NCBI GenBank assembly: GCA_022826645.1
Contig: JAJDUM010000110.1
Location: 1 to 64,000 of the forward strand
Direction of reading: 5' to 3'
Length of the DNA: 64,000 nt
From: Candidatus Poribacteria bacterium
Lineage (GTDB): Bacteria > Poribacteria > WGA-4E > PCPOR2b
This document shows positions 1-64,000 of this stretch, piece by piece. Both the position numbers and the translations under genes were made by a program. The notes under the pieces were generated by a model. It was not told the origin of the DNA. It made no database searches and was given only the letters and a program-made list of their open reading frames with translations. The stretch's first letter is position 1. Every line of letters starts with the position of its first letter.

Positions 1-2
1 GA

Positions 3-101
3 ATCGGGCATTTTATTGAACAGGTCTATAACCAGAAACGACCCCATTCGGCGTTAGGATATTTGACGCCGGTGGAATTTGAACAACAATACTTGTCTTA
101 A
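3..101 (+). CDS. IS3-family transposase, C-terminal fragment (cut by window edge)
   Basis: The open frame enters from the left edge and ends at a TAA at 99-101. The 32 visible residues include RPHSALGYLTPVEFE, the usual tail of the integrase catalytic core (rve) of IS3-family transposases, which cut and join insertion-sequence ends. Nothing upstream is visible, so the DDE residues cannot be checked and I cannot tell whether the element is intact. I could not place the right inverted repeat of the IS confidently in the next 150 bases. The identification rests on one short but distinctive motif. Confidence 0.8.
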   Translation: MGHFIEQVYNQKRPHSALGYLTPVEFEQQYLS

Positions 102-218
102 CTTTACTGATTTGTGGCCCAAATTAACGTTGGCACTTCAGATTATCACATCATGACCCAGCATACTCCGCTCGATATCGTTATCAATATCTTTACCGGT
201 GCTATCTCAGTCAATTCT

Positions 219-235
219 CGGACAGTGGTTGTCCG
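219..235. other. Short perfect hairpin
   Basis: CGGACA and TGTCCG form a 6-bp stem with a 5-nt loop. It lies between the IS3 remnant and the next small gene, with no T-run after it. It may be part of the IS end; function unknown. Confidence 0.35.
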
Positions 236-267
236 GAAATAATCTATATCGGATTCAAAAAATTCCC

Positions 268-316
268 AATCAAAGTCTATGTATATTTAGTCTCATACAT
301 AGACTTTGATTTTTTA
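268..316 (+). terminator. Terminator-like 17-bp hairpin with T-run
   Basis: AATCAAAGTCTATGTAT (268-284) is an exact inverted match of 295-311, with a 10-nt loop, and is followed by a run of T. The stem is AT-rich but long. It could end transcription coming from the IS element, or act as a leader hairpin for the small gene that starts 22 bases later. No independent evidence separates the two. Confidence 0.55.
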
Positions 317-337
317 ATCTCAGCAGGAGACTTTGAT

Positions 338-735
338 ATGTTTGATCTAAAGCGGATCTGGTTATCCGTGTTTGGCTTTGCTTTCCTTATTTTCCCAGTT
401 GTCCCCGCCGTTGCACAGGATGATACTTCTGCTGCCTGCCTGATTGGGGACCATCCGGGGATCCCCGAATCCGATGCACAGACCGCGGCATTGTTGGTGT
501 GTGATGAACTGCGCAAGCAGGGCATACCAAACGGCAGCTGACTTTGGCAAATATTGAAGAGATGATCCCAGCAGCACCGAGACTGGTTGATGCACTTGTC
601 CACAACAAGCCGATTGATGATACGGTCGATATGGAAACCGTTACCGAACAGGACGCTCGCGAACTTAGGAAGATACGGTCACTCTTAATCGGTCCAATCC
701 ACAATCCAACCCTCTGGAACCTTTTTTGTCAATAA
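338..735 (+). pseudogene. Broken small secreted protein gene (frameshifted)
   Basis: The first frame (338-541) begins after the purine-rich stretch CAGGAG and encodes a signal peptide ending in PAVAQ, then about 40 residues rich in Asp and Ala. The following frame (544-735) is shifted, has no ribosome-binding site and would need a TTG start, yet it reads as a coherent protein segment (IEEMIPAAPRLVDALV and onward). The simplest reading is one gene with a frameshift or internal deletion near 530-545. I do not recognise the family. A short intact 67-residue secreted protein plus chance coding downstream is the alternative. Confidence 0.45.
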
Positions 736-749
736 TTCGTAAAAAAAAC

Positions 750-778
750 TTGACAACGGTTTTGCAGCAATTTATAAT
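750..778 (+). promoter_or_regulatory. Consensus sigma-70 promoter
   Basis: TTGACA (750-755) and TATAAT (773-778) are separated by exactly 17 bases, a perfect match to the housekeeping promoter. Transcription would start near 785, just before a Fur-like box (794-812) and a terminator (832-853), then the porin/imelysin genes. Confidence 0.85.
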
Positions 779-793
779 ACTACGAAATAATTT

Positions 794-812
794 GCGAATG
801 AGTCTCAATATC
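794..812. promoter_or_regulatory. Fur-box-like operator 1
   Basis: Read on the minus strand the site is GATATTGAGACTCATTCGC. It matches 14 of 19 positions of the classical Fur box GATAATGATAATCATTATC and shares the core GATATTGAGACTCA with the sites at 8624 and 18992. It lies just downstream of the expected start of the 750-778 promoter, a position where bound repressor would block transcription. Fur binding is inferred from similarity and from the iron-related genes downstream. Confidence 0.65.
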
Positions 813-831
813 GGTTTTTAGACGAGTGAAT

Positions 832-857
832 CGGGCAGGATATGCCCGTTTTTATTT
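832..857 (+). terminator. Intrinsic terminator in the porin leader
   Basis: CGGGCA (832-837) pairs with TGCCCG (843-848) over a 5-nt loop, followed by TTTTTATTT. It falls about 65 bases after the predicted start of the 750-778 promoter and before the porin. It therefore either makes a ~70-nt transcript or attenuates the operon. Confidence 0.7.
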
Positions 858-868
858 CACACCAAGAT

Positions 869-887
869 GCGATTGAGTCTCAATGTC
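869..887. promoter_or_regulatory. Weaker Fur-box-like operator 2
   Basis: Minus-strand reading GACATTGAGACTCAATCGC matches 12 of 19 Fur-box positions and keeps the ATTGAGACTCA core. It lies 21 bases upstream of the chosen porin start and 56 bases after operator 1, so the two form a tandem pair. Confidence 0.5.
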
Positions 888-907
888 AAAACCCCGAGAG
901 GTCAGAA

Positions 908-2149
908 TTGCGAATCTGCTGTTGTGTTTTGCTTCTACTCCTAACGGCTCAAGTTGTACCGGCTGAATCCAAACGATTTAGTGTCTCCGGCTACGGAGTA
1001 ATCAATTACGCTAATTTCTATTGGGAGACCGATCCAGACCGACGGGCTCACATTGACGTTGAACGGTTCGTCATCGCGCCAAAACTCCAGATTAACAAGG
1101 TCATCCGTCTTGAATCGGAACTCGAGTTCGAGCACGGTGGAACCGGCATCACAATGGAGTTTGACAAATTTGAGGAGTTTGGCGAATTCGAGATGGAAGT
1201 CGAAAAAGGCGGCGAAGTCATCGTTGAGAAACTCGCTGCGGTCTTTGAGTTTCGCCCAACGCTCAACCTACGGATAGGTCATATCATCGTGCCGGTCGGC
1301 TTAACCGCCAAGCGGCATCGACCCCAACACTACTTCACAACCACCCGCCCCGAATCCGAATCTAACCTGATTCCAACCATCTGGCATGAAAATGGGATTG
1401 AGCTATTTGGCAAAGCCGGCGCGCTCAGCTATCAGGCGCAAATCGTCAACGGCTTGGACTCCACCGGCTTCAGTTCGCGCCGTTGGATCGCCAGCGGTCA
1501 CCAACTGCGTTTTGAGGCCGCCAATGCTGAAGATTTCGCGCTCGTCGGTCGTGTCGATTATACGGTCATGGATGGCGCGGTTCTCGGTATCTCCGGTTAC
1601 TACGGCGACAGCGCGGATAACCGTCCGAAACCGGATTTCGATCTTGATGCCCACGTCTCAATTGTTGACCTGCACGGATTTTATGAGGTCGGTGCGCTGA
1701 AGGTTCGCGGGATGTTCCTTTACGGAACGCTCGAAAACTCAGAACTTATCTCCAAAACCAATCGCAATCTTTCAAACAACCTAAATGTGAAACGGACACC
1801 TATCGGTAGCCAAGCCTTTGGGGGATACCTCGAAGTCGGCTACAACCTGCTCTCGTTTTTCAAATCATCGTTGAACACGGAGGCAGTGCTTGACCTGTTC
1901 GTCCGTTACGATAACTACGATACAATGGCTGAGGTAAAGGGGAACATCTTTGATAATCCGCGTTGGGAACGGCAGACGTGGACACTCGGTCTCAATTACC
2001 ATCCACACCCACAGCTTGTCTTTAAGGGACATTACTCCGCACGGATATTGGGGTCCACACCCGTAGAGATATTGGACACCATACCCATATTGGACACCGA
2101 ATTTGAGGATGAACATACCTTCGCACTCGGTTTTGGGTTTCAATACTAA
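908..2149 (+). CDS. Outer-membrane beta-barrel porin-like protein
   Basis: A 413-residue secreted protein with a hydrophobic leader ending near VVPA, then alternating short strands rich in aromatic residues and Gly, and a C-terminal FGFQY typical of outer-membrane barrels. It resembles the phosphate-selective porin type, but I cannot name a substrate. I chose TTG at 908, preceded by GAGAGG, because an ATG at 842 lies inside the terminator hairpin and would put about 22 non-hydrophobic residues before the leader. It is the first gene of a likely operon with imelysin, a lipoprotein, a Nudix hydrolase and a di-haem protein, behind two Fur-like boxes, so a role in iron-limited growth is likely. 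The barrel call is firm; the function is not. Confidence 0.72.
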   Translation: MRICCCVLLLLLTAQVVPAESKRFSVSGYGVINYANFYWETDPDRRAHIDVERFVIAPKLQINKVIRLESELEFEHGGTGITMEFDKFEEFGEFEMEVEKGGEVIVEKLAAVFEFRPTLNLRIGHIIVPVGLTAKRHRPQHYFTTTRPESESNLIPTIWHENGIELFGKAGALSYQAQIVNGLDSTGFSSRRWIASGHQLRFEAANAEDFALVGRVDYTVMDGAVLGISGYYGDSADNRPKPDFDLDAHVSIVDLHGFYEVGALKVRGMFLYGTLENSELISKTNRNLSNNLNVKRTPIGSQAFGGYLEVGYNLLSFFKSSLNTEAVLDLFVRYDNYDTMAEVKGNIFDNPRWERQTWTLGLNYHPHPQLVFKGHYSARILGSTPVEILDTIPILDTEFEDEHTFALGFGFQY

Positions 2150-2150
2150 C

Positions 2151-2264
2151 AGGACTTACGCACTCCAGATTGTAGTTGCCCGATTCATCGGGCGTTGGTA
2201 ACGGTGTTTAGCGGCGATGAATCCCCGAACTACAGGGCTTTGACCGTTCAACTGCGTAAGTCCT
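2151..2264. repeat. MITE-like element with 12-bp terminal inverted repeats
   Basis: AGGACTTACGCA at 2151-2162 is exactly inverted at 2253-2264, enclosing 114 bp without a gene. A diverged copy in the opposite orientation lies at 18792-18952 and shares the ends and the internal TTGTAGTTGCCCG and GATGAATCCCCGA segments. It sits immediately after the porin stop codon, so it splits the porin from imelysin. No transposase is encoded, so it is non-autonomous if mobile. Confidence 0.7.
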
Positions 2265-2300
2265 AATTAATTTAACTTCAAATCAAAAAGGAGGAATCCA

Positions 2301-3434
2301 ATGAGATTCAATCAATATTTAACAAAGCTATTTTGTGGCACCCTATCGGCGCTTCTGGTCCTATCAATCTGCCTCATCGGTTGCAGCCTAACTGGCTGCG
2401 GCAGCGACGACGATGATGATGACGATGCTATCACTACTGCCGCTGAAGAAGCCGAGGCGTTTGATGCAAGTACCACCTTGAACGACTTCGCCAATGGAGT
2501 CGTGCTCGCCACCTACACCGACTTGGACAACAAAGCGGGTGAACTGTTAGGCGCTGTGCAGGCGTTGAATGCGGCTCCCAACCAAGCCCATTTGGAACTG
2601 GCACAGACCGCATGGAAAGCAACGCGGAGACCGTGGGAACAGAGTGAGGCATTCCTGTTCGGTCCTGTTGATACGCAGGGTCTTGATCCAGCGCTCGATA
2701 GCTGGCCCGTCAATCGGGTTGATCTTGATGGGGTGCTCGGCAGCGGGCAAGCGTTGACCGCAGCATCAATTGACGCGCTCGAAGACACATTGAAAGGTTT
2801 CCATACCATCGAGTATCTCCTCTTCCGCGAGGGCAACCAGCGAAAAGCTGAGGATATTACCCCCCGCGAGTTGGAATACCTCACCGCAACGACAGAGAAT
2901 CTGAAATCAAAAACCGCTCAGTTGCGCAATGCGTGGGACCCGTCGGGCGAAAATTATACCGGAGAGGTCGCCAACGCCGGTGACACCAGCACCATCTACC
3001 AATCACAGAAAGACGCAATGCAGGAGATGGTCAACGGTATGATCGTCATCGCCGATGAAGTCGCCAACGGCAAAATCTCCGACCCGTTCAACGAGAAGGA
3101 TACCACCTTGGTCGAGTCACAGTTTAGCTTCAACTCGATTAGCGATTTCCAAGACAATATTCGTGGTATCCAAAACGTCTACATGGGCAAGTTCACGGCA
3201 GATGGTCAGGGGCTTAACGAATTTGTAAATGGGGCGGATGCCGGCCTGGATGCAAGGTTCCAAACCGAAGTCCAGACCGCCATCGACACCATCGGCGCGA
3301 TTCCGGATCCCTTCCGCGATTCAATCACTGCTCAACGGGCTGCTGTCCAAGCAGCAATTGACGCGGTCAGCACAGTTCAGCAAACACTGGAAAACGATAT
3401 CTTGAAATTAGTGTTAGACAGTAATTTCGAGTAA
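2301..3434 (+). CDS. Imelysin-family (M75-like) lipoprotein
   Basis: A 377-residue lipoprotein with a leader ending at LIGC28 or LTGC33, an acidic linker (a run of seven Asp after residue 35), then an all-helical imelysin domain. The family hallmark GxHxxE is present as G166-F-H168-T-I-E171. Imelysin-like proteins (IrpA/EfeO/ICMP relatives) are iron-regulated surface or periplasmic proteins; peptidase activity is doubtful for most members, and iron or haem binding is more commonly proposed. The start has a strong AAGGAGG site. The di-haem protein downstream is a common neighbour of imelysins. The DUF4856 lipoprotein at 11835 is probably a distant relative of the same fold. Confidence 0.88.
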   Translation: MRFNQYLTKLFCGTLSALLVLSICLIGCSLTGCGSDDDDDDDAITTAAEEAEAFDASTTLNDFANGVVLATYTDLDNKAGELLGAVQALNAAPNQAHLELAQTAWKATRRPWEQSEAFLFGPVDTQGLDPALDSWPVNRVDLDGVLGSGQALTAASIDALEDTLKGFHTIEYLLFREGNQRKAEDITPRELEYLTATTENLKSKTAQLRNAWDPSGENYTGEVANAGDTSTIYQSQKDAMQEMVNGMIVIADEVANGKISDPFNEKDTTLVESQFSFNSISDFQDNIRGIQNVYMGKFTADGQGLNEFVNGADAGLDARFQTEVQTAIDTIGAIPDPFRDSITAQRAAVQAAIDAVSTVQQTLENDILKLVLDSNFE

Positions 3435-3465
3435 CGTAGACTAGCGCACAACTAAGAAATCGTAG

Positions 3466-3484
3466 GGGCGGGGTTACCCCGCCC
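3466..3484. repeat. Intergenic GC-rich hairpin
   Basis: GGGCGGGG and CCCCGCCC form a perfect 8-bp stem with a TTA loop between imelysin and the next lipoprotein. Similar GTAGGG-flanked hairpins recur at 27187, 43357 and in the 51-56 kb array. It lacks a T-run, so it is more likely a dispersed repeat or mRNA-stabilising hairpin than a terminator. Confidence 0.55.
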
Positions 3485-3518
3485 ATCGGTTTCGTCGGAT
3501 AAAATAGGAAGATTCAAA

Positions 3519-4037
3519 ATGCACATTAGAACAATCACAAGGCTCTTGCTTGTATTGACCATCACTATTTCGGTTGTGGGGCTTTCCGCCTGCGACCAGA
3601 TTGGGCAACTGCTACTCCCGGGGATCTCTGATACAGAGACTCCAACTCCCATAGAAGAACGCGATCACGTTTGGGTTGTCGATCAGAACGGTGTTGAGGT
3701 GCCCATACCCGGAACGTGGGTACTCATATCGCGCACCAACCTCAAGTCGACTTATGTCATCGGCGAAAGTTTTACCTTACCGCCAGAGACACCGCACCAG
3801 ATTTTACTGTCGGAGGGAACCTACATAGACGGTGAAGGTATCGCCTGGACAAGGGTGAATATCACGGTCGATGACGGCACACAATTCCTGTTACTTGAGC
3901 GTGTGGACACCAGCGTTACACCGCATCAACTCCACCTTGTCGTCAGGACGGATGAAAACGGACTGGCGCTGCTTGAGTATGGTGAGTACCCCTTTGATCT
4001 GCCATACCACGACATGCAGGTCTGGGAACTACAATGA
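3519..4037 (+). CDS. Small lipoprotein of unknown function
   Basis: A 172-residue protein with a signal peptide and lipobox LSAC25, followed by DQIGQLLLPG. That leader is nearly identical to those of the eight binding lipoproteins at 47-57 kb, although the rest of the protein is unrelated to them. The mature part is probably all-beta and may resemble a carboxypeptidase-regulatory or transthyretin-like fold (GTWVLISRTN, ETPHQILLSEGTY), but I do not recognise a family. It overlaps the Nudix gene by 4 bp (ATGA), so the two are translationally coupled within the imelysin operon. Confidence 0.7.
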   Translation: MHIRTITRLLLVLTITISVVGLSACDQIGQLLLPGISDTETPTPIEERDHVWVVDQNGVEVPIPGTWVLISRTNLKSTYVIGESFTLPPETPHQILLSEGTYIDGEGIAWTRVNITVDDGTQFLLLERVDTSVTPHQLHLVVRTDENGLALLEYGEYPFDLPYHDMQVWELQ

Positions 4038-4588
4038 GATCAACAGCGGAAAAGTCCATATCGGAAACCGATTTCCCAAATCTGTTTGCAGACACCAGTT
4101 GGGGAACTGTAACCTGTTCCTTTGAATGCTCCAACGAAATGCCGCCCCTCAACTTAATCAGCAATGTTAATCTTGTTCCGTTCAAAGGGGATCAGTGGTT
4201 GATACTTCGATTACAAACTGGGGAATGGGAGGTGCCGGGCGGCACATTGGAGCCGGGCGAAAGCTACTCGGACGCAATCAGTCGCGAGTTGATTGAAGAA
4301 GCCAGTGCGCGTCTGATAACCTTTGAACCACTCGGCGCTTGGCACTGTTTTTCGACTGCCCCGAAACCGTATCGTCCGCATCTACCACACCCCGAATTCT
4401 ATCGACTTGTCGGTTACGGAGCGGTGGAAATCATCGGCAGCCCTGAAAACCCTGAAGATGGCGAACAGGTGGCAAGCGTCGAGTTCGTCCCTACTGAAGA
4501 AGTCGTTCAACGCTTTCGGGACATAAATCGGTTTGAGTTAGCGGAATTATATCAATTAGCAGAAAGAATGCACAAGTGGTCGGAATGA
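4034..4588 (+). CDS. Nudix hydrolase
   Basis: A 184-residue cytosolic protein with a Nudix box G70-x5-E76-x7-R84E85-x2-E88E89, the metal-binding helix that hydrolyses nucleoside diphosphate-X compounds. The last Gly of the motif is Ser (S91), a mild deviation; the catalytic acids are all present. The substrate cannot be read from the sequence. The gene overlaps its neighbours on both sides with ATGA junctions, so it is made with the lipoprotein and the di-haem oxidoreductase. A cytosolic Nudix enzyme inside an otherwise envelope-directed operon is unexpected. Confidence 0.85.
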   Translation: MRSTAEKSISETDFPNLFADTSWGTVTCSFECSNEMPPLNLISNVNLVPFKGDQWLILRLQTGEWEVPGGTLEPGESYSDAISRELIEEASARLITFEPLGAWHCFSTAPKPYRPHLPHPEFYRLVGYGAVEIIGSPENPEDGEQVASVEFVPTEEVVQRFRDINRFELAELYQLAERMHKWSE

Positions 4589-5988
4589 CGAAATCAAATC
4601 ACCCCTTACACGTTCTATCTCTTATAGCCTTACTCTGTACCCTAATCGCCGCTTGCGATTCGAGCGATCCGACCGATCCGGAGAAGGTGGACATTTCGAA
4701 TAAGAAGTTTTCTGGCGGTGAGACAACCGTTTTTGACGCAACAAGCCATGCGTTTTCGACACCCGCGCCAAACCTTTCGGCGGATGGACTCGCAAAACAC
4801 CTCGAAGGCGATGTCGAGTTTGAGGCGGTGTTTGTCACAGTCCCGGCGGAGGTTAATCCAGGGCTCGGTCCCGTCTACAACAATATCTCCTGTATCAACT
4901 GTCATGCGCGAGATGGACGGGGGCGTGCGCCGACTTCGGGTGAAAAACTCACATCAATGCTTTTCCGCGTGAGTCTTCCAAACCCAAATAGTGACGGCAC
5001 ACAAGGACCGGTGCCAGTTCCCGGCTTCGGCACACAACTCAATAACCGCGCAATCTTCGGCGTCCCTCCGGAGGGAACGGTAACAATCAATTATACCGAA
5101 GGTGAATTCACCACAAGTGACGGGGTAAAGGTGCACCTCCGGACACCGAGCTACGAGATCAAAGATCCGTATCAACCGTTGCCCGACAATGTTGAAATCT
5201 CGCCTCGTGTCGCACCCGTTGTATTCGGTTTAGGGCTACTTGAAGCAGTACCCGAAGCGACCATCCTCGCCTTGGCGGACGAAGATGATCAGGATGGCGA
5301 TGAGATTTCAGGGAAAGCGAATTATGTCTGGGATGTCCAGAAGAATGGGCTGAGTCTTGGTCGATTCGGGTGGAAGGCGAATCAGCCGACACTGATTCAA
5401 CAGGTCGCTTCCGCCTACCACGATGACATGGGCATTACAACCTCGCTGTTACCGAGAGAGAGCTCGGATGGGCAACCGCAATATGATGGACGGGGGGACG
5501 ACCCAGAACTGAGCGATGAAATTTTGGACGTGGTGACATTTTACGTTCAGACCCTCGCTGTGCCCGCCCGACGCGACCTCGACGATCCAGTTGTTCAGCG
5601 TGGCGAAGAACTTTTTGAGAGCGCGGGTTGTTCCGGTTGCCATATTCCAACATTGGAAACAGGGGCGTTATCGGAGGTGCCAGAGGTCTCCAACCAGACG
5701 ATTTACCCGTATACCGATTTGTTGTTGCACGATATGGGTCCGGGATTGGCAGACAACCGTCCCGATTTTCGGGCGAGCGGGTCGGAGTGGCGCACACCAC
5801 CGCTGTGGGGTATCGGGTTAGTCAAGGTGGTCAACGGACACACCAACTTCCTCCACGACGGTCGGGCGAGAGGGTTACTGGAGGCAGTTTTGTGGCACGG
5901 TGGAGAAGCAGAACAATCGCGCGATGCAGTTCAAGGGATGTCCGCAAGCGACAGAAACGCACTTATCGCTTTTCTGGAATCGTTGTAA
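4585..5988 (+). CDS. Di-haem oxidoreductase lipoprotein (DUF1111 type)
   Basis: A 467-residue lipoprotein (lipobox LIAAC24) with two c-type haem motifs, C103-I-N-C106-H107 and C349-S-G-C352-H353. The long interdomain region and the DGRGR segment after the first haem fit the DUF1111 'thiol oxidoreductase' family. Such proteins often neighbour imelysins in iron-responsive operons, and their physiological substrate is unknown. I prefer ATG 4585, which overlaps the Nudix stop (ATGA), over the in-frame GTG at 4576. Attachment of c-type haem requires export, consistent with the leader. Confidence 0.85.
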   Translation: MTKSNHPLHVLSLIALLCTLIAACDSSDPTDPEKVDISNKKFSGGETTVFDATSHAFSTPAPNLSADGLAKHLEGDVEFEAVFVTVPAEVNPGLGPVYNNISCINCHARDGRGRAPTSGEKLTSMLFRVSLPNPNSDGTQGPVPVPGFGTQLNNRAIFGVPPEGTVTINYTEGEFTTSDGVKVHLRTPSYEIKDPYQPLPDNVEISPRVAPVVFGLGLLEAVPEATILALADEDDQDGDEISGKANYVWDVQKNGLSLGRFGWKANQPTLIQQVASAYHDDMGITTSLLPRESSDGQPQYDGRGDDPELSDEILDVVTFYVQTLAVPARRDLDDPVVQRGEELFESAGCSGCHIPTLETGALSEVPEVSNQTIYPYTDLLLHDMGPGLADNRPDFRASGSEWRTPPLWGIGLVKVVNGHTNFLHDGRARGLLEAVLWHGGEAEQSRDAVQGMSASDRNALIAFLESL

Positions 5989-6102
5989 TAGCAATGCCAT
6001 TAAACCAAAACCATATCGGGGGCAGGTTCCTGCGTCTGAAAAAGCATAAACCAACTCGGAGGTTGCAAAGTCCGCAGATTTTAACCGTAAAGAGGGTATA
6101 AG

Positions 6103-6966
6103 ATGAAGTGTCGAGCATTTTTCGTGATTTTCTTCTGTTTTGCCCCTTTGACTCTGGCGTTTGGGAATAATGAAAGCCCTCTCAATAAAACTGAAGCTCT
6201 GATAACAGAATTAAGATTTTACGACGGGCTTATCGCTCTGGAACCTCTGTTGACAACAGATCAGAAAAGTGAGAACCAAGAGGAAGCGCTCTGGCTTGCT
6301 AATACGCTTTGTAACCAACTGATGAGAAGTCTCACTGATGAATTTCGGGAAATAGAGCTAGACTCGCTTTGGCGTAAATTTGGGGACGAACTCAAAACCT
6401 ACCCTAATCCTCAACGAAGTGGTGTGGCATTAAAGTGGGAAAAAGTCGCAGCCTTCAATCGGTTGGGAGCGAACATAACCTACAGTGAAATCGATGCAAA
6501 TTATTGGTATCATCACGGTTTTCTGAAACGCTTAATTGCGCTTTATCCAAACAGCAGTTGGCGTCCTGCTGCTGAATACTATCTCATACAAGAGGGATAC
6601 CCAACTCCCCGTGATATTGATAAAACGCTCGATGCACTGCACAGCTATGTCGAAAAGTACGCGAAAAGCGGACTTGCAGAGGTTTACATGGCTTACCTCG
6701 ATATTGCCCATCTCAATCACGGTCTGTGGGCGGTACTTGCCTATCCTGATGATCTCTACAGCAGACACTTCGAAATTAACAGTGACGACCCAGAAAAGGA
6801 CAAACAACGTGCCGCGAGATACAAAGCGGAAGCACTGAAGTATTACGCGAAGTTCATTGCCAGATATGGAAATATCTTCGGATATGAAGGTAAGGATGCT
6901 ATTGAAAGCTTTGAAAAATTAAAACAGAACAAAAAGTCAGGATATGGTTGGATTTTTTATGACTAA
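6103..6966 (+). CDS. Secreted helical protein of unknown function
   Basis: A 287-residue protein with a signal peptide ending near LAFG and a mature part dominated by helices with recurring aromatic positions (ANYWYHHGFLKRL, KYYAKFIARYG), reminiscent of tetratricopeptide-like solenoids. I do not recognise a family. The start is preceded by AAAGAGGG. It follows the di-haem gene by 114 bases and precedes the convergent bacterioferritin gene, so it may be the last gene of the imelysin operon. Lys- and Asn-rich stretches near the C terminus differ from its neighbours. Confidence 0.6.
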   Translation: MKCRAFFVIFFCFAPLTLAFGNNESPLNKTEALITELRFYDGLIALEPLLTTDQKSENQEEALWLANTLCNQLMRSLTDEFREIELDSLWRKFGDELKTYPNPQRSGVALKWEKVAAFNRLGANITYSEIDANYWYHHGFLKRLIALYPNSSWRPAAEYYLIQEGYPTPRDIDKTLDALHSYVEKYAKSGLAEVYMAYLDIAHLNHGLWAVLAYPDDLYSRHFEINSDDPEKDKQRAARYKAEALKYYAKFIARYGNIFGYEGKDAIESFEKLKQNKKSGYGWIFYD

Positions 6967-7055
6967 CAGTAAGGTGCCGTTGTAGCTCCTCGTGTGAAAG
7001 TGAAAGAAATACGCTCATCGCTTTCTGAAATCGCTGTAGCACACATGGGAGGGAG

Positions 7056-7547
7056 TTACGCTCCCTCTCCTTCTTCATCAGCAATAATCTGTCGTGCGAG
7101 GTAGTTTTGGATGCCCACTTGGTTAATCTGGTCGAGTTGAGCCTCTATCCAGTCAATATGCTCTTCCTCATCTTTGAGGATACGCTCAAGAAGCTCTTCC
7201 GATCCGAAATCCTTGTGGGTATGAGCAAGTTGGATAAATTCATTGAGCCGTTCGACCGCTTCTGTCTCAAGGGCGAGGTCATTGTCCATCATCTCTTGGA
7301 CGTTCGCCCCGATTTTAATTTCAAAATAGCGTGCCATGTTAGGCATCGCATTAAGATAGAGCACACGAGCGATCAGTTCTTCGGCATGTTTCATCTCTCC
7401 GATAGCGTGTTCACGTATCGCTTGATGGAGACGCTCATATCCCCAGTTTTCGCAGATTTCGGAATGGGCAAAATATTGATTAATAGCGGTAAGTTCAGCA
7501 GTTAAAACTTCGTTGAGTACTTCGACAATTTCAGGATGTCCGTCCAT
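7056..7547 (-). CDS. bfr: Bacterioferritin
   Basis: A 163-residue four-helix ferritin. All six di-iron ferroxidase ligands are at the same numbering as in E. coli Bfr: E18, E51, H54, E94, E127 and H130. M52, the inter-subunit haem ligand, is also present, which marks it as a true bacterioferritin. It oxidises Fe(II) and stores the mineral in a 24-subunit cytosolic shell. The start has a near-perfect site (TAAGGAGA, 5 bases before ATG). It is transcribed divergently from the Rieske/haem monooxygenase pair, so iron released from haem next door could be stored here. Confidence 0.95.
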   Translation of the reverse strand: MDGHPEIVEVLNEVLTAELTAINQYFAHSEICENWGYERLHQAIREHAIGEMKHAEELIARVLYLNAMPNMARYFEIKIGANVQEMMDNDLALETEAVERLNEFIQLAHTHKDFGSEELLERILKDEEEHIDWIEAQLDQINQVGIQNYLARQIIADEEGEGA

Positions 7548-7696
7548 TGTTTTCTCCTTATTTGAAATGAGGTAGAATCAATTAAAACTATAAATAATAA
7601 CGCTGCGGAAAAGTGAAGGGTTGACCCAACTAACAACTTGAGGTCCCCTCAGCAGCTTTGCTCCTGTTTTTGATATGAGCCAATTAGAGGAGGCTT

Positions 7697-8116
7697 ATGG
7701 CTTTACAAGTTCAAGAGTTACAACGAAATCCGGAAGTCTCTCGCTTCATAAAAGCAGCCAAGACAGATGAAGTGAGTCCCGGCAACTGCATCAGTGCAAA
7801 ATTGGAAGGCAATTTTATCGGTATCCATAACGTCAACGGAAAATTTTACGCGGTAAACAACATCTGTCCCCATGTCGGCGGAATTTTACACGCAGGACAG
7901 TTAGAAAACGACGTTATCGTCTGCCCAATTCACCAATGGAAGTTCGATGTCAAGACCGGCAAGTGCATTTGGCCCGGAAAATGTGGGATCGCGACCTATC
8001 CGGTGAAGGTTGATGGGGCGGATATTCTTGTCGATATCAACTCGCCCAGCCAGCCAGTTCAACACAACCCCATCCGCGTTTATCACGCGAAGGGGGAACG
8101 GAGGTCAAAACTGTGA
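7697..8116 (+). CDS. Rieske [2Fe-2S] ferredoxin
   Basis: A 139-residue soluble protein with the Rieske cluster ligands C57-P-H59 and C76-P-I-H79 and the usual Gly-rich loop after the first box (VGGILHAG). Such stand-alone Rieske ferredoxins pass single electrons to oxygenases. The start is preceded by GAGGAGG. Its stop overlaps the haem monooxygenase start (GTGA), so the two proteins are made in a fixed ratio. The natural inference is that it supplies electrons for haem cleavage. A ferredoxin for another oxygenase, or a nitrite-reductase small-subunit-like protein, is less likely at this length and in this context. Confidence 0.9.
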   Translation: MALQVQELQRNPEVSRFIKAAKTDEVSPGNCISAKLEGNFIGIHNVNGKFYAVNNICPHVGGILHAGQLENDVIVCPIHQWKFDVKTGKCIWPGKCGIATYPVKVDGADILVDINSPSQPVQHNPIRVYHAKGERRSKL

Positions 8117-8469
8117 TAACTGTTGCAAATCGAATCTACGTCGCGTCCGAATATCGAGACGCCTTCGAGGAACGTTTCCGCAATCGCGCTCGACTCATTG
8201 ATGGGATGCCCGGCTTCATCTCAAACCAAGTGTTGCGTCCGGTCAATGACGATGATCCCTACGTCGTGTTCACGCTTTGGGAATCACGAAAAGACTTTGA
8301 AAACTGGGTCGAATCGGAAGAATTCCGCAAGGGACACGCCCAATCAGGAACGCTACCCCAAGAAGCGTTCACACAATCAAACAAGCTGGAACTTCACGAG
8401 GTATTTCTCGATTCCACCCGACCTGACCTTGAGGAGGAGCCGGAAGGCGGACCGTTCAGGGTGCACTAA
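8113..8469 (+). CDS. Haem-degrading monooxygenase (IsdG/HmoA type, ABM fold)
   Basis: A 118-residue dimeric ferredoxin-like ABM domain. The three residues essential in IsdG/IsdI are in matching positions: N6 (ITVANR), W65 (FENWVESEEF) and H75 (KGHAQ). Enzymes of this type bind haem and open the ring with O2 and electrons, releasing iron in the cytosol. The start is GTG 8113, which overlaps the Rieske stop; AGGAGG lies upstream inside the Rieske gene. A C-terminal tail rich in Glu and Pro extends past the usual domain end. Other ABM enzymes act on quinones, but the N-W-H set and the haem-uptake neighbours support haem. Confidence 0.87.
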   Translation: MITVANRIYVASEYRDAFEERFRNRARLIDGMPGFISNQVLRPVNDDDPYVVFTLWESRKDFENWVESEEFRKGHAQSGTLPQEAFTQSNKLELHEVFLDSTRPDLEEEPEGGPFRVH

Positions 8470-8621
8470 GGCGTATGATTCACCTGGAGTTACAAATCCA
8501 AACAGATAGGCAAAGCAAGTAAAAATGAAAGCCAAACCGACTTTCGTCAAATCAACTTATGAAGTAGTTGAGCAAGTATTCGTTATCACGGTAAGTGTCA
8601 TTTAATAAAGTTGCACACCTA

Positions 8622-8650
8622 TTGATATTGAGACTCACTTTCGTTATTTA
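8622..8650 (+). promoter_or_regulatory. Promoter overlapped by Fur-box-like operator 3
   Basis: TTGATA (8622-8627) and TATTTA (8645-8650) are 17 bases apart. The Fur-like box GATATTGAGACTCACTTTC (8624-8642, 14 of 19 matches) covers the -35 and the spacer, a classical repressor placement. Transcription would start near 8657, at the 5' end of the conserved RNA element. Between the monooxygenase stop and this site (8470-8621) I see only a 26-codon open frame without clear support. Confidence 0.68.
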
Positions 8651-8663
8651 GAAATCGAATAAC

Positions 8664-8762
8664 AGAAAAGGCGAACGATAGAAAAAGGGACAGCTCCCAA
8701 CGGCCAATTGTTAGCTATCTCCCATATCTCTATCGACTTGATATATTGGGGCTTTTTTTGCG
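8664..8762 (+). ncRNA. Putative Fur-controlled small RNA or leader, copy A
   Basis: A 99-nt element that is about 95% identical to 19017-19114. CGATAGA (8676-8682) pairs with TCTATCG (8729-8735), and GGGA-CAGC-TCCC (8687-8698) forms a small hairpin. A terminator forms from TCCCATAT (8720-8727) with 8743-8751, followed by C and seven T. A U-A pair in this stem becomes U-G in copy B, so pairing is kept. It follows a promoter/Fur-box overlap, the layout of RyhB/PrrF iron-sparing RNAs. The alternative is a transcription-attenuating leader of the downstream operon. I recognise no Rfam family. Confidence 0.6.
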
Positions 8763-8844
8763 CCCATCGCCCTTTCTGCATGTATAAGAATAAGCCGATC
8801 ATTTTGTGATTGTCAAGGAAATTCAGCCCACATAGAACGCTAAG

Positions 8845-8985
8845 ATGCAGGATAAAACAGGCTCACATTCAATGACCATTGAGATACACACCTGCAAACA
8901 GAGCAAGCGGGACAAATTCAATCCACCCTATACCTTTCTTCAAACAGTATAGAACTGGTGTAACGCTGGGCATTCTCTTTGGCAC
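8845..8985 (+). pseudogene. Remnant of a PepSY-TM gene
   Basis: From an ATG at 8845 the frame reads MQDKTGSHSMTIE... and stops at 8950-8952. It aligns with the intact protein starting at 19201 (VQDNTSSHPTTIE...). After a stop, an internal deletion and a frame change, the nucleotides around 8957-8985 still match the intact gene segment encoding GATLGILFG. The spacing from the RNA element (83 bases) matches copy B (87 bases). This is a decayed paralogue whose upstream RNA element has nevertheless stayed intact. Confidence 0.7.
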
Positions 8986-9027
8986 ACATGAGCATCTTGT
9001 TAGCCCATACTGATAAGGATTTAGATA

Positions 9028-9273
9028 ATGAAACCAACCCCTATCCAATTTAGCAGCTTGTTGCTGGCAACTGTTTTGGTCATTGGTTTGATGTTGTCTG
9101 GCTGCGAGAGTGATCCTTTACTCGCCCCGCAGGCGGCCGGTGACGAAGGCGGCAGTTATGGCAAGGCGAAACTCCCCTCTGCCGAAACCGACGAGGCACA
9201 ACCAGCAGCAGCCGGGCAAAACGGTAAAGTTGGCGACAACCGCGGCAAACGTATCAATCCAAAACTTTTCTGA
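9028..9273 (+). CDS. Small lipoprotein upstream of TonB receptor
   Basis: An 81-residue lipoprotein (lipobox LSGC26) whose short mature part is low in complexity (Ala, Gly, Gln, Glu, Pro) and ends in KRINPKLF. It has a start site with AAGGA and is 20 bases before the FecA-like receptor, so the two are probably one transcript. I do not recognise the family. It could be an accessory surface lipoprotein of the receptor. Confidence 0.65.
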   Translation: MKPTPIQFSSLLLATVLVIGLMLSGCESDPLLAPQAAGDEGGSYGKAKLPSAETDEAQPAAAGQNGKVGDNRGKRINPKLF

Positions 9274-9293
9274 AAGTGTAGGGAACAGAATCT

Positions 9294-11765
9294 ATGCGTC
9301 AATTTTTAGGAATTGTAATCTTCTTAAACCTGTTACTGGGCATACCGAACTTCTGCCTCGGTTCAATCGAGGTCCGCGGTAAAGTCACTGACAAAGAAAC
9401 AGAACAACCCCTTTCGGATGCTACCGTTAAAATTGAATCGGAGCAGCACGACCTGCAAGAGACAACAACAACTCGAGATGGCACCTTCCACCTTACTCTG
9501 GATGCCCCCGGGAGTAGACAGATTGAGGTCAGTTTAATCGGTTACGATAGCCACAGCGAGATGCTTGAGCTAACCCCCGATTCAACACACACTTTAGATA
9601 TTGCCCTATTAAGCCATCCCTTTGAACTGGCTCCTATAGAAATTATCGGCGAATCATCACAGGTCAACGACAAGCTGACCGGCACCGTCGCCCTGATGGA
9701 GCCACAAACCGTTGAGTTGATTCATCCTGTCGGCACACAGGAGCTGCTCGAATTGATGCCCGGCATCAACGGCTATGCAGACGACGGATTCGGCAATTCG
9801 CGCTTGAGCATTGGCATCCGTGGCTTGAACCCACGCCGCAGCGCCCGCGTCCTTATTCTCGAAGACGGTGTGCCCATCCAACCAGCGGTCTACATCTATC
9901 CTAATGCCTACTACAATCCACCCTCCGATAGAATCGACGCTGTAGAGGTCATCAAGGGAAGTGCCGCGCTGCGCTTCGGTCCCCAAACGATGGGCGGTGT
10001 TATCAACTACACTACTCGCAAGCCGGATGGCACACGAGGTTTGACGAATCAAGTAACCGTCGGTAATAACGGGTATTACAGCGCGTTTTCGGAGTGGCGC
10101 GGTCTCGGCACCAAGGATATCACCTCCGACCTTCAACTACTCTACAAACATGGCGACGGTTTTCGGGATAACAATACGTTCGACCAAGTGAACGGGACGG
10201 TAAAGACGTTGTTCCGACTGAACCAGAAGAAGACACTCTACCTCAAAGCAAACGGCAATTTTGAAAATTCCAACGCGACCTATACCGGTTTGACAGAGTT
10301 TTCCTTCCTGACCGATCCAAACTTCAATCCGAAACCGGACGATAATTTTAAGATTCTGCGCACTTCGCTCGACCTCATCTACACGAACAAAATCTCGACG
10401 AATCTAGTAAGCAATACGACGGTGTATACAAGCGTGTTTGACCGTCGGTGGTGGCGTGAGAATGATATCTTCGTGCGCGCCAGAACATTTGTAAAAGGGG
10501 ATTTGACACCGGTGCCGTACTACCAAACCGGCCATTTGGTCCGAATCGGTGGCGGAATAGACAACTTTGGTATCTTGCGGACCTTTTACGTCGGTGGAGT
10601 TGAGCAAAACTATACTTTCAAGCATAGCCTTGCCGGGTCTCAGGGCCATGCTGAAATGGGAGCCCGCGTCCACTGGGAACGCTTCATTGACGATAGGAAG
10701 GTCGGCGATGCCACCGATGCACGCGATGGCGTGTACTATACCGGCAACCCAGACGATCCAGAGGACCCAGTGAATATCGTAGGACAGAGCCATCACTATG
10801 AAACCACCGCCCTCGCTCTATATCTCAAAGAGCAACGTGAGTGGGAGAAACTCACCGTAACGCCAGGAGTCCGTTTTGAGGTATTTAAGCAACAACGAGT
10901 TGATCGATTATACGGTGCTATATTCTCGGACAAAGTATCCGCTGTTCTGTTGCCCGGCATCGGTGCAAACTACCAACTCGGTCACTTTAATCTATTCGGT
11001 GGAATCCATCGGGGCTACACCGCACCATCTAGCGGGGCATTGAAGATCACCCAGTTCGGACAAAACGTCGATGTCGGTGGACTTGACCTCAAAGCTGAAA
11101 AGAGTTGGAACATGGAAGCCGGATTCCGATCTTGGAGACCAGGACTGACTTTAGAAGTTGCTGGATTCTTTATCAAAATCTCAGATATCGTTGCAGCAGG
11201 ACGCGGTACAGCATTTAGGAATTTGGGCAGGGCTGACACCTACGGTTTGGAAACAGCATTAGCGTTTGGAGTTTCACGTTTTTTGCCGTTGCTACCTGAC
11301 ATTAACCTTTCTTACACCTATCTCCAAACCGAGATTAAAAAAGGCATTGTCACATCTGCCACCATTGCTGGAAATGTACCTGTAAACATCGCCGGTAACG
11401 AATTGCCCTATGCACCGCGGCACACCCTAACGGTTGGATTGGCAAAACAGATTGGCGATAGTCTGCGTATGCGAGCGGATATGCGATTTGTTGACGAGGT
11501 TTTTACGGACTTCGAGAATCTAAAGCGGACTTTTAACCGTGGCGATACCGGTCCAATCCCGAGTTACACGATTTTCAGTGCGAGTGTAGATTACAAAATC
11601 TTCGACCAATGGAAAGTCTTTGTCACGGGTAAAAATCTCTTCGATAAAGCCTACATTGGGTCAAGATTACACTCGAACGCTGGTCAACCTGAAGCAAATC
11701 TAAGTTCAGGGATACTTGTTGGACCCAGGCGACAGATACTTGTTGGTATCAGGCATGGGTTCTAG
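9294..11765 (+). CDS. TonB-dependent receptor, FecA-like, with N-terminal carboxypeptidase-regulatory domain
   Basis: An 823-residue outer-membrane receptor. After a signal peptide (to about residue 24) comes a carboxypeptidase-regulatory-like beta domain (VRGKVTDKETEQPLSDATVK). The plug domain follows with LLELMPGING, RGLNPRRSARVLILEDGVPI and GSAALRFGPQTMGGVINYTT, which match the FecA (ferric dicitrate) group, and then a 22-strand-type barrel. It imports an iron chelate with energy from TonB-ExbBD; those partners are not in the window. The ligand (citrate or another siderophore) is not proven. It is probably in an operon with the preceding lipoprotein and the following DUF4856 lipoprotein, downstream of Fur box 3. 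Confidence 0.9.
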   Translation: MRQFLGIVIFLNLLLGIPNFCLGSIEVRGKVTDKETEQPLSDATVKIESEQHDLQETTTTRDGTFHLTLDAPGSRQIEVSLIGYDSHSEMLELTPDSTHTLDIALLSHPFELAPIEIIGESSQVNDKLTGTVALMEPQTVELIHPVGTQELLELMPGINGYADDGFGNSRLSIGIRGLNPRRSARVLILEDGVPIQPAVYIYPNAYYNPPSDRIDAVEVIKGSAALRFGPQTMGGVINYTTRKPDGTRGLTNQVTVGNNGYYSAFSEWRGLGTKDITSDLQLLYKHGDGFRDNNTFDQVNGTVKTLFRLNQKKTLYLKANGNFENSNATYTGLTEFSFLTDPNFNPKPDDNFKILRTSLDLIYTNKISTNLVSNTTVYTSVFDRRWWRENDIFVRARTFVKGDLTPVPYYQTGHLVRIGGGIDNFGILRTFYVGGVEQNYTFKHSLAGSQGHAEMGARVHWERFIDDRKVGDATDARDGVYYTGNPDDPEDPVNIVGQSHHYETTALALYLKEQREWEKLTVTPGVRFEVFKQQRVDRLYGAIFSDKVSAVLLPGIGANYQLGHFNLFGGIHRGYTAPSSGALKITQFGQNVDVGGLDLKAEKSWNMEAGFRSWRPGLTLEVAGFFIKISDIVAAGRGTAFRNLGRADTYGLETALAFGVSRFLPLLPDINLSYTYLQTEIKKGIVTSATIAGNVPVNIAGNELPYAPRHTLTVGLAKQIGDSLRMRADMRFVDEVFTDFENLKRTFNRGDTGPIPSYTIFSASVDYKIFDQWKVFVTGKNLFDKAYIGSRLHSNAGQPEANLSSGILVGPRRQILVGIRHGF

Positions 11766-11834
11766 TCAAAACTTCTCAAAAGAGATGTTTATTCAGTTAA
11801 ATCACTTAACCATTAACTTTACAGAGGAAAACAT

Positions 11835-13172
11835 ATGAAAACCTTTACCGAGCGGATTCTCTGGATGGCTGTATTACTCTTGGTGACTAGCCTATTTATT
11901 GTTGGCTGTGGTGATGATGATGAAACAGACGTAGCAGATCTGCTTTTAGAAGAAGAGGCAACGGCAGGTACCACCCTCATTGACGTTCCTCCCGCCTATG
12001 TCTTTGATAGTCGCTTTGTTGAAGGCGAAAGCAGCGTTGCCTATTCTGGGCAGACTGTTCGCAATCTGTTGCTACAAGACCTCAAGATCCTTATCGATAG
12101 TCTCGGCAAGGATGGCGCACAACCTATCGCCGTACAAGATATGCTTAACTTGTACGCGTATGACGATGCACTTAACCTACAATCACTGACCATCGCCGGT
12201 GCCCTGTCCGTGTTGGAGAGTCACTATTCCGCAATTTCGACGGGTAAGAGTCTGGATGGAAAGATTTCGGGCGATCCTGTCATCGGTTATAACCGCACCG
12301 CGGACGACTTGGTCCGTGAGTGGTTCCAAGTTATCGCAGACAACTCGCAGAACCCTGACAAACTCGGAACCCCGGCAGTCTACACCGACGACAGTGGGGT
12401 AGACCTGACGCAGATGATTAACAAAGTGCTCATCGGCGCTGTCCCTTACTACCAAGCCACAGGTGTTTATCTCAACGGTCTACTGGAGCGTGACAATAGT
12501 GAGGCGCGAAACGGCACCGATCCCTATACCGCTATGGAACACGGGTGGGATGAAGCGTTCGGCTACTTTGGTGCCGCTCGCGACTATTTCCGCTATACCG
12601 ATGAGCAGCTCGCCGGTAAGACCGACGATTACACCTTCGACTCCAACGGCGATGGTCGTATCGACTTTAAATCGGAGTATAATTTTGGACTCTCCAGAAA
12701 TGCCGGTAAGCGCGATAAAGGCGGCTCAGGTGTTGATTTAACTCGGGAGATTTTCGACGCATTTCTCAGGGGGCGTACCCTAATTGCCAACCAGGGCACT
12801 GAAGTTGACATCATTCAACAACGGCAGCTCGCCGCTAACGGCATGGAGAAGGTTATCGCCGCAACAGTTGTGCACTACATCAACGATACCCTGAGTGATA
12901 TGTCTGATTTAGGTACGGACGCTGAAAACCGTGTGAACCTAAACAAACACTGGGCGGAGATGAAAGGGTTTACCGTTGCCTTACAGTATAATCCATTCAA
13001 ACTGATTGGTGATGGACAACTCAGGGAACTGCACGGTATCATGGGGCAGGCACCCAGTTACGATGCACCGGGCAGCCCCGCTCACGATACAACGGTTAGA
13101 AATTACAACCGTGCTAAGGATGTATTGCAGGCAGCCTACGGATTCTCCGCTGCCAACATGGCAAACTGGTAA
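11835..13172 (+). CDS. DUF4856 (imelysin-related) lipoprotein
   Basis: A 445-residue lipoprotein (lipobox IVGC25 followed by an acidic Gly-Asp-Asp stretch). The N-terminal segment YVFDSRFVEGESSVAYSGQT and the following RNLLLQDLKILIDSLG are characteristic of DUF4856, a mostly helical family found next to iron-uptake genes and thought to share the imelysin fold. No enzymatic residues are established. It lies 69 bases after the FecA-like receptor with the site CAGAGGA, so it probably functions with that receptor, as the imelysin at 2301 does with the porin and di-haem protein. Confidence 0.8.
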   Translation: MKTFTERILWMAVLLLVTSLFIVGCGDDDETDVADLLLEEEATAGTTLIDVPPAYVFDSRFVEGESSVAYSGQTVRNLLLQDLKILIDSLGKDGAQPIAVQDMLNLYAYDDALNLQSLTIAGALSVLESHYSAISTGKSLDGKISGDPVIGYNRTADDLVREWFQVIADNSQNPDKLGTPAVYTDDSGVDLTQMINKVLIGAVPYYQATGVYLNGLLERDNSEARNGTDPYTAMEHGWDEAFGYFGAARDYFRYTDEQLAGKTDDYTFDSNGDGRIDFKSEYNFGLSRNAGKRDKGGSGVDLTREIFDAFLRGRTLIANQGTEVDIIQQRQLAANGMEKVIAATVVHYINDTLSDMSDLGTDAENRVNLNKHWAEMKGFTVALQYNPFKLIGDGQLRELHGIMGQAPSYDAPGSPAHDTTVRNYNRAKDVLQAAYGFSAANMANW

Positions 13173-13212
13173 AATTAAGCATCTGTTTGAAAGGTTGTCA
13201 TGAAGTATTGGG

Positions 13213-14721
13213 GTGGAGTTGCGCTCTTTCCAAAACAGGTCCCAAGAAATCGTGAACACACGTAGGCAAAACAATCATCGAAATTTTGACAGGTTGGTGA
13301 TACGTAAATTTTCGGATTGGCGTATCACTGAACCCAAAATGTGGGGCATCGTGTTGGTCCTCTGTGTTGGATCGCGGTTACTCACGACCATATACTATAT
13401 CGAAGATTTGGATAGCCTCCGCTTCGCGTTGAGCATGGTTGACTATGATGTCGCCAAGTTGCAACCCCACTTCCCAGCTTACCCCGTTTTCTGTTTTGTT
13501 GGTAAGCTCATCTACACCATCACAGGACGTTACGCCTTGGCTTTTTCGCTTATCGGTGGCGTATCGATATTTCTGATCATTTTTTTTCTGTTCAAGATTG
13601 CAGGAATAAGAAATACCTCATCTGTTGGGCTTATTGCTATTTTTATACTGCTCGCTAACCCCCTACTGTGGTTGATGAGCAACCGTTATATGCCGGATGC
13701 AATGGGAGTTGGACTCGTGTTGGCAAGTCTCTATTTCACGACAGTTCAGGACGATCAACCGCGTAAAATCGGGTTCGGATTTTTTCTCGCTGGGGTTTTG
13801 GGTGGGGTACGTCTCTCCTGTTTACCGATACTGATACCCGCGCTGCTGATGCGACTACGAGGCCGGTGGCAAACCCTTAGATTTATCGCAGCAGGGGCAG
13901 CAGGAGTCACCGTTTGGCTGGCGCCTTTAATTATCCTCACGGGTTGGGAGTCGCTCGTTGATGCCGCCCAGACACACAGTCGGGGGCATTTTCTAGACTT
14001 TGGCGGCACCATTTCTAGTGAACCCGGATTGGGGATTCGATTTGCGAAACTTTTTGAGAGTGTGTGGGCAGACGGTTTGGGGCTTTATTGGAACGGGCGG
14101 CACCTCATAACCGCCTGCACAACAGCTACTTTACTCGGAATTCTGGTCACAAATCGGCGTACCAAAAAAAACGTAAAACACTCAAGTTTTCTGAGTGCCA
14201 GTTTCATTGGGTGTATGGTCTACTTAATCTGGATTTTCTGCTTCCAAAATGTCGTGCACAAGAGTCGGCATGTTCTGCCGTTGGTACCTTTCTTGGCACT
14301 GTTTATCGCCTATGCCTGTGCCAAAATTGTTGAGGAATCAAATCGGATACTCAAGTTGGTTTTAATCGTCTTTCTCTGCTGTTACGGTTATGTCGCACTT
14401 CATTTGGTAGTGCAGCACAAAAAACCGACCGCTATCGCGCAAATACATCAGTACCTCAAGACCAAACAGAGCGATAAACTACATGTGGTCTCGGTACCGT
14501 TAATTAAATATTATCTCGCTGCGCAAGGGTTGCAGGCAACCTACACTCCGATTAAAACTACGGAAGATCTGGCAAAACTTGACGAAAAGCTGAACGACAC
14601 ATCAGAGCTGGTAGCTATCGGTAGCCCGCTGCATGACCGGGCACCGAAAACGAAGAAAACATTCTATCATAATCCGTATGTTAATCGGATGTGGCCCGAA
14701 TTATCTCTGTTTGAGTATTGA
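13213..14721 (+). CDS. Multi-spanning GT-C-like membrane glycosyltransferase candidate
   Basis: A 502-residue protein with about ten hydrophobic segments. The first periplasmic loop carries YIEDLDSLRFA, an acidic motif in the position used by GT-C enzymes (polyprenyl-phosphate sugar transferases of the mannosyltransferase/PMT superfamily). The C-terminal ~110 residues are soluble. The likely role is transfer of a lipid-linked sugar outside the membrane. The start is uncertain: GTG 13213 is the longest, GTG 13252 is also possible. It is followed with a 4-bp overlap region by a flavoprotein and then Ugd and a sugar kinase, which together suggest surface-polysaccharide synthesis. Confidence 0.65.
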   Translation: MELRSFQNRSQEIVNTRRQNNHRNFDRLVIRKFSDWRITEPKMWGIVLVLCVGSRLLTTIYYIEDLDSLRFALSMVDYDVAKLQPHFPAYPVFCFVGKLIYTITGRYALAFSLIGGVSIFLIIFFLFKIAGIRNTSSVGLIAIFILLANPLLWLMSNRYMPDAMGVGLVLASLYFTTVQDDQPRKIGFGFFLAGVLGGVRLSCLPILIPALLMRLRGRWQTLRFIAAGAAGVTVWLAPLIILTGWESLVDAAQTHSRGHFLDFGGTISSEPGLGIRFAKLFESVWADGLGLYWNGRHLITACTTATLLGILVTNRRTKKNVKHSSFLSASFIGCMVYLIWIFCFQNVVHKSRHVLPLVPFLALFIAYACAKIVEESNRILKLVLIVFLCCYGYVALHLVVQHKKPTAIAQIHQYLKTKQSDKLHVVSVPLIKYYLAAQGLQATYTPIKTTEDLAKLDEKLNDTSELVAIGSPLHDRAPKTKKTFYHNPYVNRMWPELSLFEY

Positions 14722-14726
14722 ACAAA

Positions 14727-16073
14727 ATGCAATCTATCAAAACTGACATCCAGATCCTCGGCGGTGGTCCTGCGGCGTTGACAACCGGCTATTACGCGAA
14801 GAAACACGAACTTGATTTCGCTCTCTTTGAAGCGGGCACAGATGTTGGAGGGAATTGCCGTACGCTTCGGGCCGGGGATTTCCGATTTGATACAGGTGCC
14901 CACCGATTCCACGATAAAGATCCTGAAGTCACTAGCGTGGTAAAAAAACTACTGGGAGATGCACTTTTACGTGTTGATGCACCGAGCGAAATCTTTTTCG
15001 AAGGACAATTTTTCCGATTTCCACTGACATTGAACGACCTAATTGGAAAACTGGATGCCAAAACGTTACTGAAAATCACGTGGGATAAGCTGCAGGCTCC
15101 GGGTGAAACAGTAACAGATAATTTTGAAACATTTGCGGTCAATCAGTACGGTAGAACACTGGCAGACCGTTTTCTGCTCAACTACTCTAAAAAACTGTGG
15201 GGAGAAGCTACACACAAACTGTCTACAGTTATATCAGGAAAGCGGTTAAAAGGACTCGATCTGAAAACCTTTATCCGTTCCTCCCTACTGGGCGAGGAAC
15301 AAAATCCGAGACATTTGGACGGTAGTTTCTTTTATCCCAAATACGGCATCGGGATGATCGTCGATAAGTTGAGCAAATTCATAGGTGACGAACATATCCA
15401 CATCAACAGTAGAGTGAGCCAACTGATTCACAAAAACGGCAAAATTAAGCGCGTCATATTAAATAATGGCGATGTTGAACTAAGTGCAGATACGGTAATC
15501 AGCACACTGCCACTAACACTCTCAGCGAAAATTCTAGATCCACCACCGCCATCGGACCTTTTAGCTATCGCTGACTCGATCAAGTATAGAAATCTAGTGC
15601 TATGCGTATTCGGCTTGAATCGAACCGCATTTTCGCCAAATGCTTCACTCTACTTTCCAAGTGAGGAGTTCCCGTTTACACGGCTTTATGAACCCAAAAA
15701 TCGCAGTGTTCACATGGCACCCACAAACCAGACAGTAATTGTACTTGAACTGCCGTGTTACAGCGATGATCCGGTCTGGAATATGTCCGAAGAAACACTA
15801 AGAGCCAAGGTCTGGGAAGCGTTACGCCGCATCAAACCAATAGCAATAGATGAAGTTGTTCGCTATCGGACCTATAAATTGCCATTCGCCTATCCCGTGC
15901 TTGAGGTCGGGTTTGCGGAGAAGGTGGCGCGTTTGGTCGAATATTTTGAGACATTTGAGAATCTGTATGTGACGGGAAGAAGTGCCCGCTTTAGCTACTT
16001 ACACCTCCACGACCTGTTCAAAACAGGGAGAGAATTAATAGATCAGATTGTGTATAAGGGAAACAACGGATAA
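14727..16073 (+). CDS. FAD-dependent amine-oxidase/UDP-galactopyranose-mutase-like protein
   Basis: About 448 residues. It begins with an FAD-binding Rossmann motif (ILGGGPAALTTGYYA), then the FEAGTDVGG and TGAHRFH segments typical of the UGM/protoporphyrinogen-oxidase/amine-oxidase superfamily, and ends in YVTGRSARFSYLHLHDLF, the C-terminal FAD-contact region. In glycan clusters such proteins are often UGM-like mutases or sugar-linked oxidases. The exact reaction cannot be assigned. TTG 14718 overlaps the preceding stop and is an alternative start; ATG 14727 is chosen for codon type. Confidence 0.75.
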   Translation: MQSIKTDIQILGGGPAALTTGYYAKKHELDFALFEAGTDVGGNCRTLRAGDFRFDTGAHRFHDKDPEVTSVVKKLLGDALLRVDAPSEIFFEGQFFRFPLTLNDLIGKLDAKTLLKITWDKLQAPGETVTDNFETFAVNQYGRTLADRFLLNYSKKLWGEATHKLSTVISGKRLKGLDLKTFIRSSLLGEEQNPRHLDGSFFYPKYGIGMIVDKLSKFIGDEHIHINSRVSQLIHKNGKIKRVILNNGDVELSADTVISTLPLTLSAKILDPPPPSDLLAIADSIKYRNLVLCVFGLNRTAFSPNASLYFPSEEFPFTRLYEPKNRSVHMAPTNQTVIVLELPCYSDDPVWNMSEETLRAKVWEALRRIKPIAIDEVVRYRTYKLPFAYPVLEVGFAEKVARLVEYFETFENLYVTGRSARFSYLHLHDLFKTGRELIDQIVYKGNNG

Positions 16074-16144
16074 AACGAGAAAGTTCGGATAGACTATGTT
16101 TGACTTAACACAACCGGTCAGACATGCAAAGAACAGGTGAAAAT

Positions 16145-17545
16145 ATGAAAGTCGCAATTATTGGTACTGGATATGTTGGTTTAACCACCGCCGTCGTGCT
16201 CGCCACCCTCAACCATGACGTTGCCGCAGTGGATAAAGACGAGGGCAAACTCAGTCTTTTGCACGCCGGCAAAACCCCTATCCATGAACCCGGCATCCAG
16301 GACCTTTTTGACAAAGTGCGACACACTATCTGTTTCACACCTGATGTGGCTGAAGCGGTTCCAGAAGCAGAACTGATCCTGATTACTGTTGGCACCCCAC
16401 TGAAAAATGGTGGGGCCGATACGCAGTTTGTGAAACAAGCAGCACTGGAAGTTGCACAGGTCTGTCATCCAGATCGGCACTATACCCTCGCTATCAAATC
16501 CACGGTGCCAATTGGTACCAATCGGCATGTCGCTAAAATTGTTGAAAAAGTCTTTGCAGCACGAGGGGTTCGCGGGAATGTTTCTGTTGCTTCCAATCCG
16601 GAGTTTTTGCAGGAGGGGTTGGCGCTGCAAGGTTCGTTCTATCCAGATCGGATTGTTGTTGGAGCAGATTGTGAGGAGGCGGTAAACACCTTACGCTGCC
16701 TCTATCAACCGATACTTGAACAGACGTTTGACTCACCAAGTTCATTACCACGTCCGGTGGGCTACCCACCGCCACCGATGGTAACGACGGATCCAAACAG
16801 TGCAGAGATGCTCAAATACGCAGCGAACACTTTCCTCGCGCTTAAAATTAGTTTCATTAATGAAATCGCAGGACTCTGCGAGAAAGTAGACGCCGACGTG
16901 ACAGAGGTTGCACGAGGCATCGGGCTTGACTCCCGTATAGGATCACGATTCCTCAACGCTGGTATTGGTTGGGGCGGGAGCTGCTACCCTAAAGATACAG
17001 CGGCGATGTTAAATATTGCAGCGCAATCTGGGTATACAATGCCTATCACTGAAGCAGCACGAACTGTTAACTCCCGACAACGGGAACGCATTGTCGAAAA
17101 GTTGCAAAACGCACTGAAAACCCTCAAAGGGAAAACCATCGGCATCCTCGGTCTTGCCTTCAAACCAAATACAGATGACATCCGAGAAGCGCCCGCGCTA
17201 TACATTATCCGCCAACTTATTAGAGAAGGGGCAAATGTTCGTGCACATGACCCCGTTGCTATCGAAAACGCAAGGCACGCCCTCAACAGATTCCCTGTCG
17301 TTTTTACTAGCAATGTGCGTGAAGTTACTCACAATGCAGATGCGTTGGTGCTCATCACCGATTGGAAAGAGTACCAGAACATGGACTTAAAGGCACTCGC
17401 CAAACAAATGAATACACCGTTGCTCATCGACGGGCGCAATGTTTATACTCCCCAAGAAGCGGAAGCCGCTGGATTTCATTACATCGGAATCGGTAGGAGC
17501 TCTGATAGAGTTAGGAGTTACGCGTTTGATAAATCAGAACTTTGA
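16145..17545 (+). CDS. ugd: UDP-glucose 6-dehydrogenase
   Basis: A 466-residue NAD-dependent enzyme that oxidises UDP-glucose to UDP-glucuronate. It starts with a dinucleotide-binding motif (VAIIGTGYVGL), has the substrate segment SNPEFLQEG, the catalytic cysteine C280 in GWGGSCYPKDT, and the C-terminal domain with LGLAFKPNTDDIREAP. ATG 16145 is chosen over an in-frame ATG at 16124 because AGGTG precedes it and the Rossmann strand begins at once. UDP-glucuronate is a precursor of acidic surface glycans, in keeping with its neighbours. A UDP-mannose-type dehydrogenase is less likely given the motif set. Confidence 0.92.
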   Translation: MKVAIIGTGYVGLTTAVVLATLNHDVAAVDKDEGKLSLLHAGKTPIHEPGIQDLFDKVRHTICFTPDVAEAVPEAELILITVGTPLKNGGADTQFVKQAALEVAQVCHPDRHYTLAIKSTVPIGTNRHVAKIVEKVFAARGVRGNVSVASNPEFLQEGLALQGSFYPDRIVVGADCEEAVNTLRCLYQPILEQTFDSPSSLPRPVGYPPPPMVTTDPNSAEMLKYAANTFLALKISFINEIAGLCEKVDADVTEVARGIGLDSRIGSRFLNAGIGWGGSCYPKDTAAMLNIAAQSGYTMPITEAARTVNSRQRERIVEKLQNALKTLKGKTIGILGLAFKPNTDDIREAPALYIIRQLIREGANVRAHDPVAIENARHALNRFPVVFTSNVREVTHNADALVLITDWKEYQNMDLKALAKQMNTPLLIDGRNVYTPQEAEAAGFHYIGIGRSSDRVRSYAFDKSEL

Positions 17546-17549
17546 TTTA

Positions 17550-17662
17550 ACCCCGGTTGTGGGCGGCAGATTAAGACAACCTATGTCCACAACTGAATAA
17601 CCATTAGCACGTGTCAAAGTCATACGGCGTAGAAAACAAGAGACGATTTTCACAACCGAGGT
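17550..17662. repeat. Possible small inverted-repeat element
   Basis: ACCCCGGTTGTG (17550-17561) pairs with CACAACCGAGGT (17651-17662) with one mismatch, bounding 113 bp of non-coding sequence between ugd and the kinase. No second copy was noticed, so this may be chance or an mRNA structure. Confidence 0.3.
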
Positions 17663-17697
17663 ACGTAAGATCTAATTAATCGGTATAAGGTGAACTC

Positions 17698-18735
17698 ATG
17701 ATTATTTCACGGACGCCGATACGAATCAGTTTGGTGGGCGGCAGCACCGATATCGCTAGTTTTTATCGAGAACATGGGGGCGAAACCATCAGCACCACCA
17801 TCGACAAATATATCTCCGTCCGTATCGCGAGACAGCGAAACTCTCAAATTGCTATCGACACCCCACATCACCGTGAAACGGTTGCTGATCCGAATCACAT
17901 TCAACACCCTTTGATTCGAGAAGCAGTGCGCAAAACCTTTCCCACCGTTTACGGGGAGTATAGAGGGGGCGGGATAACTATCACAGTGAGCTCAGATATC
18001 CCCTCACGCGGCTGTGGGTTGGGGTCGTCAAGCGCGTTAACCGTTGGACTCCTCAATGCGCTGTACGCCTATCGGGGAATCGAAATGTCCCCGGAAACCC
18101 TCGCGTATCAGGCATGTAAGATTGAGATAGAGCATTTGAACCAGCCCATTGGGAAGCAAGATCAGTACATCGCCGCTTACGGCGGATTGAGGCGGATTCG
18201 GTTTAACAAAGATGAAAGTGTCAATACGCAAGATATCTCGGTAACCTCTGAAATGGTAACCCATTTAGAAAAGAACCTCACCCTATTCTACACAGGAGTT
18301 CAACGACGCGCCGAAACCATATTCCACGAACAGAAACGCACTGCGAATCCCCAGACGCTACTGAAAATCAAGGCGCTCGTGTCAGCGTTTTACGACGTTC
18401 TCATTGAGGGCAACCACAAGGATTGCCCCTGCAAGATCGGACATCTGTTACATCGTGGTTGGAGTTTGAAACGTACCCTCTGTGATAGCATTTCAAACCA
18501 TAAGCTAGATACTATCTATGAGCGTGCCATTGCTGCGGGCGCGTTGGGTGGCAAGATTCTGGGAGCAGGCGGCGGGGGATATTTTCTATTTTATATTCCC
18601 AAGGAAAAACAGGGACGAATAACAAGCATCCTCGCCGAGTTAGGACTCTTGCGGTTGGGATACCGCTTTGAAGCCAAAGGCAGTCAACTCATCGCACAAA
18701 GAAATCCCAATGAAAATCATTATTCCTATAGTTAG
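17698..18735 (+). CDS. GHMP-family sugar kinase (HddA-like)
   Basis: A 345-residue GHMP kinase. It begins IISRTPIRISLVGGSTD, has the ATP-binding motif GCGLGSSSALTVG and the third GHMP motif LGGKILGAGGGGYFLFY. The closest family pattern is D-glycero-alpha-D-manno-heptose-7-phosphate kinase and related fuco-/heptokinases that feed nucleotide-sugar pools for capsule or S-layer glycans. No heptose isomerase or nucleotidyltransferase is visible here, so the exact sugar is unknown. The start has ATAAGGTGA upstream. It closes the glycan cassette. Confidence 0.82.
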   Translation: MIISRTPIRISLVGGSTDIASFYREHGGETISTTIDKYISVRIARQRNSQIAIDTPHHRETVADPNHIQHPLIREAVRKTFPTVYGEYRGGGITITVSSDIPSRGCGLGSSSALTVGLLNALYAYRGIEMSPETLAYQACKIEIEHLNQPIGKQDQYIAAYGGLRRIRFNKDESVNTQDISVTSEMVTHLEKNLTLFYTGVQRRAETIFHEQKRTANPQTLLKIKALVSAFYDVLIEGNHKDCPCKIGHLLHRGWSLKRTLCDSISNHKLDTIYERAIAAGALGGKILGAGGGGYFLFYIPKEKQGRITSILAELGLLRLGYRFEAKGSQLIAQRNPNENHYSYS

Positions 18736-18791
18736 GAACAGACATGGCTCAGACCGCACGTTTTCACGCCTTCTCAGATGTTGATACATTT

Positions 18792-18952
18792 AGGACTTAC
18801 ACAGACAGTTGAATGCTTACCCCCTCTATCCCTCGTGCGGTTACGAAAGCAGGGAGACGGGTAAAGCGAACTCTTAATGCCCAATGAATCCCCGACGAAT
18901 CCCCGATACATCGGGACAGGCGGGCAACTACAATCTGAAGTGCGTAATTCCT
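18792..18952. repeat. MITE-like element, second copy (inverted)
   Basis: AGGACTTACACA at the left and TGCGTAATTCCT at the right are imperfect versions of the ends of the 2151-2264 element. The reverse complement also shares TTGTAGTTGCCCG and GATTCATTGGGC-type internal sequence. At 161 bp it is longer, with an extra central segment. It separates the glycan cassette from the haem-uptake operon. Confidence 0.6.
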
Positions 18953-18991
18953 AAGAGTATAGATATTGCTCGATAAAATTGCACGATTACT

Positions 18992-19010
18992 GATATTGAG
19001 ACTCATTATT
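18992..19010. promoter_or_regulatory. Fur-box-like operator 4
   Basis: GATATTGAGACTCATTATT matches 15 of 19 positions of the classical Fur box, the best of the four in the window. A conserved TTGCAC lies upstream in this copy and at 8611. The -10 is less clear than in copy A (TATTAA at 19007 is a candidate). It sits 6 bases before the conserved RNA element and upstream of the PepSY-TM/TonB-receptor genes. Confidence 0.72.
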
Positions 19011-19016
19011 AAAAAA

Positions 19017-19114
19017 AGAAAAGGCGAACGATAGAAAAGGGGACAGCTCCCAACGGCCAATTGCTAGCCATCTCCCATATCTCTATCGACTTGATGTATT
19101 GGGGCTTTTTTGCG
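19017..19114 (+). ncRNA. Putative Fur-controlled small RNA or leader, copy B
   Basis: A 98-nt element that differs from 8664-8762 at four bases and one T of the terminal run. The 7-bp CGATAGA/TCTATCG pairing and the GGGA-CAGC-TCCC hairpin are unchanged. Two substitutions near 19064 and 19069 abolish an alternative CTATC pairing but leave the main one, which favours the structure proposed for copy A. The terminator arm change A to G keeps a wobble pair. The PepSY-TM start is 87 bases beyond the end, so either a free small RNA or an attenuating leader is possible. Confidence 0.6.
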
Positions 19115-19200
19115 TTCACACCTTTTCTGCACTGATTAGAAATGGATCAGTGGCTGTGCAACCGTCGAGAAAACGTAGTGCACGTAAAAGGGAGGCTAAG

Positions 19201-19905
19201 GTGCAAGATAACACAAGTTCGCATCCAACAACCATAGAGAAAAAACAGGACAAACGTCGTTCGCCCTACGCCTTTCTTCCAACGGCGTGGAGCCGGGGCG
19301 CCTTTCTCAAATGGTTGCGTCGAACACACGCTTGGCTCGGGCTCTGGGGTGCAACGTTGGGCATCCTCTTCGGTATCACCGGGATTTTACTCAACCATCG
19401 AGGCACCATGAAGATTAATGCCGCTAAGACCGAACGGACAAAAATTGAACTTGCGCTGCCAGAAGTTCGACCGGAAAACGTCGAGGATTTTGCGGTATGG
19501 CTTCAAGCGGAACTGAATATCGAGAAAAAGTGGAGTCGGGCACGTTCAGAACCAGCACAAGAAATTAGTTGGGATGGGCAGTCGGTTGTACAGCCTGAAA
19601 AATGGCGCGTCAGCTTCAGTAATCCACAACGGACCTACAGCGCGGACTATTGGGTTGGCAACAGTTACGCCAGCGTCACGCGATTTGACCGCAATGTCTT
19701 TGCATTCCTCAACCGTCTGCACATGGCAAGCGGAGTGGGGGCCGCGTGGATTCTTCTCGCCGATTCGGTCGCTGGCAGCTTAATCATCCTCTCCCTCACC
19801 GGAATACTGCTCTGGACGCGACTCCATGGACCTCGCCTCCTGGCTGCGGGGCTCGGTTTCGGATCACTGACTCTTGCAATCTTTTTTGTTTGGCGAACAT
19901 TCTAA
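19201..19905 (+). CDS. PepSY-associated transmembrane protein
   Basis: About 234 residues with an N-terminal helix (WLGLWGATLGILFGITGILL), a soluble PepSY-like domain containing a W-R-V-S-F strand and WVGNSYASVTRFDRN, then a HMA-type LNRLHMASG motif and C-terminal membrane helices. PepSY-TM proteins neighbour siderophore and haem receptors and are proposed to reduce or release iron from imported ligands at the inner membrane. The start is GTG 19201 after GGGAGG. The longer open frame from 19099 begins inside the RNA terminator and is rejected. The decayed paralogue at 8845 starts at the equivalent codon. Confidence 0.78.
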   Translation: MQDNTSSHPTTIEKKQDKRRSPYAFLPTAWSRGAFLKWLRRTHAWLGLWGATLGILFGITGILLNHRGTMKINAAKTERTKIELALPEVRPENVEDFAVWLQAELNIEKKWSRARSEPAQEISWDGQSVVQPEKWRVSFSNPQRTYSADYWVGNSYASVTRFDRNVFAFLNRLHMASGVGAAWILLADSVAGSLIILSLTGILLWTRLHGPRLLAAGLGFGSLTLAIFFVWRTF

Positions 19906-20062
19906 CCGATTTACGGGGTGGTCATCTTATGGCGGACTCTCTTTAATATACTTCTTTAATATACTGAGGGGGCGTCAAATGACCACAGGCTTTCTCTCAT
20001 AGGGTGGGGAAGGTCTGTCGATAATTAACCCTAGGCTCTCAAGCTTGTTGGGGTTAGGGGTC
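19905..20062 (+). repeat. Direct repeat of the TonB-receptor 3' end and flank, copy 1
   Basis: About 158 bp similar to 22070-22216. It includes a degraded version of the last codons of the receptor (GRSFYGGLSLTY region) and about 100 bp of flank with GACCACAGGCTTTCTCTCAT and GGCTCTCAAGCTTGTTGGGG. It lies directly after the PepSY-TM stop and before the receptor, so the receptor gene is bracketed by direct repeats. Confidence 0.75.
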
Positions 20063-20086
20063 AAGCGTGGGAGCCCGGTGTAGCAA

Positions 20087-20131
20087 GTCATGCGTAGCGC
20101 AAAAAATCATTTGCCTCCCGCTACGCATGAC
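20087..20131 (+). promoter_or_regulatory. Leader hairpin of the second TonB receptor
   Basis: GTCATGCGTAGCG (20087-20099) is exactly inverted at 20119-20131 with a 19-nt loop. It lies 63 bases before the receptor start and has no T-run. It may protect or regulate the mRNA; no known riboswitch consensus was seen. Confidence 0.5.
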
Positions 20132-20194
20132 GCGTTACACAGCAATCAATCGCGCACAAATTGTCAGGATAATTACACAGAAAGGAGACCATTG

Positions 20195-22117
20195 ATGCAC
20201 TTACACAAACGACTTTGGATAGGATGCTTCGCTATCCTCATAGTCGGTGGAACGAGGTTAAGTTTCGCTGCAATAGAGCCAAAAAGTGATCTCTTTCAGA
20301 TGGACGAAGTGGTCATCACCGGCACAAAAACCGAAAGACGGTTGAAAGACACACCCGTTATCACAGAGGTCATCACACGAAGTGAGATCGAAGCAACGGG
20401 CGCAGAAAACATCGGCGAGGTGCTTGAGCATCGGGTGGGGATCGTCGTCAATCGCGATGCCCACGGCGACGGGGTTCAATTACAAGGACTCGATTCGGAT
20501 TACATCCTGATTCTACTCGATGGCGAACCCCAGGTCGGTCGAATCGCTGGCAAACTCGATCTCGCACGGATTGCGGTCGAAAACGTTGAGCGAATCGAAA
20601 TTGTCAAAGGTGCCTCCTCCGCACTCTTTGGCAGCGCTGCGATGGGCGGCGTAATCAACGTCATCACGCGCAGTGCATCATCCCCATTTGCTGCCCAATT
20701 TACCAACAACCTTGAGACTCATAATACCATCGACAGCCGCACCACAGTTGAATTGAACCGCGACAAGCTCAACGCGCTGTTGACCCTCGCCGCAAACCGT
20801 CGAAATCCAATCGACCTCGATGAGTCAGATCTAACAACAACAATTGATGGCTATCAGAACTGGACCCATTCCGCACGAACTGAGTATCAACTGACCTCCA
20901 AATCGACCCTCCTGTTTTCCGGGCAATACTTTGCTCAAAAGCAGGAAGGTGTCAGCGAAAATGAGGGTGTCATCTTTGACCGGCTCGGTGATATCGACAA
21001 CTTCAGCGGTAGCCTCGGCACAGCATATCAACTCGGCTCGCGCTCAAAGTTGGTGGGCAAAATATACACCACACGCTACCGCGATGAATCGACAGTTATT
21101 GACCGTGGCACCTTGCTCACAGCATCTTCAAACATCACAATTCAAGACCTGATAAAAGGAGAAGCACAATTTGACACTGCTCTCGGATCCAAGAATCAAC
21201 TGACCGTTGGTGCGGAGCTAATCTTTGAAAATCTTGAATCCCAACGCATCACGGGCGGTGAGAAGGAGGTTACAACCGATTCACTGTTTTTCCAGAACGA
21301 ATTTCGGCCGATAGCAAACCTTGCATTTGTCTTGGGAGGAAGACTGGACTATCACTCCGAATTTGGAACACACTTCAGCCCGAAGTTGAGCGGACTGTAT
21401 CGCGTGACCCCCGATGTCACGATCCGGACCTCCTTCGGTCAAGGCTTTCGTGCGCCTGACTTCAAAGACCTCTACCTCGATTTCAGCAATCCGACCTCCG
21501 GCTATCAGGTGCTTGGAAACCCAGATCTACAACCGGAGTCATCGGGTAATTGGAATTTTGGAGTTGAATACCGGTTTAGATCCGCACTACTCGGACGGGT
21601 GCACCTGTATCGAAACAACCTGAACAACCTGATCGAGGCAGAGCGGATCGGGAAGAGCGTACTTGGCGGCAGCAAATTTCAGTATTTCAACGTCAGTGAA
21701 GCGTTCACCGAAGGCGTTGAAATCGAACTTTCCACCCGTTCCATCGGGGGCTTCTCCGCAACAATCGGCTATGCACATCTCAACGGCGAGGATAAAGAGA
21801 CAGGGCTGACACTACTCAATCGGTCAAAACATAGTGGCAACCTCAAACTTGCCTACGCTAACCAAGGTGCTGGTTTCAACGTAGATCTGCGCGGGCGTTA
21901 TGCCAGCAGGTGGGGATTCTTCGACGACGGTGACAACGTCCTTGAAGATGAGGAGTACGCACCGAGCAATTGGATTTGGAATCTTCGGGGGTCAAAGCAA
22001 ATTCTCAAATGGCTCAAAGCCTCTGTCGGTGTTAACAACATTTTCGACCTCAAAATTCCAACTTTTTACACCTTTACCGGGCGGTCATTCTATGGCGGAC
22101 TCTCATTGACTTACTGA
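20195..22117 (+). CDS. TonB-dependent receptor (haem/cobalamin-receptor-like)
   Basis: A 640-residue outer-membrane receptor with a signal peptide (to about residue 25, LSFA), a TonB-box-like DEVVITGTKTER, a plug with VLEHRVGIVV and RIEIVKGASSALFGSAAMGGVINVIT, and a 22-strand-type barrel ending GLSLTY. The upstream 35 residues of the longest frame are excluded: ATG 20195 has GAAAGGAGA in front. Size and plug sequence match the BtuB/HmuR/CirA-type receptors. The HmuY-like lipoprotein and hmuTUV genes downstream favour haem, but the conserved receptor His/NPDL haem motif needs an alignment to confirm; NPDLQPESS is visible. Confidence 0.88.
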   Translation: MHLHKRLWIGCFAILIVGGTRLSFAAIEPKSDLFQMDEVVITGTKTERRLKDTPVITEVITRSEIEATGAENIGEVLEHRVGIVVNRDAHGDGVQLQGLDSDYILILLDGEPQVGRIAGKLDLARIAVENVERIEIVKGASSALFGSAAMGGVINVITRSASSPFAAQFTNNLETHNTIDSRTTVELNRDKLNALLTLAANRRNPIDLDESDLTTTIDGYQNWTHSARTEYQLTSKSTLLFSGQYFAQKQEGVSENEGVIFDRLGDIDNFSGSLGTAYQLGSRSKLVGKIYTTRYRDESTVIDRGTLLTASSNITIQDLIKGEAQFDTALGSKNQLTVGAELIFENLESQRITGGEKEVTTDSLFFQNEFRPIANLAFVLGGRLDYHSEFGTHFSPKLSGLYRVTPDVTIRTSFGQGFRAPDFKDLYLDFSNPTSGYQVLGNPDLQPESSGNWNFGVEYRFRSALLGRVHLYRNNLNNLIEAERIGKSVLGGSKFQYFNVSEAFTEGVEIELSTRSIGGFSATIGYAHLNGEDKETGLTLLNRSKHSGNLKLAYANQGAGFNVDLRGRYASRWGFFDDGDNVLEDEEYAPSNWIWNLRGSKQILKWLKASVGVNNIFDLKIPTFYTFTGRSFYGGLSLTY

Positions 22118-22216
22118 GGTGGCTGCTAAATGACCACAGGCTTTCTCTCATAGGGTGGAGAAAGCTGGTCGATTAATCAACCTTAGGCTCTCAAGCTTGT
22201 TGGGGTTAAGGGGCGA
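22070..22216 (+). repeat. Direct repeat of the TonB-receptor 3' end and flank, copy 2
   Basis: The functional copy of the repeat at 19905-20062. It covers the last ~15 codons of the receptor and about 100 bp of downstream sequence. Differences are scattered substitutions and small indels. Confidence 0.75.
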
Positions 22217-22253
22217 GTTTGAGAGCTCCATCAATTACACCAATAGAAAAAAG

Positions 22254-22760
22254 ATGGAACTCAGCAGAGCACATCTCTTAGGGGTAGTCGGTTTTACCTC
22301 GATATTTTTCACTGGGACGTTGATGTCATTCACGCCTCTACTGCAACAGTTATGCCTGTTGTTGTATTCACGGGCGCTTTTGCTTGCAGCCGGTGCTTTT
22401 GCGTGTGCGTGCGCTTCATCATTGGTTTACCTCTTCCAAGAGACCCAGCTCAAACAGAAACGATTTCTATTGGCATTTTACCACCTGCCGGCACTTGAGC
22501 GCTTAGACACATTCTGCTATCAGAGTGTGATCATTGGTGTCTCACTGTCGGGCTTCGGATTGCTAACCGCTTTTCTATTGCACAACAATTATCACAGCGA
22601 TTGGTTGCAACAAATATTAGTCGCGCGTTGTGTATGGTTGGTCTATCTGCTGCAGCTGTTCGTCCGATTTGTACTATGCCGACGTGGAAGAAAGTCGGCT
22701 TATGTCTCAATCATCTGTTTTTCAATCCTACTATTTCTATATGTATCTTTTCAATGGTAA
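22254..22760 (+). CDS. Truncated HemX/CcsA-like membrane protein
   Basis: A 168-residue integral membrane protein with about five hydrophobic helices. The segment YHLPALERLDTFCYQSVIIG resembles the conserved LPSLETLDRLNYRLI region of HemX/CcsA proteins, which handle haem in cytochrome c assembly or tetrapyrrole synthesis. At this length it covers only about half to two thirds of that family, and the tryptophan-rich haem-binding loop is not visible. ATG 22254 is preferred because the upstream frame from 22155 lies in repeat DNA. The location between a TonB receptor and a HmuY-like protein supports a haem-related role; the assignment is tentative. Confidence 0.55.
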   Translation: MELSRAHLLGVVGFTSIFFTGTLMSFTPLLQQLCLLLYSRALLLAAGAFACACASSLVYLFQETQLKQKRFLLAFYHLPALERLDTFCYQSVIIGVSLSGFGLLTAFLLHNNYHSDWLQQILVARCVWLVYLLQLFVRFVLCRRGRKSAYVSIICFSILLFLYVSFQW

Positions 22761-22782
22761 GAGAAAGTTGATTCTTTCTTAC
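22757..22782. other. Imperfect hairpin after the HemX-like gene
   Basis: GTAAGAGAAAG pairs with CTTTCTTAC with one bulge over the stop codon of the HemX-like gene. There is no T-run. It may be an mRNA processing or stability element. Confidence 0.3.
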
Positions 22783-22813
22783 ACCACTAAAATCTATCAA
22801 GAAAGGAAACCAA

Positions 22814-23029
22814 ATGATTCACACAATAGAGTCTCTGTCAAGTAACCGTATATGCGCTGTCTACCAATGCCTTGAAGGGCATATTCACTTCAAATACCGG
22901 GGGATCGACATTGCGATGACCCCACAAGATTTCTATCAAGTTGCCGGCACTATCGCGGAAGCCATGTTGACCATCAACGATGATAAAACAAAGGCTTTAA
23001 CAGACGCGAATCAACCAATCACTGTCTAA
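22814..23029 (+). CDS. Small cytosolic protein of unknown function
   Basis: A 71-residue protein with a good start site (AAGAAAGGA). Two cysteines (C14, C19) sit in ICAVYQCLEGHIHFKY, followed by GIDIAMTPQDFYQVAGTI. The C-x4-C plus two His in GHIH could bind a metal or haem, but this is only suggested by composition. It lies in the haem-uptake operon between the HemX-like and HmuY-like genes. I do not recognise a named family. Confidence 0.6.
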   Translation: MIHTIESLSSNRICAVYQCLEGHIHFKYRGIDIAMTPQDFYQVAGTIAEAMLTINDDKTKALTDANQPITV

Positions 23030-23062
23030 TCCATTATTTCAAGTGCTCAATAGGAGGACATA

Positions 23063-23740
23063 ATGAAAACCTTTAGAAACCTCGCCACTTGGCGACTCAT
23101 TATCTGGTCAGTTCTGTTTATTGGTACTATTATTTTTTCCGGTTGCGGTAATGATGGTGACGACGATGAACTCGAGCAGCCGCTCAAGGACCAATCACCC
23201 GAAGTCATAACACCACCACCGGCGAATCAACCTCCCGCCGAAGCTGCACCACAACTCGATGTTGTCAGCTTCACCATTGATGCTACCAGCAGAGAGGCAT
23301 GGGCGTATTTCTCCTTCACCACCGGTGATACCGTTGAGGTCGCAGATCCGCTTAATTCAATGGATTGGGATCTCGGATTCCAAAGGACGACGGTGAAACT
23401 CAACGGTGGTATAAGCGGTCCAGGAAAGGGTGCTGCTGTGATGCTCAAAGATGTGAGATTTGAAGGGGTGAAAGAAGCGCCCGCAGACGGGTACGCTGCC
23501 GATTCAGACGCGAATCTCGCTATCGTTGCAGCAAGCGAGGAGGGGTGGTATATCTACACCGGACCCCCTAACCATTGGGTTTTGCCACTGGAGCAACGGG
23601 TGTTTGTGATTCAAGCGGCTGACGGCACGTTTGCGAAGGTGCGCTTCATCGGCTACTACAAGGACAATGAAAATAGAAAGGATGGCGGTTTTATAACCTT
23701 TGAATACATCCATCAGCCCGATGGAAGCCGCAATTTCTGA
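23063..23740 (+). CDS. HmuY-like haem-binding lipoprotein
   Basis: A 225-residue lipoprotein (lipobox FSGC28, then an acidic and Pro-rich linker). The mature domain has MDWDLGFQRTTVKLNGG, a Gly-rich segment, EGWYIYTGPPNHWVLPL, and a C-terminal KVRFIGYYKD / GFITFEYIHQ pair of strands, the pattern of HmuY-family proteins. Porphyromonas HmuY is a surface haemophore that takes haem from host proteins and passes it to the HmuR receptor. Its axial His residues are not universal, and here the ligands cannot be fixed without alignment. The start has AGGAGG. A strong terminator follows at 23791. Confidence 0.8.
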   Translation: MKTFRNLATWRLIIWSVLFIGTIIFSGCGNDGDDDELEQPLKDQSPEVITPPPANQPPAEAAPQLDVVSFTIDATSREAWAYFSFTTGDTVEVADPLNSMDWDLGFQRTTVKLNGGISGPGKGAAVMLKDVRFEGVKEAPADGYAADSDANLAIVAASEEGWYIYTGPPNHWVLPLEQRVFVIQAADGTFAKVRFIGYYKDNENRKDGGFITFEYIHQPDGSRNF

Positions 23741-23790
23741 CGAATAATTCGTGCTGCTGCGAGAGGATGCTGTGTCTCCTACCTCTCCGG

Positions 23791-23828
23791 AAGACACCGA
23801 GTTTTCTCGAAAACTCGGTGTCTTTTTT
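23791..23828 (+). terminator. Strong intrinsic terminator after the HmuY-like gene
   Basis: AAGACACCGAGTTTT (23791-23805) pairs perfectly with 23810-23824 (15 bp) over a CTCG loop and is followed by six T (23823-23828). It should end the PepSY/TonB/HmuY transcript, so hmuT needs its own promoter. Confidence 0.9.
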
Positions 23829-23886
23829 AATCCCTTGACATAAGGGATCAATTACAATGTTCCGTTTCCAACACAAGGAGCCAACA

Positions 23887-24804
23887 ATGAAAATACAACA
23901 ACTCGCAATACTGTTCTGCTTAGCTGCATCAATCGCCATAGCACAACCTGTCGAGGTGACCGACGCAGGCGGCGAAACTGTTGTCATCCACTCAGCCGAG
24001 CGAATCGTTTCGATCAACGGCAGCACCACTGAGATTCTCTTTGCACTCGGTATTGGTGCAAACCTTGTCGGCTGCGATGCCTCTTCCACCTATCCAAAAC
24101 ATGCCACAGAAACACTGCCCTCGGTCGGCTATCAGTACCGCCTCAACGCCGAAGGTATTCTCTCCTTGAGACCGACACTGGTGATTGGGCGATCGGACGT
24201 GAAACCGCCTCAAGTCATCGAGCAGCTACACATGGCGGGCGTAACAGTGCTGCTGTTCAAAGAACCGAGAACTTTCGACGAAGCCAAACAGCGTCTCCGC
24301 ACAATCGGAAAGGCAGTCAATCGTCAGGAACAGGCGACGACCTTAATCTCAAACTTAGAGAAAGACATTGAAACGCTGAAGTCAAAACTTAATGCCCGAC
24401 AAGACCAAATGAAACTCAAAGCGTTGTTTCTCTACCTACGAGGTCCGCAAACCGCCTTTGTCCTCGGCAAAGATTCGGGTCCCGGAGCGATGCTTGAACT
24501 CGTCGGTGCGACCAATGCCGCCGGAAAGATTAAAGGCACCAAGCCGATGACCGCGGAAGCAGTTATCGCCGCGCAGCCGGATGTATACGTACTGTTTGAA
24601 TCAGGATTGAAATCGATCGGTGGCGTCGAAGGGCTGCTTAAAGTCCCCGGTTTGGCACAAACACCCGCCGGGCGGAATAAGCGAGTGGTTGCTATGGATG
24701 GATTGTATCTGTCGGGATTCGGTCCCCGTTGTGGCAAAGCCGCCCTTGATCTGTTTCGCGGCATTTATGAATCTGAGGGACATTTCGTTGTGCAGGGAGA
24801 GTAG
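23887..24804 (+). CDS. hmuT: Haem ABC transporter periplasmic binding protein
   Basis: A 305-residue exported protein of the helical-backbone (TroA/BtuF/HmuT) class. It has a signal peptide ending AIAQ, then ERIVSINGSTTEILFALG, a VGCDASSTYP loop and GYQYRLNAEGILSLRPTLVIG, which are typical of haemin-binding HmuT. It captures haem in the periplasm and delivers it to HmuU. ATG 23887 (after ACAAGGAG) is chosen over the upstream in-frame ATG at 23857. There is no lipobox, so it is probably soluble. An MNT gene on the other strand separates it from hmuUV. Confidence 0.85.
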   Translation: MKIQQLAILFCLAASIAIAQPVEVTDAGGETVVIHSAERIVSINGSTTEILFALGIGANLVGCDASSTYPKHATETLPSVGYQYRLNAEGILSLRPTLVIGRSDVKPPQVIEQLHMAGVTVLLFKEPRTFDEAKQRLRTIGKAVNRQEQATTLISNLEKDIETLKSKLNARQDQMKLKALFLYLRGPQTAFVLGKDSGPGAMLELVGATNAAGKIKGTKPMTAEAVIAAQPDVYVLFESGLKSIGGVEGLLKVPGLAQTPAGRNKRVVAMDGLYLSGFGPRCGKAALDLFRGIYESEGHFVVQGE

Positions 24805-24825
24805 CTTGTCGGCGCCGAATCCACT

Positions 24826-25167
24826 TCAACCTTTTGAGACCATTCCAGCGTCAACGGATTCATAGAGCACTTGTCCTTCTTGCGTAATTTCTCGGAGAAA
24901 CCAGTCGTTATGCAAAACTCGGTAGGCGATCTCTTCCGGTGAACGAACAATCACATCCATGCGGAAGCGGCGAGGGATTCGCCGCCGAATCTCCACCGCT
25001 TGGTGTCGGGTCTGCGATTCCGGAATGGGCATCACCACCAGCAGGTCAACATCCGAGTCCTCGGTAGGCGTACCGTCAGCATAGGAACCGAAGAGGATAA
25101 TCTTCAAGGGTGCAAATTCCCTAACGATATCATCACAAGTTGCTTGAATGTCTTTTAGGTCAACCAT
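24826..25167 (-). CDS. MNT-type minimal nucleotidyltransferase
   Basis: A 113-residue protein with the nucleotidyltransferase signature LFGSYADGTPTEDSDVDLLV (GS followed by D-x-D). Such MNT proteins are usually antitoxins that AMPylate or neutralise a HEPN RNase encoded next door. No HEPN gene is visible on either side, so this copy is an orphan or acts alone. It is oriented against the hmu genes and lies between hmuT and hmuU, which suggests a later insertion into an ancestral hmuTUV operon. Confidence 0.82.
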   Translation of the reverse strand: MVDLKDIQATCDDIVREFAPLKIILFGSYADGTPTEDSDVDLLVVMPIPESQTRHQAVEIRRRIPRRFRMDVIVRSPEEIAYRVLHNDWFLREITQEGQVLYESVDAGMVSKG

Positions 25168-25361
25168 AATGTCAAACCTATTAACTACTAAAAACCCGCG
25201 TCAATTGTGTGCTGGGTGGATTCTGCGAATGCCCAATAAATTGGTGAGGCAGGAAAATTTCTTAACACTGTTTACACATGTCTACTATGCGATAGGATTA
25301 CCTTTTACTTTTGGCTGAAAGCATAGCACATCACCGAACGGCTGTCAACTGGAGCCAAAGC

Positions 25362-26360
25362 GTGCCCAATCGAGCCCAAATCCTTCTTATCCTCGGTATT
25401 TCACTCCCAATTTCGCTTTGCGTCGCAGCGGGTGTGGGAGCATATCAGATCCTGCCGTGGCATATCCCCCACATACTGCTTTTCCACAAAGACGGGTTTG
25501 AAGTCCTCCTCTATGTCCGATTCCCTCGTGTTCTCTTATCCGCAATCGTCGGATCGGTTTTAGCCATCTCCGGTGCGACATTGCAGGGCATCTTCCGCAA
25601 TCCACTGGCGGATCCCGGGTTAATTGGCGTAACGGCGGGCGCAGGACTCGGCGCAGCAATCTGGATTGTACTAATCGGCGGTGGATTTTTGAGTATCTGG
25701 GGCGTACCGGTCGCAGCATTCGCTGGAGGGGTGCTTGTGACAATCGGTGTCTGGAAAATCGCTCAAACGCAAGGACGGGTTCTCACCGTAACCCTCCTAC
25801 TCGCCGGGATAGCACTCAATAGCTTTGCTGGTGCCGGCATCGGCTTGATGACATTCCTCGCCGACGAAGAACAACTTCGAAGCCTTACCTTCTGGCTGCT
25901 CGGCGGCTTCGGAGGAGCAACATGGCGCGTAGTTGCAGTCACGCTTCCAGTTGCGACCGTCGGGGCAGTCGTGCTGTTCCGCCTCACTCGTGCGCTCAAC
26001 GCCATGAGCTTGGGTGAATCGGAGGCATATCATCTCGGTGTTTCGACTGAATCATTGAAGAGATGGGCAATCTTTGGGGTAGCGCTGACTGTTGGTGCTG
26101 CTGTCTCAGCGGCGGGTGGCATCGGTTTCGTGGGGCTCGTCGTACCGCACCTACTGCGTCTCATGGGCGGTGCTGACCATCGGTATCTGTTGCCCGGTTC
26201 AGCATTGGGAGGTGCAATTCTACTCGTTTTGGCAGATCTGTTTGCCCGAACTGTTGCAGTCCCCGCCGAACTGCCCGTCGGTGTTGTCACTGCGTTGCTT
26301 GGGGGACCGTTTTTCCTTTGGCTGTTGATGAAATTCAAGAAAGAGGTGGTGTATGGTTGA
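25362..26360 (+). CDS. hmuU: Haem ABC transporter permease (FecCD/BtuC type)
   Basis: About 332 residues with ten predicted helices. Family motifs include RFPRVLLSAIVGSVLAISG, ATLQGIFRNPLADPGLIGV and the cytosolic coupling loop GGIGFVGLVVPHLLR. It forms the membrane channel with HmuV for haem passed from HmuT. I favour GTG 25362 with GGAG 7 bases upstream over TTG 25311, which lacks a binding site. It overlaps hmuV by 8 bp. Iron-siderophore or cobalamin permeases are close relatives, so the haem assignment rests on the neighbours. Confidence 0.87.
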   Translation: MPNRAQILLILGISLPISLCVAAGVGAYQILPWHIPHILLFHKDGFEVLLYVRFPRVLLSAIVGSVLAISGATLQGIFRNPLADPGLIGVTAGAGLGAAIWIVLIGGGFLSIWGVPVAAFAGGVLVTIGVWKIAQTQGRVLTVTLLLAGIALNSFAGAGIGLMTFLADEEQLRSLTFWLLGGFGGATWRVVAVTLPVATVGAVVLFRLTRALNAMSLGESEAYHLGVSTESLKRWAIFGVALTVGAAVSAAGGIGFVGLVVPHLLRLMGGADHRYLLPGSALGGAILLVLADLFARTVAVPAELPVGVVTALLGGPFFLWLLMKFKKEVVYG

Positions 26361-27168
26361 ACTGGAACGGGTTGGATACCGCATCGGTCAGAAATGGCTT
26401 GTCCGCAACATTGACCTGAAAATTGAAGCGGGACAGTTTTGGATTTTCGTCGGACCAAATGGCGCGGGCAAATCAACACTCTTACGCCTTATCTCCGGCG
26501 AACTTGCACCGACAACCGGGTGGATCCGATTTTTCGGTGAATCAATCGGCGAATACTCACCAAGAGAATTAGCTCAGAAACGCGCTTATCTCCAACAGAA
26601 ACGAGATGTCAACTTCCCATTCCGGGCTTCGGAGATTGTCCTGCTCGGCCGTCATCCACACCTCAACGGTACGAAAGAAACCGCCACAGATTTAGCAATC
26701 GCACAAGAAGCGATGAAACAGGTGCAAGCTGAGATGTTCGCTGAACGCCTCTATCCGACACTATCGGGTGGCGAGGCATCTCGCGTTGATCTTGCCCGTA
26801 TCCTTGCCCAAGAACCGAGACTCTTTCTGTTGGACGAGCCGACAAATCATCTCGACCCTCGACATCAGGTCCAAACCCTCCGCTTGTGCCAGTCGATCGC
26901 GCAGTCCGGAAGAACGGTCATCACCGCAATTCACGACCTAAATCTAGCGTCAATGTACGCAGATCAGGTACTCATGTTGCGGGAAGGAAGCCCTATCGCT
27001 GTTGGCACTCCCGAGTTCATTTTTACACCGCAACAGTTGGAGGCGGTCTACGATGTGCCCTTTGAAGTGATGCAACTTTCGAGCGGTCAATTGGTTGTCG
27101 TGCCACTCTCTTCCGATTCGATACCTAATTCATATCTCGACACCCAACCGTCGATTGTGGAAATTTGA
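26353..27168 (+). CDS. hmuV: Haem ABC transporter ATPase
   Basis: A 271-residue ABC ATPase with Walker A GPNGAGKST (34-42), Q-loop region AYLQQKRDV, signature LSGGE, Walker B LFLLDEP and the switch His in AIHDLNLAS. It powers haem import through HmuU. Compared with HmuV relatives it has a short C-terminal extension rich in Ser and Pro. The start overlaps the hmuU stop. The region after the stop holds a GGGTTGGG hairpin without a T-run. Confidence 0.9.
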   Translation: MVELERVGYRIGQKWLVRNIDLKIEAGQFWIFVGPNGAGKSTLLRLISGELAPTTGWIRFFGESIGEYSPRELAQKRAYLQQKRDVNFPFRASEIVLLGRHPHLNGTKETATDLAIAQEAMKQVQAEMFAERLYPTLSGGEASRVDLARILAQEPRLFLLDEPTNHLDPRHQVQTLRLCQSIAQSGRTVITAIHDLNLASMYADQVLMLREGSPIAVGTPEFIFTPQQLEAVYDVPFEVMQLSSGQLVVVPLSSDSIPNSYLDTQPSIVEI

Positions 27169-27804
27169 TACAGAGGTACGAACAAAGGGTTGGGAGACCC
27201 AACCCCTACGGAGGATTGTGGACCCCTCATTAATATAGTTGAAGTTGGCTTGCCCATTCCAAGTACCGGTGTGGCATTTCTGCAACAACAGTGTTGCACA
27301 GTTTCGACAAACTCCTCCTGAACACAACCCCCCCTCGCAATCATAGCTGATGTCAAAGTCAAGTACAAAGTCACCCAGAGAAGGAGCGATTCAGACAAAT
27401 GGCACATGTCGGCCCGCCGGGGCTTTGGGGTATGGGGCTATCCGTATGCTATAAACATGTCGCCCCGCCCTGATAAATCGGGATTCAAAACTGGAGCTAA
27501 ATGCATCCTGTCCCGTCCTAAAATAGTCCCGTTTCACTTTCCGATTTCCATCCTGAAAATCCTTAAATCCTGATTCAGACAATAATGATGCACACCCCTC
27601 AGATAATTGTGGCATCTAAATTGCTTATGAATGACGCGCCAAGTGAATTTCGTTTGGCAACGATTCCTGTCAGATTTTATTTAGGTTCCGTTGAAGTGTC
27701 AACAGAATCTAGATAACGTGGTATAATAAAGACCGTTTGACAATCCTTGCGTAGGTCGTACTCTTCAATCTCCCACAACAACCGATTGAAAGGAGATATC
27801 CGCC
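27169..27804. other. Intergenic region with hairpin repeat and a candidate promoter
   Basis: I see no credible gene in these 636 bases. GGGTTGGG-AGA-CCCAACCC (27187-27205) is a perfect hairpin of the GTAGGG-flanked type. Around 27468-27500 the sequence CCCTGATAAATCGGGATTCAAAAC resembles the core of the hairpin repeat of the 51-56 kb array. TATAAT at 27722-27727, with a weak TGTCAA upstream, may be the promoter of the lectin array. Confidence 0.5.
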
Positions 27805-29076
27805 ATGAATCGTTCACACTTCAGATTCAATCTCACACTTCTCGCCGCGGTTGTAGCACTTTCACTATTCACATCGTCACACACTATTGCTCAAGATGCC
27901 ACACGTACTTTATCTGGCCGCGTTGTTGATGTCGATAGAAATCCGATTGCCGGTCTCTCGATAGTGATTCAGCCATTTGCAATTGTCGAAGGCAGACTGG
28001 AATCGGCATTTCTACTAAAAGAGTTTATGCCGGAAGCCTTTGTACCTCTGATCAAATCGCAAACGGATGAAGCGGGACGGTTTTCCGTCACAGGTGTCAA
28101 ATCTGGACCCATTCAATTTGTGGCACAACCTGCCCATCTACCGGAGGATGGGATACTACCACCCGACGTATACCACCTTGCTCCGGACGCTGACGTGCTA
28201 TCTATCGAAACCGGAGGAATAATCTTCTACCCACCTTACGAGAAACACCCACCGTTTGGGGGAATTACGTTTGGCGTTGAGCCGGGGACACACCTCGAAA
28301 ACGTTGAGGTCACGGTGAAACCCCGAATGCGGATTCGGGGGCAAATCGTTTTTGCCGATGGCACCCCGCTTGCCAATGCAGAGATTGGGACTAGTACGCG
28401 ACAGCGTGATCTTGATGGAAGAGGCAGCGGTAGTTCGAGCGGCGGATCTCGGACGGATAATGCGGGCTACTTTGTGAAATATGTGGATGAGTCTGGGTTC
28501 TACACGGTTGGGGTCAGGTTTCAAGGACTTTCAGCAACCTCGGAGGAATTTATCCTCGAAACTGACCAAAGATACGATAATCTGGTCTTAACACTCGATA
28601 GCAAACCGGTTTCTTTCAAGGCACTTCCCGATCGGATGGAACTGGATAACACAGGACAATGGGTGTTAAACCCTGCAAACAACCACAGCTACAAGCGCGT
28701 CCACTGCGAGAGCTGGGAAGATGCCCAAGCGAAAGCTATTGCCGAAGATGCACATTTGGTCGCGATTAACGATGCGGCAGAACAGCAGTGGCTCGTGAAA
28801 ATTTTTGGCACTGCCCCCTGCTGGATCGGCTTGACCGACACGGTAAAGGAGGGCGAATGGGGTTGGACCAGCGGTGAACCGGCCACCTATTTCAACTGGG
28901 CAACCCATAAACTGATGGACGCCGACAGGGGCGATGAGGATTACGTTTTCATGGGGCTTTCACCGGACGGAAGATGGCATAAAGTTGGCTCCCAAAGTCC
29001 CGAATGGCAAATGACCCGAATGGCGATCCTCGAACAGGAGGATTTGCCTGTCAAGTCGTCGGAGGAGGAGAAGTAA
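27805..29076 (+). CDS. Secreted C-type-lectin-domain protein, type I, copy 1
   Basis: A 423-residue exported protein. A signal peptide (to about residue 30, TIAQ) is followed by a carboxypeptidase-regulatory-like beta domain (TLSGRVVDVDRNPIAGLSI), a second one near residue 175 (MRIRGQIVFADGTPLANAEI), and a C-type-lectin-like domain at about 285-412 with WIGL, WGWTSGEPATYFNW and a WxxMTRMAILE ending. The canonical sugar-selecting EPN/QPD triplet is absent, so ligand type is unknown. There is no membrane anchor. It starts a six-member array and belongs to the longer type with PFGGITF...HLENVEVTVKP. Confidence 0.8.
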   Translation: MNRSHFRFNLTLLAAVVALSLFTSSHTIAQDATRTLSGRVVDVDRNPIAGLSIVIQPFAIVEGRLESAFLLKEFMPEAFVPLIKSQTDEAGRFSVTGVKSGPIQFVAQPAHLPEDGILPPDVYHLAPDADVLSIETGGIIFYPPYEKHPPFGGITFGVEPGTHLENVEVTVKPRMRIRGQIVFADGTPLANAEIGTSTRQRDLDGRGSGSSSGGSRTDNAGYFVKYVDESGFYTVGVRFQGLSATSEEFILETDQRYDNLVLTLDSKPVSFKALPDRMELDNTGQWVLNPANNHSYKRVHCESWEDAQAKAIAEDAHLVAINDAAEQQWLVKIFGTAPCWIGLTDTVKEGEWGWTSGEPATYFNWATHKLMDADRGDEDYVFMGLSPDGRWHKVGSQSPEWQMTRMAILEQEDLPVKSSEEEK

Positions 29077-29131
29077 TCCAAGTTTTGACGGAGGCTTTCA
29101 TAGCCAAGCCACCTGAAAGGAGATATTTACC

Positions 29132-30352
29132 ATGAACCCTTCATGTTTCAAACTTCACTTGATAGCTCTCACCACGATTGTAGTATTCTTATTTGGGACA
29201 TTGTCACACGGCATCGCTCAAGAAGCCAAGAGCACTCTATCCGGTCGTATTGTTGGTGTCGATGGAAATCCGATTGCTGGGCTGCCGATAGCCCTTCAGC
29301 CATTTGATCCCATCAATGAGGCACAACACCTAGGATACCTCTCTTTTCTCGAATCACAAACTGATGAAGAGGGACGCTTCTCTATTGCGAACATCGCTCC
29401 CGTTTTAGTCCAATTGATCGTCTTGCCCCATGACACACCTGACTATGAGATACTATCCGTCAGAATTGGGCTGGTGACTATCTATCAAGATAGAGCGTCA
29501 ATTTCTGATAGAATCGCCTTGTCTATCCAGCCGGGCACACACATCAAGAACGTTGAAATTATAGCAAAACCTCGGATGCGTATTCGGGGTCAAGTTATTT
29601 TCGCCGATGGCACACCCCTTGCTAACACATCGGTTAAGATCAAGGCTCGACGGCGTTCTCCTGACGGGATGGGTAGTGGCAGCTCAAGTTCCCCCGCAAG
29701 GACGGACGATACAGGTTATTTTGTGGAATATGTGCATACGCCGGGGATCTACACGGTAACGGTGAACTACCGGGGACTTTCGGCAACCCCGGAGCCGTTC
29801 CTGCTTCAGGAGAATGACAGAAAGGACGATGTGATTTTCACGTTTAAGAGTGAACCAATTTCTCCTGATTCACCCGATGGTCGGGTAGAAGCGTCCGCAG
29901 AAGCGTCAACCTCGCCATGGGTGGGTGCGGGGGTATGGGTGGTGAATCCCACAAATGGACACGCCTACAAAAGCATCCATTGCACAAGTTGGGACGATGC
30001 CAACATCCAATCGGTCGCCGAAGATGCACATCTGGTGGCAGTTAATGACGAAGCAGAACAGAAGTGGCTGTCGGAAATCTTTGGACCTCGTCCCTATTGG
30101 ATCGGGCTGACCGACGTTGCTAAGGAGGGTGAATGGGAGTGGACCAGCGGCGAGCCGGTTACCTACACCAACTGGACACTCCATGAACCGATGGACACCG
30201 GCAGCGGCGAGGAGGACCACGTTTTCATGGGGCACGCACTGAATGGCGAGTGGTCCGACATTAGCATTGAAGGTGTGGCATGGAAGTTTATCCAAATGGC
30301 GATTATTGAAATGGAGGATTTGCCCACCGAGTCGTCGGCGGAAGAGCAGTAA
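29132..30352 (+). CDS. Secreted C-type-lectin-domain protein, type II, copy 1
   Basis: A 406-residue relative of the preceding gene, with the same signal peptide style (GIAQE), two regulatory beta domains and a lectin-like domain from about residue 265. It lacks the long insert of type I before the second beta domain and has VWVVNPTNGHAYKSIHC at the lectin start. The loop HEPMDTGSGEED is acidic and could bind calcium. It follows copy 1 by 55 bases with a matching GAAAGGAGATATTTACC leader, so the pair is probably one transcript. Confidence 0.8.
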   Translation: MNPSCFKLHLIALTTIVVFLFGTLSHGIAQEAKSTLSGRIVGVDGNPIAGLPIALQPFDPINEAQHLGYLSFLESQTDEEGRFSIANIAPVLVQLIVLPHDTPDYEILSVRIGLVTIYQDRASISDRIALSIQPGTHIKNVEIIAKPRMRIRGQVIFADGTPLANTSVKIKARRRSPDGMGSGSSSSPARTDDTGYFVEYVHTPGIYTVTVNYRGLSATPEPFLLQENDRKDDVIFTFKSEPISPDSPDGRVEASAEASTSPWVGAGVWVVNPTNGHAYKSIHCTSWDDANIQSVAEDAHLVAVNDEAEQKWLSEIFGPRPYWIGLTDVAKEGEWEWTSGEPVTYTNWTLHEPMDTGSGEEDHVFMGHALNGEWSDISIEGVAWKFIQMAIIEMEDLPTESSAEEQ

Positions 30353-30542
30353 CGCAGGTCCCGGAAACCAAGCTTTTGTGTGCCAAATCTCCCAAGCAAA
30401 TCCGATCAATGGGTTTGTACTGAAAGCGGCTACCTATAATGGCACAACTCATTGCGCGGCGGAACAGGGTTAACCGACTAAAAATCTTAGGAATATGCGG
30501 CTTTGAGAATTTAACCACGCAAGTCACAAAGGAGATCCTACC

Positions 30543-32492
30543 ATGAAAGCAATTTTAGCGTTACTTGCACTTTTTATTCTATCCTCCTCCAATGCCTCTC
30601 CTGAGGATCTCTCGCAATCGGGCTTGCCTCAAGGGGTTAAAGCACGCCTCGGAAAAGGCGCGATAACGAGTCAAATACGGTATTCGCCCAACGGCACCCT
30701 GCTTGCAGTCGGCAGCGGTATAGGCATCTGGCTCTACGATACAAGGACCCTTCAAGAGCTCAACCTGCTCGCAGGACATTTAGGAATCATTTTCGACATT
30801 GCATTCAGTCCAGATGGTACGACGCTAGCAAGCGCGAGCTCGGACAAAACCATTCGTCTGTGGACGGTAGACACCGGTACACACCTGCAAATACTGGAGG
30901 GACATACGTCGGCTGTCAGCAGTGTCGTATTCAGTCCAGATGGCAACACCCTGACAAGCACAAGTTGGGACGAGACTATCCGTCTGTGGAATCCGGAGAC
31001 AGGTGAGCAGCTACGAACATTGGACGCGAGCATGTCGAAGGTCAGCGGTGTGGCATTCAGTCCTGATGGGAGTATGCTGGCAATCTGGAGTTGGGACAAG
31101 ACCCTTCGTTTGTGGAACGTAGCGACAGGCGAACTTCATCCGCCACGGATAGCTTCTTCCGACGAATCGTTTCGTTTGTGGAACGTAGCGACAGGCGAAC
31201 CCCCGCAGACCTTAGAAGGGCACGCATCGAACATTACTAGCGTCGCATTCAGTCCAGATGGCTTAACGCTAGCAGGTGGGAGTTGGCGCGATGGCATTCA
31301 TCTCTGGAATGCGACGACAGGCGTACACTTGGATACGCTAGGAGAGGAGACATCTGGGATTAGTAGTGTTGCGTTCAGTCCGGATGGAAATATGCTGGCA
31401 AGCGGGCATAGCAATAACATCCGTTTATGGGATGCTGCGACGGGTGTGCATTTGCGGACCTTAGGAGGACATACAGATGGGGTCAAAAATATCGCCTTCA
31501 GTCCAGACGGCAGTAAGATTGTAAGCGGGAGTTCGGACGGCACCATCCGTCTGTGGAATTTGGCAACAGGTGTACCCATCAGGACGCTGGAGGGGCATAT
31601 AAGTACCATTTATGACATTGCTTTCAGCCCGGATGGGGCAACGCTCGCCAGTGCGAGTAGAGAAAATACTATCCGTCTGTGGGATGCCGTGACTGGGGCG
31701 ATCAAACAGACACTGGTGGAGGATTGGTCGCGGTTCCACAGTGTTATCTTTAGTCCGGATGGCTCGATGCTAGCAAGTGCGACTGACCGCCATACCATTC
31801 ACCTTTGGAACCCCAAAACAGGGGCGCGCTTGCGAACGATGAAACATGAAACGGGACGTGACTACAGTATCGCGTTTAGTCCGGAGGGCTCGATGTTGGC
31901 AAGTTGGAACGATGATACTATCATCCAACTGTGGAATCCCAAGACTGGCGCGCAGCTCCGAACACTGCACTGGCCCCCCTCAATCACCCCTCGCATCGCG
32001 TACAAACCGGCTGCCAGCACGACCCTCGCGTTCAGTCCAGATGGCACCACGTTGGCAAGTGGCAGTAACGACATGAGTGACCCTAACGTTCGTCTTTGGA
32101 ATGTGGCGACAGGCGTACAGGAACGAATATTGGAAGGTCATACAGCGGACATTGCTAGCGTTGCTTTTAGCCCGGATGGCAGCACACTTGCCAGCAGCAG
32201 TGGCGACCATACCATTCGGATTTGGGATGCCCGGACAGGGACTCCCCGTTGGACCCTAGAGAGACACAAGACAGGCGTTACCAACATCGCGTTTAGCCCG
32301 GACGGAAGCATACTCGCAAGCGCGGATCGCGACAGTATCATCCACTTATGGGATGCTACAACCGGGGATTATCGCCAAACCCTGAGGGGCCACGCATCAT
32401 ACGTCACTAGTGTCGTCTTCAATTCAAATGGTAGTATACTGGCAAGTGGGAGTTACGATGGCACTGTGCTATTGTGGGATCTCGCCCGTTAA
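30543..32492 (+). CDS. Secreted WD40-repeat propeller protein 1
   Basis: A 649-residue exported protein with a signal peptide (to about residue 19, SNAS), the shared cap LPQGVKARLGKG, and about 14 WD40 units with SPDG turns and RLW(N/D) ends, enough for two seven-bladed propellers. Secreted WD40 proteins are binding platforms; no enzyme domain is present. A 30-nt exact direct repeat (31105-31134 and 31171-31200) has inserted an extra partial blade edge between units 3 and 4. It lies between two lectin couplets. Confidence 0.82.
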   Translation: MKAILALLALFILSSSNASPEDLSQSGLPQGVKARLGKGAITSQIRYSPNGTLLAVGSGIGIWLYDTRTLQELNLLAGHLGIIFDIAFSPDGTTLASASSDKTIRLWTVDTGTHLQILEGHTSAVSSVVFSPDGNTLTSTSWDETIRLWNPETGEQLRTLDASMSKVSGVAFSPDGSMLAIWSWDKTLRLWNVATGELHPPRIASSDESFRLWNVATGEPPQTLEGHASNITSVAFSPDGLTLAGGSWRDGIHLWNATTGVHLDTLGEETSGISSVAFSPDGNMLASGHSNNIRLWDAATGVHLRTLGGHTDGVKNIAFSPDGSKIVSGSSDGTIRLWNLATGVPIRTLEGHISTIYDIAFSPDGATLASASRENTIRLWDAVTGAIKQTLVEDWSRFHSVIFSPDGSMLASATDRHTIHLWNPKTGARLRTMKHETGRDYSIAFSPEGSMLASWNDDTIIQLWNPKTGAQLRTLHWPPSITPRIAYKPAASTTLAFSPDGTTLASGSNDMSDPNVRLWNVATGVQERILEGHTADIASVAFSPDGSTLASSSGDHTIRIWDARTGTPRWTLERHKTGVTNIAFSPDGSILASADRDSIIHLWDATTGDYRQTLRGHASYVTSVVFNSNGSILASGSYDGTVLLWDLAR

Positions 32493-32657
32493 CTGTGTGC
32501 ACCTCATTGTATAGATACTCAGAACCTACGCACTTCAGCGATCTCAACGAGTTATGACTGCCAACGATGAATTGGTGAGCTAGCAAGTATGATCTTTCGA
32601 TTGTGAAAATTCTCACTACCTATCACAACTAACCCACCCCAAAAGGAGATACTCACC

Positions 32658-33932
32658 ATGAATCCGTCACACCTCAGATCCAATCTCACATCTTTTCTCG
32701 CCGCAACGGTGACGCTACTACTCCTCATACCCTCACCCAACATCGCTCAAGACGCCACATGCACCTTATCCGGCCGCGTTGTTGACGTCGATGGAAATCC
32801 GATTGTCGGTCTCTCAATAGAAATTCAATCACTTGTAATTGATGATAGCGAACTGTTACGAGCATTCAGACTAAAACAACTCATGCCGGAAGCATACGCC
32901 CTTCCGCTCAAATCGCAAACCGATGAAGCGGGGCGGTTTTCCGTTACGGGTATCAAACCTGGACCCATTCAATTTGCGGCACAACCGCCCCATCTGCCGG
33001 ATGATGTACCGCAACTCCCTGATTTTGCCCCGGAGTACCTTTTTGCCCCGGACGCTGAAGTGCTATCCATCGAAATTGGGGCAATCACCTTCTACCCACC
33101 TGATGAGAAACACCCACCCTTTGGTGGAATTACGTTTGGCATTGAACCGGGGACACACCTCGAAAACATTGAGGTTACAGTGAAACCGCGGATGCGTATT
33201 CGAGGGCAAATCGTTTTTGCCGACGGAACACCGCTTGCCAACGCACGGATCGAGATCAATGTGCGACAACGTGATTTCGATGGCATGAGCACTCGTAGCT
33301 CAGGCAGCAAACCTCAGACAGACGACGCAGGTTACTTTGTGCAATATGTGGATGAGCCCGGGTTCTATACGATCGCAGTTGAATTTCAAGGGCTTTCAAC
33401 AACCTCAGAGCAATTTATTCTCGAAGCTGGAGGACGACACGATGATCTGGTCCTAACGTTGGACAGCAAACCGGTCCCCATCGAGCCGGTTCCCGAACCG
33501 GACGGTGATGGACCGTGGATATTAAACCCCGCAAATGGTCACAACTATAAAGGCGTCTATTGCGAGAGTTGGGACGATGCACAAGCAAAGGCGGTGGCCG
33601 AAGGTGCACATCTGGTCGCGATTAACGATATAGCAGAGCAGGCGTGGCTCATGAGAATCTTTGGCACTGCGCCTTATTGGATCGGATTGATCAATGGAGC
33701 AAAGGAGGGAAAATGGGGTTGGACGAGTGGTGAGCAGGTCACCTATACCAACTAGGCACTCCATAAGCTGATAAACGCCGACAGGAGTGACGAGGATTAT
33801 GTTTTCATGGGGCTTTTACCGGATGGGGGATGGCATAAAGTTGGTCCCCAAAGCCCAGAATGGCGGATACCTCCAATGGCTATCCTTGAAAAAGAGAGTT
33901 TGTCCGATAAGTCGGCGGTGGAGGAGCAGTAA
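32658..33932 (+). pseudogene. C-type-lectin-domain gene, type I, copy 2, with in-frame amber stop
   Basis: The reading frame encodes the full type I architecture and is collinear with copies 1 and 3, but TAG at 33753-33755 replaces the conserved Trp (TYTN-W in the paralogues). The frame then continues unbroken to TAA at 33930-33932 with the normal C terminus. A truncated 365-residue product would lose the last third of the lectin domain. Simple nonsense decay, a base-calling error or readthrough are all possible; the intact downstream frame suggests the change is recent. Confidence 0.8.
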
Positions 33933-33994
33933 TCCAAGTCTTGACCGATTCTTTGACTTTATCCTTTATAACCAACCCAAAGGAGACATTTACC

Positions 33995-35203
33995 ATGAAC
34001 CGCCTATATTTCAGACTCAACCTGATAGCTCTCACCGCGATTGTAGCACTTCCGCTGTTCGCATCGTCACACGGCATTGCCCAAGAAACTACGAGCACTT
34101 TATCCGGTCGTGTTGTTGGAGTCGATGGGACTCCAGTTGCTGGATTCCCGATAGCGATTCAGCCATTTGAAGTTGTAGATGGTGTGAGGCGACGAGGAAA
34201 TGGTCCTTTGCTGGAATCACGGACTGACGATGCAGGACATTTCACTATCTCCGACATCGTATCGAGTTCAGTCCAATTGGTCACACCGCCTTACGATGCA
34301 CCTGAGCACGATATCTTATCTATCAAAATCGGACTAGCGATTGCTTATCAGAACAAAATGTCACACCCCGGCGGAATCACGTTTGCCGTCAAGCCGGGCA
34401 CACACGTTGAGGATGTTGAAGTTACAGTCAAGCTCCGGCTGCGCATGCGGGGGCAAATTGTCTTCCCTGACGGAAACCCCCTCGCCAACCGGAAAGTTGA
34501 TATCAAAGCACGCTATTACCAGATCGATGGGACGGGTTACGGTAGCTCAAGTCCATTCGCCAGTACGGATGATGAAGGTTATTTTATGGAATATGTAGAT
34601 AAGCCTGGACTCTACACAGTAACGGTGAACTATCAAGGGAGTTCGGCAACGGCAGAGCCATTCCTGATTCAGGATAGAGAGCGAAAGGACGATGTAATTT
34701 TCATGTTCGAGTACAAGCCGATTTCCACTAAGTCGCCCTTCGAGCGAGTGGAAGTGTCCGCGGGAGCATCAATCTCGCCGTTGCCAGGTGCCGGGGTATG
34801 GGTGGTGAATCCGGCAAATGATCACGCTTACAAACGTATAAGTTGTAAGAGTTGGGATGATGCGAATATCCAAGCGGTCGCCGAAGATGCACATTTGGTC
34901 ACGATTAACAACGCAGCGGAACAGAAATGGCTCTCTGAAACCTTTGGATATCATCCCTATTGGATCGGGCTGACTGACTTTGCGGAGGAAGGGGAATGGG
35001 GTTGGACGAGTGGCGAACCAGCCACTTACACTAACTGGGCACCCCATGAACCGGCGGATGCCGACAGAGGTGAGGAGGACTATGTCGTTATGCGTGGGAA
35101 GTGGTCTGATGTCGGCACCGAAAGTGCTGAATGGCAATCTACCCGAATGGCAATCATCGAAAGAGAAAATCACCGCGGCAAAATGCAGGTGGAGGAGAAG
35201 TAA
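33995..35203 (+). CDS. Secreted C-type-lectin-domain protein, type II, copy 2
   Basis: A 402-residue type II member. I chose ATG 33995 (AAAGGAGACATTTACC in front) rather than the longer frame from 33941. It has a signal peptide ending GIAQE, two regulatory beta domains and a lectin-like domain with WIGLTDFAEEGEWGWTSGEP and HEPADADRGEEDYVVM. The lectin C-terminal strand is shorter than in copy 1 (no insert after the VVM strand). It directly follows the amber-bearing type I gene, preserving the type I / type II couplet. Confidence 0.8.
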   Translation: MNRLYFRLNLIALTAIVALPLFASSHGIAQETTSTLSGRVVGVDGTPVAGFPIAIQPFEVVDGVRRRGNGPLLESRTDDAGHFTISDIVSSSVQLVTPPYDAPEHDILSIKIGLAIAYQNKMSHPGGITFAVKPGTHVEDVEVTVKLRLRMRGQIVFPDGNPLANRKVDIKARYYQIDGTGYGSSSPFASTDDEGYFMEYVDKPGLYTVTVNYQGSSATAEPFLIQDRERKDDVIFMFEYKPISTKSPFERVEVSAGASISPLPGAGVWVVNPANDHAYKRISCKSWDDANIQAVAEDAHLVTINNAAEQKWLSETFGYHPYWIGLTDFAEEGEWGWTSGEPATYTNWAPHEPADADRGEEDYVVMRGKWSDVGTESAEWQSTRMAIIERENHRGKMQVEEK

Positions 35204-35302
35204 TTCCAAGGCACTGGAACGATGAATCGGCGAGCTAACAAGTCCTTATTGTTCAATTGTGTAAATTCTCACCACTAACCCATTCAATAGGAGGCTGCTA
35301 CC

Positions 35303-36589
35303 ATGAACCGCTCATGTTTCAGACCTAATCTGACATTTCTCATCATGATTGTAGGGCTTTTGTTCGCAGCAGCGTCACACACTATTGCTCAAGATGCCAC
35401 ATGTACTTTATCCGGCCGCGTTGTTGATGTCGATGGAAATTCTGTCGCCCATCTCCCGATAGCAGTTCAGTCCGTTGAAATATCCAATGACGGGGTAGAT
35501 CGAATGTTCCTGCTGGACGAATTTGAACCTACATTGGCGGCATACGCTGCTTTGCCAAAATCACAAACCGATGAAGCGGGGCAATTCTCAATCACGGATA
35601 TCAAACCAGGTCCCATTCAATTCCTGGCACAACCCGGCAAACCACCGGATGGTGTAAAGTCACTCCCTGATTTGGACCTAGACACCGATTTCGGTCCGGA
35701 TGCTGAAGTTCTGTCCGTCGAAATTGGGGCAATAACTTTTTACCCGTATTACCGAGATAAGCCGCCTTTTGGTGGCATCACATTTGCCATTGAGCCGGGT
35801 GCACACCTCGAAAATGTTGAGGTTACAGTGAAACCGCGGATGCGCATTCGGGGGCAAATCGTTTTTGCCGACGGAACACCGCTTGCCAACGCACCGGTTG
35901 GAATCAACATCCGGCGACGTGATTTCGATGGAACAGGCACCGGTAATTCCGGCAGCAGACCTTATACGGACGATACAGGTTACTTTGTGAAATATGTGGA
36001 GGAACCCGGATTCTATACGGTTGTAGCTGAGTTTCAAGGGCTTTCATCAACCTCGGAGCGATTTATCCTCGAAGACGGACAACGGCACGATGGTTTGATC
36101 TTAACGTTTGACAGCGAGCCGGTTCTCATCGACCCAACTCTCGATCAGGAGGAACCAGACAGCGTGGGAGAGTGGGTGTTAAACCCCGCAAACAATCACA
36201 GCTACAAGCGCATCCGCTGCGAGAACTGGGACGATGCACAAGCCAAAGCGGCTGCCGAAGACGCCCATATAGTCTCGATTAACGATGCGGCAGAGCAGCA
36301 GTGGCTCGTGAGAATCTTTGGCACTGCTCCTTACTGGATCGGGTTAACCGATATGGCAAAGAAGGCTGAATGGGAATGGACGAGCGGCGAGCCGGTCACC
36401 TATACCAACTGGGCAACCCATAAATTGATAAACGCCGACAGGGGAGAAGAGAATTATGTCTTCACGGGACTTTCACCGGATGGGAGATGGTATAAAGTTG
36501 GTCCCCAAAGCCCAGAATGGCAGATGACCCGAATGGCTATCCTTGAAAAGGAGGTTTTACCTCCCAAGCCCTCCGCGGAGGAAAAGTAA
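35303..36589 (+). CDS. Secreted C-type-lectin-domain protein, type I, copy 3
   Basis: A 428-residue intact type I member, the best template for the amber-bearing copy. It has a signal peptide ending TIAQ, the regulatory domain TLSGRVVDVDGNSVAHLPI, the insert with FYPYYRDKPPFGGITF, the second regulatory domain and a lectin-like domain with WIGLTDMAKKAEWEWTSGEP and TYTNWATHKL. Start site AATAGGAGG. It shares long nucleotide stretches with 33180-33260, which suggests recent duplication or gene conversion. Confidence 0.8.
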   Translation: MNRSCFRPNLTFLIMIVGLLFAAASHTIAQDATCTLSGRVVDVDGNSVAHLPIAVQSVEISNDGVDRMFLLDEFEPTLAAYAALPKSQTDEAGQFSITDIKPGPIQFLAQPGKPPDGVKSLPDLDLDTDFGPDAEVLSVEIGAITFYPYYRDKPPFGGITFAIEPGAHLENVEVTVKPRMRIRGQIVFADGTPLANAPVGINIRRRDFDGTGTGNSGSRPYTDDTGYFVKYVEEPGFYTVVAEFQGLSSTSERFILEDGQRHDGLILTFDSEPVLIDPTLDQEEPDSVGEWVLNPANNHSYKRIRCENWDDAQAKAAAEDAHIVSINDAAEQQWLVRIFGTAPYWIGLTDMAKKAEWEWTSGEPVTYTNWATHKLINADRGEENYVFTGLSPDGRWYKVGPQSPEWQMTRMAILEKEVLPPKPSAEEK

Positions 36590-36656
36590 ACCAAGTCCTG
36601 ATCGATTCTTTAACCGCATCTTTCACGACCAACCCATCCGAAAGGAGATAATTATC

Positions 36657-37853
36657 ATGAACCGTTCATATTTCAAATTCAACCTGCTCACGGCGATTAC
36701 AGCACTTTTGTTTGGGGCACCATCACACGGCATCGCTCAAGAAGCCACCAGCACTCTATCCGGTCATGTCGTTGATGTTGAGGGAAATCCGGTTGTCGGG
36801 TTCACGTTAGCAGTTGAGCCATTTGAAGATGTCAACGGAGTGGCGCAGCGAGAAGCCCTCCCTTTCTTGGAATCGCGGACAGACGACGCAGGGCGTTTTG
36901 CTATCCCTAACATCACTCCGACCTCCATCCAATTAGTCGCACGCACATCTGGCTATGTGATTCAAGCTATCAAGATCGGGAAGGTAGCCGTCTATCAGCA
37001 CGAACCACCACCTTTTGGTGGAATCGCCTTTACCATCAATCCCGGCGCACACATCGAGGACGCTGAAGTCACAGTGAAATCCCGGATGCGTATGCGGGGG
37101 CGAATTGTCTATGTTGATGGAACACCTTTTACCAATGCAAGGGTGGGGATCAAAGTACGCCAACGTTATATCAATGGACAGGGCCACGGCACCTTAAGCT
37201 GCGGCACAAGGACGGACGATGCGGGTTACTGGGTACAATATGTGGATGCACCTGCGCTCTATACAATAACAGTGAACTACCAAGGGTTTTCAGCAACAGT
37301 GGAGCCGTTCATACTTCAGGATGGAGAACGAAAGGACGATATAGTCGTCATGTTCGACGGGAATAAGCTGATATCCATTGATTCACCCACCGGTCGTATG
37401 GAAGCCTCCGCAGAAGCGTCAACCTCGCCATCGGCGGGTGCGGGGGTATGGGTGGTAAATCCCACAAATGGACACGCTTACAAAAGCATCCATTGCAAAA
37501 GCTGGGACGATGCGAACAGCCAAGCGGTCGCCGAAGATGCGCATCTGGTCGCAATTAACGACGCAGCGGAGCAGAAGTGGCTCTCAGAAATCTTTGGATG
37601 GCAGCCCTACTGGATCGGGCTGACCGATTTTGCCAAGGAGGGTAAATGGGATTGGACGAGCGGCGAGCCGGTTACCTATACCAACTGGGCACTCCATGAA
37701 CCGACGGACACCGATAGGGGTGAGGAGGACTATGTCGTTATGCGTGGAAAGTGGTCTGACGTTAATACCGAAAGTGTGGAATGGCAGATGATCCGGATGG
37801 CTATCATCGAAAAAAACAATCCTCCCAGCAAAACGCCAACAAAGGAGAAATAA
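36657..37853 (+). CDS. Secreted C-type-lectin-domain protein, type II, copy 3
   Basis: A 398-residue type II member. ATG 36657 follows GAAAGGAGATAATTATC; the longer frame from 36543 overlaps the previous gene and is rejected. It has the shortest N-terminal region and an unusual FGGIAFTINPGAHIEDAEVTV segment that resembles type I, so it may be a recombinant between the types. The lectin-like domain keeps WIGLTDFAKEGKWDWTSGEP and HEPTDTDRGEEDYVVM. It ends seven bases before the next WD40 gene. Confidence 0.8.
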   Translation: MNRSYFKFNLLTAITALLFGAPSHGIAQEATSTLSGHVVDVEGNPVVGFTLAVEPFEDVNGVAQREALPFLESRTDDAGRFAIPNITPTSIQLVARTSGYVIQAIKIGKVAVYQHEPPPFGGIAFTINPGAHIEDAEVTVKSRMRMRGRIVYVDGTPFTNARVGIKVRQRYINGQGHGTLSCGTRTDDAGYWVQYVDAPALYTITVNYQGFSATVEPFILQDGERKDDIVVMFDGNKLISIDSPTGRMEASAEASTSPSAGAGVWVVNPTNGHAYKSIHCKSWDDANSQAVAEDAHLVAINDAAEQKWLSEIFGWQPYWIGLTDFAKEGKWDWTSGEPVTYTNWALHEPTDTDRGEEDYVVMRGKWSDVNTESVEWQMIRMAIIEKNNPPSKTPTKEK

Positions 37854-37860
37854 TCCCAGT

Positions 37861-39885
37861 TTGAAAACACAAGTATGTCGTTTTACATTTATCCTATTGA
37901 GCAGCCTCGCTCTATTCACGACCACTACAGTTTCCATTGCCCAAATCCAAGATTATTCAAGAGTGAATTTACCCGACGGTGCCATCGTCCGTTTGGGAAA
38001 AGGTGGAGTGAGTTACGAGGACCGAGGTATCGCCTTTTCGCCCGATGGGAGCAGCCTCGCTGTGGCAACTAGCATTGGGATTTGGTTTTACGATACAGAG
38101 ACGTTTGATGAAATTGTATTACTGACCGGACAAAAGGGCGAGGTCACCGCTGTGGCGTTCTCGCCCGATGGCACAACACTCGCTGCGGGGTCGGGGCGGG
38201 TGTGGGAGGGAACGCTTAAACTTTGGGATGTCGAGACTGGACAAAACATCGCCACATTCCAAGAGCAGAAGGGGTCAGTCAGCTCTGTGGTGTTCTCACC
38301 CGACGGTACTAAACTGGCTGCGGCAGGTAAACTGTGGGATGTAGAAACAAGACAGCAACTCAATATGCTCCAAGATAAGGGGTTATCCGACCTTACGTTT
38401 TCACCTGATGGGAAGATACTCGCAGGGACAAGCAGAAGGACATTTCCGAGAACAAGTAGAAATGATGTAGCGATGCGGCAAGGTACTGTCAAGTTGTATG
38501 ATGCCGAAACTGGACAACTCCTCAACACTCTCGCTGCCACACGGCGCACAAAATGGGGCGAACCGAGAGGGCGGGTCGAGTCCATTGCATTCTCCCCCGA
38601 CAGTACCAAAATCGCGTCAGCGGCAGGGCATGATGTTAAACTCTGGGATGTTGAAACAGGAGAAAATATTGCCACATTCCAAGGGCAGAAGGGGAAAGTC
38701 GAGTCCATTGCGTTCTCACCCGACGGCACAAAAATCGCTGTGGGAGCAGATGAGGGGGTCAAACTGTTAAACATCTTGACCGGAAAACACCTTGATTTAC
38801 TCGGGGCAATGTGGAACCAATCTGTTGCATTCTCACCCGATGGTAAGATGCTAGCGTCAGCGTCAGGGGCTGGTGTCAGACTGTGGGAGGTCTCGACAGG
38901 GAAAAGTCTGACCGTCCTACAAAGACATCCGCGGATAGTCAATGCTGTGACATTCTCTCCTGACGGATTGACCCTCGCTTCAACTTCGTGGAGCAGAACC
39001 GAAATATGGGAAATTGCCACTGGACAACGTATCACCACACTTGGAGGACCGCCGAATTTTGCCCTCTCTCTCGCATACTCGCCTAATGGCACAAGACTCG
39101 TTACGGGGTCATACAATATGAAAAGCACAGAGCATACGGTTAAGTTGTGGGATGTTTCAACAGGGGAAAATCTCTCTACTCTACACGGGCATACAGGATT
39201 TGTAACCACTGTCGCATACTCACAAGATGGCACAAAAATCGCTTCAGGATCAGAGGATAAGACCGTCAAGGTGTGGGCGGTCGAGACGGGACAAAATCTT
39301 GCAACACTACAAGGACATCAACAAGTAATTAATTCTATCGCGTTTTCGCCCGATGGGACAAAACTCGCTTCGGGGTCAGACGATAGGACAATTCGACTGT
39401 GGGAACTTCCGACAGGACGTCCACTCTACACACTCAGCAAAATCAGTCTCAACGAACCCGAACAGGGCGATGCAGTTGACACTGAGTCTGAAGGTAGTCT
39501 GGCGCAGGTCAAATCGGTTGCGTTTTCGCCGGATGGTCTAATCCTCGCTTCGCTGGATGAAGACCTCGGTGGAAACATGGGCGGGGATGCGATTAAACTG
39601 TGGGATGTTGAAACAGGGGAACACCGCGCAACACTCACAGACGAAACGGGTTATTCGGGCTGGGCGGTTGCATTTTCACCGGATGGGACAAAACTCGCGT
39701 CGGGGTCGTGGGGGGATTTCACTGTCAAGCTGTGGGATGTTTCAACGCGAAAACATATCGCCACATTCCCAGGACATATCGGTTGGGTCGTCTCTGTGGC
39801 GTTCTCGCCGGATGGGACAAAACTCGCGTCGGGTTCATACGATGGAACTGTTCTGGTATGGGATCTGGAACCGGTTAAGCACTGA
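37861..39885 (+). CDS. Secreted WD40-repeat propeller protein 2
   Basis: A 674-residue exported WD40 protein with a signal peptide (to about residue 29, VSIAQ), the cap VNLPDGAIVRLGKGGVSYED and about 14 WD units of the form FSPDGTKLAS...VKLWD. The start is TTG 37861; GGAG lies about 15 bases upstream, which is long, so the start is less sure. It is tandem with propeller 3 and shares its cap and the segment with LAATRRTKW. No catalytic domain; a binding or scaffold role is inferred. Confidence 0.8.
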   Translation: MKTQVCRFTFILLSSLALFTTTTVSIAQIQDYSRVNLPDGAIVRLGKGGVSYEDRGIAFSPDGSSLAVATSIGIWFYDTETFDEIVLLTGQKGEVTAVAFSPDGTTLAAGSGRVWEGTLKLWDVETGQNIATFQEQKGSVSSVVFSPDGTKLAAAGKLWDVETRQQLNMLQDKGLSDLTFSPDGKILAGTSRRTFPRTSRNDVAMRQGTVKLYDAETGQLLNTLAATRRTKWGEPRGRVESIAFSPDSTKIASAAGHDVKLWDVETGENIATFQGQKGKVESIAFSPDGTKIAVGADEGVKLLNILTGKHLDLLGAMWNQSVAFSPDGKMLASASGAGVRLWEVSTGKSLTVLQRHPRIVNAVTFSPDGLTLASTSWSRTEIWEIATGQRITTLGGPPNFALSLAYSPNGTRLVTGSYNMKSTEHTVKLWDVSTGENLSTLHGHTGFVTTVAYSQDGTKIASGSEDKTVKVWAVETGQNLATLQGHQQVINSIAFSPDGTKLASGSDDRTIRLWELPTGRPLYTLSKISLNEPEQGDAVDTESEGSLAQVKSVAFSPDGLILASLDEDLGGNMGGDAIKLWDVETGEHRATLTDETGYSGWAVAFSPDGTKLASGSWGDFTVKLWDVSTRKHIATFPGHIGWVVSVAFSPDGTKLASGSYDGTVLVWDLEPVKH

Positions 39886-39921
39886 ACCCCAATTAAAGCT
39901 GAAGAAAGACAATATAAGTCG

Positions 39922-41658
39922 ATGCAAACCCAAGCATTGCGTTTCATATTTATCTTATTGGGCAGTCTCACCCTTTCCACGTTTAGCACGGTTTCCATCG
40001 CCCAGATTCAAGGTTATTCGGGGGTGAATCTACCCGATGGTGCGATCGCCCGTTTGGGGAAAGGCGGAGTAAGTTACGACGATCGAGGTCTCGCCTTCTC
40101 GCCCGATGGAAAGATACTAGCGGGGACAGGTATAAGTGCCATTGAGCGGACGCGGCCGGGTGTTATCAAGCTTTACGACGTCGAAACCGGACAACTCATC
40201 AACACCCTCGCCGCCACACAGCGCACAAAATTGAGTGAAAGTACAAAACGAATCTCATCTATCGCGTTTTCACCCGATGGGCAGCTATTGGCTTCAGGGT
40301 CAGCAAATGGTGGAACGATCAAGCTTTGGGATGTGGAAACAGGGCGAAATACTGCCACCTTTACAGAGAAACCGGAACCTGGAAGTTCCATGTTGTGCGT
40401 CGTGTTCTCGCCGGATAGCACTAAACTCGCTGTAGGCTCAGCGGAGGGTATTAAACTGTTGAAAATACCAACAGGACAACATATCTACACACGACGACAT
40501 ATCGACCTCGGCAAACTGGAGTTTTCGTCGAATGTTTTCTCCGTCGCGTTTTCACCAGACGGCAGAAAACTTGCCTCTGTGTCATGGGATGGCGTCAAAC
40601 TCTGGGATGTAGAGACAGGAAACAATCTCACCACCCTACAAGGGCATACACGGATGGTTGATTCTGTGGCGTTCTCTCCCGACGGATTGACACTCGCTTC
40701 CCAGTTGGTGGAGGGCCTCCAAATGTGGGACATCGGCACCGGACAACATATTTCTACACTTGCGGAACCTTCAAACTTTGTCACCTGTTTTGCATACTCA
40801 CCGGATGGCACGAGACTCGTTACAGGTTCAGTGGATGCAAGGAATGCCGAGCACACGCTTAAACTGTGGGATATAGAAACAGGACACAAACTTACCACCA
40901 TGCGAGGGCACACAGATGTTGTGAGCACTGTCGCATACTCGCAAGACGGTACGCTGCTCGCGTCGGGATCAAAGGATAAAACCGTCAAACTGTGGGCGGT
41001 TTCGACGGGAGAAAATATCGCCACACTACAAGGCCATGAGAAAACAGTTTTCTCTGTTGCGTTTTCGCCCGATGGAACAACACTCGCTTCAGGGTCAGAG
41101 GATACGTCAATTCGGCTGTGGGAGATCCCGGCCGGCAAAGCACTCTACACACTCGGCGGGGTGAATAGTCCTCAAGTCGGGGTCGAAGTCCTACCCGCTC
41201 GGCGTCCGGGGGAAGATGTCAACGAACCTCAGACGGACCGTGCAGTTGATATTGAGAATAAAACCATTAGGGCCCCTGTCTTCTCTGTTGCGTTTTCGTC
41301 GGATGGGCTGAAATTTGCCTCTGCGTCGTTGGATGACATCAGGCTGTGGGAGGTCGGGACAGGACAATATTTTACAACACTCACCGACGGACTGGGATCT
41401 GCAAGTTTCTCTGTTGCATTCTCACCGGACGGGACAAAAATCGCTTGCGGATCTTGGGAGGACAGGGTTGAATTGTGGGAGATCTCAACGCAAAAACATA
41501 TCGCTTCATTCCCAGGGCATACCGGCTGGGTCCGCGCTGTGGCGTTCTCTCCCGATGGCACAAAAATCGCTTCGGGCTCCGTTGATGGCACAGTGGTGCT
41601 ATGGGATGTACCTAAAAGCATTAAATTATACCCAAGTAAACAGCAGCCAAATCGGTAA
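39922..41658 (+). CDS. Secreted WD40-repeat propeller protein 3
   Basis: A 578-residue exported relative of the preceding gene, with the same cap (VNLPDGAIARLGKGGVSYDD) and about 11-12 WD units. It lacks two or three of the early units seen in propeller 2, indicating unit loss after tandem duplication. Between units near residue 410 an insert without WD pattern (PARRPGEDVNEPQTDRAVD) occurs in the same place as in propeller 2. It ends the array; no anchor is present. Confidence 0.8.
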   Translation: MQTQALRFIFILLGSLTLSTFSTVSIAQIQGYSGVNLPDGAIARLGKGGVSYDDRGLAFSPDGKILAGTGISAIERTRPGVIKLYDVETGQLINTLAATQRTKLSESTKRISSIAFSPDGQLLASGSANGGTIKLWDVETGRNTATFTEKPEPGSSMLCVVFSPDSTKLAVGSAEGIKLLKIPTGQHIYTRRHIDLGKLEFSSNVFSVAFSPDGRKLASVSWDGVKLWDVETGNNLTTLQGHTRMVDSVAFSPDGLTLASQLVEGLQMWDIGTGQHISTLAEPSNFVTCFAYSPDGTRLVTGSVDARNAEHTLKLWDIETGHKLTTMRGHTDVVSTVAYSQDGTLLASGSKDKTVKLWAVSTGENIATLQGHEKTVFSVAFSPDGTTLASGSEDTSIRLWEIPAGKALYTLGGVNSPQVGVEVLPARRPGEDVNEPQTDRAVDIENKTIRAPVFSVAFSSDGLKFASASLDDIRLWEVGTGQYFTTLTDGLGSASFSVAFSPDGTKIACGSWEDRVELWEISTQKHIASFPGHTGWVRAVAFSPDGTKIASGSVDGTVVLWDVPKSIKLYPSKQQPNR

Positions 41659-42086
41659 AAACAGTTTTTCTCACCCACCAATTGATGTTGAGCTCCGCAC
41701 TTCCACTAAAAGCTGTAAACAATCCACCAACCTACCTCCACTCTTGTGAACTGATTGGTCAACGCACGAGAATCGCACCCCTCCTTTGCCCCAATTTTCT
41801 CTAATCGAATAAACTCGACCTGCTTGTTGTATTTTAATTGGCACTTTTCCATAATCAGTAATAATTTGCGTTATTACAGTTGATTTTAATCTGTACAATA
41901 TGTATAATAGATTCAGTGTTCTTCGGTTTTGGTCCGTCCGAGGATTAATTTCGGTGCTGAGTGCATTCGTATCCCGAAATGCGCGCAGTCCAAACGCACC
42001 GATAATATGGCTCCAAGGATTTGCGAGCAGCGAGAAAAAGGCAGGATAGTTCTTCGCCGGACTCTCAAAAATAGGGGAGATATTGC
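41659..42086. other. Intergenic region with promoter for the next gene
   Basis: No gene is visible in these 428 bases. TTGATT (41880-41885) and TATAAT (41903-41908) with a 17-base spacer form a good sigma-70 promoter about 180 bases upstream of the barrel gene at 42087, leaving a long leader in which I see no known riboswitch. Confidence 0.6.
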
Positions 42087-43340
42087 ATGAAAAATCGGGG
42101 GTACAAACGAATCTTCAGTCTCAGTATTGTGGGTCTGTTGCTCGTCTTACAATTGTCCGCTCTCGCGGAAGAGAAAAAAAGTCCGATTAAAATTGGGGGT
42201 GCCCTGCGGGTGGGCTGGGCATACGGTAGTTACGGTGATGCAGACAACCCACACCGCCGAGGCGAAACGATTGGAGATGTCGATCTTGAGATTTTCCGCC
42301 TGAACTCCGATCTTAATTACCGCAACATTATTAGCAGAATCGAATACCGATGGTATGACAACTACAGCATGATCCACACAGCATGGCTAGGGTATAATCT
42401 GGGCGATTTGGGTACGCTCAAGGCAGGCGTTGTGCGGGTTCCGTTCGGGCCCGGTGCTTACGGTGTCTCCAGCAGCTGGTTCTTTGACCAACATTTTTAT
42501 GTCGGGCTCGCCGACGATATGGATCTGGGAATCAGATGGAGTGATACGCTTGGCAAGCTGACCCTTGATGCAGGTTACTATCTTGGGAGTGAACCCCAGA
42601 CAGATGGAAGTAGCCTTGCGAGTTCACGATACAGCTACGACATTGTCCGGTGGGAAGAGAAAGCCAACGCAAAGGGAGATGTTGAATGGGGTGCCGGTGA
42701 AAACGGGTTTGATGAGCAGCATCAATTGAACCTTCGCGCAATCTATGCCCTCGGAAACATCGGGGATCTGGGTGCGTCGCTTCAATACGGGTTGCTGAAG
42801 GGGACAGACGTGGACGATGATGGTGCGAATCACTACGCGTTTTCCGCACACATGAAGAACGCGTTCGCAGATTTCACGCTCTTTTCACAATTCTCTTATT
42901 ACGCGTATAATATCACCGATGATACGCCTTGGGGCACCGGTGACCTGATTCCAATGGGTGCTTACGACTTCGCTTGGCCCATAGCATCCACGGGATTGAT
43001 ACCTGCGCTATCGCTGCGCTACGGCGGCATAGACACAGCAGGCATCTCATGGATTGACAGCGTCACACCCTATGTTGAAGCAAGCACTATCCTCAAAACG
43101 GTGGATGGCTTCAACCCTAGTACCATGGCGGTTCTTGGTGCTAGCTGGACGCTCTTTGGTGCCCTGTATGTCTATAGTGATCTGGCACTTTCCAACGGCA
43201 ACGGATTTGTCGGTAATGTCGATGCTGACGGGAACGTAGAGGGCTATGCCAACATTTATACGGGTGCCGGTGACTATGGTGCCAACGGAAATGACGCGTG
43301 GAATTGGCGGGTTAATTTTAACTTCGGTTACTACTTCTAA
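42087..43340 (+). CDS. Outer-membrane beta-barrel protein
   Basis: A 417-residue exported protein with a signal peptide (to about residue 28, ALAEE) and amphipathic strands throughout, ending FNFGYYF with the terminal aromatic expected of outer-membrane barrels. Strands such as RIEYRWYDNYSMIHTAWLGY suggest a porin. It lies 61 bases before a BCCT transporter, from which it is separated only by a GGACAGA hairpin, so it may admit the same osmolyte through the outer membrane. The family name is uncertain. Confidence 0.7.
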   Translation: MKNRGYKRIFSLSIVGLLLVLQLSALAEEKKSPIKIGGALRVGWAYGSYGDADNPHRRGETIGDVDLEIFRLNSDLNYRNIISRIEYRWYDNYSMIHTAWLGYNLGDLGTLKAGVVRVPFGPGAYGVSSSWFFDQHFYVGLADDMDLGIRWSDTLGKLTLDAGYYLGSEPQTDGSSLASSRYSYDIVRWEEKANAKGDVEWGAGENGFDEQHQLNLRAIYALGNIGDLGASLQYGLLKGTDVDDDGANHYAFSAHMKNAFADFTLFSQFSYYAYNITDDTPWGTGDLIPMGAYDFAWPIASTGLIPALSLRYGGIDTAGISWIDSVTPYVEASTILKTVDGFNPSTMAVLGASWTLFGALYVYSDLALSNGNGFVGNVDADGNVEGYANIYTGAGDYGANGNDAWNWRVNFNFGYYF

Positions 43341-43356
43341 ACCTCTACGTTTGTAG

Positions 43357-43379
43357 GGACAGACCCTTTATGTCTGTCC
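43357..43379. repeat. Intergenic hairpin
   Basis: GGACAGA and TCTGTCC form a 7-bp stem with a 9-nt loop, preceded by TTGTAG. It resembles the other GTAGGG-flanked hairpins in this window and lies just before the BCCT start. Confidence 0.5.
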
Positions 43380-43401
43380 AACTAGAAGGAGAGATTTGAA
43401 T

Positions 43402-44958
43402 ATGCGCGAAGAAGGACAACAACCACAACGGCCGGATGACAAAGAGTACCGGAAGTTATTCGGTTTAGATATCCACCTGACGCCGGTGTTTGTGATTTCC
43501 AGTATTGCCATAGTTATCTTTATTGTTGGGGCACTCGTGTTTCAGGAAGGCGCGACAAAACTGTTTGGAAATGTCCGCGTCTGGCTTACCACGAACCTCG
43601 ACTGGTGGTTCATGGACATCACCAACCTCCTTTTGCTATTCTGCCTATTTTTGATTGTTTCCCCGCTCGGCAAGGTGCGCCTTGGGGGTGCAGATGCGAA
43701 ACCTGAGTACTCCAACTTAACCTGGACTGCGATGCTCTTTGCGGCGGGTGTAGGCATCGGTCTGCTGTTTTTCGGGGTGGCAGAGCCGGTCTACTACTTT
43801 AAGAAGCCGCCGCTCGGCATTACTCCCGGAACTGCGGAAGCTGCTACCGCCGGCATAGCGGCGACAGTTTTTCACTGGGGATTACACGGTTGGGCAGTCT
43901 ACGGCGTCGTTGGACTCGCTCTCGCGTTTTTCGCCTACAACCGGGGACTTCCCCTCACCATCCGCTCGGCATTCTATCCCCTGCTCGGTGACCGCGTTTG
44001 GGGTTGGCCTGGTCATGCTATTGATACGTGCGCCATATTCGCAGGGATATTTGGACTCGCCACCTCGCTCGGATTGGGGGTGCAACAGGTTACAACTGGC
44101 CTTAATTACCTGTTTGATATTCCCGCAAATAGCACCACCATGGTGGTGTTGATTGTGGTGATAACAGCCATCGCGTTGATATCGGTGCTGACCGGTATTA
44201 ATGTCGGGATCAAACGTCTGAGCCAGTTCAACATAATCGTCGCCTTTCTGTTGCTGTTGGCGGTTATCATACTCGGTCCAACACTCCACATTTTCAGCAG
44301 TATGTTCGCCAGCCTTGGCGTCTATTTCGCCAAGATACGGCCCCTTAGCAATTGGGTAGGACGCACAGACACCAGTTTCCTGCACGATTGGACCACGTTC
44401 TACTGGGCATGGTGGATCGCTTGGGCACCGTTCGTCGGTACTTTCATCGCCCGCATTTCAAAGGGACGGACGGTACGCGAGTTCATATTCTTTGTGCTTA
44501 TCCTGCCGACGCTGTTATGTTTGCTGTGGTTTAGTGCCTTTGGCGGCACCGCACTCCACCAACACATCGTTGATGGCTATACCGGTGTGACCGAGAACGT
44601 TGAGGCTTGGAAGTTAGAAATTGCACTGTTCAAAATGTTTGATGAACTGCCGTTGACGAAACTCCTTGCCTCCGTCGCGATGATGCTGACAATCATCTTT
44701 TTTATTACCTCGTCGGACTCCGGCTCCTTGATCATCGATATCATCGCAGCAGGCGGCAAGGTTGACGCACCGGTCTCCCAACGGGTGTTCTGGTGCAGTC
44801 TGGAAGGGTTGGTTGCCATTGCATTGCTACTTGGCGGCGGTCTGAAGTCGTTGCAGGCGGCATCGCTCGCAACTGGCTTCCCGTTCGCTCTTGTCCTGTT
44901 GGGAATGGCGGTCTGCGTCTGGATGGGGCTTCGGAGCGAAGCGCGTGAATCGCAATGA
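43402..44958 (+). CDS. BCCT-family osmolyte transporter (glycine betaine/choline/carnitine)
   Basis: A 518-residue membrane protein with about twelve helices. Family hallmarks include GVGIGLLFFGVAEPVYYF, FHWGLHGWAVYG, the conserved WAWWIAWAPFVGTFIARISKGRTVREF and FFITSSDSGSLIID. BCCT carriers take up quaternary-ammonium or related osmolytes with Na+ or H+. The substrate (betaine, choline, carnitine or DMSP) cannot be read. ATG 43402 is preferred to TTG 43396 because of the AAGGAGAG spacing. The barrel upstream and PhyH downstream (convergent) make a small osmolyte/oxygenase neighbourhood. Confidence 0.92.
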   Translation: MREEGQQPQRPDDKEYRKLFGLDIHLTPVFVISSIAIVIFIVGALVFQEGATKLFGNVRVWLTTNLDWWFMDITNLLLLFCLFLIVSPLGKVRLGGADAKPEYSNLTWTAMLFAAGVGIGLLFFGVAEPVYYFKKPPLGITPGTAEAATAGIAATVFHWGLHGWAVYGVVGLALAFFAYNRGLPLTIRSAFYPLLGDRVWGWPGHAIDTCAIFAGIFGLATSLGLGVQQVTTGLNYLFDIPANSTTMVVLIVVITAIALISVLTGINVGIKRLSQFNIIVAFLLLLAVIILGPTLHIFSSMFASLGVYFAKIRPLSNWVGRTDTSFLHDWTTFYWAWWIAWAPFVGTFIARISKGRTVREFIFFVLILPTLLCLLWFSAFGGTALHQHIVDGYTGVTENVEAWKLEIALFKMFDELPLTKLLASVAMMLTIIFFITSSDSGSLIIDIIAAGGKVDAPVSQRVFWCSLEGLVAIALLLGGGLKSLQAASLATGFPFALVLLGMAVCVWMGLRSEARESQ

Positions 44959-44972
44959 TTTGTCACGAAGTT

Positions 44973-45006
44973 TTAGATGTGCTCTACATAGTTAGAGCAC
45001 ATCTAA
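44973..45006. terminator. Perfect 14-bp hairpin between convergent genes
   Basis: TTAGATGTGCTCTA (44973-44986) pairs with 44993-45006 around a 6-nt loop. It separates the convergent BCCT and PhyH genes. No long T-run follows on either strand, so efficient bidirectional termination is uncertain. Confidence 0.55.
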
Positions 45007-45049
45007 TCCACGTCAATACACCACCGAAAAAGAGTTCTGACATCAACAG

Positions 45050-46114
45050 TTATGCACGCACCGCATCGGACCAATCCCGCCAGATATCGCCATCGGTGTT
45101 GTCCACCACGAGCGCGTCCGGAACCGACTCAGGCGTTTTCTTAAAACCGTAGATTGTCGCTTGACGGATAACATCGTTAGAAGCGTTCTGTCCTGCGATA
45201 TGCAGAATCTTGGTGTGCCACAACACCGCTGTGCCGGTAGGACCGTGGCAATCGAACGGCTCGGTATCCGCCTTAATCTCTCCGATGACAGGATCCGTAT
45301 AACCGCCCGCTTTGCGTACCGCCAAATGTTTGTCGGTATGCTTCTCACCCTCCTTGAAAGCCTTCCACTGTTCGGGCCAGATCCGCGAGTGACTCCCGGG
45401 CCACACCATAAATCCGCCGGAGTTGGGTGGCACATCCGAAATGTACGCTGACATCTGCAGCCGCCATCGACCGTAGCACGCGCCATCGGAATGGGCACCA
45501 CGATATTCGGGAGCATGGGACGGACTATTCGGCAGGGTGCAATACAACCCACGAGTCCCTTGCCCATTGAGCCACACCGGTCCGGTTTCGGGTAACCGCA
45601 GCGCAGGCTCCGTCGTGAAGGTGCCCTCGGAGGGAAAACCCATCGTGTCTCCCACATGAGAATTCAGCCCGCCTACAGCGTCATCGCACATAAAACATGG
45701 GCCAGTCGTATAGCCCGACTCATCAAGTCCTGCGGGCCACACCACCGTCCCTTCCCCCAGAAGTTGTTCGGCAACTTGCCAAAGTGCACGAGGAGCCAGG
45801 TTAAGCAACAATTCCGACGCCCCATTACGCACTGTGAACCGGTGTGCGTTACCGCTAAAATACGGATCGCCCCCGCCTTCAGGTCGATGCTGTAGTTTGG
45901 CATTCTCCTCTTCAGTGATGGGTCCCCATGTAGAGGGATCATCCCTTTTCATGCGCGGCAGATGTGTCTGAATTACCTCCCACATTTCGTCACGCGCTTG
46001 GCGGCAGAGCTCCGGGTCGAGAGCCCCTTTGAGAACTAAAAAGCCATCACGTTTGAACTGGTTAATTTGATCTGTCGTCAAAGGCGCAATCGACTTAAAA
46101 CTTGGCGTAGACAT
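45050..46114 (-). CDS. Phytanoyl-CoA dioxygenase (PhyH) family protein
   Basis: A 354-residue Fe(II)/2-oxoglutarate oxygenase. The facial triad is H208-S-D210 (GAHSDGACYGRW) and H305 (TKILHIAGQN), and an Arg follows at about ten residues for 2-oxoglutarate. PhyH relatives hydroxylate lipids, ectoine, halogenated or other small molecules; the substrate is unknown. The N-terminal DQINQFKRDGFLVLKG is typical. ATG 46114 has GGGGAGAG in front. Its own upstream region (46115-46377) holds no other gene. Confidence 0.88.
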   Translation of the reverse strand: MSTPSFKSIAPLTTDQINQFKRDGFLVLKGALDPELCRQARDEMWEVIQTHLPRMKRDDPSTWGPITEEENAKLQHRPEGGGDPYFSGNAHRFTVRNGASELLLNLAPRALWQVAEQLLGEGTVVWPAGLDESGYTTGPCFMCDDAVGGLNSHVGDTMGFPSEGTFTTEPALRLPETGPVWLNGQGTRGLYCTLPNSPSHAPEYRGAHSDGACYGRWRLQMSAYISDVPPNSGGFMVWPGSHSRIWPEQWKAFKEGEKHTDKHLAVRKAGGYTDPVIGEIKADTEPFDCHGPTGTAVLWHTKILHIAGQNASNDVIRQATIYGFKKTPESVPDALVVDNTDGDIWRDWSDAVRA

Positions 46115-46377
46115 GGTCACTCTCCCCTTACTTATGCTGTTAGACGTTAGCCTGTATTTTCTTGCGAAACCATTTCTGGTTTTGACTGTGAACCTTCAAC
46201 TGCGAAAAAAACGCTAAAAGTGTTAGATTTTGTTAGGTTTAGAAGCCCAATATGAGCGGAAATTGATACGATTTAGTCCCATTCACCGAGTTGGCTACGC
46301 TCCCTATAAGCGGTAACCATAGTTTAATCCAAGTTGTTACCAAAGTCTCAGCAAGATGATATGCCTATAACAGAAAA

Positions 46378-47316
46378 TCAATAGTTTCTTTCATCCCAGC
46401 GGGGTGGTGTGTCTATAGATCCGGAAGCAGAGTCCTCGCCTTCACCAGTCACCAGTACCTCAGCGCCGAACCCCTCTTTTCGAATACGTCGGTCAAAGTA
46501 GAGCAACGTGATCCCGATCGGTGTTAACGGGAGCATCAAGCTATTGACAACATCATTGATAAAACAGTGAATCACATAAGTGGCCAAGCCATCCCAATCC
46601 GTCAGTTCGGGTGCAAGCATCCGTTGAAACAGTTGTAGGGGTCCCCCTTCACCGCTTACCACCTCCGTGAAACCAAAAGCAAACAGTAAAAAGAACTGAA
46701 GCACAATTTGAATCATAAAACCGAGCAGAAAGATTGCCAACATGATGCCACAGACACTCCACCACGCTCCTCTGACCAATTCACGGCTGCGTTTCAGCGC
46801 GTTTGTCGCCGAAGTACCCTCAATCAAAGTAGCCTGTGCGTAGAAACCCCATCGCGTCCCAAAATAGATGGAAAACGGAATCCCAATGATAGTTAGCGCT
46901 AATAGTCCAACAACCAGCATCCAGAGTAGAAAACTTCCGAGGTAGGCCCCAAATCGGCGTGCGACCTGCCCGAACGCTGCTCCGGCGGTGATCTCCTCAC
47001 CTAAATAGAGTTGGCCACCAGCGAACAGGAGCGCCCCCGCGGAGAACAGTGCGACTAAAATGGTAATCCAAGCGACAACAAGATCTATCGCAATCGTCAA
47101 CCCTTGTAAGCCCGAATCCTTAAAAAAAAGTGTTGAGATAGCTGTGAACAGGTTCGCTCCGAACGTAAAAATAAAATAAACAGCACAGATGCCCAAAATC
47201 AGGCGGAAATGGTTCCGATAGATGCTGAATACTGTTTCTAAAATGTCCATGAAACCCATCGGTTGAAACGTTGTTCTTGCGACACCCTCACTGCTGTCCA
47301 CGTTGGGATTTAACAT
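46378..47316 (-). CDS. Integral membrane protein, possibly glycerophosphodiester-esterase-membrane-domain-like
   Basis: A 312-residue protein with six or seven hydrophobic segments. The N-terminal amphipathic start GFMDILETVFSIYRNHFRLIL followed by long helices, and the GIPFSIYFGTRWGFYAQATLIEG region, resemble small membrane proteins of the DUF7544/GDPD-membrane-domain group. No enzyme motif is visible. ATG 47316 follows AAGGGGG; the longer frame from 47361 adds only a poor leader. Nothing links it to its neighbours. Confidence 0.6.
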   Translation of the reverse strand: MLNPNVDSSEGVARTTFQPMGFMDILETVFSIYRNHFRLILGICAVYFIFTFGANLFTAISTLFFKDSGLQGLTIAIDLVVAWITILVALFSAGALLFAGGQLYLGEEITAGAAFGQVARRFGAYLGSFLLWMLVVGLLALTIIGIPFSIYFGTRWGFYAQATLIEGTSATNALKRSRELVRGAWWSVCGIMLAIFLLGFMIQIVLQFFLLFAFGFTEVVSGEGGPLQLFQRMLAPELTDWDGLATYVIHCFINDVVNSLMLPLTPIGITLLYFDRRIRKEGFGAEVLVTGEGEDSASGSIDTPPRWDERNY

Positions 47317-47477
47317 TTTTTCCGCGCCCCCTTTCGACACTCCAGCAAAAGTATAACACATCGCTCAACGACTATCAAGCATGCTCTGGCACCGTTCAGA
47401 GAAACGAGATAAGGCGTGACACAGGGATACGGTTGGCCGTCACCGTCAATAACCAACACCTTAATGTACCGGCAAAA

Positions 47478-47506
47478 ATGCACCACGATAGGGTATAATA
47501 TATAAT
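47478..47506 (+). promoter_or_regulatory. Candidate promoter of the binding-protein array
   Basis: Two overlapping TATAAT hexamers (47494-47499 and 47501-47506) lie about 80 bases before the first binding-protein gene. ATGCAC at 47478-47483 gives a 17-base spacer to the second one, a weak -35. The rest of 47317-47582 holds nothing else I can support. Confidence 0.4.
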
Positions 47507-47582
47507 AGTGCAATTTATCACTCATGGAACAATGAGCATAAACTAACCCTTTCGCGCCAAATAATGGCAAGGAGATATAATT

Positions 47583-48752
47583 ATGAACACCAGAAGAGCC
47601 AGCAAATTTGCGTTTGTATTGGCGATTGTCGCCCTCATTGCTGGGCTTTCTGCCTGCGACCAGATTGGGCAACTTCTCCTCCCAGCACCACCTCAGATGG
47701 ACGAACTCAGTGGCGAGATTCCCATCGGGGTCGTTGTCGCGCTGACGGGCCGATTTGCTAACGACGTTGGCATACCCATGCATATCGGCTTTGAACTCGC
47801 ACGCCAAGAGATTAACCACTCAGGGCTGCTCGGCGGTGCAAAAATTACCTTCATCACCGAGGATGATCAGAGTGTGAGTTCCGTTGAAGCATTCAATAAA
47901 CTGATTCATCAAGATGGTGTGTCTGCCATTACGGGTCTCGCCATCTCAGATCAGGCAGTACACTCGTTTCCGATAGCGCAAGAGAATGGGGTCGTGGCTT
48001 TCAGTTCGGTATCTTCTGCTTCCGGTTTGAGCGCGATCGGCGACTTTATCTTTCGCGCGGGACTCACCATAGATATCCTGAACCCAAGCGGCGTTAGAAT
48101 CACTCAAGAGAAACTCGGTTATACAAAAGCTGCGATCTTATTCGATGAAAGTGACCTCTATTCCACAAGTAGCTACGGGGGGTTCATAGCCGCACTCGCT
48201 GAGAACAGCGTCGAGGTTGTGACTACGGAAACTTTCCAAAGCGGCGACACCGATTTTTCCACGCAATTAACCCGGATAATGGAGGCAAACCCCGAAGCCA
48301 TCTTTGTCGCTACGTTGCCACCGGAGATGCCTCTGATTCTGACGCAGGGTCGTGAACTCGGCATACCCGACTCAGTTCCCTTTATTCTGCCCGAAATAGC
48401 AATAGAACAGGTAGCAGCTGCGGGCCCTGCCGCGGAGGGGGTAATCACCTTTATAGGGTGGTCTAGCCTCGCTGCCACCCCAGGGAATCAAGCTTTCATC
48501 GAGAATTATCGTGCAGCATCCGGTACGGAGCCGAACGCTTGGGCAGCGCAATCGTATGCGACGCTCCATATTCTCGCTGCGGCGATTGCCAACGCTCAAT
48601 CCACCGACTCAACCGCGATTCGGGATGCATTGGCAAACACCACGGATATGGACACCATTTTAGGACAATTCTCCTTTGACGAGGTCGGAGATGCTGTCTA
48701 CGATCCACAGATATTGATTGTCAAAGATGGTGAATTTGCAGTCTTCGAGTAA
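47583..48752 (+). CDS. Type-1 periplasmic binding lipoprotein, array copy 1
   Basis: A 389-residue lipoprotein (lipobox LSAC25, then DQIGQLLLPAPP) of the Leu/Ile/Val-binding (LivJ, Peripla_BP_6) fold. It shows IPIGVVVALTGRFAN at the first strand, FNKLIHQDGVSAITG at the first lobe, and ends FSFDEVGDAVYDPQILIVKDG. Such proteins bind amino acids, amides or aromatic compounds for ABC import. Start AAGGAGATATAATT-ATG. First of eight paralogues; no transport partners are in the window. Confidence 0.85.
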   Translation: MNTRRASKFAFVLAIVALIAGLSACDQIGQLLLPAPPQMDELSGEIPIGVVVALTGRFANDVGIPMHIGFELARQEINHSGLLGGAKITFITEDDQSVSSVEAFNKLIHQDGVSAITGLAISDQAVHSFPIAQENGVVAFSSVSSASGLSAIGDFIFRAGLTIDILNPSGVRITQEKLGYTKAAILFDESDLYSTSSYGGFIAALAENSVEVVTTETFQSGDTDFSTQLTRIMEANPEAIFVATLPPEMPLILTQGRELGIPDSVPFILPEIAIEQVAAAGPAAEGVITFIGWSSLAATPGNQAFIENYRAASGTEPNAWAAQSYATLHILAAAIANAQSTDSTAIRDALANTTDMDTILGQFSFDEVGDAVYDPQILIVKDGEFAVFE

Positions 48753-48890
48753 TCCTCAACGAAGGATCGGAACAATTCAGCAGAATTGGAATTCTGTATC
48801 TTGCAGAAAACAACAATCGTTGTTCTCTGAAACTTAGGTTTTAAATTTAGATGATTTTTTCGATAACCTTCCAAATACCAATACTCAACG

Positions 48891-48939
48891 AATCAGGTGA
48901 GTGACAGCTCCTCTCGATTATCCCTTGCCTGATTTTTTT
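48891..48939 (+). terminator. Likely intrinsic terminator between binding-protein copies 1 and 2
   Basis: AATCAGG (48891-48897) pairs with CCTGATT (48928-48934), followed by T to 48939. The 30-nt loop contains GACAGCTCC, a short string also found in the Fur-linked RNA element; this may be chance. It suggests copy 1 is transcribed separately or attenuated. Confidence 0.55.
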
Positions 48940-48962
48940 ATTTGAAAATAAGGGAGTTTAAG

Positions 48963-50135
48963 ATGGAAATCAGACGAATTACAATATTTGCGTTTGCACT
49001 AGCGGTTGTCCTCCTAATTGTGGGGCTTTCTGCCTGTGACCAGATTGGGCAACTTCTCGTCCCCGCTCCACCTGATACAGAAGATGTGAGCGTAGAAATT
49101 CCTATCGGTGTCGTCTTACCTATCACAGGACGACTCGCCTCTACATTTGGAGTACCAATAGGGAGGGGCTTTGAACTCGCTCTCGAAGAGATTAACGCCT
49201 CACAAGCCAGCGGTGGAAGTATTAAACTTATCATAGAGGACGATCAGAGTACCGTTGAAGGTGCCGTCGAAGCCTACAACAAACTGATTCAGCAGGACGG
49301 TGTACCTGTTATCTTCGGTCCTGCTACCTCAACTCAGAGTGCGACAGTGTTTCCGATAGCGCAGGAAAATGGGGTCGTGGCATTTAGCCCCACCTCCGCG
49401 GCCCGCGGCCTGAGTGCGATTGGTGATTTCGTCTTTCGCGCCGCGCTTACCACAGATGTGCTGATTCCAAGCGGCATTGAGACGACCTCCGCAAAACTCG
49501 GTTACAAGACAGCAGCAACGATGTACGATGAAAGCGATGTCTTTTCTACGGATAGCGATGAGGCGGTAAGGGAAGCGCTTGCTGCGAACGGTGTCGAGGT
49601 GTTGACTACAGAAACTTTCCAAGGCGGCGATACCGATTTTTCCGAACAATTAACCCGGATTAGGGACGCAAATCCCGACATTATCTTTATCTCCTCTTTA
49701 TCGCCTGAAAAATCCGGACTTCTGACCCAAGGTCGCCAACTCGGTATACCCGACTCAGTGCCGTTTGTCATGCGCACGTTGACCATAGCCGATGTGCAAG
49801 CTGCGGGTGATGCCGCCGAGGGTGCGATTACTTTTGTCGGCTGGGCAAGTGTAGCTGACACACCGGGGAATCAAGCCTTCGTCCAGAATTATAGCGCGAA
49901 ATACGGAGTCGAACCGAGCAATTACGCCGCACGGGCGTATGCCGGTTTCCATATTTTGGCTGAGGCGATTGCTAATGCCCAATCCACCGAGTCGACCGCA
50001 ATCCGAGACGCGCTAGCGAATATCACAGATTTCGACACCGTTTTCGGAAAATTCTCTTTTAACGCCGTTGGGGATGCGGTGTATGATCCGAAGATACTGA
50101 TTGTGGTGGACGGTCAATTGGAAATCTTCGAGTAA
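48963..50135 (+). CDS. Type-1 periplasmic binding lipoprotein, array copy 2
   Basis: A 390-residue paralogue with lipobox LSAC and DQIGQLLVPAPP. The binding-lobe segment differs from the others (RLASTFGVPIGRGFEL, INASQASGGSIKLIIEDDQST), so ligand preference may differ. I chose ATG 48963 after AAGGGAG; the longer frame from TTG 48942 would include the ribosome-binding site. The C terminus FSFNAVGDAVYDPKILIVVDG is conserved. Confidence 0.84.
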   Translation: MEIRRITIFAFALAVVLLIVGLSACDQIGQLLVPAPPDTEDVSVEIPIGVVLPITGRLASTFGVPIGRGFELALEEINASQASGGSIKLIIEDDQSTVEGAVEAYNKLIQQDGVPVIFGPATSTQSATVFPIAQENGVVAFSPTSAARGLSAIGDFVFRAALTTDVLIPSGIETTSAKLGYKTAATMYDESDVFSTDSDEAVREALAANGVEVLTTETFQGGDTDFSEQLTRIRDANPDIIFISSLSPEKSGLLTQGRQLGIPDSVPFVMRTLTIADVQAAGDAAEGAITFVGWASVADTPGNQAFVQNYSAKYGVEPSNYAARAYAGFHILAEAIANAQSTESTAIRDALANITDFDTVFGKFSFNAVGDAVYDPKILIVVDGQLEIFE

Positions 50136-50199
50136 CCGCTAATGGAAGCAAGGTAAGAACGTAAAGTATAACTCAGATTAAAAAATAAGGAGATTCAAG

Positions 50200-51360
50200 T
50201 TGAATACAAGTAGAGTTACCAAATTCGCATTTGTCTTGACGATTGTCGCGATGATTATGGGGTTTGCCGCCTGTGACCAGATAGGGCAGCTTCTCCTTCC
50301 CGCGCCGCCTTCAATGGAGGGAGTCAGTGGCGAGATTCCAATCGGTCTTGTCTACCCCGTTACCGGACGGCTTGATGCATTTGCCTTACCGATACAACGC
50401 GGTTTTGAACTCGCTCTTGAGGAGGTCAACAACTCACAACTGGGCGATGTAAGATTCAAGTTCATCACCGAAGACGACCAGAGCACCATTGAGGGCGCCG
50501 TCGAAGCCTATAACAAACTGATTCAAGCGGGTGTGCCGATTATCTTCGGTCCCACCACATCAGGCCAAGCCGAAGCAGCGTTTCCAATCGCGCAACAGAA
50601 TGGAGTTGTGGCTTTCAGCTCCTCCTCAAATGCCACCGGTCTAAGTGCGCTTGGAGATTTTCTCTTCCGCGCAGGGCTTACCACAGATATCCTACTCCCC
50701 AGTGGTGTCAAGGCAACACACACGAAACTTGAGTATCAACAGGCAGCAATCATATATGATGAAATTGATGCCTATTCTATAGATAGCTATGAAAAGTTCA
50801 GGGACACGCTTACTGAGATCGGCGTTGAGATTCTGATTACAGAAACCTTCCAAAGTGGCAACACCGACTTTTCAGCACAATTGGGTCGGATAATGGAAGC
50901 AAATCCCGATGCAATCTTTATCGCAGCACAACTCCCGGAACAGACTGGAATTTTGGTTCAAGGACGCCAGCTTGGGATTCCGACCGAGGTCTCCTTTATC
51001 ACAAGCCTGATAAATGATGTGGAAAACGCAGGGGCTGCCGCCGAGGGCGCAATCTCTTTTGCGGGGTGGATTAGCACAGCCGATACACCGGGAAATCAAG
51101 CCTTCGTCCAGAAATATCGCGCGACATACGGGAGTGAGCCAAACGCTTGGACCGCGCAGTCGTATGCTGCCGTTTATATCGTCGCTGCGGCGATCGCGGA
51201 AGCCCAATCCACCGATCCTGCTGCGATTCGGGACATACTGGCGAACATCAAAGATTTCGATACCGTTTTGGGGGCATTTTCCTTTAACGCCGTCGGGGAT
51301 GCAGTCTACGACCCGATTGTACAGATTGTCGAAAACGGCGAATTCCAGATCTTCGAGTAA
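50200..51360 (+). CDS. Type-1 periplasmic binding lipoprotein, array copy 3
   Basis: A 386-residue paralogue starting at TTG 50200 with AAGGAG 8 bases upstream. Leader FAACDQIGQLLLPAPP has Ala in place of Leu-Ser before the Cys but remains a lipobox. It has LVYPVTGRLDAFALPIQRGFEL and an ISTADTPGNQAFVQKYRATYG hinge. Its 3' flank carries the first copy of the array hairpin repeat. Confidence 0.84.
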   Translation: MNTSRVTKFAFVLTIVAMIMGFAACDQIGQLLLPAPPSMEGVSGEIPIGLVYPVTGRLDAFALPIQRGFELALEEVNNSQLGDVRFKFITEDDQSTIEGAVEAYNKLIQAGVPIIFGPTTSGQAEAAFPIAQQNGVVAFSSSSNATGLSALGDFLFRAGLTTDILLPSGVKATHTKLEYQQAAIIYDEIDAYSIDSYEKFRDTLTEIGVEILITETFQSGNTDFSAQLGRIMEANPDAIFIAAQLPEQTGILVQGRQLGIPTEVSFITSLINDVENAGAAAEGAISFAGWISTADTPGNQAFVQKYRATYGSEPNAWTAQSYAAVYIVAAAIAEAQSTDPAAIRDILANIKDFDTVLGAFSFNAVGDAVYDPIVQIVENGEFQIFE

Positions 51361-51383
51361 CCCTCCAAATGCTAACAGAATTC

Positions 51384-51441
51384 GTAGGGGCACCACCCCC
51401 GATGGATCGGGATTCAAAGCAACTTGCGGGTGCCCGCTTAG
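51384..51441. repeat. Array hairpin repeat, copy 1
   Basis: GGGCACC (51388-51394) pairs with GGTGCCC (51429-51435), enclosing an inner CCCGAT/ATCGGG stem and ATTCAAAGCAACTT. It lies in the gap between binding-protein copies 3 and 4. Confidence 0.75.
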
Positions 51442-51482
51442 GGCTGCACCACGCCTTTTAACTTAAAAAGAAAGAAATTCAA

Positions 51483-52655
51483 TTGAACATCAGAAGATTC
51501 ACTAGATTTGCGTTGGTCTCGGCGGTTGCCGCGTTCATTGTAGGGCTTTCCGCTTGCGATCAGATTGGGCAACTCCTTCTCCCCACAACACCTCAGATGG
51601 AAGGGCTTCGTGGTGAGATTGCCATCGGCGTCGTTTTGCCAATTACAGGGAGGCTTGCCGCGATTGGTTTACGGATGAGTCAGGGATATGAGGTGGCTCT
51701 CAAAGAAATTAATAACTCACAACTCAGCGATGTAAAAATCAAACTTATCGTCAAGGATGATCAGAGTACTGTTAAAGGTGCCGTTGCAGCATTCAATAAA
51801 TTGATTCATCAAGATGGTGTGCCCGCTATCCTCGGTCCTACCACCTCAACGCAGGGGCAAGCAGCGTTTCCAATCGCGCAACAGAACAAGGTCGTAGCGA
51901 TAAGCTCCACCTCCGCTGCCCGTGGTCTCAGCGCGATTGGTGATTTTATCTTTCGTACTGCTCTGACTACAGATGTGCTGATTCCAAGCGGCGTCAGGAT
52001 AACTCAGGAGAAACTTGGCTACCAAAGTGCAGCAATCATATATGATGAGACCGATCTCTTCTCCACCGACAGCAATGCGGCAGTGAGAGAAGCTCTCACT
52101 GCAAATAATGTCGAGGTTCTCGTCACAAAAACCTTCCAAACGGGTGAGACTGACTTTTCTACACAATTAACTCGCATTAAGGAGTCAAATCCGGACGTCA
52201 TTTTTATCTTCGCTTCGCCAATAGAAATTCCAGAGATTATGATACAAGGGCGTCAACTTGGCATTCCCACCGATGTTCCTTTCCTTATAAGTGTTACTTT
52301 TGCCGCAAGTCAAATTGAACTCGCGGGCGATGCCGCTGAGGGTACAATTGCTTTTACCAGCTGGGTCAATATCGCTGACACATCGGGAAATCAGACCTTC
52401 ATTCAGAATCATCACGCGAAGTATGGTATCGAACCGAACATCCAGGCCGCTCAGTCGTATGCATCCATCTACATTCTTGCCAAGGCAATTGCTGATGCAC
52501 AATCCGACGATCCAACTGCGATTCGGAACACACTAGCGAACATCACAGATTTCGATACCGTTTTGGGGGCATTCTCTTTTAACGCCGTCGGGGATGCAGT
52601 TTATGATCCGGTTGTACTGATTGTCGAAAATGGCGAAATCCAGATCTTTGAGTAA
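51483..52655 (+). CDS. Type-1 periplasmic binding lipoprotein, array copy 4
   Basis: A 390-residue paralogue from TTG 51483, preceded only by a weak AAAGAAAG site. It has LSACDQIGQLLLPTTPQMEGLRGEIAIG, which with copies 5 and 6 forms the 'EGLRGEIAIG' subgroup. Ligand region RLAAIGLRMSQGYEVAL. Nearly identical blocks with copy 6 (SAARGLSAIGDFIFRT, VRITQEKLGYQ) point to gene conversion. Confidence 0.84.
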   Translation: MNIRRFTRFALVSAVAAFIVGLSACDQIGQLLLPTTPQMEGLRGEIAIGVVLPITGRLAAIGLRMSQGYEVALKEINNSQLSDVKIKLIVKDDQSTVKGAVAAFNKLIHQDGVPAILGPTTSTQGQAAFPIAQQNKVVAISSTSAARGLSAIGDFIFRTALTTDVLIPSGVRITQEKLGYQSAAIIYDETDLFSTDSNAAVREALTANNVEVLVTKTFQTGETDFSTQLTRIKESNPDVIFIFASPIEIPEIMIQGRQLGIPTDVPFLISVTFAASQIELAGDAAEGTIAFTSWVNIADTSGNQTFIQNHHAKYGIEPNIQAAQSYASIYILAKAIADAQSDDPTAIRNTLANITDFDTVLGAFSFNAVGDAVYDPVVLIVENGEIQIFE

Positions 52656-52678
52656 CCCTCCAAATCCCAGCAGAATTC

Positions 52679-52736
52679 GTAGGGGCACCACCCTCGATAG
52701 ATCGGGATTCAAAGCAACTTGTGGGTGCCCGCTTAG
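52679..52736. repeat. Array hairpin repeat, copy 2
   Basis: Same stem (GGGCACC/GGGTGCCC) as copy 1; the inner CCTCGATAGATCGGG carries two changes that weaken the inner stem. It lies between binding-protein copies 4 and 5. Confidence 0.75.
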
Positions 52737-52778
52737 GACAATACCACGTCCTTTTAACTTAAAGGTAAGGAGATTCAA

Positions 52779-53948
52779 TTGAGTTTTAGAAGTTTCACCA
52801 GATCCGTCTCTGTCTTAGCGATTGTCGCGCTCATCGTGTGCCTTTCCGCCTGTGATCAGATTGGGCAACTTCTCATCCCCGCAACACCTCAGATGGAAGG
52901 GCTTCGTGGTGAGATTGCCATTGGCCTCGTCTACCCTGCCACCGGCCGACTCGCTTCAGTTGGGGCGGAGATGGGCAACGGCTTTGAATTAGCGCTTGAA
53001 GAGATCAATAACTCACAACTCAGCGAGACAAAACTCAAGTTTATTTCCGAAGACAGCCAAGGTAACGCTGCAGGTGCTATCGCAGCCTTCAACAAACTAA
53101 TCCATCAAGATGGAGTGTCTGCTATCCTCGGGCCCGCCACATCAAGTGCGACCGAGGCTGCGTTTCCAATCGCACAACAGAATGAGGTTGTGGCGATAAG
53201 CGCCACCGCCGCCGCCCGCGGACTCAGTGCGATTGGCGATTTTGTCTTTCGCACCATTCTAACTACAGATGTGCTGATTACACGCGGCATCAAGGTAACG
53301 CAAGCGAAACTCAGTTACCAGAAAGCGGCGATCATATACGATGAAACAGACCTTTTCTCCGCAGATGGTGCCGAAGTGATGAGGGAAGCCCTCACTGCGA
53401 GCAACGTCAAGATTCTGACCACAGAGACCTTCCAAAATAGTAATGCCGACTTTGCCGAACAATTAACTCGTATCAAAGACCTAAATCCGGATGCCATCTT
53501 TGTGTCCGCATTGCCGCCAGATAAACCTGAGATTCTGATTCAAGCGCGTCAACTCGGTATTCCTAATTCGGTGCCCTTCATTATTAATACGCTGACCGCA
53601 GCCGATGTGGAAGCCGCGGGTGAGGCCGCTGAGGGTACAATTGCTTTTACCAGCTGGGTCAACACCGCTGATACGCCGGGAAATCAAGTTTTTGCCCAGA
53701 ACTATCGCGCGAAGTATGGTATTGAGCCGAACATCTGGGCGGCGCAGTCGTACGCATCCGTCCATATCCTCGCCCAAGCAATTACCGATGCACAATCCAC
53801 CGATACCCCCGCAATTCGAGACACGCTAGCGAATATCTCAGATCTAGATATGATTCTGGGTTCGTTTTCTTTTGACGCCGTCGGGGATGCTGTTTACAAC
53901 CCGATTGTACTGATTGTTCAGAACAGTGCACTTCAAGTATTCAAGTAG
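52779..53948 (+). CDS. Type-1 periplasmic binding lipoprotein, array copy 5
   Basis: A 389-residue paralogue from TTG 52779 with AAGGAG 8-9 bases upstream. Leader LSACDQIGQLLIPATPQMEGLRGEIAIG. Ligand region RLASVGAEMGNGFELAL and the distinctive EDSQGNAAGAIAAFNKL differ from the usual EDDQST loop. It ends LIVQNSALQVFK, the only copy without the acidic IFE/FE ending. Confidence 0.84.
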   Translation: MSFRSFTRSVSVLAIVALIVCLSACDQIGQLLIPATPQMEGLRGEIAIGLVYPATGRLASVGAEMGNGFELALEEINNSQLSETKLKFISEDSQGNAAGAIAAFNKLIHQDGVSAILGPATSSATEAAFPIAQQNEVVAISATAAARGLSAIGDFVFRTILTTDVLITRGIKVTQAKLSYQKAAIIYDETDLFSADGAEVMREALTASNVKILTTETFQNSNADFAEQLTRIKDLNPDAIFVSALPPDKPEILIQARQLGIPNSVPFIINTLTAADVEAAGEAAEGTIAFTSWVNTADTPGNQVFAQNYRAKYGIEPNIWAAQSYASVHILAQAITDAQSTDTPAIRDTLANISDLDMILGSFSFDAVGDAVYNPIVLIVQNSALQVFK

Positions 53949-54003
53949 GGGTGCCACCCCCGATGGATCGGGATTCAAAGCAACTTGTGGGCACCCTCTT
54001 AGG
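53945..54003. repeat. Array hairpin repeat, copy 3, with compensatory stem swap
   Basis: Here the left arm is GGGGTGCC and the right arm GGGCACCC, whereas the other copies have CACC on the left and GGTG on the right. Both arms changed together, so pairing is kept. It begins inside the stop codon of binding-protein copy 5. Confidence 0.75.
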
Positions 54004-54032
54004 GAAACATCTAATAAAGAAGGAGATTTAAT

Positions 54033-55205
54033 ATGAAAATCGGACGATTCACCGCATTTGCGTCTGTTTTGGCGATTGCCATGCTGATTGTGGGGCTTTC
54101 CGCCTGTGATCAGATTCAGCAGCTTTTGCTCCCCGCAACACCCCAGATGGAAGGGCTTCGTGGCGAGATTGCCATTGGTGCCGTCCGCCCTATCACGGGA
54201 CGACTCGGCTTGGATAACCCGCCGCTAGGCCAGGGATTTGAACTCGCTGTCACAGAGATAAACAATTCACAACTCAGCAACGTAAAAATCAAATTTATCG
54301 TCGAGGATGGTCAGAGCACCGTTGAGGGGGCCGTTGAAGCATTCAATAAACTGATTCATCAGGATGGCGTATCTGCTATCCTCGGACCCGCCACCTCAAC
54401 GCAGGCACAGGCAGTGTTTCCAATCGCACAACAGAATGGAATTGTAACGATAAGTCCCACTTCTGCCGCCCGCGGTCTCAGCGCGATTGGTGATTTTATC
54501 TTTCGCACTAGTCTCACCACAGACGTGCTGATTCCAAGCGGCGTCAGGATCACTCAGGAAAAACTTGGCTACCAGAAGGTCGCCACAATATATGATGAAA
54601 TGGATCTGTTCTCCACCGACAGTAACGCTGTGTTGAAGGAAGCTCTTACTGCTAACGGTGTTGAGGTGCTGACCACAGAGACCTTCAAAACCGGCGAGAC
54701 TGACTTTTCTGCCCAATTAACTCGCGTCAAGGAGTCGAATCCGGATGCCATCTTTATCTCGGCTACGCCAATAGAGACGCCCGAGATTCTGATTCAAGGT
54801 CGTCAGCTTGGAATACCCGCCGATGTTCCCTTCCTGATTACGCTTACTCTTGCTTCAAGTCAAATTCAACCCGCGGGCGATGCCGCCGAGGGAGCGATCA
54901 CTTTTACCGGCTGGATCAGCACGGCTGACACACCGGGAAATCAAGCTTTCGTTCAGAATTACCGAGCAGCATACGGTATGGAGCCGGACATCTGGGCAGC
55001 GCAGTCGTATGCCACCGTCTATATTCTCACTAAGGCAATCGCCGATACCCAATCCGCCGATCCCAACGCAATCCGAGATGCGCTAGCAAACCTCACAGAT
55101 TTCGACACCATTCTGGGTAAGTTCTCTTTTAATGCTGTTGGTGATGCAGTTTATGACCCGATTGTACTGATTGTCAAAAACGGCGAATTCCAACTCTTCG
55201 AGTAA
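54033..55205 (+). CDS. Type-1 periplasmic binding lipoprotein, array copy 6
   Basis: A 390-residue paralogue with ATG after AAGAAGGAGATTTAAT. Leader LSACDQIQQLLLPATP (Gln for the usual Gly). First strand AVRPITGRLGLDNPPLGQGFELAV is the most divergent ligand region of the subgroup. The hinge ISTADTPGNQAFVQNYRAAYG and C terminus match the family. Very similar to copy 4 in the second lobe. Confidence 0.84.
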   Translation: MKIGRFTAFASVLAIAMLIVGLSACDQIQQLLLPATPQMEGLRGEIAIGAVRPITGRLGLDNPPLGQGFELAVTEINNSQLSNVKIKFIVEDGQSTVEGAVEAFNKLIHQDGVSAILGPATSTQAQAVFPIAQQNGIVTISPTSAARGLSAIGDFIFRTSLTTDVLIPSGVRITQEKLGYQKVATIYDEMDLFSTDSNAVLKEALTANGVEVLTTETFKTGETDFSAQLTRVKESNPDAIFISATPIETPEILIQGRQLGIPADVPFLITLTLASSQIQPAGDAAEGAITFTGWISTADTPGNQAFVQNYRAAYGMEPDIWAAQSYATVYILTKAIADTQSADPNAIRDALANLTDFDTILGKFSFNAVGDAVYDPIVLIVKNGEFQLFE

Positions 55206-55215
55206 ACCTCCAAAT

Positions 55216-55273
55216 GTAGGGGCACTCCCCCGATGGAATCGGGATTCAAAGCAACTTGTGGGTGCCCTCTTAG
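55216..55273. repeat. Array hairpin repeat, copy 4
   Basis: GGGGCAC pairs with GTGCCC across the same core, with CCCGATGGAATCGGG as inner stem. Between binding-protein copies 6 and 7. Confidence 0.72.
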
Positions 55274-55315
55274 ACCTGAACCACATCCTTTAACTCAAAA
55301 ACAAGGAGATTTGAT

Positions 55316-56485
55316 ATGAGTATCCACCGATTTGCCCAATTTGCGCTTGTCTGGACAATTTTTGCCCTGATTGCGGGGCTTTCCGCCTGTGATCAGATTG
55401 GACAACTCCTCATCCCCACAACGCCTCAAATGGAAGGACTCACCGGAGAGATTCCCATCGGCCTCGTCTTGCCAATTACAGGGCAACTTGCCGCACTCGG
55501 CTCACGGATGGGAGAAGGTTTTGAGTTAGCACGCGAAGAGATTAATCACTCACAACTCAACGGCGCGAAAATTACCTTCATCATTGAGGACGATGGAACC
55601 ACCCCTGAAGGTGCCGTTGAAGCTTTTAATAAACTAATACATCAAGATCGTGTACCCGCTATCCTCGGTCCCGCCAGTTCTAGCGCGGCAAGAGAGGCAT
55701 TCCCAATCGCACAGCAGAACCAAGTGGTAGCCCTTAGCCCGACTTCCGGTGCCTCCGGTTTGAGCGCAATTGGTGATTATGTCTTTCGTGCCAGCCTCAC
55801 CGCAGATGTGGTTATCCCAAATAGTGTCAAGCTAACGCACGCAAAACTCGACTATCAACGGGTAGCGACCATCGTCGATACCGTCGAACTCGTCGCGCGG
55901 AACAGCGATCAGGTGTGGCAAGAAGCTCTTACCGAAAGCGGGGTCGAGATTCTGACCACAGAAACCTTCCAAAGTGGTGATACTGACCTTTCCGAGCAGT
56001 TGAATCGCATCAAGGACCTAAATCCTGATGCCATCTTTATCTCCGCTTTGCCAACAGATATGCCTGACATTATGATCCAAGCGCGTGAACTCGGTATTCC
56101 TTACTCAATCCCCTTTATCGTCGCCCAAGTTAGTGCAGATGAAGTCCGAGCCGCAGGTGATGCCGCCGAAGGTCTGATAACCGCTGCGAGCTGGCTCAGC
56201 ACGGCTGACACACCGGGAAACCAAGCCTTCGTCCACAATTATACCGAGAAATACGGCGTCGAGCCAAGCATCTGGGCTGCCCAGTCGTATGCCTCACTCT
56301 ATATTTTGGCAGAAGCGATTGCCAACGCCCAATCCACCGATTCAGAAGCGATCCGAGACGCCATGGCAAATCTCTCAGATCTTGACACCGTGTTGGGTAG
56401 GTTCTCCTTTAACGCTGTCGGGGACACCGTCTACGACCCGATTATGCTAATCGTCAAGGACGGCGAATTTCATCCATTCGAGTAA
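55316..56485 (+). CDS. Type-1 periplasmic binding lipoprotein, array copy 7
   Basis: A 389-residue paralogue with ATG after CAAGGAGATTTGAT. Leader LSACDQIGQLLIPTTPQMEGLTGEIPIG. The ligand region (QLAALGSRMGEGFELAREEINHSQLNGAKITF) mixes features of copies 1 and 4. The segment VATIVDTVELVARNSDQVWQEAL replaces the usual YDE-DLFSTDS pattern, so the second lobe surface differs from every other copy. Confidence 0.84.
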   Translation: MSIHRFAQFALVWTIFALIAGLSACDQIGQLLIPTTPQMEGLTGEIPIGLVLPITGQLAALGSRMGEGFELAREEINHSQLNGAKITFIIEDDGTTPEGAVEAFNKLIHQDRVPAILGPASSSAAREAFPIAQQNQVVALSPTSGASGLSAIGDYVFRASLTADVVIPNSVKLTHAKLDYQRVATIVDTVELVARNSDQVWQEALTESGVEILTTETFQSGDTDLSEQLNRIKDLNPDAIFISALPTDMPDIMIQARELGIPYSIPFIVAQVSADEVRAAGDAAEGLITAASWLSTADTPGNQAFVHNYTEKYGVEPSIWAAQSYASLYILAEAIANAQSTDSEAIRDAMANLSDLDTVLGRFSFNAVGDTVYDPIMLIVKDGEFHPFE

Positions 56486-56502
56486 CCCTCCCAATGCCAG
56501 AA

Positions 56503-56557
56503 GGCGCACCACCCCCGATGGATCGGGATTCAAAGCAACTTGTGGGTGCTCGTTTAG
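56503..56557. repeat. Array hairpin repeat, copy 5
   Basis: GCGCACC on the left and GGGTGCTC on the right still pair over 5-6 bp, and the inner CCCGATGGATCGGG is intact. The right arm is the most degraded of the set. Between binding-protein copies 7 and 8. Confidence 0.68.
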
Positions 56558-56598
56558 GACAACGCAGCGTCTTTTTATTTAAAAAAAGGAGATTCAAT

Positions 56599-57765
56599 GT
56601 GACTATTAGGAGGTTCACCAAATTCACATTTGTCATGGTAGTTGCTGCACTGATTGCAGGGGTTCCCCCTTGGGACCGAATCCAGCGTCCAGCTACATCT
56701 CAGATAGAAAATCTTCATAGAGAAATTCCCATCGGCGTCGTTCTACCACTGACGGGCGCACTCGCCGCTCCGTACGGCCTGCCAATGCAGCGCGGTTTTG
56801 AATTGGCTCGCGAAGAGATTAATAATTCAGGAGTGTTCGGTGGTGCAAAAATAACATTCATCACCGAGGACGATCAGGGGGCAGTTGAGGACGCTGTTAA
56901 AGCCTACAATAAATTGATAGATCAAGATGGTGTGCCTGTTATCCTCGGTCCCGCCAACTCCAATCAGGTTCGAGAAGCGTTTCCAATCGCACAACAGAAC
57001 CGGGTTGTCGCAATAAGCTCCCTCTCTTCTGCCTCCGGACTGAGCGCAATCGGTGATTTTAACTTCCGTATTAGCCTCACCACAAATGTGCTGGTTCCAA
57101 ATGGTATCCGGATAACTCAGGAAAAACTCCGCTATACCAAAGTAGCAACCATATATGATGACGCTGATCTCTACTCCACCGATAGCAGTAAGGTAGTACG
57201 AAAAGCCCTCACCGCAAATAGCGTCGAGATCCTGACTACAGAAGCCTACCAGACCGGTGAGACCGACTTCTCCACTCAACTAACGCGCATCAAGGAATCA
57301 AACCCCGATGCCATCTTCATCTCCGCTTTAGCACCGGAGATGGTAAAGATTATGATTCAAGCCCGTCAACTCGGTATATCCGCCGATATACCATTTATTG
57401 TTCCCGACCTGACCGGAGACGAAGTAGCAGCCGCAGGCGATGCCGCCGAAGGTGCAGTCACCTTTACCAGTTGGACCAGCACCGCTGACACACCGGGAAA
57501 CCGTGCTTTCGTCCAGAATTATCGAGCGAAATACAATACCGAGCCAAACCCATGGGCAGCGCAGTCTTACGCAGCTCTCTATATCTTGGCGGAAGCGATT
57601 GCCAACGCCCAGTCCACCGATGCCACCGCAATCCGGGACGCATTAGCGAACACCAAAAATTTCGACACTGTTCTCGGTAAGTTCTCTTTTAACGCTGTTG
57701 GGGACGCAGCCTACGACCTGATGGTACTTACCGTCAAAAACGGCAATTTCAAGGTCTTTGAATAA
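56599..57765 (+). CDS. Type-1 periplasmic binding protein, array copy 8, lipobox lost
   Basis: A 388-residue paralogue. GTG 56599 follows AAAAGGAGATTCAAT; the longer frame from 56494 crosses the hairpin repeat and is rejected. The leader reads AGVPPW25DRIQRP where the other copies have AGLSAC25DQIGQL, so the lipid-attachment Cys is gone. The protein is probably soluble in the periplasm or tethered by an uncleaved leader. The rest of the fold is intact (VVLPLTGALAAPYGLPMQRGFEL; FSFNAVGDAAYDLMVLTVKNG). Confidence 0.82.
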   Translation: MTIRRFTKFTFVMVVAALIAGVPPWDRIQRPATSQIENLHREIPIGVVLPLTGALAAPYGLPMQRGFELAREEINNSGVFGGAKITFITEDDQGAVEDAVKAYNKLIDQDGVPVILGPANSNQVREAFPIAQQNRVVAISSLSSASGLSAIGDFNFRISLTTNVLVPNGIRITQEKLRYTKVATIYDDADLYSTDSSKVVRKALTANSVEILTTEAYQTGETDFSTQLTRIKESNPDAIFISALAPEMVKIMIQARQLGISADIPFIVPDLTGDEVAAAGDAAEGAVTFTSWTSTADTPGNRAFVQNYRAKYNTEPNPWAAQSYAALYILAEAIANAQSTDATAIRDALANTKNFDTVLGKFSFNAVGDAAYDLMVLTVKNGNFKVFE

Positions 57766-57810
57766 ATCCCAATTCAGACTATTTCCCTACCCAACGACGA
57801 GAGATACAAC

Positions 57811-58788
57811 ATGACTGCTCAAAAACAGAGCACCCTACTCCTTATCTTTATTTGTATTTTCGTGGCATGTTCAGAACACGACGATTCGCCCCTTCTCGAG
57901 GAAAAAATTTCAAAGGAGCTAGTTGAAGGCACGACCATTGGGTCGCCGAAGAACGCTGAACAGAGAGATCCTGTTGAGATGGAGCCTCCAAAAGGACTAA
58001 ATACACCCACGTTTCGCCTCGCTGCGTGGAACATCCGCATCTTCAGTGATGGCAGCCGGAACGACGATGAGTTACATCACATCACCAAAGTGTTGATAAA
58101 CTACGATTTTGTCGCTATTGTTGAGCTGAGAGACGAAGTGGTCTTAATGCGAGCGGAAGCAGTGTTAGAAGGCATGGGAAGGGATTATGACTATGTAATA
58201 AGTCCGCCAGTCGGGGCGAAAGTAAAGGAACGCTACGCCTTCCTGTTTGACCCACAGATAGTCCGGGTTATCGAAGACGGTGAAGTGTTCCCCGACCCAA
58301 ACGATGCCTTTCTTCGTGAACCATATTTCGCCACGTTCAAGGCGGGCGAGTTTGATTTTACTGCGATCGCTGTGCATGTGATTTGGGGTGATTCAGTCAA
58401 TCAACGGCGCCGTGAGGTGCAGGAACTAGCAAATGTGTATCAAGCGGTACAAGCAGCGGATGACTCAGAGCAGGATGTGATACTGTTAGGCGATTTCAAT
58501 CGTAACCCCGATGATCAATCGGCTTATGGACCACTGCTGTCCATCCGATCAATGGGACACTTGTTCCATCTCCCCCAGAAGTCCCATATCAAAGATACTA
58601 GCCTGTACGACAATATCTTTTTCCAAACGAATTATGTGACTGAGTACACCGGAGAAAGCGGGATTGAGCGTTTTGACGAATCCCATTTCGGAAACGACGA
58701 CGCTGCAGCGTCACTCGCAGTCAGCGATCATCGACCTGTGTGGGGAACCTTTCGCATAGACACCGACGATGACGGTCTACACCCTTGA
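57811..58788 (+). CDS. Endonuclease/exonuclease/phosphatase-family lipoprotein
   Basis: A 325-residue lipoprotein (lipobox FVAC20) with an EEP (DNase I-like) domain. The motifs RLAAWNIRIF, IVELRDE (catalytic Glu), ILLGDFNRNP and SDHRPVWGTF are the metal and phosphate-binding elements. It could be an extracellular nuclease or a phosphodiesterase; surface location favours DNA or nucleotide scavenging. It follows the last binding protein by 45 bases and ends 78 bases before the convergent sigma-factor gene. Confidence 0.86.
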   Translation: MTAQKQSTLLLIFICIFVACSEHDDSPLLEEKISKELVEGTTIGSPKNAEQRDPVEMEPPKGLNTPTFRLAAWNIRIFSDGSRNDDELHHITKVLINYDFVAIVELRDEVVLMRAEAVLEGMGRDYDYVISPPVGAKVKERYAFLFDPQIVRVIEDGEVFPDPNDAFLREPYFATFKAGEFDFTAIAVHVIWGDSVNQRRREVQELANVYQAVQAADDSEQDVILLGDFNRNPDDQSAYGPLLSIRSMGHLFHLPQKSHIKDTSLYDNIFFQTNYVTEYTGESGIERFDESHFGNDDAAASLAVSDHRPVWGTFRIDTDDDGLHP

Positions 58789-58866
58789 TGCTCCCGACGG
58801 ATTGATAAAGTCATCAGACGGACAAGAAAATATCAAACGCGCCCAACCCCAGCGGTTTCCATCCAT

Positions 58867-61800
58867 TCAATCCGCAAGCAGAATTTGAATCTGATCTTCA
58901 AGCTCATCGTCCCAGGTATGTCCAGTGATCTCTCCCGCTGTATTGATCAGAACGATTGGTGCCCATCCGATGGCATATCGATCGAAGGTTTCGCCATCGG
59001 CACCAACAACCGTTGTCGGCTGATCTAGCGCGATTGAGTGGGACAGCGATTGCTCTGTTATATGCTGCTTGACCGTCTCGACTTCTGCTGTAGCGGGGCA
59101 GATGGTGATACAGACCAGTCCTTTTGCTCGATAGACCTCCTGCAAGGTATCCAGCAAGCACACCCGATGAAGGTCAAAGTCCACCGAATTCCAAAAATGC
59201 AGGGCAACTGTCTTTCCCTTTAGATCTCCGATGGAGGTAGGGGAACCGGAAAGCCACTCGGCAACACTCAGCTCCGGTGCGGGCTGGTTTGCTAAGGTTT
59301 TGGAGCGTTCTTCGGCATCCTTGAAATATGATCGCTGTGCTTCTCGTTCTGCTCGCTTTTCTGGGATCGGCTCTGGTCTCGGTTCAGGCGGTGTTAGAGT
59401 CAAGATCAAGTCGCGCTGATTCACTCCAATATCTTTAAAAATTTTGTAGTTTCGCTCCTTAGCAGCATAGATTGACACCATCGGGTCTTTGATGTGCTTC
59501 AGTTCAAACTCGCCGAGCACATTGGTGTGAACACCAGTGTAGACATAGGCGGAGGATGGATCTTCTTCGGCTTCAACCATCACTGTTGCTTGCTCAATCG
59601 GTTTTCCATCGACATCCACAACCTTCCCCGCAAGGTATCCATCTGCCTTAACCAATATCAAGTCGTGTCGTTGGTTGGTTTTCAAGATATTAAATTGATG
59701 GTGGGCGTACTCCGGGTGATCAATGTCCAGTTCGATGACAACAGCCATAGAAAGACCTTCCAACCGATAATCGCCGTTTTTGTCGGTGCGTGCCTCCCAG
59801 AGTTCTGAGCTCTGCTGTATGAGTATTCGTGCACCGCGAACCGGCATACCAGAGGTATCGGTGATACGCCCTTCAATGAAAAACTGACTGCCAACCGGCA
59901 ACAGGACGAGATCCGCGATTTGGGTCATCTCCACTGCTGCGGTGAACATCTCGGTTTCTGCTTTCCGATATCCTTCTGCGTTTGCAGAAATAACGTACTC
60001 ATCGCCGACAATGAGTCCAATCTCCCGGAACCGTCCATCACCATCTGTTACGGTGACGGTTGTGTCTTGCCCCCTATGCCGTTGAGAGTCCCAACGCATC
60101 AGGCTGATGTTCGCTGATGGCATCGGTTCCCCTGTGCGGTTGACCACTCGCCCGGAGACCTTGACCCGCCCGTAGGGTTTCATCCGAATTTCAATCGGCA
60201 CACCCGGCTCGACTTCGACCTCTGCCATTCCATGTAATCTTAGTCCGCTATGTTCCGCTTCGAGGCCGAGTGTCTGTCCGGCCCGTAGACCAGCAACAGT
60301 AAATCTACCCGATGCATCTGATATGCTATACACTTCACGTCGGTACCGCGTGTTAGAAATTCTCGCGCCGCCGACCGGTTCTCCAGTCTCTGTTAAAACC
60401 CTGCCTATTAATTTCAGCCCTCTTGAGAACTGAAAGTCAACGATAACAGTTTCACCTTCAACCACCTCCACACGCTTCTGGATCTGTCTGATATTGGATC
60501 TCTCAATCTGCCCGAGATCTTGATAACCTCCCGGTGGGGTAGTGTGGACGATCACTCGGCCGGGCGCGGCGTCGAAGCGGTAAGTACCGGTTTCATCTGT
60601 TCTCGTATAGTGACCCATCAGTGAAAAATCCTCCGGACGGGCAGCATCGTTTAATCTGATCGGGTGGTTGGCAATCGGTTCGTTTGTATCCTGATCTGTC
60701 ACCTGCCCAGTGATGAAGCCACTCCGAATCAGGGTCAGATCTACGTTAACGGTCTCTCCTTTAGAAACCGTAATGGGTTCTTTGGCGATAGCTGTCCACC
60801 CTTTTGGTCCGTGAGCAAACGAGAGCCTGTACGTGCCGGGGCCAATGTTTTTCAGCCGATAATTTCCCCACCAATTAACGCGTATTTCTCCCCATCCCTC
60901 GGTCAGATGAGTGCCCTGAAACGAGATCGTTCCACTTCTGACCGGCTTGCCGGTCTCTGCATAGCTGACGCGTCCTTCGATCCTGCCCTCCCGTTTCAGC
61001 CGGAATTCAAGCCTCTTTGCACTCACCGGCACACTATGGCGACTCTCCTTTGCGTATCCCGGTCCTTTGACATCAAGACTTATTCTCGCGCCTTGCGGCA
61101 ATCCGGGAAGCACAAATTCCCCATTCGCATCTGTTGTGACAGGCTGAGGCAAAGCATTATGGTTCAAACTATTTCCGGGGTCCCTAAGTATGGGATCACC
61201 ACGGGAGACAGATTGAATTTGTATCTCCGCGTTCTGGATCGGATCACCTGCCTCGTTCATTACTGTGCCAGAGATAACCTCCGGTATTTCGAGTTGAATT
61301 TCAACATCCGCTGTGCTTTGGAATGGGATCTCTTGCCACCAGATTGCGTGATCGGGGTGCGTAACAGCGATATTCAGACGACTCAACATGTCCTTAGAAT
61401 CGAAGGGGCTCCAGTCGAGTCTTGAAGGTGAAAGCTCAAAGCGAAATGTTCCCTCCACCCCTGTACGTGTGTAAAAAAAGGGACCATAATAGGAGGAGTA
61501 TCCGGATCCGGCGTCCCCTTCAAGCGGATAGAAACTTACGGCATATCGAACTTCGGCACCCGCCACCGGCGCACCATTATTGTTAATGACGCGACCAGAA
61601 AAGATCAGCTTTTCGGATTCGTTCTTCGCTGCTGCTGCGCGTTGCGCGCTGCCGCTGCCCTCCGAGGTTGTCCTACGATCAGATAACTGACGCCCCTGAT
61701 TGCCCGAAGTTTGGCTAGAGCCTGCTGGTGGACGGTTTTCCGTCTGCACCGGAGCGACCGGGATTGACGATCGTGTTGAATCGGCGGTGGGTCCCAACAG

Positions 61801-62580
61801 CACCACCTCGGTTGGACCCGTTCCGACTCGTTTCATTGACGGAATGGTTGGCGAATCGGTTCCGTACCTCGCAATTCCGATCAAAACACACACTGCCATG
61901 ACTAGCGAAAATAGAATTTTGCCAATCGCTGTGCCACTCCACGACGACGCCATCGTTGGCGACGGTATATGGTGAATTTGCTCCATGAATTGCATCAGAA
62001 AACCTCCTTTGAGTTTGTGGCTTTTCAAAAGCCTGCCATAGCGTTCAGACAGCGCGTTCCCAAGTTGCTGACGCGCACGATACAACTTGCCCTTGACCGT
62101 GTTGACAGAGACGCCGAGAAATTCGGAGATCTCCTTCAACGAATGGTCACCCATATAGAACATTGACACCGCAACTCGATTGTCATCGGGAAGTTCAGTG
62201 AGTGCCTGCTCTAAATCTACCCGCCACCCCTCTGTGGGAGCGGTATGCGCCGGTTCAATCTGTAGGGCATCGTCCGTGGCCTCCTCCAACGCGGTTTCAC
62301 GTTGACGTATTTTAATAATACTCACGAGGCGGCGTTTACACTCGTTGGACATAATCGTATAGAGCCAACTTCGGAACCGATGCGGATGCCGAAGTTGATA
62401 GAGACCGTGATATGCCCGCCAGAAAACCTCTTGCGTGACATCCTGTGCATCCTCTGCGTTCCGCACCTTTTGAAACGCGTAGGCGTAGACCATTTCTTGA
62501 TACTTGTGGACTAGCACCCCGAAGGCATCCCGATCTCCCGCTAGTGTTTGGGACACTAATTTTTCGTCGTCTGAACGCAT
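58867..62580 (-). CDS. Membrane-tethered ECF sigma factor with carboxypeptidase-regulatory repeats and redoxin-like C terminus
   Basis: A 1237-residue single protein. Residues ~10-85 form sigma region 2 (DAFGVLVHKYQEMVYAYAF, DAQDVTQEVFWRAY), ~125-172 region 4 (LPDDNRVAVSMFY, LGVSVNTVKGKLYRARQQL). A transmembrane helix at about 208-231 follows, then eight carboxypeptidase-regulatory-like beta repeats and a C-terminal TlpA/AhpC-like domain. The redoxin active site is FWNSVDFDLHRVC, so the CxxC pair is missing. ATG 62580 has GGGAGG in front. The topology implies a sigma factor held at the membrane and coupled to an outside sensor. There is no separate anti-sigma gene beside it. Confidence 0.85.
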   Translation of the reverse strand: MRSDDEKLVSQTLAGDRDAFGVLVHKYQEMVYAYAFQKVRNAEDAQDVTQEVFWRAYHGLYQLRHPHRFRSWLYTIMSNECKRRLVSIIKIRQRETALEEATDDALQIEPAHTAPTEGWRVDLEQALTELPDDNRVAVSMFYMGDHSLKEISEFLGVSVNTVKGKLYRARQQLGNALSERYGRLLKSHKLKGGFLMQFMEQIHHIPSPTMASSWSGTAIGKILFSLVMAVCVLIGIARYGTDSPTIPSMKRVGTGPTEVVLLGPTADSTRSSIPVAPVQTENRPPAGSSQTSGNQGRQLSDRRTTSEGSGSAQRAAAAKNESEKLIFSGRVINNNGAPVAGAEVRYAVSFYPLEGDAGSGYSSYYGPFFYTRTGVEGTFRFELSPSRLDWSPFDSKDMLSRLNIAVTHPDHAIWWQEIPFQSTADVEIQLEIPEVISGTVMNEAGDPIQNAEIQIQSVSRGDPILRDPGNSLNHNALPQPVTTDANGEFVLPGLPQGARISLDVKGPGYAKESRHSVPVSAKRLEFRLKREGRIEGRVSYAETGKPVRSGTISFQGTHLTEGWGEIRVNWWGNYRLKNIGPGTYRLSFAHGPKGWTAIAKEPITVSKGETVNVDLTLIRSGFITGQVTDQDTNEPIANHPIRLNDAARPEDFSLMGHYTRTDETGTYRFDAAPGRVIVHTTPPGGYQDLGQIERSNIRQIQKRVEVVEGETVIVDFQFSRGLKLIGRVLTETGEPVGGARISNTRYRREVYSISDASGRFTVAGLRAGQTLGLEAEHSGLRLHGMAEVEVEPGVPIEIRMKPYGRVKVSGRVVNRTGEPMPSANISLMRWDSQRHRGQDTTVTVTDGDGRFREIGLIVGDEYVISANAEGYRKAETEMFTAAVEMTQIADLVLLPVGSQFFIEGRITDTSGMPVRGARILIQQSSELWEARTDKNGDYRLEGLSMAVVIELDIDHPEYAHHQFNILKTNQRHDLILVKADGYLAGKVVDVDGKPIEQATVMVEAEEDPSSAYVYTGVHTNVLGEFELKHIKDPMVSIYAAKERNYKIFKDIGVNQRDLILTLTPPEPRPEPIPEKRAEREAQRSYFKDAEERSKTLANQPAPELSVAEWLSGSPTSIGDLKGKTVALHFWNSVDFDLHRVCLLDTLQEVYRAKGLVCITICPATAEVETVKQHITEQSLSHSIALDQPTTVVGADGETFDRYAIGWAPIVLINTAGEITGHTWDDELEDQIQILLAD

Positions 62581-62728
62581 AACAACCTCCCAATCCAAAA
62601 ACGAAAACAATATCCTGATGGGATGACGAGACTATATAACAACATAATTTGTTAGTTGGCTATCCATAGGATTTCCACTCAAGTTGCCTCTTGACAATTA
62701 CAATCCAACCTATTATGTAAAGGAGCTC

Positions 62729-63976
62729 TCATCTTTGTGAATCTTCCGGCGCGGCTAACACGTAGGCGTACTGTTCCCCAACGGCTACGCTCATGGGGCG
62801 ACACGCTTGAAGCGGCGCGATGGATACAAAGTTAATTCTATCTCCTTTACGAATTGCCTCCTGTTTAACAAGGCGGATAATAGAAAAGAACCCCTTCGCG
62901 TTAGTTACGTAAAGCAGATCCCCTGAAATTTGGAAATCTGTGACAGGGCCCATTGTCAACCTATCGTCAATATCTATCGTCTCGCACAGCTGATCTTGGT
63001 CAATTTGCTGCATCTTCCCAGCAGCGACAGCATACGCAACTGGCGGCTTGCTGCGAGTGAGGGCTTCTTGCCCTGTTGCGGAGAAGTGCTCGAGACATTC
63101 CCTCCCCATGTCATAGTAGTAAACACCTGTACTTATCCGAATATCACTAATTCTGTATGCGTCGTAAATCAGCAAATCGCAGGTCGTTGGAGTGCTTCTC
63201 AGGCTCGCCTGTACCACAAAATCAGACGATGCGCGGACTTTTTCCTGTAGGCTGCTGCGGAGTTGTAAAAAACCGCGTCGAGACAGGAGCTCTTCCGAGA
63301 GGCCTCCGAGAAAAGTATCGCCTGAAGTCGGAAGTAGAATCTGTTTCACACCGGGCCTTACCTCTTTCGGACTGAACAACCACCAGCGGGGCGATATTTC
63401 AACAACCTTGACGAGTCGCGCCCGTCCAAGAGCTATGGAAAAAATGTACAGGGAGTCATTCGCACCCATAACATAGAGGTGCAAACCACGAACATCAAAG
63501 TCTTTGATTGCGTTTCGCTGAGGTAAATACATGGTAGATTGAAGTACAGGGTGCGATGGCTGTGAAATATCGACGAGATGAAACTCTTGAGGGCTCGCTA
63601 CAACAAACTGGTTTCCAGAAATAACGGCTTTGCCGATTTCACCAGCAAACTCGATAGATGTCAAGTATGAGGAACGTTGTAAGCTAGAGACATCAATAAC
63701 GTGTAGGTGCCTTTCGGTCGTGACATACGCGTGTTTTCCTGAAATCACGACGGTGTTGTTTGGACGGGCGCGAAAGGGCAGATAAATAGAAACCTCTACT
63801 GTCGGATATTCCGCATCTTCCAGTTCTATAATAGTGAAGATGCTCTCTTGTGGTTTTGCGCAGGCAATCGTTTCCGGATCTGGCTTAACCTCTTTGACGC
63901 TACACCCAAAGTTCACAAATACGAAGCACGCCACACTCAGAAGAGCAAAGATTGATGGGGCAAAAACCTTTTTCAT
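62729..63976 (-). CDS. Beta-propeller (LVIVD-like) lipoprotein
   Basis: A 415-residue lipoprotein (lipobox NFGC25). Repeated strands such as HAYVTTERHLHVIDVSS, NQFVVASPQEFHLVDIS, LHLYVMGANDSLYIFS and LLYVTNAKGFFSIIRL resemble LVIVD-type propeller blades. Function is unknown; likely surface binding. Start after AGGAGGAAAGAAC. It lies upstream of the tethered sigma gene on the same strand (149-base gap), so the two might be co-regulated. Confidence 0.7.
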   Translation of the reverse strand: MKKVFAPSIFALLSVACFVFVNFGCSVKEVKPDPETIACAKPQESIFTIIELEDAEYPTVEVSIYLPFRARPNNTVVISGKHAYVTTERHLHVIDVSSLQRSSYLTSIEFAGEIGKAVISGNQFVVASPQEFHLVDISQPSHPVLQSTMYLPQRNAIKDFDVRGLHLYVMGANDSLYIFSIALGRARLVKVVEISPRWWLFSPKEVRPGVKQILLPTSGDTFLGGLSEELLSRRGFLQLRSSLQEKVRASSDFVVQASLRSTPTTCDLLIYDAYRISDIRISTGVYYYDMGRECLEHFSATGQEALTRSKPPVAYAVAAGKMQQIDQDQLCETIDIDDRLTMGPVTDFQISGDLLYVTNAKGFFSIIRLVKQEAIRKGDRINFVSIAPLQACRPMSVAVGEQYAYVLAAPEDSQR

Positions 63977-64000
63977 TGTTCTTTCCTCCTACTCTGTTAC

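Follow-up and report, generated by a model that had tools for sequence, protein, structure and literature searches.

Small RNAs of the RyhB and PrrF type carry a Fur box over their own promoter and pair, in an Hfq-dependent manner, with mRNAs of iron proteins. DonS is a family of PUL-associated cis-antisense RNAs in Bacteroides, and DonS-type antisense RNAs lie divergent to susC genes (PMC7366714). An RNA of this kind represses its cognate operon. The FopS small RNAs of Bacteroides are paralogous and repress susC-type receptor mRNAs, and 4 of 14 are classed as antisense (PMC11697453). For the antisense RNA of an iron-transport operon in Vibrio anguillarum and for Shigella RnaG, a review (PMC8383071) gives transcription attenuation of the mRNA as the mode of action.

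The window analyzed here, a stretch of 64,000 nt from a Candidatus Poribacteria genome, contains two copies of an element that an initial annotation had likened to RyhB and PrrF1/PrrF2. Judged from sequence, the two copies belong to a strongly folded small RNA gene family of Poribacteria, and the RNA is probably encoded on the minus strand, opposite to the strand first assumed. The element shares with RyhB and PrrF1/PrrF2 an iron context, nearby Fur boxes, and duplication in the window, but its own promoter is on the other strand with no Fur box near it among the matches listed, and the RNA is antisense to an uptake operon and has no Rfam match. By gene arrangement it can be likened to DonS, as in 18 of 21 regions it lies ahead of a TonB-receptor operon and antisense to it; in contrast to DonS, it concerns heme uptake in another phylum, faces a Fur-controlled operon, and has a conserved fold and hairpin tip. 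Whereas FopS RNAs act in trans via a seed and measure ∼65 to 70 nt, the poribacterial RNA is larger, highly structured, and present in one or two copies. An iron-transport mRNA as target is a likeness to the V. anguillarum RNA (the target of RnaG is a virulence mRNA), but both of those RNAs act via termination, whereas the poribacterial element retains a terminator-like end on the plus strand in one genus only.

The following features surround copy 1.

8113..8469, plus strand: ABM-family monooxygenase (PF03992), nearest HmuQ/Isd-type heme oxygenases (HmuQ, 61.4 bits against a cut-off of 130)
8621..8642, plus strand: Fur-like box 1 (32.1 bits with a matrix that includes box 1 itself)
8662..8782, minus strand: copy 1 of the RNA gene, which looks intact (models R1 and R2; 105.8 bits with R2, copy 1 itself being among the 27 sequences used to build it)
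8769-8779 with 8662-8672, minus strand: closing helix P1; hairpin P2 with an A7 loop at 8747-8766, P3-P5 between
8693..8715, minus strand: apical hairpin P5, GCUAACAAUUGGCCGUUGGGAGC, nearly invariant (alignment, 35 copies)
8787..8816, minus strand: putative RNA promoter, with −35 TTGACA at 8811-8816, an 18-nt spacer, and −10 TATTCT at 8787-8792 (pair in 32/35 copies)
About 8845..8945, plus strand: remnant of a PepSY gene start, whose intact homologue lies behind copy 2 (region alignment by eye)
9028..13172, plus strand: lipoprotein-like small ORF, TonB-dependent receptor, and DUF4856 protein

The two elements lie where they had been reported and are nearly identical, with 94/99 columns shared in a global alignment; they differ by 4 substitutions and a single extra T. 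Since the flanks share 64/118 columns (100 nt left) and 42/65 columns (60 nt right), the core is better conserved than its surroundings. The reported 7-bp CGATAGA/TCTATCG pairing and the GGGGC-T7 and GGGGC-T6 ends are also present. No third copy was found in the 6.04-Mb assembly, where the next-best DNA matches are 15 to 27 nt long. The 98-nt plus-strand stretch gave a folding z score of −1.11 for copy 1 (29/200 shuffles equally good) and +0.39 for copy 2 (122/200), no better than expected from shuffling. The true element is longer (8662-8782) and is closed beyond the T-tract by the inverted repeat CAGAAAAGGCGA/TCGCCCTTTCTG. At full length, the minus strand of copy 1 folds at −53.4 kcal/mol (z −6.73) and the plus strand has a z score of −3.93, with 0/200 shuffles equal on either strand. 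In copy 2, the long hairpin is retained, and the P1 end and P2 are damaged. Both strands of copy 2 fold about equally well (minus, z −2.58, 3/200 shuffles equal; plus, z −2.83, 0/200), an observation that counts against a minus-strand preference.

A covariance-model search of relatives (model R2) found the RNA at 35 places. A sigma70-type promoter, usually TTGACA-N17/18-TATNCT, stands on the minus strand ∼7 nt ahead of the RNA in 32 of these 35 copies at a cut of at least 9/12 consensus matches, which 12% of mononucleotide shuffles also reach; an exact TTGACA-N16..18 with a TAT-type −10 occurs in 28/35. The same cut yielded plus-strand candidates in 4/35 copies, all belonging to f1 or f2, the families with the Fur box at this site, and this distribution speaks against the plus strand as the RNA strand. 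In the promoter table, 30 of the 35 copies were aligned by pattern, so the conservation of its −35 and −10 elements is partly circular. In the consensus-match scan, the 16-nt spacers of G068, G036, G023, and G053 were assigned by breaking ties between equal scores. The promoter looks constitutive and sigma70-type, and the transcript of copy 1 would be expected to start near position 8780. In copy 2, the minus-strand promoter has decayed to TCGACG/ATTTCT.

Across homologues, the RNA measures 118 to 192 nt; in its fold, the closing helix P1 encloses hairpin P2, which lies 5′ and is variable, and the long hairpin P3-P5, whose stems covary. Covariation was scored in a MAFFT alignment, A4, of 27 of the 32 copies that were left from 39 matches after removal of seven antisense duplicates; G006el1, G006el2, G004el1, and G026 were omitted as near copies and G014 as incomplete. 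The hand-set structure paired 94.2% of the cells in A4, versus 43 to 56% when slid, and 40 cells showed double changes, versus 14.0 in shuffles (0/500 as high). Two of the five covariation measures were weak, namely further pair types (28 versus 28.2, with 324/500 shuffles as high) and pairs with a double change (8 versus 5.8, 27/500). A G-U pair on the minus strand is an A-C mismatch on the plus strand, and we counted 102 G-U versus 17 A-C cells, although 35 of the 102 are one invariant P5 pair and P3/P4 split just 23 versus 14; the closing helix alone gave 42 versus 3. A second alignment, A5, was fitted to the model and holds all 35 places. The P5 tip has the consensus GCUAACAAUUGGCMGUUGGGAGC, with one position occupied by A or C depending on the family, and its two helices are paired in 98.1 and 100% of cells (35 copies). 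Stems P3 and P4 vary while the tip stays, with most change in G007, G005b, and G012. In G053, the tip motif appears by eye to be nested twice. At the 3′ end, no clean terminator hairpin was found behind P1, where 18 nt average 53% T. Since antisense pairing alone needs no invariant hairpin tip, a third partner is likely.

Behind copy 1, Pfam supports the TonB-dependent receptor and the DUF4856 protein, and the lipoprotein-like ORF had no Pfam match. The monooxygenase at 8113..8469 is likely involved in heme breakdown. Copy 2 precedes a longer set of genes.

18989..19010, plus strand: Fur-like box 2 (33.4 bits with a matrix that includes box 2 itself)
19015..19133, minus strand: copy 2 of the RNA gene (85.9 bits with R2), with a decayed minus-strand promoter
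19201..27168, plus strand: heme-uptake genes, whole stretch
19201-19905, plus strand: PepSY_TM
20090-22117, plus strand: TonB receptor
22155-22760, plus strand: cytochrome-c-assembly-like protein
23063-23740, plus strand: HmuY
23857-24804, plus strand: periplasmic binding protein
25311-26360 and 26353-27168, plus strand: two ORFs in permease and ATPase places, labels inferred from gene order elsewhere

A TonB-receptor gene or its operon adjoins the RNA in 21/21 regions, and in 18 of the 21 drawn the RNA lies antisense between a heme-monooxygenase-like gene on the left and the receptor operon. The exceptions are G012, where it stands before an ATPase gene, and G007 and G005b, where it stands before a cytochrome-like lipoprotein gene; in G005 and G007, a diverged copy sits by a TonB receptor and this lipoprotein gene, away from HmuY. 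A riboswitch or leader arrangement was not seen, since the minus-strand RNA heads to the 3′ end of its convergent left neighbor in 18/21 regions.

The boxes upstream of the elements were confirmed as Fur-like, with 14/19 and 15/19 matches by hand count against the E. coli 19-mer; the matrix behind the bit scores was built from twelve boxes of the loci being scored. Five regions, belonging to families f1 and f2, have a Fur box ∼20 nt ahead of the plus-strand element. In 12 of 13 f4 regions, the Fur palindrome lies 400 to 650 nt off, ahead of the monooxygenase gene, and does not front the RNA element; in the remaining one, G022, no Fur box was found near the monooxygenase gene among the matches listed. 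On the side of the minus-strand promoter, no Fur box occurs within 2 kb among the up to six best boxes per region (21 regions). Because the f4 boxes precede the monooxygenase gene rather than the element, the Fur box is best read as the putative operator of a plus-strand operon promoter that would transcribe antisense through the RNA gene, and the view that it controls the RNA itself was not supported. The proposed iron link was borne out, as the RNA is tied to iron and heme genes with adjoining Fur boxes.

Homologues occur in 31 of the 84 Poribacteria genomes searched (31/72 within the order). Within the order, the RNA occurs in every one of the 27 genomes that carry HmuY and is missing from 41 of the 45 that lack HmuY (Fisher P = 7e-16, kinship uncorrected); in two HmuY genomes outside the order, the RNA was not found. 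The co-occurrence partly reflects physical linkage, since a single deletion seems to have removed both RNA and operon from several genomes. In two genomes where the operon is partially deleted, the RNA is still present along with part of the receptor gene. The monooxygenase gene is present in 45/84 genomes, including all 31 with the RNA and 14 without it; thus, the RNA follows the heme operon and not the monooxygenase gene. The expectation of a conserved RNA outside known families held. At gathering score, Rfam gave no family anywhere in the window (copy 2 was covered at this score only), and when the threshold was relaxed for the 471 nt surrounding copy 1 and for 11 relatives, there was still no match to a bacterial small RNA. 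A literature search on Poribacteria and small RNA returned no small-RNA study evident by title among the matches listed, and the word Poribacteria was absent from those listed in a search on structured RNAs.

Three other identities were set aside. A mobile element with terminal inverted repeats was considered because of a 12-bp inverted repeat, but a count of just two in the genome, together with the promoter and covarying stems of the family, speaks against it. A small protein is not indicated: the 45- and 51-codon ORFs at the RNA occur in single genomes and different frames and are not kept, and no conserved ORF was found among those starting within the first 60 nt of the RNA. 6S RNA is near-universal in a lineage and forms a rod with a central bubble, whereas the present RNA is patchy (31/72 genomes of the order) and has a P1/P2/P3 junction without a two-sided bubble; 6S itself scored over the cut-off in 0/70 genomes of the order, with 1 weak match elsewhere.

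The reported terminator has sequence support in the window's genus, where 9/9 copies have a plus-strand T run of at least 6, but with 3/26 copies outside it (12/35 in all) it was rejected as a general feature. In seven near copies of this genus, the T run is preceded by a hairpin (−5.3 to −7.3 kcal/mol) whose left arm overlaps the P4-pairing strand, and a hairpin before U6 also occurs in the diverged G007 and G005 copies (−9.9 and −11.8) and in G012 of family f3 (−12.4). These hairpins would fit an attenuator in which the terminator of the Fur-controlled transcript forms when the antisense RNA or a signal blocks P3/P4 pairing. However, no hairpin followed by at least 4 U residues was found in 12/35 copies, and copy 1 folds more weakly on the plus strand than on the minus strand, so that we regard attenuation as distinctly improbable; of the initial proposal, a possible extra within the window's genus survives. 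A Fur-repressed, iron-sparing RNA of the RyhB/PrrF type on the plus strand would account for the five f1/f2 regions with a Fur box ∼20 nt ahead of the element and for the four plus-strand promoter-like pairs. We consider it very improbable, because the minus-strand promoter and strand-specific G-U pairs, the 13 f4 regions without a Fur box at that place, and the rarity of the T-tract outside the genus all argue against a plus-strand RNA; neither a Fur box over its own promoter nor an Rfam match was found within the scope given above.

An RNA whose invariant hairpin binds a protein or a distant mRNA is possible, if on balance unlikely. Its antisense siting would then have the sole effect that RNA levels drop upon transcription of the operon, so that iron is signaled indirectly. 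The constancy of the tip while P3/P4 change, its apparent double nesting in G053, and the preservation of structure against mutation are consistent with such a role. But when 330 start regions in 21 loci were scanned for duplexes, the mean z was 0.0 and no conserved complementary target emerged; by far the strongest duplex among the matches listed (clusters of at least 4) was copy 2 itself. Near-matches to the tip complement in the genome numbered 54, both copies included, versus 50 for the reversed control, so neither search exceeded chance, and one tip position is A or C by family.

We lean toward a dedicated minus-strand antisense RNA gene that damps Fur-controlled heme uptake and is DonS-like in action. 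From the arrangement described above, we infer transcription, target, and repression as follows. The sigma70-type promoter would start an RNA of ∼118 to 192 nt that folds into the closed P1/P2/P3-P5 structure, from a gene usually located in the spacer and facing against the heme-uptake operon (PepSY, TonB receptor, HmuY, HmuTUV). When iron is scarce, Fur would leave the operon promoter, and the resulting mRNA would contain, in its leader or spacer, a sequence complementary to the entire RNA. Pairing of the RNA with this mRNA, or collision of transcription, may then damp or delay expression of the outer-membrane heme receptor. As the decayed copy 2 can stay a target of the copy 1 RNA, one RNA could reach both operons. 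A further reading, which we hold to be rather improbable, is that the invariant tip recognizes a protein, or else heme or iron itself, as its specific partner, so that an RNA antisense to the heme-uptake operon and traveling with it as one cassette would be a second, Fur-independent sensor of heme status layered on Fur.

As the locus cautions, the wrong strand can be indicated when a Fur box and T-tract accompany a conserved element. It offers a concrete RNA, promoter, and target for metatranscriptome testing, and illustrates how a duplicate that has decayed might be retained as a target. If the antisense reading is true, Poribacteria would gain a conserved family of regulatory RNAs, and the principle of antisense RNAs at receptor operons, known from glycan loci of Bacteroides, would reach heme uptake as well.

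Both elements that the initial annotation had placed directly behind Fur-like boxes were present, at plus-strand positions 8664-8762 and 19017-19114, with 94 of 99 alignment columns identical. Each held the reported CGATAGA/TCTATCG pairing, ended in GGGGC-T7 or GGGGC-T6, and had a Fur-like box on its left. Zero Rfam families matched the element. Identity of the flanks was below that of the core (64/118 columns on the left, 42/65 on the right), and no third copy was found in the window's own genome (6.04 Mb, 127 contigs). With the RNA placed on the strand favored by the evidence below, the features are as follows:

8621-8642, Fur-like box left of copy 1
8662-8782 (-), RNA element, copy 1
18989-19010, Fur-like box left of copy 2
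19015-19133 (-), RNA element, copy 2

An exact scan with the core TCCCAACNGCCAATTGTNAGC across a collection of 84,980 species, from which the window's own record was perhaps excluded, returned 20 stretches, all from Poribacteria, a phylum whose main habitat is sponges. A DNA search of the genus found copies in 3 of 5 other genomes. With a covariance model built from seven close copies and matches accepted up to an E value of 1, we detected the element in 29/72 genomes of the order. A second model, for the minus strand and based on 27 copies, accepted E values up to 0.1 and placed the element at 35 sites in 31/84 genomes of the phylum, namely, 31/72 within the order and 0/12 outside it. These counts come from at most 33 first-look candidates scored per genome, with misses possible, and from relatives that are mostly metagenome assemblies. 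Separately, 6S RNA scored over the Rfam cutoff in 0/70 genomes of the order; the 6S model may be blind there, since the control search passed the cutoff in only 4/14 well-known genomes.

On the minus strand, to the right of the element, most copies carry TTGACA-N17/18-TATNCT, ending ∼7 nt before the first helix. A promoter score of at least 9/12 consensus matches was reached on the minus strand by 32/35 copies, the exceptions being copy 2 of the window's genome (G000), copy 2 of its congener G006, and the G014 copy. The plus strand reached it in 4/35 (all in f2 or in f1, the family that holds the window's copies); of the mononucleotide shuffles, 12% did. Base pairs read on the minus strand comprised 102 G-U and 17 A-C cells in the 35 copies (75 and 15 in A4, a MAFFT alignment of 27 copies with a hand-set structure), numbers that the plus strand would reverse, although the pair set was picked on the minus strand, which somewhat favors it. 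By region, the G-U and A-C cells were 42 versus 3 in the closing helix P1, 23 versus 14 in P3/P4, and 37 versus 0 in the hairpin tip P5, where 35 of the 37 represent one invariant pair. Copy 1 folded at -53.4 kcal/mol (z -6.73) on the minus strand and -39.0 (z -3.93) on the plus strand, with 0/200 shuffles as good on either; copy 2 did not tell the strands apart (z -2.58 and -2.83, respectively).

P1 pairs both ends of the RNA, GCAGAAAAGGC with GCYUUUUCUGY. The variable 5' part includes hairpin P2, in the window's genus UGGGC-GCA7-GCCCCA, whose A7 loop is the T7 of the initial annotation on the opposite strand, and is followed by the long hairpin P3-P4-P5. In A4, 94.2% of cells were paired, versus 43 to 56% with slid partners; double-change cells numbered 40 versus 14.0 in shuffles, and covariation was 0.202 versus 0.130 (both 0/500). 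Weaker measures were pairs with a double change (8 versus 5.8; 27/500) and further pair types (28 versus 28.2; 324/500). The model-fitted alignment of 35 copies gave 94.4% paired cells (slid, 47 to 59%), 59 versus 20.7 double-change cells and a covariation of 0.225 versus 0.137 (both 0/500), 11 versus 6.7 pairs with a double change (2/500), and 36 versus 32.4 further pair types (20/500). By eye, the P3/P4 stems vary most in the copies of G007, G005b, and G012, where the tip is unchanged. In G053 (9487-9678 of region L109), the conserved tip appears by eye to be nested twice, as though this motif served as the working unit. No ORF with its start within the first 60 nt of the element was conserved.

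We then drew the window and 20 regions from relatives. Gene names came from Pfam scans of members, transferred by BLAST clustering, with HmuU and HmuV assigned by eye. An ABM monooxygenase is the left neighbor in 18/21 regions (in G000 and its congener G004, the ORF picker took an overlapping frame, and other searches confirmed the gene); it is closest to HmuQ and Isd-type heme oxygenases, with scores under their cutoffs. In 15 of these 18 regions, the right neighbor is a TonB receptor, in some with PepSY in between, that matches heme-receptor and other TonB models, each under cutoff. Downstream lie, as far as contigs reach, HmuY (once or twice), HmuT, HmuU, and HmuV, and in family f4 also a ferritin-like protein. 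In the remaining three regions (copy 1 in G000, G004, and G006), a lipoprotein-like ORF together with a different TonB receptor lies on the right. In the seven f4 genomes shown, ∼7 to 12 nt separate the stop codon of the monooxygenase from the start of the element; in the window, the gap is ∼190 nt. In G012 the RNA lies ahead of the ATPase gene. The diverged copies in G007 and G005b (L104, L105) have a TonB receptor on one side and, on the other, a cytochrome-like lipoprotein whose PSCyt1 match falls just under cutoff; this diverged form shows a plus-strand hairpin followed by T6. At 7056-7547 (-) of the window, a ferritin-like protein sits beside a Rieske protein and the monooxygenase, an arrangement in which iron storage adjoins likely heme breakdown.

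HmuY (PF14064) occurs in 29/84 genomes. Of these, 27 belong to the order, and the RNA was present in 27/27, leaving no genome of the order with HmuY and without RNA (Fisher P = 7e-16, not corrected for kinship). The other two HmuY-bearing genomes, G074 and G075, lie outside the order and lack the RNA. Four of the 45 order genomes without HmuY have the RNA: in G005 the contig ends within the receptor gene, in G025 and G050 (L118, L119) an internal deletion has removed most of the heme operon but spared the RNA along with a portion of the receptor gene, and in G007, the RNA is a separate copy. The monooxygenase occurs in 45/84 genomes, of which 14 lack the RNA. In four of these 14, G021, G028, G031, and G032, a stretch resembling the ATPase gene end (by eye) follows the monooxygenase, and RNA and operon thus seem to have been lost together. 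The co-occurrence reflects linkage as well as function.

Fur boxes were scored with a matrix built from twelve boxes of these same loci, so that the boxes used score high by construction; those discussed here reach 16 to 34 bits, and shuffled regions gave 20 matches of at least 10 bits in 418 kb. In 12/13 f4 regions, palindromes like TGATAATGAGANTCATTATC precede the monooxygenase, at a distance of 400 to 650 nt from the RNA on its left; for the f4 genome G022, none lay there among the boxes listed (up to 6 per region). A box lies 37 to 44 nt left of the RNA in G000, G004, and G006 (f1) and in G009 and G010 (f2), the latter two with an additional box near -460. Among the boxes listed, none was within 2 kb in G007, G005b, and G012, and none within 2 kb on the promoter side of the RNA (up to 6 per region). 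From these positions, the Fur-controlled partner is likely the plus-strand operon, reading antisense through the RNA gene. The window's genome encodes three FUR-family proteins. Close to the left end of the window, two more Fur-like boxes (794-815 and 869-890; 29.6 and 23.9 bits) lie on the side of ORFs including an imelysin and a di-haem peroxidase.

Behind copy 1, a broken PepSY gene start (8845-8945), a homologue of the intact PepSY gene that follows copy 2, is a trace of the duplication. Together with the single copy of G005, which is placed between monooxygenase and PepSY, this suggests that the duplication came along with insertion of the first operon. Copy 2 of G000 and of G006 lacks, besides the minus promoter, parts of P1 and P2 and retains the long hairpin, and that of G004 retains a promoter-like pair (9/12) and the helices. 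Copy-1 RNA is a nearly full complement of a plus-strand transcript across copy 2, by far the strongest duplex among those shown in the target scan, as expected from the duplication.

Within the window's genus, the plus-strand transcript may be subject to attenuation of the kind that a review (PMC8383071) gives for V. anguillarum: a hairpin can form before the T run, which is kept in 9/9 copies of the genus, although such a run occurs in just 3/26 copies outside it. For the family, the best reading of the sequences is an antisense RNA that would damp or delay heme uptake. As antisense pairing alone needs no invariant tip, the tip may also have a protein or other partner. An antisense RNA against a receptor operon has a precedent in DonS of Bacteroides, which PMC7366714 presents as a family of 78- to 128-nt antisense RNAs divergent to susC homologues, whose expression they reduce. 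In Poribacteria, the RNA would be transcribed from a promoter that lacks a Fur box, and when Fur releases the operon, it would damp or delay heme uptake through pairing, collision, or both.
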